From positions 73,749 to 124,439 of the forward strand of contig JAJCZR010000068.1 in NCBI GenBank assembly GCA_029262295.1: a stretch of DNA of 50,691 nucleotides, given 5' to 3'. The DNA is from Deltaproteobacteria bacterium. Its GTDB lineage: Bacteria > Desulfobacterota_D > UBA1144 > Nemesobacterales > Nemesobacteraceae. The stretch's first letter is position 1, and each line of letters opens with the position of its first letter. Both the position numbers and the translations under genes were made by a program. Positions 1 to 50,691 of the stretch are shown piece after piece. A model generated the notes under the pieces. That model was not told the DNA's origin and made no database searches. It worked only from the letters and a program-made list of their open reading frames with translations.

Positions 1-1
1 G

Positions 2-274
2 TCTTCAAAAACAGAAGTACAGAATTTAACTAAAGAGAGTATTCCTGATGCAGGCCAGATTGAAGATATGATTGGAGTTCCTTTTTCAAGGGAAGATTTT
101 GAGAGTCATTATTCATACACTTATAGATATATTTATAGAAATACCAAAGATAAAAGTAAATTTTACGGGCTCAGGTTTATACTCCAATTTGATAAAAAGA
201 CCAACCGTATGAAAGAGTTAATTGCAAATATCAGAGGGATTAACATGACTATAGATTTTTCTGATGTATTATGA
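2..274 (+). CDS. 3' end of an unknown protein (partial)
   Basis: The reading frame is already open at base 2 and runs without a stop to TGA at 272-274, so this is the last 90 or so residues of a gene that begins outside the window. The visible part is rich in charged and aromatic residues (YSYTYRYIYR, YGLRFILQFD) and looks like a soluble or exported beta-rich domain. I recognise no family. The ATG at 68 is internal and has no convincing ribosome binding site. The stop lies only 5 bases before the ispE start, so the two genes are probably co-transcribed. Seen: open frame and spacing. Inferred: operon with ispE. Function unknown. Confidence 0.7.
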   Translation, partial: SSKTEVQNLTKESIPDAGQIEDMIGVPFSREDFESHYSYTYRYIYRNTKDKSKFYGLRFILQFDKKTNRMKELIANIRGINMTIDFSDVL

Positions 275-279
275 TCTGA

Positions 280-1152
280 ATGTGCTTTATAAAGCTTTTA
301 TCACCTGCTAAAGTCAACCTGACATTAAATATTCTCGGAACACGCGGGGATGGCTACCACCTTATAAAATCAATATTTCAACCCATAGATCTCTTTGATG
401 AAGTCACAATTAAAGTTGAAGAAGGAGAGGGTGTTGAGCTTAATAGCCTGGGATTAAAAGTCGCAACTGATGAGAGTAACTTGGCCTTCCAGGCTGCAAA
501 GCTATATTTGGAAAAAGCTACAATTGTTAAAAAGGTAGCGATTGATCTTAACAAGAGAATACCAATTGGCTCAGGGCTTGGTGGAGGCAGCGGAAATGCA
601 GCTTCTGTTCTAGTTGGTCTGAATAAACTTTTAAAAAAGCTTGATGACAATCAACTTTTGGAAATTGCAGGAACTATTGGCGCGGATGTTCCTTTCTTTA
701 TAAGATCTGTTACATCACTTGTGGAAGGAATTGGTGAGAAAATAACTTTATTGAGTAATTTCCCTTTGTTTCACTATGTAATACTGTTTCCCAAGATAAA
801 TATTTCAACAAAGAAGGTTTATGAAGAATGGGATCGAAGTTTTAGTGAAACTTCGGATAATGTTGAAATTGAGAAACTAATTAGCCAGTTTGAAAATGAT
901 CAACTTCTTCCACTAAGAAACGACTTAGAGAAACCTGCTTTTAAACTTCACACGGAGCTTCAGTCATTTAAGGAAATATTTTATTCCTTCGATGCAAAAT
1001 CTGTATTGATGTCTGGAAGTGGTTCATCCATATTTGCGGTATTCAGAAAAGAAAGAGAAGCAAACGAAGTTTATGAATATCTAAAAATTTCATCATCTTT
1101 TGATATTTTTCAGGCAAAAGGAATTAAAGGCTGGCACTATCTTTTGGATTGA
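280..1152 (+). CDS. ispE: 4-(cytidine 5'-diphospho)-2-C-methyl-D-erythritol kinase
   Basis: IspE phosphorylates CDP-methylerythritol with ATP in the cytosolic MEP pathway of isoprenoid synthesis. The 290-residue product has the GHMP-kinase features in order: an N-terminal SPAKVNL segment with K11, the glycine-rich ATP loop PIGSGLGGGSGNA from residue 95, the GADVPFF segment with the expected catalytic Asp at 136, and a C-terminal MSGSGSS loop. Length is typical for IspE. The ATG at 280 follows the preceding stop by 5 bases, so translation is probably coupled. A tRNA-Gln gene lies downstream, an order seen in several proteobacteria, where prs then follows; no prs is present here. The family call is secure. 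Confidence 0.97.
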   Translation: MCFIKLLSPAKVNLTLNILGTRGDGYHLIKSIFQPIDLFDEVTIKVEEGEGVELNSLGLKVATDESNLAFQAAKLYLEKATIVKKVAIDLNKRIPIGSGLGGGSGNAASVLVGLNKLLKKLDDNQLLEIAGTIGADVPFFIRSVTSLVEGIGEKITLLSNFPLFHYVILFPKINISTKKVYEEWDRSFSETSDNVEIEKLISQFENDQLLPLRNDLEKPAFKLHTELQSFKEIFYSFDAKSVLMSGSGSSIFAVFRKEREANEVYEYLKISSSFDIFQAKGIKGWHYLLD

Positions 1153-1195
1153 AAAAACATGATGTATTATTCAAGATGCAAGATTACCACATAAT

Positions 1196-1347
1196 CCCCT
1201 CTCCCCAGCTTGGGAGAGGGTTTGGGTGAGGGGGATAAAAGGATTTTTACCTTAATTCCCCTTCCTCTCCAGAGGTGAAGGTCGTGGTGGATGAAGAATG
1301 ATTTTCGGACCCCCATCTAAATCTTCCCCCACAAAGTATGGGGGAAG
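1196..1347. repeat. Cluster of CCCTCTCCC-type palindromic repeats
   Basis: Three palindromic pieces lie between ispE and tRNA-Gln. At 1196-1234, CCTCTCCC and GGGAGAGG form a hairpin followed by a GGGTGAGGGG tail. At 1257-1295 there is a degenerate copy (CCTTCCTCTCC...GGTGAAGGTCG). At 1323-1347, CTTCCCCCA pairs exactly with TGGGGGAAG across a 7-base loop. Related copies lie at 4257-4352. This is a GC-rich dispersed intergenic repeat in AT-rich DNA. It could act as a weak terminator after ispE, but no T-run follows. The rest of 1153-1420 holds no gene; a degenerate TTCAAGATGCAAGAT motif is at 1170-1184. Confidence 0.75.
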
Positions 1348-1420
1348 AGATTATTGTTGATTTAGTTTTAAACCCAATTGCCATAAATAAAAAAAATGTT
1401 AATCTAAATTCTCTATATTT

Positions 1421-1494
1421 TGGGCCGTAGTATAATGGCAGTACAGCAGGTTTTGGTCCTGTTGGTGAGGGTTCGACTCCTTCCGGCCCAGCCA
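1421..1494 (+). tRNA. tRNA-Gln (anticodon TTG)
   Basis: A complete cloverleaf can be folded by hand. The acceptor arm TGGGCCG pairs with CGGCCCA, the anticodon stem is GCAGG/CCTGT with loop TTTTGGT giving anticodon TTG at 1453-1455, and the T arm is GAGGG-TTCGACT-CCTTC. The discriminator is G and the CCA end is encoded (1492-1494). The U1-A72 pair is typical of bacterial tRNA-Gln. It reads CAA, and CAG by wobble. The position just after ispE matches other proteobacteria. No terminator is visible downstream. Confidence 0.97.
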
Positions 1495-1512
1495 AAATTC
1501 CTTAGAAAGTTT

Positions 1513-1932
1513 TTACCCCGGTTTATAAGTTTGCACTACAACTAGCTGTGGGTTTGCAGGATTGTTTGAAAAAAAGAGTGTGACTTCAGTATTATTTTTA
1601 TTCCAGATCGTAACCTTATTTTTTTCTTCGTCTTCAAAAGTATCTTTAGTGGGCTCAACTTCAAGATCTTCATTCCACTTCTTCAAAAGCGTAGAAAAAT
1701 AAAGTTCGTATTGTTTGAAAAGATTTTCCTGAAATTTGTAGCCAGTGGAAATCATCACAAGGCTATCATTGTAAAGTCCATAAGTTTCTTCCCTTTCAGG
1801 TTGAAAATCAGCGCTTGCAGAGTAGTGATATGTTATTTCATCCAGATCTGTTTGTTCATTTTTGCTGGTTTCGTGTGGATCTCCAAAATTTTCTATTAAA
1901 TCTTCTTTTTTTAAACCCCAAAATTCTTTCAT
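1513..1932 (-). CDS. Hypothetical protein, 139 aa
   Basis: No family is recognised. The product is acidic, has no signal peptide or membrane segment, and begins MKEFWGLKKEDLIENFGDP, which resembles the start of small lipoprotein-type repeat domains that sense a ratio or slope, but this is only a resemblance. The start is well supported: a GTAAGGAG Shine-Dalgarno sequence lies about 9 bases before the ATG. The gene is convergent with tRNA-Gln and divergent from the helicase gene. Seen: intact frame, good ribosome binding site, TAA stop. Function not assignable. Confidence 0.75.
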   Translation of the reverse strand: MKEFWGLKKEDLIENFGDPHETSKNEQTDLDEITYHYSASADFQPEREETYGLYNDSLVMISTGYKFQENLFKQYELYFSTLLKKWNEDLEVEPTKDTFEDEEKNKVTIWNKNNTEVTLFFSNNPANPQLVVVQTYKPG

Positions 1933-2006
1933 TAATAAAACTCCTTACCTGTAATACTTTCTATTCTAGTTAATTCAGAAGATTATACCTAATAAGTGTA
2001 AATTGG

Positions 2007-4235
2007 ATGAATTTAGTGTTATTTGGTGATGAAATTAAATCTGCTTTGGCTAAGATATATGAAATGTCATTAAATTTCACAGATGGTTTAAATCCCACAC
2101 AAATAGATTCAGTTAAACATGGAGATGGTCCGCTTTTAATTTTGGCAGGCGCAGGTTCGGGAAAGACAAGAACAATTACACACCGTATTGCTTATTTAGT
2201 GAACGAAAAGGGTATCCCGCCTTTTAATATTCTTGCCGTTACATTCACAAACAAAGCTGCAAGCGAGATGAAGGAGCGTGTTGGAAAGCTCATAGATTCA
2301 AATGTAAAAGGGCTTTGGATCGGCACATTTCATTCAATTTGCCTGCGTATTCTTAAAAGAGATATTGATTTTCTTGATGGGTACGACAGAAGGTTTGTTA
2401 TTTATGATGATCAGGATCAGTTGAAAGTAATAAAGGACTGTCTTAAAGAACTTGATTATAGCGATAAACTGTTTCCGCCTCGATCTATAAGGGGAAAGAT
2501 CGACAGATTTAAGAACAGCGGTGGTACAAATTTCGAGAGTTTTGAGAGTGATTTTTTTGATGAAAGATTAAATAATATATTTGAGTATTATCAAAAAGAA
2601 CTCGCAAGACAGAATGCACTTGATTTTACTGACCTTTTAAAGATTGCTGTGGAGCTACTAGAGAAAAATAAACAAGTACTTTCCTACTATCAAAGAATTT
2701 TTCAGCATATTCTTGTTGATGAATACCAGGACACAAACTATCTTCAATATAAATTTATAAAGCTTCTTTCCGGGGAGCAGCGAAACCTTTTTGTTGTTGG
2801 TGACGATTATCAGTCGATCTATGGTTGGAGAGGGGCTGATATTAACAACATTCTTAATTTTGAAAAGGATTTTTCAGATACAAGGGTTATTAAGCTCGAT
2901 CAGAATTATCGTTCCACGCAAAATATACTTGGCGCCGCAAATGAGCTTATTAAAAACAATGTAGACAGAAAAGATAAGACTCTTTGGACTGATAATACTG
3001 AAGGTGAGCTAATTGATTATCTTGAATCTGATAACGAAATAGATGAGGCCAGGTTCGTTATTTCAGAGATTGAAGAACTTTGTGATTCTGACGATTACTC
3101 ATACAACGATGTTGCAATATTTTATAGGACAAATAACCAGTCAAAATCCATAGAAGACCAGCTTATAAGAAACAACATCCCATACTCAATTGTGGGCGGA
3201 GTTGGTTTTTATCAGAGAGCTGAAATTAAAGATCTGATTGCTTATCTGAAAGTGCTTTTGAATCCGAGGGATGATTTAAGTCTGAAAAGAATAATAAATG
3301 TTCCCGCAAGAGGGATTGGAAAGGCAACTGTCGAAGCTTTATCACAGATAGCAAAGGAAAATGGAGTCAGCCTTTATGAAGCATTAAACAAAGCAGCTGA
3401 GGAAGATTCACTTTCCAACAGGGCATCTTCAAAACTCTCTAAGTTTAATAAGGAAATACTTTTGCAACTTGCTGAAATGGTCTCAAATGATGCGAGCCCT
3501 AAAGACATTATTGAAGAGCTTCTTAGTCTCACTGAGTATATGGATTACATCGAGCTTGAAGACGATCGAATCAAAAACGTGAGTGAGCTTGTAAACCTTG
3601 CATCTGAGTTTGAAAAAGATGAAGGCGGCGCAACTCTTGAAGAGTTTTTAGACTGGATTTCCCTTGCAAGCGATTTTGACAAGTTCGACAAGAATGCTGC
3701 AAAAGTAACTTTAATGACTATACATACCTCAAAGGGACTTGAGTTCCCAATTGTATTTATGATTGGAATGGAAGAGCGCCTTTTTCCCCACATTCGATCT
3801 TATGGTGATAATAAACAACTAGAAGAAGAAAGAAGGCTTTGCTACGTTGGAATAACAAGAGCAAAGAAGAAGCTCTACCTTACAAGTGCTTGCACGAGAA
3901 GGCACTTTGGTACATCACAGGGTGCTATTCCTTCCAGGTTTTTGGGTGAGATACCAACTGAGTTTATTAATGACAGAAACTCTCATCGTTATCAAAAGAT
4001 GGATAATGAGAGTTTGAAAAAATTAGTCTCAAAAAAACCTAAAAGTAAAAGCACACTAAAATCAACTTCGAATAACGGCGGCAATGACAAATTCAAATTC
4101 GGGCAGGGAGTCAATCATCCTAAATTTGGAAGGGGAGTTGTGAAAAAAGTTGATGGAAACGGCGATGATGCAAAAGTGACTGCCGTCTTTCCAAGATTCG
4201 GTTCCAAGACAATTCTGGCTAGTTTTTTGGAATAA
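2007..4235 (+). CDS. pcrA: ATP-dependent DNA helicase, UvrD/PcrA/Rep type
   Basis: A superfamily 1A 3'-5' DNA helicase that unwinds DNA in repair and at stalled forks. The helicase motifs are in order: Walker A GAGSGKT at residues 48-54, TFTNKAASEM, DEYQDTN from residue 238, GDDYQSIYGWRGAD, LDQNYRS, TIHTSKGLEFP and CYVGITRAKKKLYL. The C-terminal tail ends in a short KFGRGVVKKVDG domain as in PcrA. At 742 residues the length is normal. The start is uncertain: ATG 2007 lacks a clear ribosome binding site, and ATG 2064 (MSLNFTDGLNPTQ) matches the usual family N-terminus better. Family certain; naming between pcrA and uvrD is less so. Confidence 0.95.
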   Translation: MNLVLFGDEIKSALAKIYEMSLNFTDGLNPTQIDSVKHGDGPLLILAGAGSGKTRTITHRIAYLVNEKGIPPFNILAVTFTNKAASEMKERVGKLIDSNVKGLWIGTFHSICLRILKRDIDFLDGYDRRFVIYDDQDQLKVIKDCLKELDYSDKLFPPRSIRGKIDRFKNSGGTNFESFESDFFDERLNNIFEYYQKELARQNALDFTDLLKIAVELLEKNKQVLSYYQRIFQHILVDEYQDTNYLQYKFIKLLSGEQRNLFVVGDDYQSIYGWRGADINNILNFEKDFSDTRVIKLDQNYRSTQNILGAANELIKNNVDRKDKTLWTDNTEGELIDYLESDNEIDEARFVISEIEELCDSDDYSYNDVAIFYRTNNQSKSIEDQLIRNNIPYSIVGGVGFYQRAEIKDLIAYLKVLLNPRDDLSLKRIINVPARGIGKATVEALSQIAKENGVSLYEALNKAAEEDSLSNRASSKLSKFNKEILLQLAEMVSNDASPKDIIEELLSLTEYMDYIELEDDRIKNVSELVNLASEFEKDEGGATLEEFLDWISLASDFDKFDKNAAKVTLMTIHTSKGLEFPIVFMIGMEERLFPHIRSYGDNKQLEEERRLCYVGITRAKKKLYLTSACTRRHFGTSQGAIPSRFLGEIPTEFINDRNSHRYQKMDNESLKKLVSKKPKSKSTLKSTSNNGGNDKFKFGQGVNHPKFGRGVVKKVDGNGDDAKVTAVFPRFGSKTILASFLE

Positions 4236-4256
4236 GTTTTAAGTCATCCCGTACAT

Positions 4257-4352
4257 TAAGCTCCTTCTCCCATACAAACATGGGAGAAGGATAAAGGATG
4301 AGGGTCCAAAATTATCCCCCTCACCCTAGCCCTCTCCCACGTTGGGGAGAGG
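4257..4352. repeat. Pair of CCCTCTCCC-type palindromes
   Basis: Two further copies of the repeat family seen at 1196-1347. CCTTCTCCCAT (4263-4273) pairs exactly with ATGGGAGAAGG (4280-4290), an 11-bp stem with a 6-base loop. CCTCTCCC (4331-4338) pairs with GGGAGAGG (4345-4352) and is preceded by CCCCCTCACCC. They lie just after the helicase stop and may slow or end transcription, but there is no T-tract, so a terminator role is only possible. Confidence 0.75.
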
Positions 4353-4442
4353 AGAGTATAATTCTTTTCTTCTCAATAAAATAAAGTTATCTAGGGTAAA
4401 TATAGTATAATTTTAGTAATAAAATTAATGGGGAGGAATAAA

Positions 4443-4973
4443 ATGAGAAATACTTTTATTGCTGTATTTTGCTTATTATTAATTGGTTGTTTTGCAAATG
4501 CAGGTGATGAGAAACAATATCACCATTTAACACCCTACAAAGGAACACCAGAGTTTGAGAAGATGAAAACCCTTGTGGGCACCTGGAAGGGCACAACCAA
4601 GATGGGTGAAAACGAAAAGGAGATTACTGTTACGTATAATACAGCTTCAGCAGATAGTGTGATTGTTGAAAGAATGTTTCCGGGAACTCCCGAAGAGATG
4701 GTTTCCATCTATTATGATAAAGATAGTAAGCTGTCAATGACTCATTACTGTGCACTGAAGAACCAGCCACATATGACACTTACTGATTCGAAATATAATA
4801 GAATTGATTTAGCATTTTCAGGTGGCAGCAATTTCGATCATAAAAAAGATCCATACATGCACTCTTTATCAATAGATTTTGTAGATAAAAATAATATTGT
4901 TCACAACTGGACAATGTATGATAAGGGCGAAGAAAACCATGCAAGTACATTTAAACTTTCAAGGGTTAATTGA
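4443..4973 (+). CDS. Exported DUF1579-like protein, possible lipoprotein
   Basis: A 176-residue exported protein. The N-terminus is a short basic segment and a hydrophobic stretch ending LLLIGC-FANAG. LIGC fits a lipobox, while ANA-G would fit signal peptidase I, so the anchoring is undecided. The mature part contains KTLVGTWKGTTKM and the beta-rich pattern of the DUF1579 family (lipocalin-like, function unknown). ATG 4443 is chosen because GGGGAGGA lies 6-12 bases upstream; the in-frame ATG at 4428 would precede that site. It converges on selO with a 13-base gap and no terminator. Family call from motif pattern, moderate confidence. Confidence 0.8.
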   Translation: MRNTFIAVFCLLLIGCFANAGDEKQYHHLTPYKGTPEFEKMKTLVGTWKGTTKMGENEKEITVTYNTASADSVIVERMFPGTPEEMVSIYYDKDSKLSMTHYCALKNQPHMTLTDSKYNRIDLAFSGGSNFDHKKDPYMHSLSIDFVDKNNIVHNWTMYDKGEENHASTFKLSRVN

Positions 4974-4986
4974 TTTCATAAGAATA

Positions 4987-6459
4987 TTAAGACGAACAAC
5001 TAATCACCAAATCTTTAGCCCAATCAGGTGATTCAATTGCTAACTCTTCATGTTCTGGCTGTTCATCAAAAGGATTTTTAAATATTTTTCTTATTCTGTC
5101 AATCTCATCATAATTTTTATTATCTTCTGCTTCCCTTATTACCTGCTCACAAATATAGTTTCTGAGAATATATTTAGGATTAACGGAATCCATTAAATCT
5201 TTTCTTTCATTATCTCCAAGAGTTTCTTTTTTTAATCTTTCCCTATATTTTTCAAACCACTCACTTAGATCCGGACTTGTAACACTTAGCTTTTTTAAAT
5301 ACTGATCTTCAGCTTTATTTTTTACCTTTTTGAAATTAGACAGTTTTCTGAAAAAGACTGTGTAATCAATCTCAAACTTCTCCAGAATTTCCAGAGTATT
5401 ATCTATAAATTTTCTGTCTTTTTCAACCTGTTTTTGAAAACCAAATTTTTTAAACATTAAGTCATAGTAAGAGTTGAAATAAACATTTTTATATGTTTCA
5501 AGGGCCTCAACTCCCTCATCGCTGCTAATTACTGTTTGAAGTGCCTGGACTAATTTGCCAAGGTTCCAGTAGCCGATCGAAGGTTGATTCTGATAGCTAT
5601 ACCTGCCAAAGTGATCCGAATGATTGGGAATATATTCCTGTTTAAACTCTTCCACAAAGCCATAGGGTCCGTAGTCCAAAGTTAAACTTGTAATAGACAT
5701 ATTATCAGTGTTCATTACGCCGTGTGTAAAACCAAATACCTGCCATTTGGCAATTAACTCGGCAGTTCTTTCCGCAACTTTTATAATAAAAAGTTTGTAT
5801 TTGTTGTCCTCTTTTTTAATTTCAATAAAATTATTTTCAATTACATAATCTGCCAATATCTTTATATTTTCATAATCTTTGTCATAGTAAAAAGCCTCAA
5901 ATGAACCGAAGCGGACATGTGTCTCAGCCATTCGGATTAAAGACGCCCCGGGTTCACTTTTTTCCCTCTCCACTTTGTCTTCGTTGCCAATAATGCAAAG
6001 CGCCCTTGTTGTAGGAATACCGAGGCTAAACATTGCCTCGCTGCAAAGATATTCCCTTATTGTCGATCTCATGACAGCCCTTCCATCAAATTGCCTCGAG
6101 AACCTTGTTCTTCCGCTTCCTTTTAAATGAAGATCATATTTTTTATTTTTTTTATTTCTGACTTCTCCGAGCAATATTGCCCTTCCATCTCCGATATTGG
6201 GGTTATAAACTCCAAACTGATGGCCTGTGTAGTACATAGCTATTGGGTTTGATCCCGGGATACCCAGGTTTCCACTTAGATATTCTGCGATCTTCGGGTT
6301 TTCTTTTTCACTCGTGCACAGATCAATTAAGTTTGCACAATCCTGATTGAAAGCGGCTAAAAATGGATTTTTAACCGCAGTCGGTTTAACTTCTTGATAG
6401 AAATTGTCAGGCAATTGTGAATAAGTATTGTCAAAATTAAGTTTATCGATTTTGTTCAC
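4987..6459 (-). CDS. selO: Protein adenylyltransferase SelO (YdiU/UPF0061 family)
   Basis: SelO is a pseudokinase-fold enzyme that transfers AMP from ATP to Ser, Thr or Tyr of target proteins and is linked to redox stress. The 490-residue product shows YTGHQFGVYNPNIGDGRA, HLKGSGRTRFSR with K113, HGVMNTDN with D252 and N253, and DYGPYG with D262 in the position of a kinase DFG. These match the characterised bacterial SelO active site. The C-terminus is SCSS, with an ordinary Cys codon (TGT) where animal SelO has selenocysteine. Start is GTG with no clear ribosome binding site; only 22 bases separate it from the divergent DUF2103 gene. Confidence 0.95.
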   Translation of the reverse strand: MNKIDKLNFDNTYSQLPDNFYQEVKPTAVKNPFLAAFNQDCANLIDLCTSEKENPKIAEYLSGNLGIPGSNPIAMYYTGHQFGVYNPNIGDGRAILLGEVRNKKNKKYDLHLKGSGRTRFSRQFDGRAVMRSTIREYLCSEAMFSLGIPTTRALCIIGNEDKVEREKSEPGASLIRMAETHVRFGSFEAFYYDKDYENIKILADYVIENNFIEIKKEDNKYKLFIIKVAERTAELIAKWQVFGFTHGVMNTDNMSITSLTLDYGPYGFVEEFKQEYIPNHSDHFGRYSYQNQPSIGYWNLGKLVQALQTVISSDEGVEALETYKNVYFNSYYDLMFKKFGFQKQVEKDRKFIDNTLEILEKFEIDYTVFFRKLSNFKKVKNKAEDQYLKKLSVTSPDLSEWFEKYRERLKKETLGDNERKDLMDSVNPKYILRNYICEQVIREAEDNKNYDEIDRIRKIFKNPFDEQPEHEELAIESPDWAKDLVISCSS

Positions 6460-6481
6460 ATAGAAAAGTTAACCAAACATT

Positions 6482-6763
6482 ATGAAATATAGAAAAAACA
6501 AAATAAAAAGAGAACACGGAATCATTAAAGGACTTAAGAAGTTTTTAGAAAAAAATATTTCCGACCTTGATTATGTGACAGGAATTATTCCAGGTGAGAT
6601 CACAGTTGGTAATGCTACAGGAGAAAATCTGGTTGTAAGATATAAATACAGTACGGTTAGCGGAGCAAAACTTCTAGCAAGGAGCGGAAATTCAGTGCAG
6701 GAAGTGTTTGTTATAACAAGTGAAGCCGACAAGCTCGAAGAAGCGATTGAATCTTTAGGCTAG
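6482..6763 (+). CDS. DUF2103 protein, predicted metal-binding
   Basis: A 93-residue protein that begins MKYRKNKIKREHGIIKGLKKFLE and ends with a KLLARSGNSVQEVFVIT segment. This pattern matches DUF2103, a small family annotated as predicted metal-binding, with the REH segment near the N-terminus as the candidate ligand region. Biochemical function is unknown. No ribosome binding site is visible before ATG 6482, and the divergent selO start is 22 bases away, so one or both messages may have very short leaders. The 3' end overlaps the 3' end of dnaE by 9 bases on the opposite strand. Family call from memory of the pattern; moderate. Confidence 0.75.
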   Translation: MKYRKNKIKREHGIIKGLKKFLEKNISDLDYVTGIIPGEITVGNATGENLVVRYKYSTVSGAKLLARSGNSVQEVFVITSEADKLEEAIESLG

Positions 6764-9700
6764 GCTTACAACATTCTCTCCTAAAAGGTTTTCCACATTT
6801 TTTATAAAATTATCCTCTATTTCCACTTTGCAGTTTCCGACTTCCACAACTGAAATAGCTTCATCTGTGTTAAGCTGAAGTACCACTGTCGATTCACCTG
6901 GAAATTTTTCAAGTATTTCTTTCAGGGTTTCGAGTTTCTCAGGATTTGCATGACACTGCTTTACTTTTATTTGAATTGAAGAATTAGCCCTCATCTGCCG
7001 AAGAGAAAATATATCTGTTACCTTTATCTTTACTTTATCTTCGTTTCTTTCCGCAATGCCTTTCACAATTATCGGCTCTATTTTTTGTTCAAGGATTGCC
7101 ATAGATTTTCTGAGAGTATCGTTGAAAATTACACCTTCAATAAAACCATTTAGATCTTCAAGTACGAGATTGGCCAAAATTCCGTTGCCCCGTTTTGTGT
7201 GTTTAATATCGAGTGATCTTACAACTCCTGCAATAGCTACCGTTGCTTTGTCTCTTACAGTATTAATTGATTCGGAGTCGACTTTGGAAGTATATTTTTT
7301 TAGTTCATTTGCATATTTTCTCATGGGATGGGTCGACACATAAAAACCTAGCACATCAAGTTCATTTGAAAGGATTGTTTGTTCATCCCAGTTTTCCACA
7401 TCTTCAAGCACAGGGGCAGAAACGGATTCTGAGATTTCAAAAAGTGCATGCTGCCCTTCAACATCACTTTTTTGTTTAAGCGAACTGTAGGAAATAAGGT
7501 TATCCAAGGATTCAAAAAGTTGGGCTCTGTTAATATTAATTGAATCAAAAGCCCCGCATCTTATAAGGCTTTCGAGTGTTCTTCTGTTGAGCTTTCTTGA
7601 TTCTATCCTGGTACAAAAATCAAAAACAGTCTCAAATTTACCTTCTTCATCCCTTGTTGTGAGGATCGCTTCAACTGTGCCTTCTCCTACATTTTTAATA
7701 GCTGAAAGGCCAAACCTTATTTTTCCATCGGCAGGTGTAAAGCCAGACATACTCACATTTGCATCAGGTGCGAGCACTTCAATTCCATGTTTTCTGCATT
7801 CTGTAATACTTGAGATTACCTTGTCTGTGTTGTTAGCCTCAACTGTCATAAGTGCGGCCATAAACTCAGCGGGATAATGAGTTTTTAGATAAGCAGTCTG
7901 ATAAGTGATAAGAGCGTAAGCTGTGCTGTGAGATTTATTAAAAGAGTACTCGGCAAACTTTTCCATTGTATCAAAAAGTTCTTTTGCTTTTTTATCATCA
8001 ATCCTATTTTCTTTTGCACCAGAGAGAAAACGTTTGCGCTGAGCTTTCATTTCCGCAGGCTTCTTCTTTCCCATAGCCCTTCTGAGAAGATCGGCTTCCC
8101 CAAGGCTGTAGCCTGCAATTTCACTTGCAGTTTTCATTATCTGTTCCTGATAAACAAAAAGTCCATAAGTGTCACTTAAAATCTCTTTTAGTTTTGGATG
8201 CGGAAAAACTACTTTTTTACCGTGCTTTCTGTCAATAAACTGGTCTACCATACCACTATCAAGCGGACCTGGTCTGTAAAGTGCCAAAACTGCCACAATA
8301 TCTTCAAACTTTGTGGGCTGAAGGCGGGCCAGCAGGTCTTTCATTCCGGAAGACTCAATCTGAAAAACCCCTCTTGTAAGTCCATTGGTTAGCAGCTTAT
8401 AAACTTCTTTATCATCAAGCGGTATTTTGTTGATATTAAATTTCTCACCGCCATTTTGGTGGTTCTTCCAGATATGTTTAACAGCTTTATCTATTACAGT
8501 AAGTGTTTTTAGCCCTAAAAAATCAAACTTTACATAACCAAGTTTTTCAATGCAGTTCATATCAAACTGGGTTACAGTTTCATCTTTGCTTCCTCTGTAA
8601 AGTGGTATGTAATCCGCGATAGGCTCATTTGCTATTACCACTCCTGCAGCATGGGTTGAAGAGTGGCGCACCATATTTTCAAGAGGTTTTGCGAGTTCAA
8701 TAAGTTCTTGAAGGTCTTTAGAGTTTTTAATAAGCTCTTTTATTTCCTTAACCTGCTCAATCGCTTCATTAATGCTAAAAACCTTTCCCCTGAAAGATGG
8801 AATCAGCTTTGAGACTTTATCAACTTCGGCGTAAGGAATTCCAAGCACCCTTCCAACATCTTTCACAACTGCCTTTGCCGACATTGTTCCAAATGTGCCG
8901 ATCTGGGCTACTTTATCTTTGCCATATTTTTCTGTTACATACCTTATAACTTCGTCTCTACCTTCTGTGCAGAAATCCACATCAATATCAGGCATGCTTA
9001 CCCTTTCCGGGTTTAAAAATCTCTCAAATATTAGGTTGTAAGGAATGGGGTCAACTTCTGTAATTCCAAGAGCATAAGCGACAAGGCTTCCTGCAGCACT
9101 ACCCCTGCCGGGCCCAACTGGTATTCCGTTTTTCTTGGCATAATAGATAAAATCGGAAACAACGAGAAAATATCCGGAAAAACCCATATCACAGATAATC
9201 TTTAGTTCAGTTTCAAGCCTTTCCCTGTAGGTTTGAAATTCACTTTCTGGTATTTCATTTTCTTTTAATTTTTCTTCAAGGGTTTTTCTTGAAAGGTCAC
9301 ACATAAACTCATCAAGTGATCTTCCATCGGGAGGAATAAATTCAGGGAATTTGTATCCATTTGTTTTAAATTCAAAACTGCATCTTTCCGCAATTTTTAA
9401 AGTTTGCTCTATAGCATCATCGAATCCGGTGAGATCATTTTTCATCTGCTCCCTGGATTTTACAAAAAAATCATCGCCATTAAACCTGAACCTTTTTTCT
9501 TCTTTTACGGATGAGCCGGTTTGTATACATAAAAGTGCGTCATGCGGTTTGGCATCTTCTCTTTTAAGAAAATGACAGTCATTTGTGGCAACAAGCGGAA
9601 TATTTAGCTTCTTACCAATATCTTTTAGTTTTCCGTTAATCAGATTTTGTTCTCTTAATCCTGTTGCCTGTACTTCAAGGTAGTATCTGTCACCAAATAT

Positions 9701-10189
9701 CTCTTTATACATTGAAGCAAGGCTAAGAGCTTTCTTTTTGTCCTTATTAAACAAAGCCCTTGATATTTCACTGTTTAAACAACCGCTTAAAACAATTAAA
9801 CCTTCACTGTGATCTGAAAGAATTTTGTGATCAACTCTCGGGCGGCGGTAAAAGCCTTCAAAATATCCTTTTGTTACCAGGTTTGAGAGGTTTTTATAAC
9901 CTGCATCATTCATGCATAGCACTGTCAGGTGAAAGTTCTTTCCATCAGATGGTTTTTCAAGTTCAAGAGTCGGTGTTATATATATTTCACAGCCAATAAT
10001 TGGCTTTACATTAGCTTTTTTAGCCTTTTCATAAAACTCGTAAGCACCAAACATATTTCCATGATCTGTAAGGGCTACGGCAGGCATATTTGATTCTTTA
10101 GCCCAGTCGGCCAATTCATCGAATTTTATGGCGCCGTCTAGTAATGAGTATTGGGAGTGAAGGTGGAGATGAACAAAGGAGTCTGACAT
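6755..10189 (-). CDS. dnaE: DNA polymerase III alpha subunit
   Basis: The replicative polymerase catalytic subunit. The 1144 residues contain an N-terminal PHP domain (VHLHLHSQYSLLDGA), the polymerase active site PDIDVDF with D401 and D403 at the same positions as in E. coli, GRGSAAGS upstream, a tandem helix-hairpin-helix region, and an OB-fold near the C-terminus (AGVVRSLDIKHTKRGNG). Length is that of DnaE1-type enzymes. A near-consensus promoter at 10198-10226 places the transcript start within a few bases of the ATG, so the message may be leaderless. The 3' end overlaps the DUF2103 gene by 9 bases with no terminator between them. Confidence 0.97.
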   Translation of the reverse strand: MSDSFVHLHLHSQYSLLDGAIKFDELADWAKESNMPAVALTDHGNMFGAYEFYEKAKKANVKPIIGCEIYITPTLELEKPSDGKNFHLTVLCMNDAGYKNLSNLVTKGYFEGFYRRPRVDHKILSDHSEGLIVLSGCLNSEISRALFNKDKKKALSLASMYKEIFGDRYYLEVQATGLREQNLINGKLKDIGKKLNIPLVATNDCHFLKREDAKPHDALLCIQTGSSVKEEKRFRFNGDDFFVKSREQMKNDLTGFDDAIEQTLKIAERCSFEFKTNGYKFPEFIPPDGRSLDEFMCDLSRKTLEEKLKENEIPESEFQTYRERLETELKIICDMGFSGYFLVVSDFIYYAKKNGIPVGPGRGSAAGSLVAYALGITEVDPIPYNLIFERFLNPERVSMPDIDVDFCTEGRDEVIRYVTEKYGKDKVAQIGTFGTMSAKAVVKDVGRVLGIPYAEVDKVSKLIPSFRGKVFSINEAIEQVKEIKELIKNSKDLQELIELAKPLENMVRHSSTHAAGVVIANEPIADYIPLYRGSKDETVTQFDMNCIEKLGYVKFDFLGLKTLTVIDKAVKHIWKNHQNGGEKFNINKIPLDDKEVYKLLTNGLTRGVFQIESSGMKDLLARLQPTKFEDIVAVLALYRPGPLDSGMVDQFIDRKHGKKVVFPHPKLKEILSDTYGLFVYQEQIMKTASEIAGYSLGEADLLRRAMGKKKPAEMKAQRKRFLSGAKENRIDDKKAKELFDTMEKFAEYSFNKSHSTAYALITYQTAYLKTHYPAEFMAALMTVEANNTDKVISSITECRKHGIEVLAPDANVSMSGFTPADGKIRFGLSAIKNVGEGTVEAILTTRDEEGKFETVFDFCTRIESRKLNRRTLESLIRCGAFDSININRAQLFESLDNLISYSSLKQKSDVEGQHALFEISESVSAPVLEDVENWDEQTILSNELDVLGFYVSTHPMRKYANELKKYTSKVDSESINTVRDKATVAIAGVVRSLDIKHTKRGNGILANLVLEDLNGFIEGVIFNDTLRKSMAILEQKIEPIIVKGIAERNEDKVKIKVTDIFSLRQMRANSSIQIKVKQCHANPEKLETLKEILEKFPGESTVVLQLNTDEAISVVEVGNCKVEIEDNFIKNVENLLGENVVSLA

Positions 10190-10197
10190 CGGGATTA

Positions 10198-10226
10198 ATT
10201 ATATATCAGTTTGTGGGGTTAGTAAA
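10198..10226 (-). promoter_or_regulatory. Candidate promoter of dnaE
   Basis: On the minus strand, TTTACT and TATAAT are separated by 17 bases. The -10 hexamer ends only 8 bases before the dnaE ATG, so a start at the usual distance gives a message with almost no leader. Predicted from consensus only. Just upstream (10231-10258) lies a degenerate GGATACAAGATGCATC repeat motif. Confidence 0.45.
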
Positions 10227-10269
10227 AAGTTGCAGGATTCAGGATACAAGATGCATCTTTTCATAAAAG

Positions 10270-11988
10270 CTACCTTTTTAATTTAAAACCTTCTTTTTCC
10301 CTGTCCCAAGTATCTTTTGTAAGTCCCTGTTCCCTGAGTTTATTTTTCTGGACTCTTTGCGTGCCCGTCTTTGGAAAAGATTTAGTGAACCTAATGTACT
10401 TTGGCATCATGAAATAGGGCATTTTTGGTTCCAAAAATTTCATAAGGGCTTCTGGTTTCAAAGCTTTTCCTTTTTTCATGATAATTAGAATCATAAGTTC
10501 GTCTTCTGCATATTTCCCGGTTTTGGATTTTATTGCTATTGCCGCGGACTCTTCAATGTCAGGGTGAGAACTAACAGTTTTTTCAACTTCAAAAGAGCTT
10601 ATATTTTCTCCCCTTATTCTTATATAATCCTTAACCCTGTCTACAAAATATATGTATCCATCTTTGTCCATTCTTCCTGCATCACCTGTGTGAAACCAAA
10701 AATTTCTGAAATCTTCGACAGTTTTTTGCGGCATCTTGTGATAATAATGAAGCATCACATTTGGTATCCTGGGACGTACAATTATTTCTCCTAGCTCTCC
10801 CCTTGGCACTTCTTCATCAGTTGCAGGATCTGAAACTTTTATTTCGTAGTTTGGAGCTTCTTTCCCGCAAGAGCCAACCCTGAAAGGTTCACCCGGACGC
10901 ATCCATGTGCACTGACCGATCTCAGTTAGTCCGTAACCTTCCATAAATTTGATATTAAACCTTTCCATAAACTCCTCGATCATATCGTGAGGGGCAGGTG
11001 ATCCTAAAACCAGTTTTACATTATGCTGATTTTCTTCAGGCACAGGTGGGGTATTCCAAAGAAAATAAGAGATTGTGCCAACAATATTAAATTTTGTAAC
11101 TTTGTGATCAACTATCCATTTCCAGAACCTGCTGGCACTATATTTTTCTTCAACTACAGTTTTAGCGCCTTTAATAAGCGCAGGATAAACAGTCATAACC
11201 ATTGCGTTTGAATGAAAAAGGGGAAGACATGTAAAACAAACATCTTTTGGTCCCACATCCATAATCTCAGCATAATTTCTCGCGCTGCTGTAATCCGCTG
11301 CAGATGGTCTCATTACTCCCTTTGATCTGCCTGTGGTGCCGGATGTGTACATAAGCCTTGCATAGTCCATTAAAGTTACTTCAACTTTTGGCTCAGAGGT
11401 TTTCTGCGGTTCAATAAAGTCTTTGTAAGAGGTCATCCTTTTGAATTTAAAACCGTGTTTTTTAAATTTTTCTCCGCCGTCCCTTGTCCACACAACCACA
11501 TGCTCAAGTTTGGGAATTCTTTTGGCAATAGGCACCATTCTCTCCAAATACTCTTCAGCAATAAAAAGCACTTTAGCATCTGAGCTTTCAATTATGTATT
11601 GAAGAAAATCCATAACATAAGCTGTATTAATTGGAACCATAACGGCACCCATTTTCAGGATGCCAAACCATGTGATCACATAATCATCAGAGTTGGGCAT
11701 ATACACTGCCACTTTTTCTTGTTTCTTTATTCCAAGGGAAGTAAGTCCGTTAGCAATTTTGTTTGAAAGTTTATTAGTCTGATAAAAGCTGATAGGTTTT
11801 TTATATCCGAATTGCAAAAAAGGTTTTTTGCCGAGTTTTTTTGCCTGCTGTTTTAATACTTTTGGGAGTACCCAGTTGGTCCTGTCTTCCTTTTTATACC
11901 AGTCAACATCAAACTTACCGTTTTCACGTTTGTAAGTGACAGGATGCATAAGGTCTTTCTGCTTTTTCTTTCTGCTTTTTGGTGGCAT
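10270..11988 (-). CDS. AMP-dependent acyl-CoA synthetase/ligase, CaiC-like
   Basis: Activates a carboxylic acid to its acyl-CoA through an acyl-AMP intermediate. The 572 residues carry the ANL-superfamily motifs: MYTSGTTGRSKGVMR (phosphate loop), EGYGLTEIGQCTW, WFHTGDAGRMDKDGYIYFVDR and the hinge RIRGENISSFEVE, with a C-terminal GTQRVQKNKL that carries the late catalytic Lys. The layout resembles fatty-acid and crotonobetaine/carnitine-CoA ligases; the substrate cannot be told. Start ATG 11988 has an AAAGAGGAT ribosome binding site. No other beta-oxidation gene is nearby. It precedes dnaE on the same strand, but dnaE seems to have its own promoter. Confidence 0.9.
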   Translation of the reverse strand: MPPKSRKKKQKDLMHPVTYKRENGKFDVDWYKKEDRTNWVLPKVLKQQAKKLGKKPFLQFGYKKPISFYQTNKLSNKIANGLTSLGIKKQEKVAVYMPNSDDYVITWFGILKMGAVMVPINTAYVMDFLQYIIESSDAKVLFIAEEYLERMVPIAKRIPKLEHVVVWTRDGGEKFKKHGFKFKRMTSYKDFIEPQKTSEPKVEVTLMDYARLMYTSGTTGRSKGVMRPSAADYSSARNYAEIMDVGPKDVCFTCLPLFHSNAMVMTVYPALIKGAKTVVEEKYSASRFWKWIVDHKVTKFNIVGTISYFLWNTPPVPEENQHNVKLVLGSPAPHDMIEEFMERFNIKFMEGYGLTEIGQCTWMRPGEPFRVGSCGKEAPNYEIKVSDPATDEEVPRGELGEIIVRPRIPNVMLHYYHKMPQKTVEDFRNFWFHTGDAGRMDKDGYIYFVDRVKDYIRIRGENISSFEVEKTVSSHPDIEESAAIAIKSKTGKYAEDELMILIIMKKGKALKPEALMKFLEPKMPYFMMPKYIRFTKSFPKTGTQRVQKNKLREQGLTKDTWDREKEGFKLKR

Positions 11989-12075
11989 GAAATCCTCTTT
12001 GTTTTTGGGAATATTTGAAAATTAATCATACCTTTAGCAAGGTTTTGATTCAATAAAGGGGTACATCGATGATTA

Positions 12076-12831
12076 TCAAAAAGGTTCTTCTGCTATTTTC
12101 TTCTCTTTTTTCTTTCCAAATATCCATGCTACAACTATTCCAATCTCGTAAAAGATAAAAAGTGGCACAAGCATAAACATCATTGATATAGCATCAGTTG
12201 TAGGTGTGATAAAAGCCGCAAGGATTGTGCTTAAAAGTATGGCATATTTTCTTTTTTCTCGAAGAAACTTGCTTGTGACAAGCCCAATTCTTGCAAGTAC
12301 AAAAATTATAAGCGGAAATTCAAATACAACACCAAAACCAAGCATTAATGACATTAAAAACGAAAGAGTTTCTTTTATAGACGGAAAAGCCCGCACATAC
12401 TCCGTGCTATACTCTCCCAGTAAGAATTTAAAACCTTGGGGGGCTGCAACAGCATAGCAAAAGTATGATCCGGCAACAAAAAAAACTGTGCCAAACAAAA
12501 TAAAAGGAAGAACAATCTTTTTTTCATTCTTGTAAAGTGCGGGAGAAATAAAATTCCAAAACTGATACAAAACAAATGGAAATGAAAAGAAAAATGAAGC
12601 AAAAATTGATACTTTTAAGTATGTAATAAAACCTTCCGTTGGTCTTGTGAATATTAATGAGCTCCCCTCTGGGAGGTTTTTTGTGATTGGAACCATGAGA
12701 AAATCAAATACTTCTTTTGAAAAGAAATATGAAGGAATAAAAAAAACCACAAGGGGTATTAATGATAGTAATATTCTCTTTCGAAGCTCTCCGATATGCT
12801 CGAGAAAGTCCATTTTTTCATCAGTGCTCAT
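12076..12831 (-). CDS. tatC: Sec-independent protein translocase TatC
   Basis: TatC is the membrane receptor of the twin-arginine pathway, which exports folded proteins. The 251 residues start with the cytoplasmic segment MDFLEHIGELRKRI, which contains the conserved Glu and family signature, followed by about six hydrophobic spans and a Lys-rich tail (FGKKKEKKIAEE). The periplasmic loop with FTRPTEGFITYLKVS also matches TatC. No tatA or tatB lies in the window, so they must be elsewhere. It is divergent from serA, with a 125-base spacer that holds the serA promoter. Confidence 0.96.
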   Translation of the reverse strand: MSTDEKMDFLEHIGELRKRILLSLIPLVVFFIPSYFFSKEVFDFLMVPITKNLPEGSSLIFTRPTEGFITYLKVSIFASFFFSFPFVLYQFWNFISPALYKNEKKIVLPFILFGTVFFVAGSYFCYAVAAPQGFKFLLGEYSTEYVRAFPSIKETLSFLMSLMLGFGVVFEFPLIIFVLARIGLVTSKFLREKRKYAILLSTILAAFITPTTDAISMMFMLVPLFIFYEIGIVVAWIFGKKKEKKIAEEPF

Positions 12832-12892
12832 AAGTTGAAACTAAGATTAACCAACTCCAAAACCATTAACAATCGGTATATTTGTTCTAAAA

Positions 12893-12921
12893 TTGACATT
12901 ACCAGGCTGCTTAAATATATT
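12893..12921 (+). promoter_or_regulatory. Strong sigma-70 promoter of serA-hisZ-purA
   Basis: TTGACA (12893-12898) and TATATT (12916-12921) are separated by exactly 17 bases. The predicted start is near 12928, giving a leader of about 29 bases before the serA TTG codon, which has a GGAGA ribosome binding site. Prediction from consensus; among the best-matched promoters in the window. Confidence 0.75.
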
Positions 12922-12956
12922 TTAGCTTTCACTATCCTTCCCAATGGAGAAATAAA

Positions 12957-14545
12957 TTGAAAATTTTAATTACAGATGGATTAGCCAAGCAGGGCCTTGA
13001 GCTTTTAAACAGTGCAAAAGGCGTTGAGGTGACTGAAAAAAAGGGTATTTCCAAAGAAGAATTGTTAAGCCAAATAAAAGATTATGATGGAATTGTTGTA
13101 AGAAGTGCCACAAAAGTTACAAAAGAAGTAATTGATGCTGCCGGGGGTAACCTCAAAGTTATCGGAAGGGCAGGAATTGGGGTTGACAATATTGATCTTG
13201 AAGCCGCCACTCGCAACGGAATAGTTGTGATGAACACTCCCGAATCAAATGCCATAACAACTGCAGAACATACTATAACCCTGCTATTTTCGCTTGCCAG
13301 AAACATTCCACAGGCACACATGTCAATGAAATTAGGTAAGTGGGACAGAAACAAATACAGTGGTGTTGAACTTTATGGCAAAACTGTCGGTTTTGTGGGG
13401 CTTGGAAATATTGGAAAATTGGTAGCGGAAAGAGTCATCGGACTAAAAATGAAAGCTATTGCCTATGATCCATATCTTAGTGAGGCAGCTGCGAGTAAAA
13501 TAGGGGTAACCCTTGTATCTTTTGATGAACTGCTTTCCCAGGCTGACGTTATAACCGTGCATACCCCTAAGACACCAGAGACAGAAAATTTGATTAACAA
13601 AGCTGCAATCGAAAAAATGAAAAAGGGCGTGATTATCATTAACTGCGCCAGAGGCGGAATTATTAATGAGCAAGATATTGCAGATGCCCTTAAAAACAAA
13701 AAAGTGGCAGGAGCTGCTTTTGATGTTTACACCTCAGAGCCTGTTGATAAGGATAACCCTCTTTTAGCTGTTGATGAAAATATTGTGCTTACACCACATC
13801 TTGGAGCATCCACAGAGGAAGCGCAAATTAAAGTGGGTACTGCAATGGCAGAACAGATTATTGATTTTGCTGTAAATGGAGTTGTGAGAAACGCAATCAA
13901 TATGCCTTCACTTTCAATGCAACAACTAAAACAGATGAAACCTTACCTTGAGCTTGCAGAAATTCTTGGAAGCCTGCAGGGCCAGCTTTGCAAAAGCAGT
14001 GTGAATGAGATTGAGATTTCATATGAAGGAAAAGCGTCTGAATCGAATACTGATCCACTAACAATTGCAGTTTTGAAAGGGTTTCTGGCCCCTATAATGG
14101 ATATTGTTGTCACCTATGTTAATGCTCCTGTGATAGCAAAAGAAAGAAATATAAAGGTTACAGAATCAAAGTCTTCAGAGTCGGGCGCATATACAAGCCT
14201 TATAACGGTTAAACTTAAAACTTCTGATGATGAATACAGCGTGTCTGGAACAATTTTTGGAAAAGAAGAATTAAGGATTGTAAAAGTAAACGGAGTGCCA
14301 ATTGATGTAATACCTCAAGGGTTTTTGCTTGTTAGTGAAAACTGGGATAAACCTGGTTTTATTGGTTCAATGTGCACAATCCTTGGCGAAAATGGTATTA
14401 ATATTGGCCTTTTGCACCTGGGAAGAAAAAAAATTGGGGGAAGGGCGATCGTATTTACAAATGTGGATGCAGTAGTGCCAAATGAAGTAATGGACGAAAT
14501 TTATAAACTGGAAGATACAATTTCATTAACCCAGGTTAGTTTCTA

Positions 14546-14546
<1 letters not shown>
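12957..14546 (+). CDS. serA: D-3-phosphoglycerate dehydrogenase
   Basis: Oxidises 3-phosphoglycerate to phosphohydroxypyruvate with NAD, the first step of serine synthesis. The 529 residues match the long form: catalytic and NAD-binding domains with GLGNIG at 148-153, INCARGGIINE and the catalytic-His segment LTPHLGAST, then the intervening domain and a C-terminal ACT domain (GFIGSMCTILGENGINIGLLHLGR) that usually mediates feedback by serine. The start is TTG, preceded by AATGGAGA. The stop codon TAA overlaps the hisZ ATG by one base, showing tight coupling. First gene of an apparent serA-hisZ-purA operon. Confidence 0.97.
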
Positions 14547-17084
<2,538 letters not shown>

Positions 17085-17087
<3 letters not shown>

Positions 17088-17134
17088 GGAGTAGGTGTTA
17101 GGTTTTAGTGGTTAGGTGTTAGGGAAAAAATAAG
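17085..17134 (+). repeat. Degenerate TTAGG-like array after purA
   Basis: Directly from the purA stop codon the sequence reads as imperfect GGTTAGG/TGTTAGG units: TTAGGGAGTAGGTGTTAGG, then TTTTAGTGGTTAGGTGTTAG. The stop codon TAG is the first unit's TAG. Similar arrays follow the stops of the nth-like gene, the surA-like gene and the TMTC-like gene. The units are not a fixed period, so they are not a simple microsatellite. Confidence 0.7.
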
Positions 17135-17168
17135 TGCTTAGTAATCAATGATGCGTGGTAGTTTACAT

Positions 17169-17262
17169 TGTCATCCTCGAATGCTTTAATCGGGGATCTA
17201 AATCTTTACAGAAAATTTCAGGAATGACTATGTTAATACCAATATGCCAAGCCTGACCCCAG
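17169..17262. repeat. Hairpin repeat plus copy of a 50-bp dispersed block
   Basis: TGTCATCCTCGA (17169-17180) pairs with TCGGGGATC (17190-17198), a member of the GAT/ATGACA hairpin family in reverse orientation. Its loop and right arm recur inverted at 35788-35813. The following block, ACAGAAAATTTCAGGAATGAC onward (17208-17255), recurs with a few differences at 30209-30260 and ends in AAGCCTGACCCC, a motif also seen at 35830-35842. No gene is present in 17088-17274. Confidence 0.7.
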
Positions 17263-17274
17263 TTTTTTTCTGGG

Positions 17275-17682
17275 CTACTTGTTTCTTTTAAAAATGTTTG
17301 TGTTATCAACCAGTGCAACTTTTTTGGCAATAATATAAGTCTCAAATTTATATTTTTCTTTAAAATACTTTCTGAAAAACTGACCTTCTACCTCAATTAT
17401 ATCCCCTTCGCCCACTTGTAGTTCAGAATCTGAGAGCACTTCAATATAATAGCCATCTTCATCCGCAAGTTTAAATCTCAGTTCGTATTCACCATCACTA
17501 AGATATAAAAGGTCCCAGACCTTACCTTTGGTCTTTACCTCCTCAAATTGATATATAGCAGGTGTTAAAAGCAAAGTGGCTATTGAAAGTTCAGATGCCG
17601 GTAACGAAGTACTTGGGTTTTTCCATTCTGTTGCACAACTGGAAAGCAAAAACGCTATTATTAAGGTTGATAGTATTTTCAT
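17275..17682 (-). CDS. Small lipoprotein of unknown function
   Basis: A 135-residue protein with a clear lipoprotein signal, MKILSTLIIAFLLSSC, so it is probably lipidated at Cys16 and tethered to a membrane. The mature part has a beta-rich pattern (TKGKVWDLLYLSDGEYELRF, then VGEGDIIEVEGQFF), which suggests a small OB-type barrel like some bacterial nucleic-acid or sugar-binding lipoproteins; this is only a fold guess. The ribosome binding site GAGGAAAT before ATG 17682 is good. It lies downstream of phoH on the same strand with a 28-base gap, so may be co-transcribed with it. Confidence 0.8.
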   Translation of the reverse strand: MKILSTLIIAFLLSSCATEWKNPSTSLPASELSIATLLLTPAIYQFEEVKTKGKVWDLLYLSDGEYELRFKLADEDGYYIEVLSDSELQVGEGDIIEVEGQFFRKYFKEKYKFETYIIAKKVALVDNTNIFKRNK

Positions 17683-17710
17683 TTTATTTCCTCTTTTTGA
17701 AAATTATAAA

Positions 17711-18685
17711 CTATAATTCACTGTTTTCATATGCATCAATAATTTTCATCACAAGCGGGTGCCTTACCACATCCACCTTTGAGAACTGTACAAATTCTAT
17801 GCCATTTATTTCACTCAAAAGGTCTTGTACCTCCCTTAGCCCGGAAGTTTCTTTTGATGGAAGGTCTACTTGTGTGATATCGCCAGTGATTACTGCTTTT
17901 GAGTTAAAACCAAGACGGGTCAAAAACATCTTCATCTGCGTGGAAGTTGTATTCTGGGCTTCGTCAAGAATTATAAAAGCATCGTTGAGTGTTCTTCCCC
18001 TCATATAGGCAAGCGGCACTATCTCGATAACATTTTTCTCTAATAGGCTGTTTGCCCGCTCAAAGTCCATCATATCATAAAGGGCATCAAAAAGGGGCCT
18101 AAGATAAGGATCCACTTTTTGTTGAAGATCACCTGGGAGAAATCCCAGTTTTTCCCCCGCTTCCACAGCAGGCCTTGCAAGGATTATTCTGTTGAATTTT
18201 TTGCTTGCGAATGCCGAAACGGCCATTGCCATTGCAAGGTAAGTCTTCCCTGTTCCAGCAGGTCCGATGCCAAACACAACATCGTTATTTCTGATTGTAT
18301 CAATATACAGTTTCTGGTTGACAGTCTTGGGGGCGATAATTTTTTTTCTTACAGATATGCAGACTGTATCCAAAAATATCTCTTCAAGGGAAGATTTTTT
18401 CTCATTTAAAATCCTTTTTGCAATCTCAATGTCTCCTGGTTGGAGGACATAACCTTTATTAATTAGTTTATATATCTCATTTATAAGGAACCTGGCATTT
18501 TCAGTATTTGCCTTGCTTCCTTTTATTGTGAGCTTATTTCCCCTTGAGTGTATTTTTACATCAAGGTTTTTTTCAACCTCTTTCAGGTTGTTGTTGAGTT
18601 CACCACAAAGAATTTTTGCCGACGAAGAATTTTCGAGTATAAGCTCTATTGTTGAACCGTTATCTTGTAGGGCAGTTTCCTGCAT
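17711..18685 (-). CDS. phoH: PhoH family ATPase
   Basis: PhoH-like proteins are cytosolic P-loop ATPases related to the helicase fold, tied to RNA metabolism in several bacteria (often beside ybeY). Here the core holds the Walker A GIGPAGTGKT with Lys at residue 147, AGEKLGFLPGDLQQKVDPYLRPL, Walker B FIILDEAQNT and ITGDITQVDLP. An N-terminal KH-like segment precedes it. I take ATG 18685 (324 residues): a candidate promoter's -10 box ends 3 bases before the upstream TTG at 18706, so that codon would be at or before the transcript start. The GGAGG site is 14 bases from the ATG, longer than ideal. No ybeY is adjacent. Confidence 0.93.
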   Translation of the reverse strand: MQETALQDNGSTIELILENSSSAKILCGELNNNLKEVEKNLDVKIHSRGNKLTIKGSKANTENARFLINEIYKLINKGYVLQPGDIEIAKRILNEKKSSLEEIFLDTVCISVRKKIIAPKTVNQKLYIDTIRNNDVVFGIGPAGTGKTYLAMAMAVSAFASKKFNRIILARPAVEAGEKLGFLPGDLQQKVDPYLRPLFDALYDMMDFERANSLLEKNVIEIVPLAYMRGRTLNDAFIILDEAQNTTSTQMKMFLTRLGFNSKAVITGDITQVDLPSKETSGLREVQDLLSEINGIEFVQFSKVDVVRHPLVMKIIDAYENSEL

Positions 18686-18708
18686 ATTTAGCTGGTTATC
18701 CTCCAAAT

Positions 18709-18738
18709 ATTATAAATAGGGTTACTATAAAATGTGAA
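18709..18738 (-). promoter_or_regulatory. Candidate promoter of phoH
   Basis: On the minus strand, TTCACA (18738-18733) and TATAAT (18714-18709) are separated by 18 bases. The predicted start falls beside the GGAGG at 18704-18700. Consensus-based prediction that also argues against translation from the TTG at 18706. The remaining spacer to 18828 shows nothing else. Confidence 0.5.
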
Positions 18739-18828
18739 TAGATTTAATTCTAAGCTGTAATAATAGGTTTTTTTGATATTGTTCACCAGAATTTTATGTA
18801 TAAATAATATAACTTAAGTTTATTGTCT

Positions 18829-19653
18829 TTATAAACTTTTGGAAGTGATATTAAGAGGGTCAGGATAAATAAATTCATAGTTTAAAAGCTTTTTGAGTTT
18901 GCGGTTGGAGATAATTTTATATTCTGCATTATCCTGGTCATCAAAATCTGGAAGGGAAATACCATGTTTTTTGGCCTCAACTGAGTAATACTCTTTTCTT
19001 GTTGGATGATTGTCGCTGCATGCATTAAGGGTTTCATTCCAAATGTTGTTCCTGATAATTTCATAGCTTATTTTGATACAATCATCCCTGTGTATTAAAT
19101 TAAGCTTTGCATCCGGGTTAACAACCAGCTTTTTTCTTTTTAATGAATTCAAAGGTGATCTTTCATAACCTATGAGGCCTGCAAACCTTATAACAGTAGT
19201 ATCAAAACCTCTTTCACCCATGAGCATTTTTTCTGCTTCGAGTAGCGCCTTTCCTGAATTTTTATCCGGCATCAGGTCACATCTTTCATCCACAATATCA
19301 TTAGTGTTAGGATAAACGGATGTTGAGCTTGCAAAGATAATTTTTTTTATCCCTGAATCTTTTATTTCATTTATAAGGTTTGAAATTTGTTTTGGATGAT
19401 AATCTTCGATGTCGTCCCTTCTTTTCGGTGGAAAATTAATATAAAGGATATCAGAGCTCAAAAATTCATTGATATTATCTGATTTAATGTCGGGATCTAT
19501 ATTAATTAAAAAAGGTGAGATGGAATTTTTTTGAAGAAGCAGTAGTTTGCCCTTATCTGTTGTAGAGCCTTTTAATTCAAAACCTTTTTCGAGCAGATAT
19601 TTTGCAAGTGGAAATCCAAGCCAACCGCAGCCAAGTACGCTTATTGATTTCAT
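18829..19653 (-). CDS. NAD-dependent epimerase/dehydratase-like protein (SDR, YeeZ type)
   Basis: A 274-residue extended short-chain dehydrogenase. The N-terminus ISVLGCGWLGFPLAKYLLEKG is the dinucleotide-binding loop, followed by YINFPPKRRDD and FASSTSVYPNTNDIVDE. A VYP segment replaces the usual YxxxK context, and SGKALLEAEKML supplies a Lys in the expected region. The shape matches YeeZ-like proteins, whose substrates are not established. The ATG overlaps the stop of the upstream DUF1289 gene by 4 bases, so both belong to the purC-led operon. Substrate unknown. Confidence 0.85.
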   Translation of the reverse strand: MKSISVLGCGWLGFPLAKYLLEKGFELKGSTTDKGKLLLLQKNSISPFLINIDPDIKSDNINEFLSSDILYINFPPKRRDDIEDYHPKQISNLINEIKDSGIKKIIFASSTSVYPNTNDIVDERCDLMPDKNSGKALLEAEKMLMGERGFDTTVIRFAGLIGYERSPLNSLKRKKLVVNPDAKLNLIHRDDCIKISYEIIRNNIWNETLNACSDNHPTRKEYYSVEAKKHGISLPDFDDQDNAEYKIISNRKLKKLLNYEFIYPDPLNITSKSL

Positions 19654-19832
19654 AAATTACCTGGTTTTCTGGAACCCAGCTCTTTCATAATGAGTTTTTT
19701 TTGTTCTTCTGAATAATTACCCCAGTTTGTAATTTCATCAGAAGTCCTGTTGCAGCCCACACATAAAAGGATATCTGGATCAATGAAGCATTTTCCATTA
19801 CAGGGGGTGAGTTCTTCAGTATTCATAATCAA
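19650..19832 (-). CDS. DUF1289 protein, Cys-rich
   Basis: A 60-residue protein with four cysteines arranged CNGKC...CVGC (C11, C15, C24, C27) followed by an Arg, and a WxxYSEEQK segment. This is the DUF1289 pattern, thought to bind metal or an iron-sulfur cluster; function unproven. The frame starts at TTG 19832; ATG 19826, two codons in, is an equally good start and neither has a strong ribosome binding site. It sits 8 bases after purC and overlaps the next gene by 4 bases, so it is translated from the purC message. Confidence 0.88.
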   Translation of the reverse strand: MIMNTEELTPCNGKCFIDPDILLCVGCNRTSDEITNWGNYSEEQKKLIMKELGSRKPGNL

Positions 19833-19840
19833 AGTGAAGA

Positions 19841-20743
19841 TTAATATTCAAGCCCATTCATATCCATTCTTAGATGATACTCAGCAAGCCGAAGATAAAG
19901 AAACCTTGCCCTGTCAATAATCTCTTGGGAAAGATCGGGCACAGGAGGTTTTTTGTCCCATCCGATTTCATTGAGGTAGTTTCTTATTACCTGTTTATCG
20001 AAGTATTCCTGCTCATTTCCGGGCCTGTGTGAAGAGCGTAGCCAAAACCTTGATGAATCCGGGGTGATAACTTCATCAATAAGCATTAGTTCCCCATCTT
20101 TTTTATTAATGCCAAATTCAAACTTTGTATCGCCAAGATACACGCCCATTCTCTCACAGGTAAGAGAGCCGAATTTAAAAAGTTTAAAACATGTATCCCT
20201 TATATTTTCTGCAAGGTCCCTTCCAATCATTTCGCAAACCTGTTCAAATGTGATGCTTTCATCATGCTTTCCATCCGCCGCCTTTGTTGTGGGAGTTAGG
20301 ATTGGTTCAGGGAGCCTTTGGCATTGCCTTAACCCTTCTCTTATTTCTATTCCAAAAACAGAACCAGTTTCCTCATAGCTTTTCCATGATGATCCTGCAA
20401 GATAACCCCTCACAATAAATTCAATTGGTATTACATCGGTCTTGGTTACCAACATTGACCTTCCACCAAGTTTGTCATGAACTTTTTGAAAATCTTTTGG
20501 GAAGTATTTCACATTACTTGAGACAAAATGGTTTTTCACAATCTGTCTTGTTTTTTCAAACCAGTATTCAGACATTCTGTTAAGTATTATTCCCTTATCA
20601 GGTATTCCCTGCGGGAGAATATGATCGTAGGCCGAAACCCTGTCCGTTGTAACAATAAGGAGCCTTGTTCCAAGATCATATACATCCCTCACTTTTCCCT
20701 TTCGGGGCGTTGCAAAATCTATGAAATCTGTGTTAAGAATCAA
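19841..20743 (-). CDS. purC: Phosphoribosylaminoimidazole-succinocarboxamide synthase (SAICAR synthase)
   Basis: PurC joins aspartate to CAIR with ATP in de novo purine synthesis. The 300 residues contain GKVRDVYDLG, TDRVSAYDHILPQGIPDKG, EFIVRGYLAGSSWKSY, FEFGI and LIDEVITPDSSRFW, all family signatures. At about 300 residues it is the longer yeast- and proteobacterial-type form. The start is TTG 20743 with CTGAGG about 9 bases upstream. A near-consensus promoter lies at 20784-20812. First gene of an operon with the DUF1289 and epimerase-like genes; purA is in a separate, opposed operon nearby. Confidence 0.96.
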   Translation of the reverse strand: MILNTDFIDFATPRKGKVRDVYDLGTRLLIVTTDRVSAYDHILPQGIPDKGIILNRMSEYWFEKTRQIVKNHFVSSNVKYFPKDFQKVHDKLGGRSMLVTKTDVIPIEFIVRGYLAGSSWKSYEETGSVFGIEIREGLRQCQRLPEPILTPTTKAADGKHDESITFEQVCEMIGRDLAENIRDTCFKLFKFGSLTCERMGVYLGDTKFEFGINKKDGELMLIDEVITPDSSRFWLRSSHRPGNEQEYFDKQVIRNYLNEIGWDKKPPVPDLSQEIIDRARFLYLRLAEYHLRMDMNGLEY

Positions 20744-20783
20744 AATAAAAACCTCAGGATTAATTAATTTTGAATAATTTATT

Positions 20784-20812
20784 AATATACCATATTTGCA
20801 GTAACTTGTTAA
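20784..20812 (-). promoter_or_regulatory. Promoter of the purC operon
   Basis: On the minus strand, TTAACA and TATATT are separated by 17 bases, and TGG directly before TATATT adds an extended -10 element. The leader to the purC TTG would be about 34 bases. Prediction from consensus. Confidence 0.65.
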
Positions 20813-20931
20813 TATTAAAATTAATTCATGTTTTTTGATTGCATTCTTTAAAAATTATGTAAATACCGACTCTTTACTTTATGCTTGACAAACTTTTTGT
20901 ATAGTAAAAACTAATTTTGTTCTATTTTAAA

Positions 20932-21006
20932 GAGCGCGTAGCTCAGGGGAAGAGCGCTTGCTTGACATGCAAGAGGCCGCAGGTTCAAATCCTGCCGTGC
21001 TCACCA
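20932..21006 (+). tRNA. tRNA-Val (anticodon GAC)
   Basis: Full cloverleaf by hand: acceptor GAGCGCG with CGTGCTC (one G-U pair), D arm GCTC/GAGC, anticodon stem CTTGC/GCAAG with loop TTGACAT giving anticodon GAC at 20964-20966, T arm GCAGG-TTCAAAT-CCTGC, discriminator A and encoded CCA (21004-21006). It reads GTC and GTT codons. A TTGACA lies at 20885-20890, but no -10 hexamer sits at the right distance. No integrase or attachment-site duplication is seen beside it. Confidence 0.97.
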
Positions 21007-21022
21007 CTAAGTTTTATTGTTA

Positions 21023-21050
21023 CAAATTTTGACAGAATTGGCAAAATTTG
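21023..21050. promoter_or_regulatory. Perfect 9-bp inverted repeat, operator-like
   Basis: CAAATTTTG (21023-21031) and its exact reverse complement CAAAATTTG (21042-21050) are separated by 10 bases, one helical turn centre-to-centre of about 19 bases. The right half with its left neighbour, AATTGGCAAAATTTG, recurs exactly at 50187-50201 in front of the other exported-protein gene. It is 90 bases upstream of the promoter -35 box here. Possible binding site of a dimeric regulator; inference only. Confidence 0.4.
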
Positions 21051-21139
21051 TAATCTATTTTCACTTAATTTTTTTAAACTGCAATTATTTTTAAACATTT
21101 TCCCTGAAAACTCCGTATATAAATTAAAAAGTACGGTTG

Positions 21140-21168
21140 TTTACAAATTTTATCAATTGACCTATAAT
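21140..21168 (+). promoter_or_regulatory. Promoter of the C25 protease gene
   Basis: TTTACA (21140-21145) and a perfect TATAAT (21163-21168) are separated by 17 bases. The predicted start near 21175 leaves a leader of about 95 bases before the ATG at 21270. Confidence 0.65.
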
Positions 21169-21269
21169 TAAGAAGATTGCGATTTGGGGTGGTTGTATTT
21201 TGTTATCAACCTGTCTTTAAGCGATTTAAGAAATCAAATGGATTTTAAAATATTGTGAGGGGAGTAAGT

Positions 21270-24200
21270 ATGTTAAATTCAAAACTAAATTCAACAAAAA
21301 ATTCGGGGCTACTGATACTAATATCGGTTTTGTATCTGGCCGTATTTCAATTTGGAAATGTTTCCTATGGCCAGACATGTGATGATGTATTAAATCCTGA
21401 TGGAACTACGTTTACTCCTATCTCCTTTGCGGATGGCACTCCCACTTTAGAACAAGGAACAGCTCTTCAACCAGGTGCAGTATATAGATTTGATGATGTT
21501 ACAACAGGTGTGGATGCATTAGTTGAGATAGTGAGTTTTAATGATGGTGGTTCTATTACTGATATCGACAACAATAATGGTTTAGGAACTGGAACCGAAC
21601 CATTTCAGCCAGTATTTGATCCTGAAACTGACAACCCTGATTCCAGTGTGGATTTTCTTATTACTTTTGTTACAGCTGATACAAGTACACCCGTTGCAAT
21701 ATCCGGATCGGTAATTGCAACAGGAATTGATATTGATGATGGAATAGGAGGAGCAGGAAATTTTGAATATCAAGAATTAGCAGGAGCTGATTCTTATACT
21801 GTTGAAACTATTAATGATTTAGAATTATTTCCTCCCAGAGCACAAAGTGCAACTTCAGATGGGCATCCACCATCCAGTTTAGCAAACAGATTTACAGCTG
21901 TTTACACTAATATATCTCAATTTGGATATAGAATTGGATTTGTAGCCAGTTCAGATGATGATAGCACAACTACATATATTTTGGATATGTTTAACTGTAC
22001 TGACTACACCGATCCTAATAATGTAGATCCGAATGCATGTAGTTTTGGCCCGGGTGAGCCAGAAATGGCAATTGAAACACCTATTTTTAGGGCTCCTGAA
22101 GGTTTAAACGGTGCAGATACAACTAGCAACGATGGTGGGCCTGGTCCACTTGTGGGAGATATTTTCAGATTTACAAATGTTACCAATTTAAATGATCCAG
22201 CTAATGGAATTGATGCTCTTGTGGAAGTTCTCTCTGAGACTGGAGGTGATTTAGTAAGTATTGATGGAAATGAAATTGGGGCACAAAATAACCTTCAACC
22301 TGAATTTTCCCCAACTGCAGCTGAAGCATTTGCCGAACTTCGAATTAGTTTTGTTGCTCCCGGTGAAACTAATCCAGCAAATACAATAAATTTTCCAGGA
22401 ACTTTTCTTGCCACAGCTCAGGACGTTGATGGTGATGAAGGAGATGCTCCATTTGATCCTGACGGATTAAAGGAGCTTGTTGAGTTAAGAGGGGCAAATG
22501 TGCTTACTTTTGAGACTCCGACTAATCTTGTGGCCAATCCACCCAGATTTAATGCGCAAGATGATCAAAATTTTCCTGCTATTTCTACAACTGCCACAAC
22601 AAATATGGTGACCGGCACATATACTAATGTTGCTTCTTTTACTTATGCTTTTGGTGCCTTAGATGCCGGAGGTAATGATGATGCAAGGTTAAATAGCCTT
22701 ACTTTCAGATGCCAGATGTATCAAAATCCACAAAATGTAAATGCACCAAATATTGGAGCTTCAAAAACAGTTTTTGATGGCCCGACTACGAATGGAAATG
22801 GGGATGTGGAAGTTACCTATGAACTCACAGTTGAAAACCTTAGTGTTCAGGACCTTCATGATGTGAGGCTTTCAGACGACCTTCTTACATTCGGCACATT
22901 TGTGAGTCCGGGGCCACCAGATGCAGATCAATATACTGTGAATACACCGACAATAGTTGCCCAAAGCAATACATCCGGAACCTTTGCCATAAACACTGGT
23001 TTTAATGGTTCATCCGATACAGAAATACTAAATGCCTCTACCGGAAGTGGTTCACTTGATGGTGGCACAGCTGATGGAATGGGTAGCGTTACAGGCGGGG
23101 GATCAATTACTATCAGATTTACTGTAACTTTTGATACTAATGATTTTAACCAGACATTTTTGAACCAGGCAATTACAAATGCCGATACTAATAATGACGG
23201 CACTACAGATTTTGACGAAGGTATATTTGATCTTTCTGATAATGGCACTGATCCTGACCCTGATGGCGATGGTAACGGAAATGAATCGAGTGCAACTGAA
23301 GGGCCTGAAGCACTTGATAATCAAAACCTGGATAACGATCGAAATGTTAATAGCGGAATTGTTACTCTTTTATCAATTGATGGAAACGATGTTGATACAG
23401 ATGGCACAGTGGATGTATCAACAATAGACCTTGATCCAAATACTCCCGGACAGCAGACTACTTTTAATGTTGCAGGAGAAGGTTCATGGGCTGTTAATAC
23501 AACCACAGGTGATGTTACATTCACCCCTCTTGGAGGCTTCACCGGTAACCCAACACCAATTTTTTATAATGTAAAAGATGATGATGGAAATATATCCAAC
23601 CAGGCAATGCTTACAGTTACTTATATTGGAAATCCTGTGGCTGTGGATGATGAAAGTCTGAATAACCCTGCTGGGAATGTAACTGTGGATATTGATAATA
23701 ATGATATTGCAAGTGATGATCCGCTAGATCTTACGAGCGTTGATCTTGATCCGGAAACTGCGGGCCAGCAAACTTCTTTAAATGTTCCCGGGGAAGGGAC
23801 CTGGACTTCTAATGGCGATGGCACTGTAACATTTGCGCCTGAAGGAGGATTTACAGGGAATCCAACTCCAATCCAGTATACAATTAATGATACAAATGGC
23901 GACAGGAGCAATCCTGCAACAATTACGATTACTTATGTTGCTGCACCGACAGCTCTTGATAACAGAAGGTTAAATCAGCCTTTCGGCCAGGATGCTTCAA
24001 GGGATATTCTTACAAACGACAGAGAGGCAGATAGTGCTCTTGACCCTGATACTGTAGATCTTATTCCACCTGCTGGTTTTACAATAAATAATCAGATGAC
24101 AGATGCAGATGGAGATCTTATTAGCTTTGAGGTTGCAGGCCAGGGAACATGGACATATGATCCATCAAATGGAATTTTAACATTCTCACCTTTTGTCGGA

Positions 24201-26849
24201 TTTACTGATGATCCTACTCCAATCAACTACACTGTTCGTGATCAGGAAGGAGATAGATCGAATGTGGCAATGATGACTGTCACTTACGGCGGTGATGCAG
24301 GTAACTGTCCAAGTATGGATCCGACAGACGAGTGTGAAAACGATCCAACTCCAATTAATCTTTCCACCGTATCAGTAACGCTGGCAAGTTTTGAAACGAG
24401 TTTAGTAGAAGGTGGAGTGCGGTTTGACTGGACAACGGCAACCGAGGAACAAAACATAGGATTTAACTTATATGGATATAGAGGCGGACAAAAAGTAAAA
24501 CTGAATGAGAACATAATCTTCACAAAGAACGGCGATGCAAGAGAGCCACAATACTATGATCATATAGTAGATGTGCCGGAAGATATAGAAAAAGTTGGTA
24601 TATCTTCAGTAGATTGTTTTGGCTTTGAAGAACATTATGGCCCTTATGAGATAGGTGCAACCTTCGGTGATCTTGTGGAAGGTGAGCCAGTTGACTGGGA
24701 ACAGATAAAAGAAGAGCACGATACAAATATGATTGAGATGGGCTATGAGAAAAAAGGAAAAGCATGGAGAAAAACTCAAGTTGAGCAGGGCCTTCTAAGC
24801 AGAGTAGCAAACTCAGTAATGACAGCTCTAAGGCTTGATGGCGATAATATCTGCCACGTGGAAGTAAGCGCGGAGGGTATTCACAGAGTAACTTACGAAG
24901 AACTTGCATCTGCAGGTTGTGATTTTAACAGAGAAAGGGCAGGAGATATAAGTGTAAGTTATAAAGGTGAGCCTGTGGCAAGACGTATAGAAAGGGGATT
25001 TAGGTTTGACACGAGAAGTTATATAGATTTTTATGGAGAGTTGCCCAAAGGAAAAGAAGCCCTTTTTATAAATAAAAGAGTGTATCAGATACAGTTAGAC
25101 AAAAGCCTTGTAAAAAACAGGCAGCTTATCAGAAGAAGAGGGGGAAGAGCAGCAGACACTCTTAGTTATGCAAAAGAGTTAAAACAGGCAAACCAGATTT
25201 TTTACACAGAGTCCTCGGCAACCGGGGATCCCTTTTACGAGACTTTTCTTTTTACACAAAACAGTCCGAATAGCTACAGCGTAGATTTTAATGTGGCAGA
25301 CAATCTATCAGGGCAAGGCAAGGTGAGGGTAGTGCTAGGAGGATTTGTACAACTTCCAGGGGCACAGAATGACCATCACATAAGAGTGCACCTGAATGAA
25401 GTTGAAATAGCGGATGTCGAGGCAGATGGGTTTGTGAAAATAGAGATAGAGAGCGATGTAGACAATATAGTAAATGGTACAAACACCGTAAGAATAGAGC
25501 TTGTTGGAGATACAGGTCTAGTGTTTGATGCAGTGATAGTGGAATCAACAGAGCTACATTACGAAAGTCCACTATTAACAGAAACCAACAGCCTTCTTTA
25601 CACAAGTAGTGGAAACAGGCATGAAGTGGGCGGTTTTACAGAAAGAGACATAGAAGTTTATGGGTATGACGGAGAAGACCTTTATCAGATAGAAAGTCAA
25701 AGAAGAAGAAGAGGCAGGGTGTACCGTGTAATATTTAACGGTACAGGCACTGAATCAGATTACTGGGCATCTTCAGAATCACAGCTCCTAAGTGGAAATG
25801 TATATAAGTTTGAAGCAGCAGCAGATGACCTTCTTGGTGGAAGCGGCGAGCTTTTAGTGATAGCCCACCCAAGTTTAATGGGAGCTGATCTTAATGGATA
25901 TATTTCATCAAAACAAAGTGAAGGCTATACAGTAAAGCTTGCAAACATACTTGATGTGTATGAAGAGTATGGATATGGAATGGCGCTGCCTGAAGCAATA
26001 AGGGATTATGTGGCTGAAGCCGATGCTGCACTTAATACAAACACAGTAGTGCTAGTAGGTGGCGGAAGTTACGATCACCGTAACTTTACTAATAGTGGTA
26101 TTACAGATTTTATTCCAACAATGTACAGATTGACAAACGATACGATCTTTTATTCACCATGCGATGGCTGTTTAGTGGATACACAGTTAGGTGATGATGT
26201 GGCAGACTTGGCACTTGGAAGATTTCCTGCAAGGACGCAGCAAGAGCTAAGCGCAATGCTTAATAAAGCACAGATAGCATTGGGTGATAGTTCACTACTG
26301 GTTGCAGGAGAGAATGACGGAAGATTAGACTTTGCACAGCAGATGGAAAGTGTTGGAAGTCATTTGCCAACAGGTAATGTACAAAAAATATATGTGGATG
26401 ACTTTGCGTCAGTTGCTGATGCAAGAAACCAGATGTTTGCAGAGATAAACAATGGAGTAGGTCTATGGCTTTACTCAGGACATGCAGGATCACTTGCATG
26501 GAGGGATAACTTACTCAGATGGGATACTGCAGGCAGCGAGCTGACAAACAGTGCAGCGCCGGCTGGTATGATGCCCCTTACATGCTATACAACATACTAT
26601 CTAAGCCCGAATATAATGACGCTTGCGCACCAGCTAATGAACAATGCAAGTGGGGCCAAGTTTATAAGTGGTGCAGGAGTGCTGAGTAACTTCAGTGAGA
26701 ATGAAGAGTTTACAGTGAGTATCCTTGATAAGATGAATGAAGGAAAAACAATAGGCCAGGCGATACTTGAGACAAAGCAGGAAAATAAAGGGCTATCGGA
26801 TCAAGTGGTAAACTGGATACTTCTTGGAGACCCGACTGAGAAGTTTTAA
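21270..26849 (+). CDS. Giant secreted gingipain-type (C25) cysteine protease with Ig-like repeats
   Basis: A 1859-residue exported protein. ATG 21270 is chosen because GAGGGGAG lies just upstream; the frame extends to 21255. Residues 1-35 are a signal peptide ending near SYGQ. Two related domains follow (about 60-260 and 290-490; compare GVDALVEIVS with GIDALVEVLS), then a DUF11-like domain (about 490-650), three tandem Ig/cadherin-like repeats (about 682-1005, each with GFTGNPTPI or GFTDDPTPI), a fibronectin-like segment (WTTATEEQNIGFNLYGY, about 1035-1130), and a C-terminal C25 peptidase region with the catalytic pair as LYSGHAG (His1738) and MPLTCYT (Cys1772). No known C-terminal sorting tag is seen. 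Isoleucine codon choice changes sharply near residue 1035. The C25 call rests on motif spacing; substrate unknown. Confidence 0.85.
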   Translation: MLNSKLNSTKNSGLLILISVLYLAVFQFGNVSYGQTCDDVLNPDGTTFTPISFADGTPTLEQGTALQPGAVYRFDDVTTGVDALVEIVSFNDGGSITDIDNNNGLGTGTEPFQPVFDPETDNPDSSVDFLITFVTADTSTPVAISGSVIATGIDIDDGIGGAGNFEYQELAGADSYTVETINDLELFPPRAQSATSDGHPPSSLANRFTAVYTNISQFGYRIGFVASSDDDSTTTYILDMFNCTDYTDPNNVDPNACSFGPGEPEMAIETPIFRAPEGLNGADTTSNDGGPGPLVGDIFRFTNVTNLNDPANGIDALVEVLSETGGDLVSIDGNEIGAQNNLQPEFSPTAAEAFAELRISFVAPGETNPANTINFPGTFLATAQDVDGDEGDAPFDPDGLKELVELRGANVLTFETPTNLVANPPRFNAQDDQNFPAISTTATTNMVTGTYTNVASFTYAFGALDAGGNDDARLNSLTFRCQMYQNPQNVNAPNIGASKTVFDGPTTNGNGDVEVTYELTVENLSVQDLHDVRLSDDLLTFGTFVSPGPPDADQYTVNTPTIVAQSNTSGTFAINTGFNGSSDTEILNASTGSGSLDGGTADGMGSVTGGGSITIRFTVTFDTNDFNQTFLNQAITNADTNNDGTTDFDEGIFDLSDNGTDPDPDGDGNGNESSATEGPEALDNQNLDNDRNVNSGIVTLLSIDGNDVDTDGTVDVSTIDLDPNTPGQQTTFNVAGEGSWAVNTTTGDVTFTPLGGFTGNPTPIFYNVKDDDGNISNQAMLTVTYIGNPVAVDDESLNNPAGNVTVDIDNNDIASDDPLDLTSVDLDPETAGQQTSLNVPGEGTWTSNGDGTVTFAPEGGFTGNPTPIQYTINDTNGDRSNPATITITYVAAPTALDNRRLNQPFGQDASRDILTNDREADSALDPDTVDLIPPAGFTINNQMTDADGDLISFEVAGQGTWTYDPSNGILTFSPFVGFTDDPTPINYTVRDQEGDRSNVAMMTVTYGGDAGNCPSMDPTDECENDPTPINLSTVSVTLASFETSLVEGGVRFDWTTATEEQNIGFNLYGYRGGQKVKLNENIIFTKNGDAREPQYYDHIVDVPEDIEKVGISSVDCFGFEEHYGPYEIGATFGDLVEGEPVDWEQIKEEHDTNMIEMGYEKKGKAWRKTQVEQGLLSRVANSVMTALRLDGDNICHVEVSAEGIHRVTYEELASAGCDFNRERAGDISVSYKGEPVARRIERGFRFDTRSYIDFYGELPKGKEALFINKRVYQIQLDKSLVKNRQLIRRRGGRAADTLSYAKELKQANQIFYTESSATGDPFYETFLFTQNSPNSYSVDFNVADNLSGQGKVRVVLGGFVQLPGAQNDHHIRVHLNEVEIADVEADGFVKIEIESDVDNIVNGTNTVRIELVGDTGLVFDAVIVESTELHYESPLLTETNSLLYTSSGNRHEVGGFTERDIEVYGYDGEDLYQIESQRRRRGRVYRVIFNGTGTESDYWASSESQLLSGNVYKFEAAADDLLGGSGELLVIAHPSLMGADLNGYISSKQSEGYTVKLANILDVYEEYGYGMALPEAIRDYVAEADAALNTNTVVLVGGGSYDHRNFTNSGITDFIPTMYRLTNDTIFYSPCDGCLVDTQLGDDVADLALGRFPARTQQELSAMLNKAQIALGDSSLLVAGENDGRLDFAQQMESVGSHLPTGNVQKIYVDDFASVADARNQMFAEINNGVGLWLYSGHAGSLAWRDNLLRWDTAGSELTNSAAPAGMMPLTCYTTYYLSPNIMTLAHQLMNNASGAKFISGAGVLSNFSENEEFTVSILDKMNEGKTIGQAILETKQENKGLSDQVVNWILLGDPTEKF

Positions 26850-26884
26850 AAGAAAAAAGAAACATTAAAAAATCTGGTATAAAA

Positions 26885-26911
26885 AAAGGGAGCTATCATA
26901 GCTCCCTTTTT
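26885..26911 (+). terminator. Rho-independent terminator of the C25 protease gene
   Basis: GGGAGCTA (26888-26895), loop TCA, TAGCTCCC (26899-26906), then TTTTT. A matching A-run before the stem makes it work in both directions in principle. Strong. Confidence 0.92.
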
Positions 26912-26924
26912 GTTTGTTATGAGC

Positions 26925-26952
26925 TTGACAATTTATATTAATAATACAAAAT
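26925..26952 (+). promoter_or_regulatory. Candidate promoter of thrS operon
   Basis: TTGACA (26925-26930) and CAAAAT (26947-26952) are separated by 16 bases. The -35 is perfect, the -10 matches four of six bases. It follows the previous terminator directly, as expected for a new transcription unit. Confidence 0.55.
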
Positions 26953-26961
26953 AGTGCTTTA

Positions 26962-26986
26962 TTTTCAGGGCCATAAAGCCTGAAAA
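26962..26986 (+). promoter_or_regulatory. Hairpin in the thrS leader
   Basis: TTTTCAGG (26962-26969) pairs exactly with CCTGAAAA (26979-26986) across a 9-base loop, 24 bases before the thrS ATG. In E. coli, ThrRS represses its own mRNA through leader stem-loops that mimic tRNA-Thr; this single stem could serve a similar role, but its loop does not show a clear Thr anticodon mimic. Too small for a T-box. Confidence 0.35.
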
Positions 26987-27010
26987 ACTTAAATTATTAA
27001 AAGAATTAAA

Positions 27011-28921
27011 ATGAGTATTGAAATAGAAATAAACGGAGAAAAACAACAGTTTTCATCAGGGGTTTCCATTTCTGAGGTTATGAAGAAGATGGAAATTGAT
27101 GAAAATAAGTGGGTAGGTGCCAGAGTTGAAGGCAAAGTTGTAGATTTTTGGCATAATATTCGTGAAGACTCACAAATCTCCCTTATAAAAAGAGATTCGG
27201 ATGAAGGGCTTTTACTTGTAAGGCATACTGCAGCACATGTGCTGGCAGAAGCAGTGCAGTCTATTTTCCCGGAAGCAAAAGTGACAATAGGCCCCGTGAT
27301 TGAAAATGGTTTTTATTACGACTTTGATTTTGAGAGGGGGTTTACTCCTGAAGACCTTGAGAAAATAGAGTCGAAAATGCAAGAGATTATAAGTGAAAAC
27401 AGAAAGATGGCCCGAAAAACTGTTTCCAGGGCCGAGGCAATTAAAACTTTTGAAAAAGATGGTGAGACATATAAAGTTGAAATTATTAACGACCTTCCCA
27501 AAAATGATGATATTACAATTTATAGCCAGGAAAAATGGTATGATCTTTGCAAAGGGCCTCATGTCCCAAATACAGCTTTAATAAAGGTGTTTAAGCTTAC
27601 AAGCTCCGCTGGCGCCTACTGGAGAGGAAATGAAAACAACCAGATGCTCCAGCGAATTTATGGCACTGCCTTTTGGGACAGAAAAGCCCTTAAAAAACAT
27701 CTAAATCAACTCGAAGAAGCAAAGAAAAGGGACCATAGAAAACTTGGAAAAGAGCTCGATCTTTTCAGTTTTCACGATGATATTGGGCCTGGTCTTATTC
27801 TTTGGCACCCAAAAGGTGCAAAAATAAGAAGGACTATTGAAGATTTTTGGCGTGATGAGCATGAAAAATTTGGATATGAAATACTTTTCACTCCCCATAT
27901 GGCAAAGCTTGATCTTTGGAAAATAAGCGGCCATGTGGATTTTTACAGAGAAAATATGTTTTCCCCAATGGATGTTGAAAACTCTGAATATCAGATAAAA
28001 CCAATGAACTGCCCATTTCATATTTTGATATATAAATCAAAATTGAGAAGCTACCGCGATCTTCCCCTTAGATGGGCTGAGATAGGCACCGTGTATAGGT
28101 ACGAAAGATCTGGAGTGCTTCATGGATTGCTTAGGGTCAGGGGTTTTTCCCAGGATGATGCACATATATTTTGCAGGCCTGATCAAATTCAGGATGAGGT
28201 GGCAGGAGTCTTGGAGTTAACCCTGAGTTTTTTAAAAACATTTGGTTTTGATGATTATGAAATTTTTCTTTCAACACGCCCCAAAAAGTTTGTCGGCTCG
28301 GAAGAAAACTGGGATAAAGCCACAGATGCAATAAGGATGGCGCTTGAAGGAAAAGGCCTTTCATACGAAGTTGATGAGGGCGGCGGTGCGTTTTATGGGC
28401 CCAAGATTGATCTAAAGATAAAAGATGTTTTGGGAAGAGCTTGGCAGTGTTCTACAGTTCAGGTAGATTTTAACCTTCCTGAAAGATTTGAGATGAGTTT
28501 TGCGGGTGAGGATAATTCGCGTCATACGCCAATAATGATACATAGGGCCATCTTTGGTTCTATTGAAAGATTTTTTGGAATACTGATTGAGCATTACGGT
28601 GGGGCATTTCCACTCTGGTTAAGTCCCGAGCAGGTTAGGATTGCGAATATAAGTGATGAACAGATAGATTACTGCGAGGAAATCTACACATCACTTAAAA
28701 GTAAAGGTATAAACGTGGAAAAAGATTTCAGGAATGAGAAACTTGGCTATAAGGTTAGGGAAGCACAGTTGATGAAAGTTCCTTATATGCTTGTGGTTGG
28801 TGATAATGAGGTTGATCAAAAAACAGTGTCAGTCAGAAAATACAGTGAAAAGAAAATGAATTCAATGACGATAGATGATTTTAGTTCTAAAATATTAGAT
28901 GAAATCAGTTTGTATAATTAA
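27011..28921 (+). CDS. thrS: Threonine-tRNA ligase
   Basis: Charges tRNA-Thr. The 636 residues show the N-terminal TGS domain (MSIEIEINGEKQQFS), the editing domain (VRHTAAHVLAEAV with the HxxxH pattern), the class II core with MNCPFH in which Cys334 is at the same number as the E. coli zinc ligand, RYERSGVLHGLLRVRGF (motif 2), IMIHRAIFGSIERFFGIL (motif 3), and an anticodon-binding domain at the end. Length is typical. It heads thrS-infC-rpmI-rplT, an order conserved widely in bacteria. The infC ribosome binding site begins 3 bases after the thrS stop. Confidence 0.98.
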   Translation: MSIEIEINGEKQQFSSGVSISEVMKKMEIDENKWVGARVEGKVVDFWHNIREDSQISLIKRDSDEGLLLVRHTAAHVLAEAVQSIFPEAKVTIGPVIENGFYYDFDFERGFTPEDLEKIESKMQEIISENRKMARKTVSRAEAIKTFEKDGETYKVEIINDLPKNDDITIYSQEKWYDLCKGPHVPNTALIKVFKLTSSAGAYWRGNENNQMLQRIYGTAFWDRKALKKHLNQLEEAKKRDHRKLGKELDLFSFHDDIGPGLILWHPKGAKIRRTIEDFWRDEHEKFGYEILFTPHMAKLDLWKISGHVDFYRENMFSPMDVENSEYQIKPMNCPFHILIYKSKLRSYRDLPLRWAEIGTVYRYERSGVLHGLLRVRGFSQDDAHIFCRPDQIQDEVAGVLELTLSFLKTFGFDDYEIFLSTRPKKFVGSEENWDKATDAIRMALEGKGLSYEVDEGGGAFYGPKIDLKIKDVLGRAWQCSTVQVDFNLPERFEMSFAGEDNSRHTPIMIHRAIFGSIERFFGILIEHYGGAFPLWLSPEQVRIANISDEQIDYCEEIYTSLKSKGINVEKDFRNEKLGYKVREAQLMKVPYMLVVGDNEVDQKTVSVRKYSEKKMNSMTIDDFSSKILDEISLYN

Positions 28922-28938
28922 TTTGGAGGTATACAAGA

Positions 28939-29484
28939 ATAGCTAGAAGAAGAAGTAGAGGTTCGCAATCTAACACACCGGATGTTCGTATTAATAACAG
29001 AATAAGGGCAAAGGAAGTAAGATTAATTGATGAGGAAGGAAATCAGCTTGGAATAAAGGATATTGGTGAGGCACTGCAGATATCTGAAGATACAGGAATT
29101 GATCTTGTTGAGATATCTCCTAACGCAAAACCTCCAGTTTGCAGGCTGATGGATTTTGGAAAATATAAATACGAGTTAAAAAAACAGCAGGCTGCAAAGA
29201 AACAGAAAGTACAGTCTTTAAAGGAAATAAAATTCAGGCCCAATATTGGGGATCACGACCTAGATTTTAAGATCAATCATATAAGGGAGTTCTTGGAAGA
29301 GGGTCATAAAACAAGGGTCAGGATATTTTTCAGGGGACGAGAGATTGTACATCCGGAGCTTGGAAGGAATCTTGCTAAAAAAGTTTATGAAGAAGTAAAA
29401 GACATTGGATCAATAGATATGAACCCAAAGATGGAAGGAAAAAATCTCATAATGGTCATATCTCCCAAGAAAAAGGAAAAGTGA
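28939..29484 (+). CDS. infC: Translation initiation factor IF-3 (ATA start)
   Basis: IF-3 binds the 30S subunit, keeps the subunits apart and proofreads start codons. The frame gives a 181-residue protein, ARRRSRGSQSNTPDVRINNRI at the start, then ISPNAKPPVCRLMDFGKYKYE and the C-terminal domain (EIKFRPNIGDHDLDFK). No ATG, GTG or TTG lies in frame before residue 71. ATA 28939 sits 9 bases after GGAGG (28925-28929), and the N-terminus begins where IF-3 proteins normally do, so ATA is the likely start. A rare start codon is the known basis of IF-3 self-repression in E. coli (AUU there). An annotation starting at ATG 29149 would lose the N-terminal domain. Confidence 0.93.
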   Translation: MARRRSRGSQSNTPDVRINNRIRAKEVRLIDEEGNQLGIKDIGEALQISEDTGIDLVEISPNAKPPVCRLMDFGKYKYELKKQQAAKKQKVQSLKEIKFRPNIGDHDLDFKINHIREFLEEGHKTRVRIFFRGREIVHPELGRNLAKKVYEEVKDIGSIDMNPKMEGKNLIMVISPKKKEK

Positions 29485-29494
29485 GGATATAAAA

Positions 29495-29683
29495 ATGCCG
29501 AAGATGAAAACAAATAGAAGTGCTGCTAAAAGATTCAGTGTGACTGGCACCGGAAAAGTTAAAAGGTTTCGCGGTGGTAAAGGCCACATTAATATTAAGA
29601 AAACTGCAAAGCAAATGAGAAGGCTTGTGAGCCCTGCTTTCATTGAAGGTAAAGCAGCAACAAGAATTAAAACTTATATTTAA
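29495..29683 (+). CDS. rpmI: 50S ribosomal protein L35
   Basis: A 62-residue, very basic protein beginning PKMKTNRSAAKRFSVTGTGK, the L35 signature, with the central KRFRGGKGHIN segment. It lies between infC and rplT, 10 bases after the infC stop with GTGAGGAT upstream of the ATG. Its place and length are as expected for L35. Confidence 0.98.
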   Translation: MPKMKTNRSAAKRFSVTGTGKVKRFRGGKGHINIKKTAKQMRRLVSPAFIEGKAATRIKTYI

Positions 29684-29705
29684 ATTATTTTAGGAGTGAG
29701 TTAGA

Positions 29706-30053
29706 ATGCGTATTAAAAGGGGAGTAACTGCAAGAAAGCGTAAAAAGAGGGTTTTAAAGCTTGCCAAAGGATATTGGGGAAGAAGAAAAAACAATATCAG
29801 AAGGGCAAAAGAAACAATTCTGAGGGCACTTGCATACTCATATAGAGATAGAAGACAGAAAAAAAGAAATTTCCGCGCGCTTTGGATTGTGAGGATTAAT
29901 GCAGCTGTAAGGCCATTTGGCCTTTCATACAGCAAATTTATGGGAGCACTAAAAAAGTCGGGTATTGAGCTCGATAGAAAATCACTTTCAGAACTTGCAA
30001 TCAGAAATCCTGAAGCCTTTAAATCAGTTGTGGAAGAAGTTTCCGAAGCTTAA
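29706..30053 (+). CDS. rplT: 50S ribosomal protein L20
   Basis: L20 is an early assembly protein of the large subunit and, in many bacteria, represses rpmI-rplT translation by binding the leader. The 115-residue product begins [25 protein letters not shown], the L20 signature, and contains [15 protein letters not shown] and [23 protein letters not shown] precedes ATG 29706. Last gene of the operon; a strong terminator follows at 30088. Confidence 0.98.
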
Positions 30054-30087
30054 AATATAAAATTTTATAACAGATTATATACTATAG

Positions 30088-30117
30088 GGGTTGACTCATT
30101 TGGTCAGCCCTTTTTTT
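30088..30117 (+). terminator. Rho-independent terminator after rplT
   Basis: GGGTTGAC (30088-30095) pairs with GTCAGCCC (30103-30110) with one G-T pair, loop of 7, then seven Ts. Strong intrinsic terminator, 35 bases after the rplT stop. Confidence 0.92.
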
Positions 30118-30200
30118 ATTCTTTCCTTTATACTCAAATCAATTTATCAAGTGTTTATGTTTTTTGAAGTTTAATCGGGAATAAAATCATTAAAAACCAA

Positions 30201-30360
30201 GATTCCTGACAGAAAATTTCAGGAATGACAATTAGGTTAATATCAATATGACAAGCCTGAGCAGCACCTTTTATGAAATACCAAAAACTTTAGATTCCGT
30301 CCAGAAGCATAACGGAATGACAGGTTTTTAGATGCTTCGCCTTGCGGCTCGAGCATGACA
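30201..30360. repeat. Three GAT...ATGACA hairpin repeats in tandem
   Basis: Three 30-base units share the flanks GAT and ATGACA but have different stems: 30201-30230 (ATTCCTGA/TCAGGAAT, perfect), 30293-30322 (ATTCCGT/ACGGAAT) and 30331-30360 (ATGCT/AGCAT). Bases 30209-30260 also repeat the block at 17208-17255. The spacer 30118-30494 holds no gene. Confidence 0.75.
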
Positions 30361-30430
30361 AATTATTTAATAAGAAACTATTTTCTGTCATCCTTGAGTG
30401 AAACGAAGGATCTAGAAAATAGCTTTCTTG
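30355..30430 (+). repeat. 76-bp perfect repeat, copy 1
   Basis: This segment, from ATGACAAATTATT to GCTTTCTTG, is identical base for base to 36369-36444. It contains an inner hairpin of the TGTCAT...ATC type (30386-30412, ATCCTT/AAGGAT) and an outer stem CTATTTTCT/AGAAAATAG around it. Each copy is preceded by a different hairpin ending in ATGACA. Confidence 0.9.
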
Positions 30431-30497
30431 CATCTTGCATCTTGAACCCCTAACACCTAATCCCTGAAACCTAACCCCTACTGTATCCTGCTCTCTA
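30431..30497 (-). repeat. CATCTTG units and TTAGG-like array after the nth-like gene
   Basis: Read on the plus strand: two CATCTTG units, then ACCCCTAACACCTAATCCC, AACCTAACCCC, a TATCCTG unit, and CTAACCC that overlaps the stop codon (TAG, 30497-30495 on the minus strand) of the nth-like gene. In the direction of that gene the array is GGTTAG-like, as after purA. Confidence 0.65.
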
Positions 30498-31142
30498 ACC
30501 CAAATCATACTCAAGCGGGCATCCATTACACTTCGGACTTTTCTTGCAATGCTCCTTTCCAACTTTAACAATAAGTGCATGAAATTCGTTATAAATATAA
30601 GAATTTTTTTCTATTGAATCTAAAATCAGCTCCTGCATTTCTTTATAGTTCGCTTTTTCTGGGATTAAGCCATGCCTGCTTAAAATTCTGTGTGTGTATT
30701 TATCGACTACAAAAGCTCTTTTCTCCAAAGCATAAAGAAGAATTGTGTCGGCAGTTTCAGGGCCAATGCCATTTATGCTGAGTAACTCTGTTCTCAAAAT
30801 TTCTGTTTCTTTGTTTATCATATTTTCTATTTTTGCATCGTAGTTTTCAATAATAAATTTAATGAAGTTTTTTAGCCTTTTTGCTTTAACATTGTGATAC
30901 CCTGATGGTCGAATAATATTAGAAAGTTCATTAACCGGAATTAAATTCAGTTTTTTTATATCGATTAACTTTTCTTTTTTCAGGTTTATTATTGCCTTTT
31001 CCACATTCCTCCATGAAGTATTTTGAGTGAGTATTGCGCCTATTATACATTCAAGTCTGCTATCTGCTGGCCACCAGCCTTGTTGCCCATAATGTTTAAA
31101 TAGCCTCAGGTAAAAGTCTTTTATTTTTCTTTTAATTTTCAT
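30495..31142 (-). CDS. Endonuclease III-related DNA glycosylase (COG2231/MagIII-like)
   Basis: A 215-residue HhH-GPD base-excision repair protein. Features in order: WWPADSRLECIIGAILTQNTSWRNVEKA, the helix-hairpin-helix GIGPETADTIL (125-135) and VVDKYTHRI with the catalytic Asp147. Where endonuclease III has its lyase Lys, this protein has Glu129. The C-terminal cysteines are C199, C205 and C208 only, so the usual fourth cluster ligand is missing. This combination fits the COG2231 group that includes Helicobacter MagIII, a 3-methyladenine glycosylase without lyase activity. Expect a monofunctional glycosylase; substrate inferred. Divergent from gcvT with an 80-base spacer. Confidence 0.88.
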   Translation of the reverse strand: MKIKRKIKDFYLRLFKHYGQQGWWPADSRLECIIGAILTQNTSWRNVEKAIINLKKEKLIDIKKLNLIPVNELSNIIRPSGYHNVKAKRLKNFIKFIIENYDAKIENMINKETEILRTELLSINGIGPETADTILLYALEKRAFVVDKYTHRILSRHGLIPEKANYKEMQELILDSIEKNSYIYNEFHALIVKVGKEHCKKSPKCNGCPLEYDLG

Positions 31143-31178
31143 AATAAATCAATCATATCCTGCATAAAAATTGCTTTG

Positions 31179-31206
31179 TTGACAATTTATTTTAGTAGTG
31201 TTTACT
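31179..31206 (+). promoter_or_regulatory. Candidate promoter of gcvT
   Basis: TTGACA (31179-31184) and TTTACT (31201-31206), 16 bases apart. A start near 31213 would leave a leader of about 9 bases and would exclude the upstream GTG at 31198. There is no room for a glycine riboswitch between this and the divergent gene. Confidence 0.5.
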
Positions 31207-31221
31207 CATAGAATTAATGTT

Positions 31222-32298
31222 ATGAAAAAGACTTCTTTGTATGAAACACATAAAAAATCAGGCGGAAAAATGGTGAATTTTGCCGGTTGGATGATGCCTG
31301 TGCAATATACAGGAATAAGAAAAGAGCATAAAGCAGTTAGGAGTTGTGCTGGCATATTTGATGTAAGCCATATGGGTGAGCTTGAAGTTACAGGTGAAAA
31401 AGCAGCCGTTTTTTGCCAGTGGGTTACGACAAATGATATTGATAAACTAAGAAATGGTAAAGCTCAGTACACGCTTCTTTGCAATGAAAAAGGCGGGGTT
31501 GTAGATGATATAATAATATACAAATTTGGGGCTAATCATTTTTTTATATGCGTAAATGCTTCCAATACGGATAAGGCATACGATTGGCTATTGGAAAAAT
31601 CTAAAGATTTTGATGTTAAAGTGATAAATTCAAGTAACAAGTTTTCCCAACTTGCAGTTCAGGGTCCTAAAGCTATCGAAATTTTAAACATTGTATTTGG
31701 AGAAAAATTAAACTTGATTTCGAGGTTTTCTTTTGGAAAACTAAAATTCAGAAATTTTGAAGTTATTGCTGCCAGAACAGGTTATACAGGAGAAGATGGT
31801 TTTGAACTTTTTTCCCCATGGAGTGAGGCAGAAACTTTATGGAACAAAATAATTGAAGTGGGAAGTGAATTCGGGCTTTTACCTTGCGGCCTGGGTGCCA
31901 GGGATACACTTCGTGTGGAAATGGGATACTCTCTTTACGGCCATGAAATAGATGAGGATATAAGCCCAATTGAGGCCGGTCTCAATAGATATGTAAAGTT
32001 TGATAAAGGGGATTTTCTTGGAAGGGATATACTTTTTAATCAGTTTGAAAACGGACTCGGAAGAAAAGTTGTGGGTTTTAAAATGAACGAGAGGGGAATT
32101 CCAAGAGAAGGCTATAAACTTTATAATTTTGATGATAATATTGGTTTAGTAACAAGTGGCACATTTTCTCCCAGCCTTGAGATTGGTCTTGGAATTGGCC
32201 TAGTAAATTCTAAAAACAGTTTAGATGAGTTTGAAGTTGAGATAAGGGGAGAAAAAAGAGGAGCTTTGGCAACAGGTTTTCCATTTTATAAAAAATAA
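31222..32298 (+). CDS. gcvT: Aminomethyltransferase, glycine cleavage T protein
   Basis: GcvT moves the methylene group from the H-protein-bound intermediate to tetrahydrofolate and releases ammonia. The 358 residues begin MKKTSLYETHKKSGGKMVNF and contain FDVSHMGELEV, the folate-site Asp in GVVDDIIIYK, ARTGYTGEDGFELF, LGARDTLRVEMGYSLYGHEID and VTSGTFSPSLEIGLGIG. ATG 31222 is preferred to GTG 31198 because it gives the normal family N-terminus and agrees with the promoter. First gene of gcvT-gcvH-gcvP; 26 bases separate it from gcvH. Confidence 0.97.
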   Translation: MKKTSLYETHKKSGGKMVNFAGWMMPVQYTGIRKEHKAVRSCAGIFDVSHMGELEVTGEKAAVFCQWVTTNDIDKLRNGKAQYTLLCNEKGGVVDDIIIYKFGANHFFICVNASNTDKAYDWLLEKSKDFDVKVINSSNKFSQLAVQGPKAIEILNIVFGEKLNLISRFSFGKLKFRNFEVIAARTGYTGEDGFELFSPWSEAETLWNKIIEVGSEFGLLPCGLGARDTLRVEMGYSLYGHEIDEDISPIEAGLNRYVKFDKGDFLGRDILFNQFENGLGRKVVGFKMNERGIPREGYKLYNFDDNIGLVTSGTFSPSLEIGLGIGLVNSKNSLDEFEVEIRGEKRGALATGFPFYKK

Positions 32299-32324
32299 AT
32301 ATTAATTACAGGAGTGATATTAAA

Positions 32325-32720
32325 TTGGCTGATATACCGGAAGAACTTAAATATACAGAAGAACATGAATGGGCAAGGATTGAGGATGATGTTGTGGTTA
32401 TTGGTATTACAGATTATGCCCAGGAAGCCCTTGGGGAGATTGTATTTGTTGAACTTCCCTCAGAGGGTGAAGAGCTTGAAATAGGTGATACCTTTGGTGG
32501 TGTGGAATCAACAAAGTCTGTTTCAGATCTTTTTTCCCCGATATCAGGTGATATTGTGGAAGTTAATGAACTTCTTGTTGAATCACCCGAGGATATAAAT
32601 ACTGATCCCTATGGTGACGGATGGATCATTAAAATAAGCCCTGATAATAAAGAAGAGCTTGATGAACTTATGGATTCATCTCAGTATGAAAAATTCCTTG
32701 AAAGTCAGGAAGAGGTTTAA
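32325..32720 (+). CDS. gcvH: Glycine cleavage system H protein
   Basis: The lipoyl carrier that shuttles the aminomethyl group between P, T and L proteins. The 131 residues include YTEEHEWARIEDDVVVIGIT and GVESTKSVSDLFSP, in which Lys64 is the lipoylation site. Length is normal. The start is TTG, with AGGAGTG about 10 bases upstream. The lipoate-attachment enzymes and the shared L protein (Lpd) are not in the window. Confidence 0.98.
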   Translation: MADIPEELKYTEEHEWARIEDDVVVIGITDYAQEALGEIVFVELPSEGEELEIGDTFGGVESTKSVSDLFSPISGDIVEVNELLVESPEDINTDPYGDGWIIKISPDNKEELDELMDSSQYEKFLESQEEV

Positions 32721-32840
32721 TTAAATATTAACTTTTACAAGCCGGTTTTTTCATATAAACTTTTTATTCAGATTTAAAAATCCTTAAAAAGATTCTCTAT
32801 TGTAATATTCCTTTTAAATTTCCACTGAGGTGCTATCAGA

Positions 32841-35750
32841 TTGGATAAAAAAAACGGTCTTTATGAAGAAAACGAAAGATTTACCTCGCGCCATATAGGC
32901 ATATCGAAAAGTGATCTCGGTGAGATGCTTTCAACTATTGGTGTTGGCAAGATTGACAGTTTGATAGAAGAAACTGTACCTTCAGAGATTTTCTTAAATA
33001 AAGAACTGCAACTTCCAGAGGCAATGAGTGAGAATCTTTACCTCGATCACATCAGCAAAATCTCAAGGGAAAACGAGATATACAAATCATATATAGGTCT
33101 TGGCTACAATGACTGTTTTACACCTTCTGTAATTTTAAGAAACATATTCGAAAATCCCTCCTGGTACACTCAGTACACCCCTTATCAGGCTGAGATCTCC
33201 CAAGGGAGGCTTGAAGCACTTCTTAATTTTCAGACGATGGTCTCAGACCTCACAAAAATGGATATTGCTAATGCATCTCTCCTTGATGAGGCAACAGCTG
33301 CCGCTGAGGCTATGACAATGTTTCACAGATTGAGGGACAGGGAGAAGACAAAAAACGGTGCAAACAGGTTTTTTGTATCCAAAACATGTTTCCCGCAAAC
33401 AATCAACCTTATAAGCACGAGGGCTGAGCCCCTTGAGATTGAGGTTGTAGTTGATGACTATGAAAGTGTTTCGCTTGATGAAAGCTTTTTTGGTGCGCTT
33501 CTTCAATATCCTGATTCAAATGGCGAAATAAATAACTACGACAGTTTTATAAATAATGCCCATGAGCTTGGTATTCTGGTTGTGATATCAGCCGATCTGC
33601 TTAGCCTTTCCATTTTAAGGCCCCCCGGTGAATTTGGAGCTGATGTGGTTGTTGGCAACTCCCAGAGATTTGGAGTGCCAATGGGATATGGTGGTCCACA
33701 CGCCGCTTTTTTCGCTACAAAGGAAGAATATAAAAGGCATGTGCCTGGAAGGATAATAGGGGTATCAAAAGACAGAAACGGAAATGTCGCATACAGGATG
33801 TCGCTTCAGACAAGGGAGCAGCATATAAGAAGGGAAAAAGCCACATCAAACATATGCACAGCTCAGTCACTTCTTGCGATTATGGCTGGAATGTATGCCG
33901 TCTATCATGGAAGCAGTGGTTTAATAAAAATTGCAAGACGTGTTCATGAACTAACAAAGATGCTTAATATGAACTTTGCTAATCTTGGCATAAAGCAGAT
34001 TAATCAATCATTTTTCGACACTCTTTTGCTTGATCTATCGGAAAGTGGCCCTGAGTTTATAGAAAAAATAAGAAAAAGGGCTAAAGCCAAAAGGGTGAAT
34101 TTCAGGTATTTGAGTAACAACCAAATATCAATTTCACTTGATGAAACCACAACTGAAAAAGATGTAAGGAGGATCACAAAGGTTTTTTATAAATGCCTTG
34201 ATCTTGAAAGCGACTTTGAGTTTAACTCAATTAAAGACTCCGAGATAATCCCGGAGGATAATTTGAGGAAAAGTAGCTTTTTAGATCACCCTGTTTTTAA
34301 AAGCTATCACTCTGAAACATCAATGCTAAGATATATAAAGAGCCTTGAAACCAAAGATCTTTCCCTCACCCATTCCATGATCCCGCTTGGGTCTTGCACA
34401 ATGAAATTAAATGGTACAACTGAAATGATACCGCTTAGCTGGCCTGAGTTTTCGAGGCTTCATCCTTTTTGCCCTGTAGATCAGGCAAAGGGTTACCACA
34501 AAATAATCAACAGACTTGAGAAATACCTTTGTGAGATCACAGGTTTTGATTCTTGTTCACTTCAACCTAATTCCGGTGCACAGGGAGAGTATGCGGGGCT
34601 GCTGGTAATAAGAAAGTATTTTCTCGATCGGGAAGAGACTAGTAGAAACGTTGCCCTTGTTCCTTCTTCTGCACATGGCACCAACCCTGCAAGTGCATCC
34701 ATGGCCGGGATGAAGATTGTGGTTGTGAAGTGTCTTGAGAATGGTGATATAGATATTAATGATCTTAAAGAAAAATGTGAAAAGCACTCCAGCTCCCTTG
34801 CAGCTTTAATGGTGACCTATCCTTCAACTCACGGAGTGTTTGAGACAAAAATTACAGATATCTGCCGTATTGTTCACGACCATGGTGGCCAGGTATATAT
34901 GGATGGTGCAAATCTCAATGCACAGGTTGGTCTTTGTAAACCTTCTTTAATCGGGGCGGATGTTTGCCATATTAACCTTCATAAAACATTTAGTATTCCG
35001 CATGGAGGAGGAGGCCCGGGTATGGGCCCAATATGCGTGGCAGGGCATTTATCACCTTACCTTCCAGGCCATCCGATAGTTGAGGAAGCCAACAGGGAAA
35101 AATCAAGTATTCTCATATCATCTGCACCATGGGGAAGTGCGAGCATATTATTAATCTCATATGGGTATATAAGGCTTTTAGGGGCAGATGGTGTGAAAGA
35201 AGCCACAAAGTACGCAATACTTAATGCCAATTATCTTAAATCCCGTATGGAAGAATATTATACTGTTTTATATGAGGGGCTTAACAATAGGGTTGCCCAT
35301 GAGTTTATAATAGATTTTCGTTCGTTGAAAAAAGGCACTCATCTTACTGTGGAAGACATAGCAAAGAGGCTTATGGATTATGGTTTTCATGCACCGACAA
35401 TGTCGTGGCCTGTGCAGGGCACCCTTATGATTGAGCCAACTGAAAGTGAATCCAAAGAAGAGCTCGACAGGTTTTGTGAAGCTATGATAAGGATAAGAAG
35501 GGAAATTGATGAAGTTGAGAGTAATAAAGCTTGCATTACAGACAATGTATTGAAAAACTCCCCACACACAGTTGCTGACATTGTAAATGATGATTGGAGG
35601 CACCCATATTCAAGGGAAAAGGCATGCTTCCCGCTCGACTATATTAAAAAAAATAAGTTTTGGCCCTCTGTATCAAGAATAGATAATGTTTATGGCGACA
35701 AAAATCTTGTTTGCACCTGTCCTTCAGTTGAGGATTATGAAGAAGCCTAA
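32841..35750 (+). CDS. gcvP: Glycine dehydrogenase (decarboxylating), P protein, single-chain
   Basis: The PLP enzyme that decarboxylates glycine and loads H protein. At 969 residues this is the fused form in which the two halves (GcvPA and GcvPB in other bacteria) are one chain. The N-terminal half shows RHIGIS, LDEATAAAEAM and GEFGADVVVGNSQRFGVPMGYGGPHAAFFA; the C-terminal half shows SLTHSMIPLGSCTMKLN and HINLHKTFSIPHGGGGPG with the PLP lysine at residue 715. The start is TTG with GAGGTG 9 bases or so upstream. The 120-base spacer after gcvH holds nothing obvious. Confidence 0.97.
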   Translation: MDKKNGLYEENERFTSRHIGISKSDLGEMLSTIGVGKIDSLIEETVPSEIFLNKELQLPEAMSENLYLDHISKISRENEIYKSYIGLGYNDCFTPSVILRNIFENPSWYTQYTPYQAEISQGRLEALLNFQTMVSDLTKMDIANASLLDEATAAAEAMTMFHRLRDREKTKNGANRFFVSKTCFPQTINLISTRAEPLEIEVVVDDYESVSLDESFFGALLQYPDSNGEINNYDSFINNAHELGILVVISADLLSLSILRPPGEFGADVVVGNSQRFGVPMGYGGPHAAFFATKEEYKRHVPGRIIGVSKDRNGNVAYRMSLQTREQHIRREKATSNICTAQSLLAIMAGMYAVYHGSSGLIKIARRVHELTKMLNMNFANLGIKQINQSFFDTLLLDLSESGPEFIEKIRKRAKAKRVNFRYLSNNQISISLDETTTEKDVRRITKVFYKCLDLESDFEFNSIKDSEIIPEDNLRKSSFLDHPVFKSYHSETSMLRYIKSLETKDLSLTHSMIPLGSCTMKLNGTTEMIPLSWPEFSRLHPFCPVDQAKGYHKIINRLEKYLCEITGFDSCSLQPNSGAQGEYAGLLVIRKYFLDREETSRNVALVPSSAHGTNPASASMAGMKIVVVKCLENGDIDINDLKEKCEKHSSSLAALMVTYPSTHGVFETKITDICRIVHDHGGQVYMDGANLNAQVGLCKPSLIGADVCHINLHKTFSIPHGGGGPGMGPICVAGHLSPYLPGHPIVEEANREKSSILISSAPWGSASILLISYGYIRLLGADGVKEATKYAILNANYLKSRMEEYYTVLYEGLNNRVAHEFIIDFRSLKKGTHLTVEDIAKRLMDYGFHAPTMSWPVQGTLMIEPTESESKEELDRFCEAMIRIRREIDEVESNKACITDNVLKNSPHTVADIVNDDWRHPYSREKACFPLDYIKKNKFWPSVSRIDNVYGDKNLVCTCPSVEDYEEA

Positions 35751-35787
35751 AGCCTATCCATTGGTATCTCTGCAAGGGATTTAGTTT

Positions 35788-36022
35788 TTTAGATCCCCGA
35801 TTAAAGCATTAGCAAAAGTACAAAGTGTAGACCTGACCCCCCAACTTCTTGTGACAACGGAATCTGGTTTTTAATCTGTCATACCGCACTCGATGCGGTA
35901 TCCAGAATTTTGACGAGAATTACTAATAAACTCAGGATTCATTAGATTGCTACAGTACCAAGTTCTAGTTAATAATTAATCTTTCCCACAATCCTGGATT
36001 CCAAATTTAATTTGGAATGACA
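35788..36022. repeat. Repeat-rich spacer after gcvP, first part
   Basis: The 815-base spacer 35751-36565 has no gene. Its first part holds an inverted copy of the arm seen at 17180-17203 (TAGATCCCCGATTAAAGCAT), an AGACCTGACCCC motif (35829-35840), a perfect hairpin TGTCATACCGCA/TGCGGTATC (35877-35902) and a perfect hairpin GATTCCAAAT/ATTTGGAATGACA (35997-36022) preceded by ATCCTG. The last one matches the right end of the GIY-YIG unit at 46880-46910. Confidence 0.75.
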
Positions 36023-36195
36023 AATTGCTGCCTACTAACCACTTTATCACCCCCATTCTGGCCTTATAACTAAGGAAATTCTTTACAATAGGCTTGAGAG
36101 GTAGTTTAAATTTATATTTAGGTTAAGTAACAATTGGCAATTACTTTTACCCCTTCAATGGGGAAGGAAATGTAAGGTATTTATTAATGAAATTT

Positions 36196-36310
36196 TCTAT
36201 CTTGTATCCTGAATTCCTTCGACATAGTCTATCCTGAGTTTATCGAAGGACTCAGGACAAGCTTGTATCCTGCCCCCCTGCTCCTTCGAGTGCCTCAGGA
36301 TAGGCTCAAG
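36196..36310. repeat. TCCTTCGA/TCGAAGGA palindromes with TATCCTG units
   Basis: TCCTTCGA (36215-36222) pairs with TCGAAGGA (36243-36250), and CCTGAG with CTCAGG inside and outside the stem. A further CTCCTTCGAG...CCTCAGGATAGG piece follows at 36281-36304. TATCCTG units flank them. The CCTGAGCTTGTCGAAGG form of the same motif is at 46943-46959. The run 36023-36195 between these and the preceding hairpin shows nothing recognisable. Confidence 0.6.
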
Positions 36311-36344
36311 CATTCAGGTGTGACAATATAGATTAAATAATTTA

Positions 36345-36444
36345 GATTCTTCGGCTAAAGCCTCGAGAATGACAAATTATTTAATAAGAAACTATTTTCT
36401 GTCATCCTTGAGTGAAACGAAGGATCTAGAAAATAGCTTTCTTG
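36345..36444 (+). repeat. GAT...ATGACA hairpin and 76-bp perfect repeat, copy 2
   Basis: Hairpin 36345-36374 (ATTCT/AGAAT outer stem, GGC/GCC inner) leads into 36369-36444, which is identical to 30355-30430. In copy 1 the hairpin before the repeat has ATGCT/AGCAT instead of ATTCT/AGAAT, a compensating change on both arms at one position. Confidence 0.9.
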
Positions 36445-36470
36445 AATTTTGTATCATGTATCCTGCATCA

Positions 36471-36512
36471 AAAAAAAGGGGACTGTCCACGAAGGTACAG
36501 TCCCCTTTTTTT
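36471..36512. terminator. Bidirectional terminator between gcvP and the surA-like gene
   Basis: GGGGACTGT (36478-36486) pairs exactly with ACAGTCCCC (36497-36505) across a 10-base loop, with seven As before and seven Ts after. It can end transcription from both convergent genes. The GGGGACTGTCC core is like hairpins found beside REP-associated transposases in other genomes. Confidence 0.9.
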
Positions 36513-36528
36513 ATGCATCCTGATTTTT

Positions 36529-36568
36529 TTCCTAACTCCTAAAACCTAACCCCCAACACCTTTTTCTA
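36529..36568 (-). repeat. TTAGG-like array after the surA-like gene
   Basis: In the direction of the surA-like gene: the stop TAG, AAAAAGGTGTTGGGGGTTAGG, TTTTAGGAGTTAGG. It belongs to the same degenerate family as the arrays after purA, the nth-like gene and the TMTC-like gene. (Described in pieces; units are imperfect.). Confidence 0.65.
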
Positions 36569-37486
36569 TATTTTAATATCTATGTAAACACCTTCTCTTC
36601 TTTTTTCTACCCAGTTTTGAAGAAAACTTGAAGATTTTTGTTCATAAATGGTTTGTCTTATTTGTTCCCTGTAACCTCCAAGGGAAGATTCAGATGACTT
36701 TTCTTTTTCAATCACTTTAACTATATGATAACCAGAGCTTGTTTGCACCGGATCAGTTATCTCACCAACATCGGTATTCTCAATTGCTGATTCCAGTTCA
36801 AACACAAGATCCCCTTTATTGAAGTATCCAAGGTCACCACCTTTTGGTGCAGAAATGGAATCACCTGAGTGCTCCTTTGCAAGTTTTGAAAAATTCTTTC
36901 CTGATTTTGCATCGTTAGCTATTTTTAGGGCTTTTTGATATGCATCTTCTTCATCAACTGGTATTAAAATGTGTGCAATTCTTACCTGCGATCCGAATTC
37001 TACATCACCGTAGTTCTCCCTGTAATATTCAAGTATCTCATCTTCGGTTACTGCAATTTTTCCCTTCATTTCGGCATCAATCAATCTTCTGGTGAGCATC
37101 TGTGTTTTTAATTGCCATTTGAGGTCTTCTTTTGTCATTTTCTGTTTGGCAAGTTCTTCTTCCATTTCTTTATCATCAAAATTGTTTTGTTTTTTTACCT
37201 GATCATATAAAATATCAAGTTCCTGATCCGATACTATCACACTTCTTTTGTTGGCTTCCTGGTTTAGTACCTTTTCATCTATCATTCTTTGAAGTACAAC
37301 CTTTTTGTCTATTTTTTCTGTGGCAAGCCTGTTGGTTTTCTCAATTTCTTGTTCAAGCTCGCTGAGCGTGATTATCTGATCATTTACAACTGCTGCAATT
37401 TTATCAACAACCACTTTGGCGTTTAAGCTTTGAGATATTAATAAAAAAGCTGTGAGTAAAAAACAGAATGAAGTTATTTTTTTCAT
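36566..37486 (-). CDS. SurA-like periplasmic peptidyl-prolyl isomerase/chaperone
   Basis: A 306-residue exported protein with signal peptide MKKITSFCFLLTAFLLISQSLNA. It has a SurA N-terminal chaperone region (VVDKIAAVVNDQIITLSELEQE, then a long helical part), a single parvulin (PPIC) domain from about residue 168 (VRIAHILIP, KGGDLGYF, VQTSSGYHIVKV), and a short helical tail. E. coli SurA has two PPIC domains; here one is present, common outside gammaproteobacteria. It likely helps outer-membrane protein folding. It follows mfd by 53 bases on the same strand. PpiD-like function is an alternative. Confidence 0.9.
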   Translation of the reverse strand: MKKITSFCFLLTAFLLISQSLNAKVVVDKIAAVVNDQIITLSELEQEIEKTNRLATEKIDKKVVLQRMIDEKVLNQEANKRSVIVSDQELDILYDQVKKQNNFDDKEMEEELAKQKMTKEDLKWQLKTQMLTRRLIDAEMKGKIAVTEDEILEYYRENYGDVEFGSQVRIAHILIPVDEEDAYQKALKIANDAKSGKNFSKLAKEHSGDSISAPKGGDLGYFNKGDLVFELESAIENTDVGEITDPVQTSSGYHIVKVIEKEKSSESSLGGYREQIRQTIYEQKSSSFLQNWVEKRREGVYIDIKI

Positions 37487-37539
37487 GATTATTGTCCCTC
37501 CGAAATTGAAACTTAATCTAACTGAAAAGAGATTAATTA

Positions 37540-40500
37540 TTAAGAACTATTTACTTTTCCTTTAATAATATCATTGATTATTTTTTTTATGTCCTGGTGT
37601 TTGTTTTTTGAATTAAGTGCCACTTTATACATTTTAGAAGGTTTAAACATTTTGGCATAGGGCGAGAAATCAAGAAACGTGATTACTGCTTTATCCCTTC
37701 CAACATCTATTTTCTCGATAAAAGCCTCTTTTAAAAGAATCTTTAATTCACATATATCCAGTAGATGTTTAAGCGGGGAGGGGATCTTACCAAATCTGTC
37801 TTCAAGTTCATTTATTATTTCCATTATCTCATAATTTTTTTGTATTGAAGATATTTTTTTATAATAAAAAAGCCTTTGGGAGCTGCTTTCTATATAATCA
37901 TCCGGGATGAAAGCATCTTTTTTTGTTTTTATTTCAGGTTCATAATCAAACACAGTGGTTTCATTTTTAATTGAGTTTATCGTGTTTTTTAGAAGCTCTA
38001 GATAAAACTCAAGTCCCACATCCCCAATATGGCCCGACTGCTGCTTTCCAAACAAGTTTCCTGCACCCCTTATCTCAAGATCAGAAAGCGCAAGTTTAAA
38101 ACCCGATCCAAGATCAGTAAGCTCTGAGAGCATCTGAAGCCTTTTTCTTGCATCTGCAGTAAGTGAGTTTAGTGAAGGTATTAAAAAATAAGAGTAAGCC
38201 CCTATATCCGATCTTCCAACCCTTCCTTTTAGCTGATACAAGTCTGCCAGTCCGAATGTCTGGGCATCGTTTACGATAATTGTATTGGCATTAGTGATAT
38301 CAAGCCCTGATTCAACAATAGCTGTTGTAACAAGCAGGTTTACTTCACCTTTAATAAAAGCTTTAAGTGTAGAATTAAGGGTTTTTTCACTCATTCTTCC
38401 ATGAGTAACTGCCACATTTGCTTCGGGGACTAATTCTTTTAATGATTCTGCTATTTCAAATATTTTTTCAATCCGATTGTGTATAAAAAAGACAGTACCG
38501 CCCCTTTCTATTTCATTTAATACTGCTTCCCTTATAACTTTAGGATCAAAATTCTGAACGAATACTTCAACCGGCTGGCGGCCCTCCGGTGCAGTATTTA
38601 TTAAGCTTATATCCCTAATATCAGTCATTGAAAGTTGAAGGGTTCTTGGAATGGGGGTTGCGCTTAGTGCCAGAACATCCACGCCCGGTTTAATTGATCT
38701 CATATGTTCTTTGTGTTTTACTCCAAACTTTTGTTCCTCATCAATAATAACAAGCCCCAGATCTTTAAAGTTTATTTTTTTGCTCAAAAGTTTATGAGTG
38801 CCCACAACTATATCAAGTGCACCTTTTTCAAGTTTGTTATGTATTTGTTTCTCTTCCTTTGCCGTTTTAAACCTTGAAAGCATATTGATCTCAACCGGAT
38901 AATCTTTAAGCCTTTCGATCGAATTTTGGTAATGCTGGTTTGCAAGAAGTGTAGTTGGGGCAAGAAAAGCAACTTGTTTTCCATCCATCGTTGCTTTAAA
39001 AGCTGCCCTGAGTGCAACTTCTGTTTTACCAAAACCTACATCCCCGCAGATAAGCCTGTCCATCGGTTTTTCGGTTTCCATATCACTCATCACTTCATCA
39101 ATTGCTTTTGATTGATCTTCCGTTTCATTATAGGGAAATGAAAGTTCAAACTCATTAAACATCTGATCAGGAGGTGAAAACCTGAAACCCTTTTCTGTCT
39201 TTCTTCTTGCATAAAGCTCAAGCAGGTCCCTTGCAATTGTTTCAACAGCTTTTTTTACCTTTTTAAGTGTTTTCTTCCAGCTGTCGGTCCCTAGTTTTTC
39301 TACAGAAGGTTTTTTGGAATCCCCAATATACCTTTGAATAAGTTTTAGTTTTTCAACTGGAACAAATATCTTGTCTTTCCCTTTATACTCACACTCTATA
39401 AAATCCCCTTCACTCCCTTTAAAATCTAGCCTTATAAGCCCGTTAAATTTCCCGATTCCAAACTCTTTGTGAACAATATAGTCGCCGGGTTTTAGTTCAC
39501 TGAAAGAAGTAATGAATGCTGATGGAATATCGTTGAAATTTTTACTGGTATGGGTCTTTCGGTCTTTTTTCTCGGCAATCTCATTTTCAGTGATAGCTGC
39601 GATTTTTAGTTCCGGGATAATAAAACCATCTGATAATGGTGAAACAATAATATTTATATCGTTTAGATTGTATTCACTAAGTATGTTTGTGAGTTTTTCT
39701 TTTTCACCCTTCGAGTAGGAGTAAAGGGTCAGATTGTAGTTTTCGTTTTTGAGATCTTCTATTTTTTTTACAAGTGATTTTACAGACCCCCTTTTAATAT
39801 CAATTTTTTTTGTGTCTAAATTAATTGAGTCTTTTGTTGTAGTAATACTGTTAATATTGATTTTTGTATTGCATGAAATTTTTTCAATAAGGGTTTTTGA
39901 AGAGATATAATAAGAATCAAAATCACAAAGCACCTTGTTTAATATTCCGGGTAGCCCGGATATTTTATCAAAGTCTTCTTCTAGCAATTCAATATGTGAT
40001 GCAGGTTCAAACCCGCAATCAAAAATGATTACCGGATCGTTAAAATAGTTGAGAATAGTTGCAGGGTTTTTATAAAAGTAAGGTATTAGCCACTCAGTTT
40101 CATTAAAATTTATTTCCCCACTTGCAAAGTCTAAGAGGGAATCTCTTTCACTTGAGGTAAGGCCAATTTCAGTTGCTTTTTCTTTTATATTTTCAAGTGC
40201 AAAACCTAGTGTTTTCTCTTCAAAAATGATAAAGCTTGAAGGGTGTATTTTTGCAAAATCAATCTTTTCAACTGATTTTTGATTTGAAGGGTTAAATTTT
40301 CTTATAGAGCTTATAGTGTCGCCAAAAAACTCCACTCTAAATGGAAAGTCGTATCCCGGAGAAAAAATATCCACTATCGAACCTCTAATGCTTATCTCAG
40401 AGAGTCTTTCAACAAAGTCAGTCTGTTCGTAGCCAATCTTTAGGAGCCATTGCAGCAGTTTGTCTCTGTCTAATTCCTCATCTTTTTTTATTGTAATAAA

Positions 40501-40926
40501 TGAGTTTTGGAATATTTCGGGTGGGGTAATAACTTCAAATAATGATGATATGTCAGCACAAATTATTTCTGACTCAGATGATCTTATTATGCCATCAACC
40601 CTTTTTGATTCATCGTATTTCTTTTTATCGAAAAGCGATCTGCTTTTCTTTAGGTTTTTGGAAATAATTGCAGGTATGTTGCGCCCTATGATAGCTTGTA
40701 AATTTTCTCTGTGAAAATTTACATTTTTTTCATCATCCGAGATGTATATTATTTTTTTTTCATTTAATATCTCGGATATTAATGCAGTTATAAAGTATTT
40801 GGAGCCTCCTTTGAGGCCGGAAAGAAAAAGGTTTTTGTTTGTTGATTCTAAAGCAGATTCCAGACGGTCTGACAGGGTGGTTGATGCCAGGGATCTAAAA
40901 TTAAAGTTTGTTTTATTTCCACTCAC
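37540..40926 (-). CDS. mfd: Transcription-repair coupling factor Mfd
   Basis: Mfd removes RNA polymerase stalled at lesions and recruits UvrABC. The 1128-residue chain shows the UvrB-like N-terminal module, the RNA polymerase interaction domain (LKPGDYIVHKEFGIGKFNGL), the RecG-like translocase with Walker A CGDVGFGKTEVALRAAF (Lys634), DEEQ at 729-732, ALSATPIPRTLQLS, THGRMSE and ATTAIVESGLDI, then the TRCF C-terminal domain. Length is typical. The start is GTG, 11 bases after the leuB stop, so leuB-mfd-surA-like form an operon. Confidence 0.97.
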   Translation of the reverse strand: MSGNKTNFNFRSLASTTLSDRLESALESTNKNLFLSGLKGGSKYFITALISEILNEKKIIYISDDEKNVNFHRENLQAIIGRNIPAIISKNLKKSRSLFDKKKYDESKRVDGIIRSSESEIICADISSLFEVITPPEIFQNSFITIKKDEELDRDKLLQWLLKIGYEQTDFVERLSEISIRGSIVDIFSPGYDFPFRVEFFGDTISSIRKFNPSNQKSVEKIDFAKIHPSSFIIFEEKTLGFALENIKEKATEIGLTSSERDSLLDFASGEINFNETEWLIPYFYKNPATILNYFNDPVIIFDCGFEPASHIELLEEDFDKISGLPGILNKVLCDFDSYYISSKTLIEKISCNTKININSITTTKDSINLDTKKIDIKRGSVKSLVKKIEDLKNENYNLTLYSYSKGEKEKLTNILSEYNLNDINIIVSPLSDGFIIPELKIAAITENEIAEKKDRKTHTSKNFNDIPSAFITSFSELKPGDYIVHKEFGIGKFNGLIRLDFKGSEGDFIECEYKGKDKIFVPVEKLKLIQRYIGDSKKPSVEKLGTDSWKKTLKKVKKAVETIARDLLELYARRKTEKGFRFSPPDQMFNEFELSFPYNETEDQSKAIDEVMSDMETEKPMDRLICGDVGFGKTEVALRAAFKATMDGKQVAFLAPTTLLANQHYQNSIERLKDYPVEINMLSRFKTAKEEKQIHNKLEKGALDIVVGTHKLLSKKINFKDLGLVIIDEEQKFGVKHKEHMRSIKPGVDVLALSATPIPRTLQLSMTDIRDISLINTAPEGRQPVEVFVQNFDPKVIREAVLNEIERGGTVFFIHNRIEKIFEIAESLKELVPEANVAVTHGRMSEKTLNSTLKAFIKGEVNLLVTTAIVESGLDITNANTIIVNDAQTFGLADLYQLKGRVGRSDIGAYSYFLIPSLNSLTADARKRLQMLSELTDLGSGFKLALSDLEIRGAGNLFGKQQSGHIGDVGLEFYLELLKNTINSIKNETTVFDYEPEIKTKKDAFIPDDYIESSSQRLFYYKKISSIQKNYEIMEIINELEDRFGKIPSPLKHLLDICELKILLKEAFIEKIDVGRDKAVITFLDFSPYAKMFKPSKMYKVALNSKNKHQDIKKIINDIIKGKVNSS

Positions 40927-40937
40927 TTTTATTGATC

Positions 40938-42020
40938 TTAATTGTTTTTCTTAAGCTCATTTATAATCAGCTCACCCATCTCTCTACAGCCAACTTTGGT
41001 CTTTCCCTCTTCATAAATATCGGCGGTACGAAAACCTTTATCCAAGACAGTTTTGATTGAATTTTCAATCTCTAAAGAAATACCATCCAGATTAAAGCTG
41101 TATTTAAGCATCATAGCCGTTGATAAAACAGAAGCTATAGGGTTTGCAATGTCTTTTCCGGCAATGTCGGGAGCGCTTCCATGCACTGGCTCATAAATTG
41201 CGCCTTTATCCCCAATGCTTGCTGAGGGAAGCATTCCAAGTGAACCGGTAAGTTGAGCTGCTTCATCGCTTATAATATCCCCAAACATATTGCCTGCAAG
41301 CATTACATCAAAGCTGCGGGGCCTTCTTATAAGTTGCATAGCTGCGTTGTCCACATAAAGATGTTCAAGCTCAATATCCTGATAGTTTTCTTTCCAAACT
41401 CTTGTAACGGTGTCTCTCCACAAAACCATACTTTCAAGCACGTTTGATTTATCAATCGAGGTTACTTTCTTGTTTCGTTTTCCGGCAATTTCAAAAGCCA
41501 TTTTTGCCACTCTTTCTATTTCTGATGTTTTGTAATGAAGTGTGTTAACACCTTTTTGTTCTCCGTCATCAAGGTTATCAATTCCCCTCGGGGTTCCAAA
41601 ATATATGCCACCTGTAAGTTCCCTTACAACCATAATGTCCACGTTTTCTACAATCTCTTTTTTTAAAGTTGATGCGTCAACAAGTGCAGGATAAACAACT
41701 GCGGGGCGAAGATTGGCATAAGTGTCAAGCTGTTTTCTAAGTTCCAAAAGCCCGCTTTCAGGTTTGATTTCATGTTTCAAATTTTCCCATTTTGTCCCAC
41801 CAACTGCTCCAAGAAGCACGGCATCCGAGTTTTTAGCCTTTTCAATTACGTCTTTTGTAACAGGCACTCCATGCTCATCAATTGAGCTCCCACCAAAAAG
41901 TGCGTTTTCAGTTTCAATTTCAATACCTTTTTCTTCTGCTAAGAGCTCAAGTATTTTCACACTTACTTCTGTTACTTCAGTTCCAATCCCGTCTCCGGGT
42001 AATACTAATATCTTTGCCAC
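40938..42020 (-). CDS. leuB: 3-isopropylmalate dehydrogenase
   Basis: Oxidises and decarboxylates 3-isopropylmalate in leucine synthesis. The 360 residues contain KILVLPGDGIGTEV, AVLLGAVGGTKW, LRPAVVYP, VVRELTGGIYFG, SIDKSNVLESMVLWRDTV, YVDNAAMQL and EPVHGSAPDIAGKDIANPIA, all LeuB signatures. The start is GTG with a strong AAAGGAG site 9 to 15 bases upstream. leuA, leuC and leuD are not nearby, so the leucine genes are scattered. It heads the minus-strand operon with mfd. Confidence 0.97.
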   Translation of the reverse strand: MAKILVLPGDGIGTEVTEVSVKILELLAEEKGIEIETENALFGGSSIDEHGVPVTKDVIEKAKNSDAVLLGAVGGTKWENLKHEIKPESGLLELRKQLDTYANLRPAVVYPALVDASTLKKEIVENVDIMVVRELTGGIYFGTPRGIDNLDDGEQKGVNTLHYKTSEIERVAKMAFEIAGKRNKKVTSIDKSNVLESMVLWRDTVTRVWKENYQDIELEHLYVDNAAMQLIRRPRSFDVMLAGNMFGDIISDEAAQLTGSLGMLPSASIGDKGAIYEPVHGSAPDIAGKDIANPIASVLSTAMMLKYSFNLDGISLEIENSIKTVLDKGFRTADIYEEGKTKVGCREMGELIINELKKNN

Positions 42021-42070
42021 TTCTAAAACTCCTTTTATAATTTTAAGCCCACTATATTAACCGGAATAAT

Positions 42071-42114
42071 TATAATTTCAGTGGATTTTAGATTCAGATT
42101 ATCTAAGATAATCT
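42071..42114 (+). promoter_or_regulatory. TATAAT box and 8-bp inverted repeat before the TMTC-like gene
   Basis: A perfect TATAAT lies at 42071-42076 without a clear -35 box. AGATTATC (42096-42103) and GATAATCT (42107-42114) form an exact inverted repeat around TAA, ending 4 bases before the ATG, where a ribosome binding site would be expected but is absent. It could be an operator or a translation-blocking hairpin. Consensus reading only. Confidence 0.35.
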
Positions 42115-42118
42115 CTTT

Positions 42119-43963
42119 ATGGAAAAAAAGAGTAATAAGAAGAAAACCCCGGTTTCAAAAACCAGCACATCTGAAGTTTCTAATGGACCAGCCAACATTA
42201 ATTATAGTAAAAACAAATTGGATTATTTAAATAGTAGATGGGTACTGAGTGCCATTATATTTGTTGTTTCATTTCTGGTTTATGCACCATCACTAGAAAA
42301 TGATTTTGTTTGGGACGATGTGATAGTAATAAAGAAGCAGTACTATAATTTTGAGAATACAAAGTTCAGTAACAATATTATTCCAAAGGCAAGAAAAAAT
42401 AGAAAAGCGAGCTATTATCGTCCGGTAATATTTTATTCAATAGTTATGGATTATAAGGTATGGGGAGATAATCCTCTTGGTTATCATCTTACCAACAATC
42501 TTCTTTTCTCTCTTTCTTCACTTCTGTTTTTCTTTCTTATCCTGCTGATTCTAAAAGAGTTTCATATTGGGAGTAAAGAGTATATAGCCGCATTGGCTGC
42601 TCTCATATATATAGTGCATCCAATGCATGTGGAATCAGTGTCATGGATATCAGGTAGAAGTGATGTAATCTGCACGCTTTTTTTCCTTGCAGCCTTTGTA
42701 TTTCATATACTTTGCTATAGAAGCATACTTTTCTTGCCACTTACAATTTTAATGCTCCTTCTATCATTTTTATCAAAAGAGCTGGCTGTGGCATTTCCGT
42801 TTTTAGTGCTGGGTTTTGACCTTCTAAAATCCAAGAAAATAAGATTAAAGAATATTTATATATCACTAATATATTTTGTGATACTCGCACTTTATCTTTT
42901 TGTAAGGGCAAGGGGCGTACTTAATATTCCGGATTTGTCTACAAAGACAATTGGAAAATCCCTTAGTGAATCAGCAGAATTAATTCACTACTTTAAGGCA
43001 TTTGTTGTGATGCTCAATACCTACCTTTTTTATATTATAAAACTTGTTTTTCCTTTTAAATTCAATGCCTTAATCACTGAAGTACCAAAAGAAGTTTACT
43101 ATACAGTTTTTTCCATTGTAACTTTGACAGCTATTTCAATTTGGGCATTTATTTCAATCAAATTTAAAACTGGTTTAAAGGCTCTTTGCATATTCTGGGT
43201 TTTAATAACACTTGGCCCCTCTGTTCTTGTAGCTATTTTTAAGGTTGCCACAACACCACTTGCCGAGAGATATTTATTCCTTCCGATCTGCGGCTTTTCC
43301 CTTCTCATTTCATACACTGTTTGGCCTTATTTCAAGAGAACAAAAACAAAGAATACAGCCTTAATTGTATTTTCGATTCTTTGTGTTGTTTTACTGTTTT
43401 TTAATATACAACGCCAATTTGTATGGCAAGACAGGGTAACGTTTTGGGATGATATATCCACAAAATCTGATAACAGTACTGTGGCAAAAATAAATCAGGG
43501 AATGGCACTTATTGAAGGAAAGAAAGTGGATGAAGGTTTAAAGATTCTTGAATCTGTTTTTGAATCTGAAAACAATGCCCCTAATTCCATTAAATCTATT
43601 GCTTCAAATAATATTGGTATAGCTTATCTCAACAAGCAAAAACCCCAGATTGCAAGGAAATGGTTTTTAAGAGGAGTAAAATATAATCCAAAATTTCACA
43701 AGTCGTACTTTCATTTGGCATTAATTGATTTCTCTTATGCTAATAGAACAAATTCCATTGAGCAATATAAAAAAGCAGAAGAAAATCTACAAAAAGCGAT
43801 AAAAGCAAATAGTCGTTATGCCAGGGCTTATTATCTTCTTGCAAGAATATATATCGCATACGATCAACCTGAGCAGGCAAAGGAATACGCCCAAAAGGCC
43901 CTAAATTTTGGTCTGGTTAAACCCCTGGATGAGAAGGCCCAAAAGATAGTTGATGAAAATTAG
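42119..43963 (+). CDS. TMTC-like polytopic membrane protein with C-terminal TPRs
   Basis: A 614-residue protein: a Lys-rich cytoplasmic start, about ten membrane spans (40-435), then tetratricopeptide-like helical repeats (about 450-614: NNIGIAYLNKQKPQIARKWF, ARAYYLLARIYIAYDQ). A first-loop NDFVWDD with Asp66-Asp67 and HPMHVESVSWISGRSD (167-182) match eukaryotic TMTC proteins, GT-C O-mannosyltransferases that use dolichyl-phosphate sugars. Bacterial members probably glycosylate exported proteins from a polyprenyl-phosphate sugar, but this is inference. The ATG has no visible ribosome binding site. The TAG stop is the first TAG of a TTAGG-like array. No sugar-transfer partners are adjacent. 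Confidence 0.85.
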   Translation: MEKKSNKKKTPVSKTSTSEVSNGPANINYSKNKLDYLNSRWVLSAIIFVVSFLVYAPSLENDFVWDDVIVIKKQYYNFENTKFSNNIIPKARKNRKASYYRPVIFYSIVMDYKVWGDNPLGYHLTNNLLFSLSSLLFFFLILLILKEFHIGSKEYIAALAALIYIVHPMHVESVSWISGRSDVICTLFFLAAFVFHILCYRSILFLPLTILMLLLSFLSKELAVAFPFLVLGFDLLKSKKIRLKNIYISLIYFVILALYLFVRARGVLNIPDLSTKTIGKSLSESAELIHYFKAFVVMLNTYLFYIIKLVFPFKFNALITEVPKEVYYTVFSIVTLTAISIWAFISIKFKTGLKALCIFWVLITLGPSVLVAIFKVATTPLAERYLFLPICGFSLLISYTVWPYFKRTKTKNTALIVFSILCVVLLFFNIQRQFVWQDRVTFWDDISTKSDNSTVAKINQGMALIEGKKVDEGLKILESVFESENNAPNSIKSIASNNIGIAYLNKQKPQIARKWFLRGVKYNPKFHKSYFHLALIDFSYANRTNSIEQYKKAEENLQKAIKANSRYARAYYLLARIYIAYDQPEQAKEYAQKALNFGLVKPLDEKAQKIVDEN

Positions 43964-44028
43964 GTTTTAGGTGTTGGGTATTAAGGGTTAGGGGTTAGTT
44001 ATTAGTAGTTGATGGATAGTATTTATGT
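43960..44028 (+). repeat. TTAGG-like array after the TMTC-like gene
   Basis: From the stop codon: TTAGGTTTTAGGTGTTGGG, TATTAAGGG, TTAGGGGTTAG, then TTATTAGTAGTTGATGG. Same degenerate family and same orientation relative to the gene as the arrays after purA, the nth-like gene and the surA-like gene. The spacer 43964-44037 to the convergent FAH gene contains nothing else. Confidence 0.7.
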
Positions 44029-44037
44029 AGATAAGGT

Positions 44038-44796
44038 TTAGACCACAAAATTAGTAAGCTTTCCAATTCCCTCAATCTCCACATCCACCCTGTCACCTTT
44101 TTTCATTGGGCTTATTCCCGAAGGTGTTCCGGTGGCAATTATATCTCCGGGATGAAGGGTCATAACCTTTGATATAAAACTCACAAGTTTAGGCACTTTA
44201 AATATAAGGTTTGATGTATTGGAGTTTTGCTTGATTTCTCCATTGAGTGTGGTCTTTATAATAAGGTTCTCAGGGTCTGCTTCTGTCTCAATAAAAGGGC
44301 CAATAGGGGCAAACGTGTCAAAACCTTTTCCCCTTGTAAACTGAATGTCTTTTGCCTGAAGGTCCCTCGCTGTTACATCATTAATACACGTATATCCGAA
44401 AATAAAATTTAAAGCTTCATCTTCCTCAACCATTCTCGCAACCTTTCCTATTACCACTGCAAGTTCTCCTTCATAATCAACCCTCTCCGACATATGGCCG
44501 GGATATATGATATTTTCATTATGGGCAATAACAGTAGTATTGGGCTTCATAAAAAGCATAGGGTCTTCGGGCGGGGTTTTTTTCATCTCTTCTGCATGGT
44601 CCCTGTAATTTAAACCCACTGCTATAAGTTTTGTTGGAAGGCATGGCGTAAGTATTTTAATACCGTTTAGTTCATAAGAATTCTTCGTTACTTCATAATC
44701 AGAAAATATGTTGCCTTTTATTTCATGCACTTCACCATCTTTATATTCCCCAAATACATGCTCATTATTATTGTTTATAAATCTTAAAAATTTCAT
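44038..44796 (-). CDS. Fumarylacetoacetate hydrolase family protein
   Basis: A 252-residue FAH-superfamily enzyme, which cleave or hydrate acylpyruvates and related keto acids with a divalent metal. Seen: an N-terminal small domain, [24 protein letters not shown], and the metal-binding segment [15 protein letters not shown] with its paired acids, then [27 protein letters not shown] and [12 protein letters not shown]. The arrangement matches YcgM/acylpyruvase and oxaloacetate-tautomerase-type members; substrate not inferable. It follows truA on the same strand by 15 bases. Confidence 0.93.
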
Positions 44797-44811
44797 TTTG
44801 CCACCTTTTTA

Positions 44812-45549
44812 TTAGTAATCTACTTTTTTTAAAAAAAGTCCGTACGGAGGAGCTGAAATAACATGTTTGTTTTTCTCCCCTTTTTTCATGATTCCTTTGA
44901 ATTCAGCAGGTGTTAATTTTTCTTTTCCCACCTGCACAAGTGTACCAATGATTATTCTTACCATTCTTTTAAGAAAACCGTTAGCTTCAATCTCAAATTC
45001 AATTATTCCTTTTCTGGTTTTTTTTATATTGATTTTAATAACTGTTCTCACTGCGCTTTTCACTTCAGCATCTGCAGCCGCAAAAACAGAAAAATCATGT
45101 TCACCAACGAGGTTCATTGAAGCCTCTTTCATCAGTTTCATATTGAGTTTAATTGGAATGTGCCACACCCTGCCATAGAGTATTGCAGATGGGTAAGAGC
45201 GGTTAAGAATGTTGTATTGATATATTTTGCTTCGGCAGCTAAACTGGGCATGAAAATCTTCATTCATTTCTTTTACTCGCGAGATTGATATATCATCCGG
45301 AAGCATTGAGTTTAATGCCTTTTGAATCTTAGCTGTTTCAAGATGTGTTGCAGTTTTAAAATTTGCTACCTGCTCGAGTGCATGCACGCCTGAATCAGTT
45401 CTGCCCGATCCACATATTTTTATATTTTCACCAGTAATTTGGGAAAGGCATTTTTCAATTGTTTGTTGCACAGTCGGAAAGCCGGGCTGGGTCTGCCAAC
45501 CTTTGTAATTTGTGCCGTCGTATTCGATTATAAGTTTTATATTTTTCAA
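44812..45549 (-). CDS. truA: tRNA pseudouridine(38-40) synthase
   Basis: TruA makes pseudouridine at positions 38-40 of the anticodon arm of many tRNAs. The 245 residues begin MKNIKLIIEYDGTNYKGWQ and carry CGSGRTDSGVHA with the catalytic Asp52, FHAQFSCRSKIYQYNI, HDFSVFAAADAE and NGFLKRMVRIIIGTL. Length is normal. It lies between the oppB-like gene and the FAH gene with short gaps (23 and 15 bases), so all three may be one transcription unit. Confidence 0.97.
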   Translation of the reverse strand: MKNIKLIIEYDGTNYKGWQTQPGFPTVQQTIEKCLSQITGENIKICGSGRTDSGVHALEQVANFKTATHLETAKIQKALNSMLPDDISISRVKEMNEDFHAQFSCRSKIYQYNILNRSYPSAILYGRVWHIPIKLNMKLMKEASMNLVGEHDFSVFAAADAEVKSAVRTVIKINIKKTRKGIIEFEIEANGFLKRMVRIIIGTLVQVGKEKLTPAEFKGIMKKGEKNKHVISAPPYGLFLKKVDY

Positions 45550-45572
45550 TTTTTTTTCTGCTCAATTACTTT

Positions 45573-46502
45573 TTATGACTCACTCTTCCCAAACTTTATC
45601 CTCGGATCAAGGTAAACGTATAGAAAATCAACAATAAGGTTTGCAAACACAAGTATGATTGTATATACAATGGTAATTCCAAGCACCACAGAATAGTCTC
45701 TGTTGGAAACGGCAAGTACAAAAAAGCGTCCAATTCCCGGGATTGCAAATATATGTTCTACAACAAATGATCCTGTTACCAAATATGCACTAATTGGGCC
45801 CAGCACAGTAACCACAGGAATTAGCGCATTTCTTAAAATGTGTTTTGTGAGAATTCTAATTCTTCCTACCCCTTTAGACTTTGCAGTCCTTATATAAAGC
45901 TCCCCTGATATATCGAGCATATTTGATCTTACAAGTCTTGATATATATGCAAACGGCGCAAGGCTGAGTGTGAGGGCAGGAAGCACTATGTGCTGCGGCT
46001 CTCCCCAAAGTGCAGCTGGAAAGATGCGCCACTTTACTGAAAAAAAGTAAATAAGTGCAGCCCCTATTACAAAGCTTGGAAGTGATATTAAGGATGTGGA
46101 AAATACTACTGAGCTAAGATCATAAACCGTTCTTGGCATTGATGCGGAAATCACTCCTGCAATGATCCCGAAAAAAAGTGCAATGAGAAGTGCTATTACT
46201 CCAAGTTCTAAAGATATTGGAAGGGTTTCCTTTATTATGTCATTTGCTGATCTATCTATATATCTGTATGAAGGTCCGAAGTCGCCTTTAATAAGGTTTC
46301 CCATATAGATCGCATATTGATTTAAAAGAGGTTTATCAAAACCATATTTTTTTTCAATGTTTTCAAGTATCTGCGGGGGAATTCTTTTTTCTGTGTCAAA
46401 TGGGCCACCTGGAAGTACCCTTAACAGAAAGAACGTGGCACTTGCCACAATAAAGATGACTGCGATTCCTGTTAGGATTCTTGAGAGAATAAAACTTAGC
46501 AT
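45573..46502 (-). CDS. ABC transporter permease, OppB/DppB type (orphan)
   Basis: A 309-residue inner-membrane permease with six or so spans, beginning MLSFILSRILTGIAVIFIVASATFFLLRVLPGGPFD, the usual DppB start, and containing YIRTAKSKGVGRIRILTKHILRNALIPVVT, the cytoplasmic loop that contacts the ATPase, and GSFVVEHIFAIPGIG. Such permeases import peptides or nickel with OppA, OppC, OppD and OppF. None of these is nearby: truA follows and a repeat-bounded GIY-YIG gene precedes. It may be a relic or work with partners elsewhere. Specificity unknown. Confidence 0.92.
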   Translation of the reverse strand: MLSFILSRILTGIAVIFIVASATFFLLRVLPGGPFDTEKRIPPQILENIEKKYGFDKPLLNQYAIYMGNLIKGDFGPSYRYIDRSANDIIKETLPISLELGVIALLIALFFGIIAGVISASMPRTVYDLSSVVFSTSLISLPSFVIGAALIYFFSVKWRIFPAALWGEPQHIVLPALTLSLAPFAYISRLVRSNMLDISGELYIRTAKSKGVGRIRILTKHILRNALIPVVTVLGPISAYLVTGSFVVEHIFAIPGIGRFFVLAVSNRDYSVVLGITIVYTIILVFANLIVDFLYVYLDPRIKFGKSES

Positions 46503-46545
46503 GAGTTTACAATATAGGGGTCAAGTCTCAACATTGTCATTTATT

Positions 46546-46910
46546 TGTCATTCCAGCGAAAGCTGGAATCCAGGATTCAGAGAAGGTTTTCATATAAATC
46601 CCTCCAACCATTATTTTTACTCTCAATCAAATCTACTTTCCATTTTCTTTTCCAAGCTTTGAGAGCTTTTTCTCTTTCAATTGCAGAATTTATATCATTA
46701 TATACTTCATAGTAAACAAGGTTATGAAATTTATATTTCTTAGTGAATCCATCTACTAAATCATTCTTGTGTTGGTAAACTCTTTTTATCAAATCATTTG
46801 TAACGCCTATATAAATAGTGCCGTTCTTTTTACTTGCCATAATATAAATTATAGAATTGTTTCATACTTCTTTGTCGTTATCCTGGATTCCAAATCAAGT
46901 TTGGAATGAC
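46546..46910. mobile_element. Putative GIY-YIG unit bounded by inverted hairpin repeats
   Basis: At the left end, hairpin ATTCCAGC/GCTGGAAT (46550-46569) sits inside TGTCATTCC...GGAATCCAGGAT. At the right end, ATCCTGGATTCC...GGAATGAC (46880-46910) holds hairpin ATTCCAAA/TTTGGAAT. The ends are inverted relative to one another: the outer motifs are TGTCATTCC and GGAATGAC, the inner ones CCAGGAT and ATCCTGG. The GIY-YIG gene is the only gene inside, and its stop abuts the left repeat. A solo copy of the right end lies at 35991-36022. Just outside the left end is AGGGGTCAAGTCTCAACATTG-like sequence (46515-46535). No target duplication is evident. Confidence 0.5.
46577..46840 (-). CDS. GIY-YIG nuclease superfamily protein, N-terminus probably frameshifted
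   Basis: An 87-residue single-domain GIY-YIG protein of the COG2827/YhbQ type: KKNGTIYIGVTNDLIKRVYQHK supplies the YIG half and the catalytic Arg, and AIEREKALKAWKRKWK carries the Glu. Family members normally begin with a Tyr-rich strand (YYVYIMASK). Here that strand is coded only in part: codons before ATG 46840 read IIYIM, but the ATG that would open them (46862 region) is one base out of frame, so a single extra base seems to have cut off the start. The gene could begin at the internal ATG without the first GIY strand, or be inactivated. No ribosome binding site precedes ATG 46840. Confidence 0.8.
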   Translation of the reverse strand: MASKKNGTIYIGVTNDLIKRVYQHKNDLVDGFTKKYKFHNLVYYEVYNDINSAIEREKALKAWKRKWKVDLIESKNNGWRDLYENLL

Positions 46911-46916
46911 CCCTTT

Positions 46917-47016
46917 TGTCATACCTGAATGTTGGAGCCTGTCCTGAGCTTGTCGAAGGGTCAGGTATCTAAATCTTTTAATACTAGATTCCGTGCAGGT
47001 GCATCACGGAATGACA
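46917..47016. repeat. Two further GAT/ATGACA-type hairpins and a CTTGTCGAAGG motif
   Basis: TGTCATACCTGA (46917-46928) pairs with TCAGGTATC (46961-46969) and encloses CCTGAGCTTGTCGAAGG (46943-46959), a nested insertion-like arrangement. Next, GATTCCGTG (46987-46995) pairs with CACGGAATGACA (47005-47016). The spacer 46911-47061 has no gene. Confidence 0.7.
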
Positions 47017-47061
47017 CGTGGTGGATTAGATTCCCTTCAAATGACAGAAAAAAAGAAAACT

Positions 47062-49962
47062 TTAACCCTCTTTTCTTATAATAAAGGTTTTCTTTGAAAC
47101 ATTCCCACCCGCATCTTTTGCAATCAAATTAAATGTGTTTATTCCTTCTTCCAGTTTGAGTGAAAAAGATAGTGGTATGTTAGATGAGTCGGGAGTAAAA
47201 AGTTTTACTTTATCTGTGGATCTATAAACAGAAATATTTTTTAACATATCATCATCCGAAACATAACCTTTGATTGTAATATCGGAGTTTGATGTCGATA
47301 GTGGAAGTGAATCAAAGTATATTTTTGGAGGGTTGTTGAACACAAGCTGCATGGGCGATAATTTCTTTGCCCCTTTACCTTTAAGCTCAACTGCATCACT
47401 TTTAACCCAACCGGTTATATCATCTGATTTAATTTTTATCCAGTTGCCAATCATTCCAACGGCGGAGTAAACTGAATTTTTAGAAGCGCTTGCAATATGA
47501 GAAAAATCATCAGAGGTTGAACCATATACAGCTGCTTTATCTTTTAATATAAGTGCCTGTTTTTGTTTGAGCTCAATGTAACTGCTATTGATATTCGGAT
47601 TTTCAATTGATAGCTCGGCTGTTCTTATTTCCCTTACGGTTTCATCAAGTATCTGCAATTCAAGATCAAGCTTATTTATTTGTTTATTCACCCTAAACTT
47701 AAACGGCATATCTTTTACTTCACCAGGCATAAACTCAGTAAATTCAAATCTTCCATCTTCAAGAAAAATATCGTCACCCGAAAGGTTTTTTATAGAGACA
47801 ACAGTTTTTTCAGAGCTCCCGTTGCCACTATTTTTTAATCTGACATTAAGGACAACAGTCTCATCCTCATTTAAAATGCTGTCGGAATTACCATTACTTT
47901 CATGTCTGCCATCATCCACAATCTCATAGTTGTAAGAAAACACGGCCCTGTTTTTTTCAATTGTTTTAATTTTAAAATTGTGGTCCGGGATGCTGTTGTC
48001 TACAGAGTCGGAGAAAACAAGGTCAACTATATCTTCTCTTGTCTCAAGCCACTTTGGTATTTCAAAGTTAAGTGTCCACGATTTTATTTCTCCGGGCAGT
48101 AGCTTTCCAAATATTAGTTCATTTCCCTTATATACAGGATTTTCAGAGTCTATCACAGCTTTTAACCTGTATATTGGGCTATTACCTGTATTTTTTACAT
48201 CCACTTTTAATAGTTCTGTTTTCCCGGCATTAAAAAGTGCGGGTGAAGAAGAAGGTGTTGACACCGAAATTTTAGGGCTTTGGCTTTTCCCATCTGACCA
48301 GTCAATACCAATATCACTTAACTTTCTTACGATTTTTTCATCTTCTTTATTTGAAAGCTTTTCAATTGCGGCCCTGCTTTCCAAAAGGTTTTCATTTCTC
48401 TTCTTCTTGCTCGAAGAAAGAATAAGGTCTTTGGCAAGCTTTATGTAAAAGTCGTTATCAAGCCGCTCGAGCCTTTCGTCTTTTGTTAATGCTTCTTCCG
48501 GTTTTGGCTCTTCAGCCTCTTCGTTGCTGTTATTGTCTTCCAGAATGTATCTTAAGGTGAAATCTGATTTGCCGGGTTTTTTTGCATCACCCTTTTCAGG
48601 ATCATCCTTAATAGGTGCATATATTATTTTGTCTTTATTTATTATTGATGGAGTGAGGCTTATGTCGGGTGTGATACCAATATCCTGTATTGAAATATCT
48701 CCAGGTGTAAGATAATCGGCAATTGTGAGTTTTAGTGCAGAACCATCATCAAGATCAAACACCTGCTGCACTGAGCCTTTTCCAAAAGTCCTCTCCCCTA
48801 CGATTATTCCCCTGTTGTTATTCTTGAGTGCACCTGCAACAATCTCTGAAGCACTTGCACTTCCGGAATTTACAAGCACCACAACCTGCCCTTCGTATTC
48901 GGGAATTTTATATCTTGCCTTGTAGCTTTTTTTGGAATCACCAACTTTCGTTGTAACAACAGTGCCAGATTTTAAAAACAGATCTGATACTTTTTCTGCC
49001 TGGTCAAGGAGCCCGCCGGGGTTTCCTCTTAGATCAAGTATTATTCCTTCGGTGGAAGGCCTGCTTTGAATTTCATTGATGAGGCTGCTGAGTGTATTGC
49101 GCTGAAAATCCCTTATTCGCAGATAAAGGATATTGCTGCTAAGATCAAATGCCTCAACGCTTTCAATCTTTATTATATCCCTTGTAATTGCAAACTCTTT
49201 TGGCGCATTAAAGTTTTCCCTTGTTACAAATATATTTACCTTTGTGCCCTTTTTTCCCCTGAGCTTTCCCACAGCTTCAATGAGGCTCATGTTAATAGTT
49301 GACTCGCTTTCTATCTGCACAATCCTGTCATTTGATTTTATTCCTGCCGTGTAGGCCGGGGTGCCTTCAATTGGTGATATAACTGTAAGTTGGCCATCTC
49401 TAATACCAATCACAATCCCAAGCCCACCGAAGCTTCCTTCAGTCTCGATCATGAATTCTTTATAGACCTCTGGCGTGATTACAGCTGAATGTGGATCAAG
49501 GGTTTTTAGTATTTTGTCTGTTACTGCATACTTCACCTTATCAAAGTCAATATCTTCAGGATCAACATTTTCATATATAAAGGTGAATATTTCTTTAAAA
49601 GTATTTACTACATCATCTGTGCTCTTAACTTTCAAATTCTTATACTCTTTTATATTTTCTTTTACCTGCAAAGTGAAATTTTTCGGGCTTTCTTTGTCTT
49701 TGAAGCTTACGAGCACATCATCAATTGCTATCTCAAGATTGTTGAGCCCGTCTAAAAGCATCTTCTCAGGGTCGATCTTGTCTTTATTCACATAGTATTT
49801 GTTTGTGTACTTCAGGATTGTATCCAGAAATTCAAGATCTGGCCCACTTGTATTTTGTTGAAGGTGCCCTGGCCTTGCTGCTATAAAAAATGAGAGTACC
49901 AGTATAAACAGCAAGAAAAACGGAGTGTAGTTGTTGTTAAATATCCCAAAAAATTTTTTCAA
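47062..49962 (-). CDS. Long S41 (C-terminal processing) protease with Ig-like and SH3 extension
   Basis: A 966-residue exported serine protease. Order: N-terminal membrane anchor or signal (PFFLLFILVLSFFIAARPG), helical region, PDZ domain (about 170-260, GGLGIVIGIRDGQLTV), S41 core with NSGSASASE (catalytic Ser370) and RTFGKGSVQ (Lys395), the family's usual 25-residue gap, then about 500 extra residues: a linker rich in KDE, two CARDB-like beta domains (DVKNTGNSPIYRL; VRLKNSGNGSS), an SH3b-like domain (about 805-865, IGNWIKIKSDDITGWVKSDAV) and a C-terminal Ig-like domain. CtpA proteins are about 400-450 residues; the long form resembles the myxobacterial MXAN_5808 family. TTG start with AGAGGG upstream. 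Confidence 0.9.
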   Translation of the reverse strand: MKKFFGIFNNNYTPFFLLFILVLSFFIAARPGHLQQNTSGPDLEFLDTILKYTNKYYVNKDKIDPEKMLLDGLNNLEIAIDDVLVSFKDKESPKNFTLQVKENIKEYKNLKVKSTDDVVNTFKEIFTFIYENVDPEDIDFDKVKYAVTDKILKTLDPHSAVITPEVYKEFMIETEGSFGGLGIVIGIRDGQLTVISPIEGTPAYTAGIKSNDRIVQIESESTINMSLIEAVGKLRGKKGTKVNIFVTRENFNAPKEFAITRDIIKIESVEAFDLSSNILYLRIRDFQRNTLSSLINEIQSRPSTEGIILDLRGNPGGLLDQAEKVSDLFLKSGTVVTTKVGDSKKSYKARYKIPEYEGQVVVLVNSGSASASEIVAGALKNNNRGIIVGERTFGKGSVQQVFDLDDGSALKLTIADYLTPGDISIQDIGITPDISLTPSIINKDKIIYAPIKDDPEKGDAKKPGKSDFTLRYILEDNNSNEEAEEPKPEEALTKDERLERLDNDFYIKLAKDLILSSSKKKRNENLLESRAAIEKLSNKEDEKIVRKLSDIGIDWSDGKSQSPKISVSTPSSSPALFNAGKTELLKVDVKNTGNSPIYRLKAVIDSENPVYKGNELIFGKLLPGEIKSWTLNFEIPKWLETREDIVDLVFSDSVDNSIPDHNFKIKTIEKNRAVFSYNYEIVDDGRHESNGNSDSILNEDETVVLNVRLKNSGNGSSEKTVVSIKNLSGDDIFLEDGRFEFTEFMPGEVKDMPFKFRVNKQINKLDLELQILDETVREIRTAELSIENPNINSSYIELKQKQALILKDKAAVYGSTSDDFSHIASASKNSVYSAVGMIGNWIKIKSDDITGWVKSDAVELKGKGAKKLSPMQLVFNNPPKIYFDSLPLSTSNSDITIKGYVSDDDMLKNISVYRSTDKVKLFTPDSSNIPLSFSLKLEEGINTFNLIAKDAGGNVSKKTFIIRKEG

Positions 49963-50038
49963 ATTTCCCTCTTGTTTTCTTTTTTAATTAAATAGACAGA
50001 ATAAATTATCAATCTAATATATCTAATATATTCTTAAA

Positions 50039-50047
50039 ATTATACCA
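50039..50047 (-). promoter_or_regulatory. Extended -10 promoter of the S41 gene
   Basis: On the minus strand, TGGTATAAT (50047-50039) is a perfect extended -10 element (TGn plus TATAAT); no good -35 box lies upstream, as is common with this type. The leader to the TTG start would be about 70 bases. Confidence 0.5.
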
Positions 50048-50186
50048 AAAAATGAAAGCCTTTCACCCTGTATAGCAAATAGGGTAAGATTGTGCAATCT
50101 TTATCTATTAATTAATTTGCAGCATTACAGACAATTAGAGCGGATATTTTTTAGGCATATTCACTGCTATTTTATATTTTTTGTTT

Positions 50187-50241
50187 AATTGGCAAAATTT
50201 GCGATATTTAGCTTGACACTAAATAATTTCTATGATTTAAT
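50187..50241 (+). promoter_or_regulatory. Promoter of the last exported-protein gene, with shared upstream motif
   Basis: TTGACA (50213-50218) and TTTAAT (50236-50241) are exactly 17 bases apart. AATTGGCAAAATTTG (50187-50201) is an exact copy of the motif at 21036-21050 before the C25 gene; its left half-site here is degraded (TATTTTTTG). The leader would be about 260 bases, with a second TATAAT at 50421-50426 that lacks a -35 box. The rest of 49963-50478 is AT-rich and has no gene. Confidence 0.55.
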
Positions 50242-50478
50242 TAATCTAAATTTTATATGCCTGCACACCACTATAAAATTCTTTAAAGCATTGATTATTA
50301 GGTGCAACATTTTAAAATTTAGCATTTACAACAAGGAAGTATGTAAATAAAATTAATTGCAACTTTTATGTTGAAAAATTATTTTTAATGCGTTAAAATT
50401 ATTGAAGTTTGTTCTATAACTATAATTATGGCTTTAGAATTTAAAACAACATGCAAAATCAAAGGAGGATATTAAAAT

Positions 50479-50691
50479 ATGTTTAAATTAGAAAAAAGGA
50501 GGATAAGTAATATGTTTTCAAGGAATTATTTAAGTCTTTTATTACTGCTCGCATTGTTTCTAGTACCATCCGTTTCAATGTCGCAGGTAGTTGCGCCTTC
50601 CGGTAAGACAATGGAAGCGTCAAGTCAGTTGGTGCTATGGTATGATTCATTTAACAATAGTTCATACGTGCAGATAACCAACACAAATGAT
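50479..50691 (+). CDS. N-terminal part of an exported protein (runs off the window)
   Basis: The frame opens at ATG 50479 and is still open at the window end. A second in-frame ATG at 50512 begins MFSRNYLSLLLLLALFLVPSVS, a complete signal peptide with probable cleavage near VSMSQ, so 50512 is the more likely start. Each ATG has its own near-identical AAAGGAGGAT site 8 to 10 bases upstream (50461-50470 and 50495-50504), which looks like a duplicated start region; initiation at both is possible. The mature part begins QVVAPSGKTMEASSQLVLWY and suggests a surface beta-protein. Family not recognised from 60 residues. Confidence 0.75.
   Translation, partial: MFKLEKRRISNMFSRNYLSLLLLLALFLVPSVSMSQVVAPSGKTMEASSQLVLWYDSFNNSSYVQITNTND

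Follow-up and report, generated by a model that had tools for sequence, protein, structure and literature searches.

The C25 Gene and Its Genomic Site

The window, the whole stretch of 50,691 nucleotides that was analyzed, carries on its forward strand one intact reading frame (positions 21270–26849, ATG to stop) that, by the open reading frame list and its translation, encodes a C25 protein of 1859 amino acids. The parts of this protein described below all lie on the same strand. The list begins the frame at a GTG (21255), 15 bases ahead of the ATG at 21270, which was kept as the start because GGGGAG directly precedes it. The gene stands alone, with a promoter-like site on its 5′ side and a terminator-like hairpin on its 3′ side. 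The former (TTTACA-17-TATAAT, 21140–21168, forward strand) shows 11 of 12 consensus matches about 100 bases from the gene; it is regarded as weak, since the region holds 13 such sites, fewer than the 19.2 found in shuffles. The hairpin (26883–26911, forward strand) has 13 pairs and a T-rich tail. The GC content of the gene (41.1%) is slightly higher than that of its neighbors (33.9–40.6%) and its codon usage distance of 0.062 is ordinary (neighbors, 0.050–0.088), so that recent transfer, when judged by composition, was unsupported. Elsewhere in the window, the reverse strand (47062–49962) encodes another protease that is probably exported, an S41 enzyme of 966 amino acids that carries PDZ domains and weakly matches CARDB and SH3_3.

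The C25 gene is the sole gene in the approximately 6 kb that separate the end of a tRNA-Val (GAC) gene (20932–21006, forward strand) from the start of thrS (27011–28921, forward strand), the left and right edges of an insertion. ThrS was matched in 41 of 43 genomes including that of the window, and 18 of the 40 matching relatives were inspected at this site. In all 18 the tRNA-Val gene was located 22–114 bases ahead of the ThrS match, and ARAGORN identified tRNA-Val (GAC) in the 16 loci submitted. The purC gene was found upstream in nine of the 18; the others had no purC or the locus ended too soon. The gap is also short (locus L043) in G019, the genome of the nearest relative of the protein, where the C25 gene is located elsewhere. 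Since the gap in the relatives is 22–114 bases compared to 6 kb here, the plain reading is that this lineage acquired the C25 gene at the tRNA-Val/thrS site, or that the gene moved, with moves in both lineages. Integration linked to the tRNA with duplication of the ends was also considered and rejected, as the two edges share no repeat of at least nine bases.

The C25 Domain and the Regions That Precede It

The peptidase C25 domain occupies residues 1529–1856 (25854–26837). The match to PF01364 has an E-value of 1.7e-42 and 146.4 bits (cut-off 23), covers profile positions 2–371 of 374, and stops three residues short of the end of the protein, so that the domain is the C-terminus itself. His1738, within LYSGHAG (26481–26483), and Cys1772, within PLTCYT (26583–26585), were aligned with the residues of gingipain R that we take to be His211 and Cys244; the number of the former agrees with the chain numbering in the profile match to the PDB. 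An independent profile was built with 15 C25 domains of two different genomes and included neither the window protein nor its nearest relative. It matched residues 1529–1855 with 65.5 bits and placed its GHG and Cys columns on residues 1738 and 1772. A 17-row alignment that includes the window protein was then compared with the PDB, and the profile matched gingipain R (2e-64), Kgp (9e-46) and PorU (2.1e-36); beyond these, there was a single chain at E 0.59. The spacing between His and Cys is 34 in the window protein and 33 in gingipain R. The only invariant columns of this alignment are one Gly, one Arg and the Cys, present in 17 of 17 domains. The His is absent from eight of the 17, all of them from other genomes, indicating that the family includes forms without the His/Cys pair, of which the window protein is not one. 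When the window protein was searched against the PDB as a single sequence, no gingipain was matched, indicating a large distance to these enzymes.

The third catalytic residue of gingipain R and its S1 residue are presumably Glu152 and Asp163. In the alignment with the 15-domain profile a candidate for the Glu was found one column off, and the counterpart of Asp163 could not be safely placed. Because neither residue was located, specificity for basic residues is suggested by the family alone. The structure model of residues 1033–1859 together with the relative had a mean pLDDT of 37.9 and a pTM of 0.23, too poor to assess the fold or the geometry of the active site; a Foldseek search with it listed latent PorU first (E 8e-8) and was not used as support. 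The AlphaFold model of the two N-terminal repeats was also poor (mean pLDDT 46.6, pTM 0.51), and its best Foldseek matches, adhesin and carbohydrate-binding domains with E-values from 0.0098 up, were treated in the same way. A CxxC motif, CDGC (residues 1631–1634, 26160–26171), is present within the C25 domain of the window protein and its relative and in none of the other 15 aligned domains; a disulfide or a metal site is possible. An additional loop rich in Cys is present in the relative.

The protein starts with a stretch that, by eye, resembles a signal peptide (residues 1–35, 21270–21374), with a basic start, a hydrophobic core and no lipobox. It is followed by a duplicated domain, with repeats at residues 36–258 (21375–22043, containing GVDALVEI) and 259–490 (22044–22739, containing GIDALVEV). 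Self-alignment of residues 36–260 with 256–490 showed 32% identity over 202 columns (pairwise E 5e-19), each repeat being about 220 residues long. The repeats matched no Pfam family at E ≤ 10 and no plasmid, and among the 57 genomes of the phylum their profile found one, with the window's own copy. In the phylum of the comparison genome G059 none of 17 genomes was matched, a result that is uninformative because nothing at all matched there. The N-terminal domain of the relative is unrelated (hhalign E 0.24). The duplicated domain is therefore unclassified.

The next region, approximately residues 491–690 (22740–23339), resembles DUF11, but its match to PF01345 (E 2e-4) scored 22.1 bits, under the cut-off of 24.6. 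Three CshA-type/Big_9 repeats follow at about residues 691–1006 (23340–24287), as found in Pfam, NCBIfam and PDB searches. CshA_repeat PF19076 matched three stretches (E 1.4e-24, 87.1 bits, cut-off 27), as did TIGR04225 (E 2.1e-30, 105.6 bits, cut-off 60), and Big_9 was also matched in this region in the Pfam scan. A fibronectin-like segment (about residues 1032–1135, 24363–24674) is conserved in the relative and matched no Pfam family at E ≤ 10. Between this segment and the C25 domain, approximately residues 1195–1527 (24852–25850) form a PorU-type N-domain. Positions 8–729 of the PorU model NF033707 aligned with residues 1195–1856 at 110.4 bits, short of the cut-off of 420, and the PorU2 model NF052324 reached 100.5 bits and missed its cut-off of 450. 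A four-row profile of the N-domain led to residues 33–195 of PorU (PDB 6za2, E 3.6e-7). As SprA-bearing genomes supplied two of the four rows, this match reflects a shared family anatomy and not a link to PorU alone. The N-domain includes RRRRGR (residues 1478–1483, 25701–25718), a possible self-processing site ahead of C25 that is not kept in the relative. A second Arg-rich cluster, RRRGGR, starts at residue 1288 (25131–25148), also within the N-domain and not conserved in the relative. Pfam and NCBIfam scans found no T9SS tail, PEP-CTERM or LPXTG-type family in the protein, and the Pfam scan found no gingipain propeptide.

Much of a preliminary description of this DNA agrees with these results: a giant multidomain C25 protein outside Bacteroidota, with the His/Cys pair in LYSGHAG and PLTCYT, C25 at the extreme C-terminus, three Ig-like repeats, a duplicated and unrecognized N-terminal domain, and no type IX or PEP sorting tag. 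Its DUF11-like domain found a match in PF01345 that stayed below the cut-off, and its label "fibronectin-like" must be taken as an impression, since no family was matched. The term "gingipain-type" was right in that this is a C25 protein; "C25 with a PorU-type N-domain" is the tighter description, the nearest models being PorU and PorU2, with scores far below their cut-offs.

Relatives, Host and Secretion Genes

C25 is rare in this phylum. Among 57 sampled genomes, all from one class, it was found in two: that of the window (2.2 Mb in 83 contigs, not closed, completeness 98.77%) and G019. It was absent from all 13 other genomes of the same family. It is abundant in two genomes of other phyla, G057 and G059, with nine and ten matches, respectively (loci L002, L003 and L005–L021); eight of the 15 aligned domains from these genomes do not have the catalytic His. 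The homologue in G019 (L027, JAJCZQ010000031.1, isolate OFTM105), which belongs to another family of the same order, has 1165 amino acids and shares 34% identity with approximately residues 1028–1854 of the window protein, or 39% in the C25 domain alone. It was the only relative found when genome contigs were scanned with the profile A1. Scans of viral contigs with the profiles A1, A4 and A5 confirmed no relative, and phages gave no match. Among plasmids, the C-terminal half matched one record, a Parabacteroides porU (E 1e-5).

A rhodopsin gene was detected in six of the 14 genomes of a family with genomes of about 1 Mb and in none of the 43 in the rest of the phylum. In Dadabacteria, rhodopsins are reported only in the pelagic I clade, and pelagic genomes have about 1.22 Mb (PMC8115339). 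The rhodopsin pattern and these published clade traits make Dadabacteria the most likely host group. That the host is not a member of Bacteroidota is independent of this assignment.

Contig 52 of the window genome carries a run of gspC–K genes (about 667–10346). Those for gspC (GspC_delta), D, E, F and G exceeded their curated cut-offs, and gspH, I, J and K were under theirs; gspD scored 492.8 bits, over its cut-off, with an identical score in G019. The type IX gene searched for was sprA, and the SprA_N profile matched neither the window genome nor G019. It matched both C25-rich comparison genomes, G057 and G059, which serve as positive controls because 14 control genomes never match this profile. 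In the report on Dadabacteria cited above (PMC8115339), type II secretion is ascribed to the non-pelagic clades. The operon makes the protein a putative type II substrate, with an N-terminus that, by eye, resembles a Sec signal peptide; type II signals are unreadable from sequence. How the protein leaves the cell had been left open, with a check of secretion genes proposed; the gspC–K operon is now an obvious candidate, and sprA was not found. A second secretin-like gene was observed in G019 (contig C25, 36581–37441) and in another genome, G014 (contig C27, 28288–29160). Its match contains one TAA and has a neighboring piece in another reading frame; the pattern could reflect a gene end, a frameshift or two separate genes.

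Proposed Function and Alternatives

The domain layout and the genomic context suggest, with a probability of about 0.6, that the gene encodes a secreted, adhesin-armed extracellular C25 cysteine endopeptidase of a probable Dadabacterium, exported by the Sec and type II systems. The N-terminal signal would direct the protein through Sec, and the type II system would move it, already folded, over the outer membrane. An acidic arm of about 1000 residues may then anchor it to a particle, a host matrix or a cell surface, where the C-terminal C25 domain would cut proteins beside a basic residue and feed a heterotrophic cell. The N-domain would hold C25 in check until a cleavage, perhaps autocatalytic, at the Arg-rich loop 1478–1483, a loop not kept in the relative. 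Lys and Arg are few in the arm, 24 in 995 residues (36–1030) compared to 70 in 829 (1031–1859). Self-protection as an explanation for this composition was rejected. The matched stretches of five of eight plasmid records contain 0.0, 1.8, 9.5, 2.4 and 0.7% Lys plus Arg, four of the five being equally poor or poorer; four of these records are annotated as OmpA-family, tandem-95 or Ig-like and L077 has no gene annotation. Because CshA-type repeats of non-protease proteins share this poverty, it was not counted as evidence.

An adhesin whose C25 domain has lost its enzyme function is unlikely. The long adhesin-type arm, the third catalytic residue that was not placed and the eight domains of other genomes without His would fit such a protein, but both His and Cys are present in the window protein and in its relative, and the entire C25 domain is 39% conserved between the two. 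We also regard as rather improbable a stand-alone PorU-like sortase, in which C25 would trim and re-attach surface proteins of the same cell instead of digesting food. The scores of 110 and 100.5 bits for cut-offs of 420 and 450, respectively, the failure to find SprA in the window genome, the lack of the C-terminal part of PorU, the adhesin arm outside the PorU models and the fact that no family of cargo tags was seen all argue against it. In its favor, PorU and PorU2 are the nearest curated models and align across both the N-domain and C25, the N-domain profile led to PorU 33–195, and latent PorU came first in the Foldseek search with the poor model. A variant of this idea, a PorU-like C25 transpeptidase that is free of type IX, mounted on a stalk and exported by type II, and that trims or anchors surface proteins while its Lys/Arg-poor arm is spared, is very improbable.

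Two further explanations concern the origin of the gene and its export, and we give little credence to either. The protein could be type IX cargo, as in Porphyromonas, the type IX genes having been missed through an incomplete assembly or divergence. Such an explanation is in line with C25 family membership and with an unclosed genome of 83 contigs, but the completeness is 98.77%, the protein has no type IX tail, and SprA_N, from the only type IX gene searched, is absent from this genome and from the separate genome G019 while it is present in G057 and G059. A chimera of assembly or binning that joined a Bacteroidota-type gene to this contig is just as hard to credit: against the absence of the gene from all 13 genomes of the same family stand its location within the contig, with purC/tRNA-Val on one side and thrS on the other, as in the relatives, its codon usage distance inside the range of its neighbors, and the homologue of its C-terminal 830 residues in another genome of the order that was assembled separately.

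The preferred reading, a secreted endopeptidase, can be compared with known systems. In published reports, C25 accounted for more than 40% of exported peptidase genes in estuarine sediment, with gingipains of Thermoprofundales and Bathyarchaeota being cited (PMC6752024), and C25 proteins bearing dockerins were described in Cloacimonadota (PMC8542988). These proteins of sediment archaea and Cloacimonadota resemble the window protein as exported C25 enzymes outside Bacteroidota; instead of the dockerin tails reported in Cloacimonadota, the window protein has a CshA-type arm. The preliminary description had treated such an occurrence as unusual; since it was already published, the surprise is modest, and the locus illustrates a known enzyme family well and is not a new kind of system. 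In the open-access literature searched, we found no report of Dadabacteria with gingipain or C25 and no paper joining three of the terms C25, gingipain, type II secretion system and CshA; the main text of PMC8115339 does not mention C25. The locus thus adds a probable Dadabacterium to the lineages that bear C25 and points to a specific enzyme that may serve protein feeding in a poorly known phylum. If the protein is exported by type II, diderm C25 enzymes would not be bound to type IX secretion.

The window protein shares the C25 catalytic domain with gingipain R (RgpB; PDB 1cvr, 4ief) and Lys-gingipain (4rbm), and its His and Cys fall in the corresponding columns. In the gingipains the adhesin part lies behind the protease, whereas here it lies in front. 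This layout, with the CshA arm first, C25 at the extreme C-terminus, neither a type IX tail nor a match to the gingipain propeptide, and a context of type II genes without SprA found, is unlike that of a textbook gingipain. The type IX sortase PorU shares the arrangement of N-domain and C25 over residues 1195–1856; the window protein differs from it in its score, the missing C-terminal part, the long N-terminal arm and the failure to find SprA. CshA-type and tandem-95 surface proteins (PF19076, TIGR04225; PDB 6szc) have repeats like the three found here, which are fused to a protease, while the best plasmid matches, from Roseivivax and Deinococcus, carry OmpA-family or tandem-95 annotations. 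The homologue in G019 shares the signal-like N-terminus, the fibronectin-like segment, the PorU-type N-domain and C25, but has another N-terminal domain, no CshA match and, by eye, msrA-like and aat-like neighbors. Upstream of it, on contig 31 (L022, 44–3250), lies an open reading frame of 1068 amino acids with C-terminal Gly/Asp-rich repeats that, by eye, resemble the calcium-binding repeats of RTX proteins.
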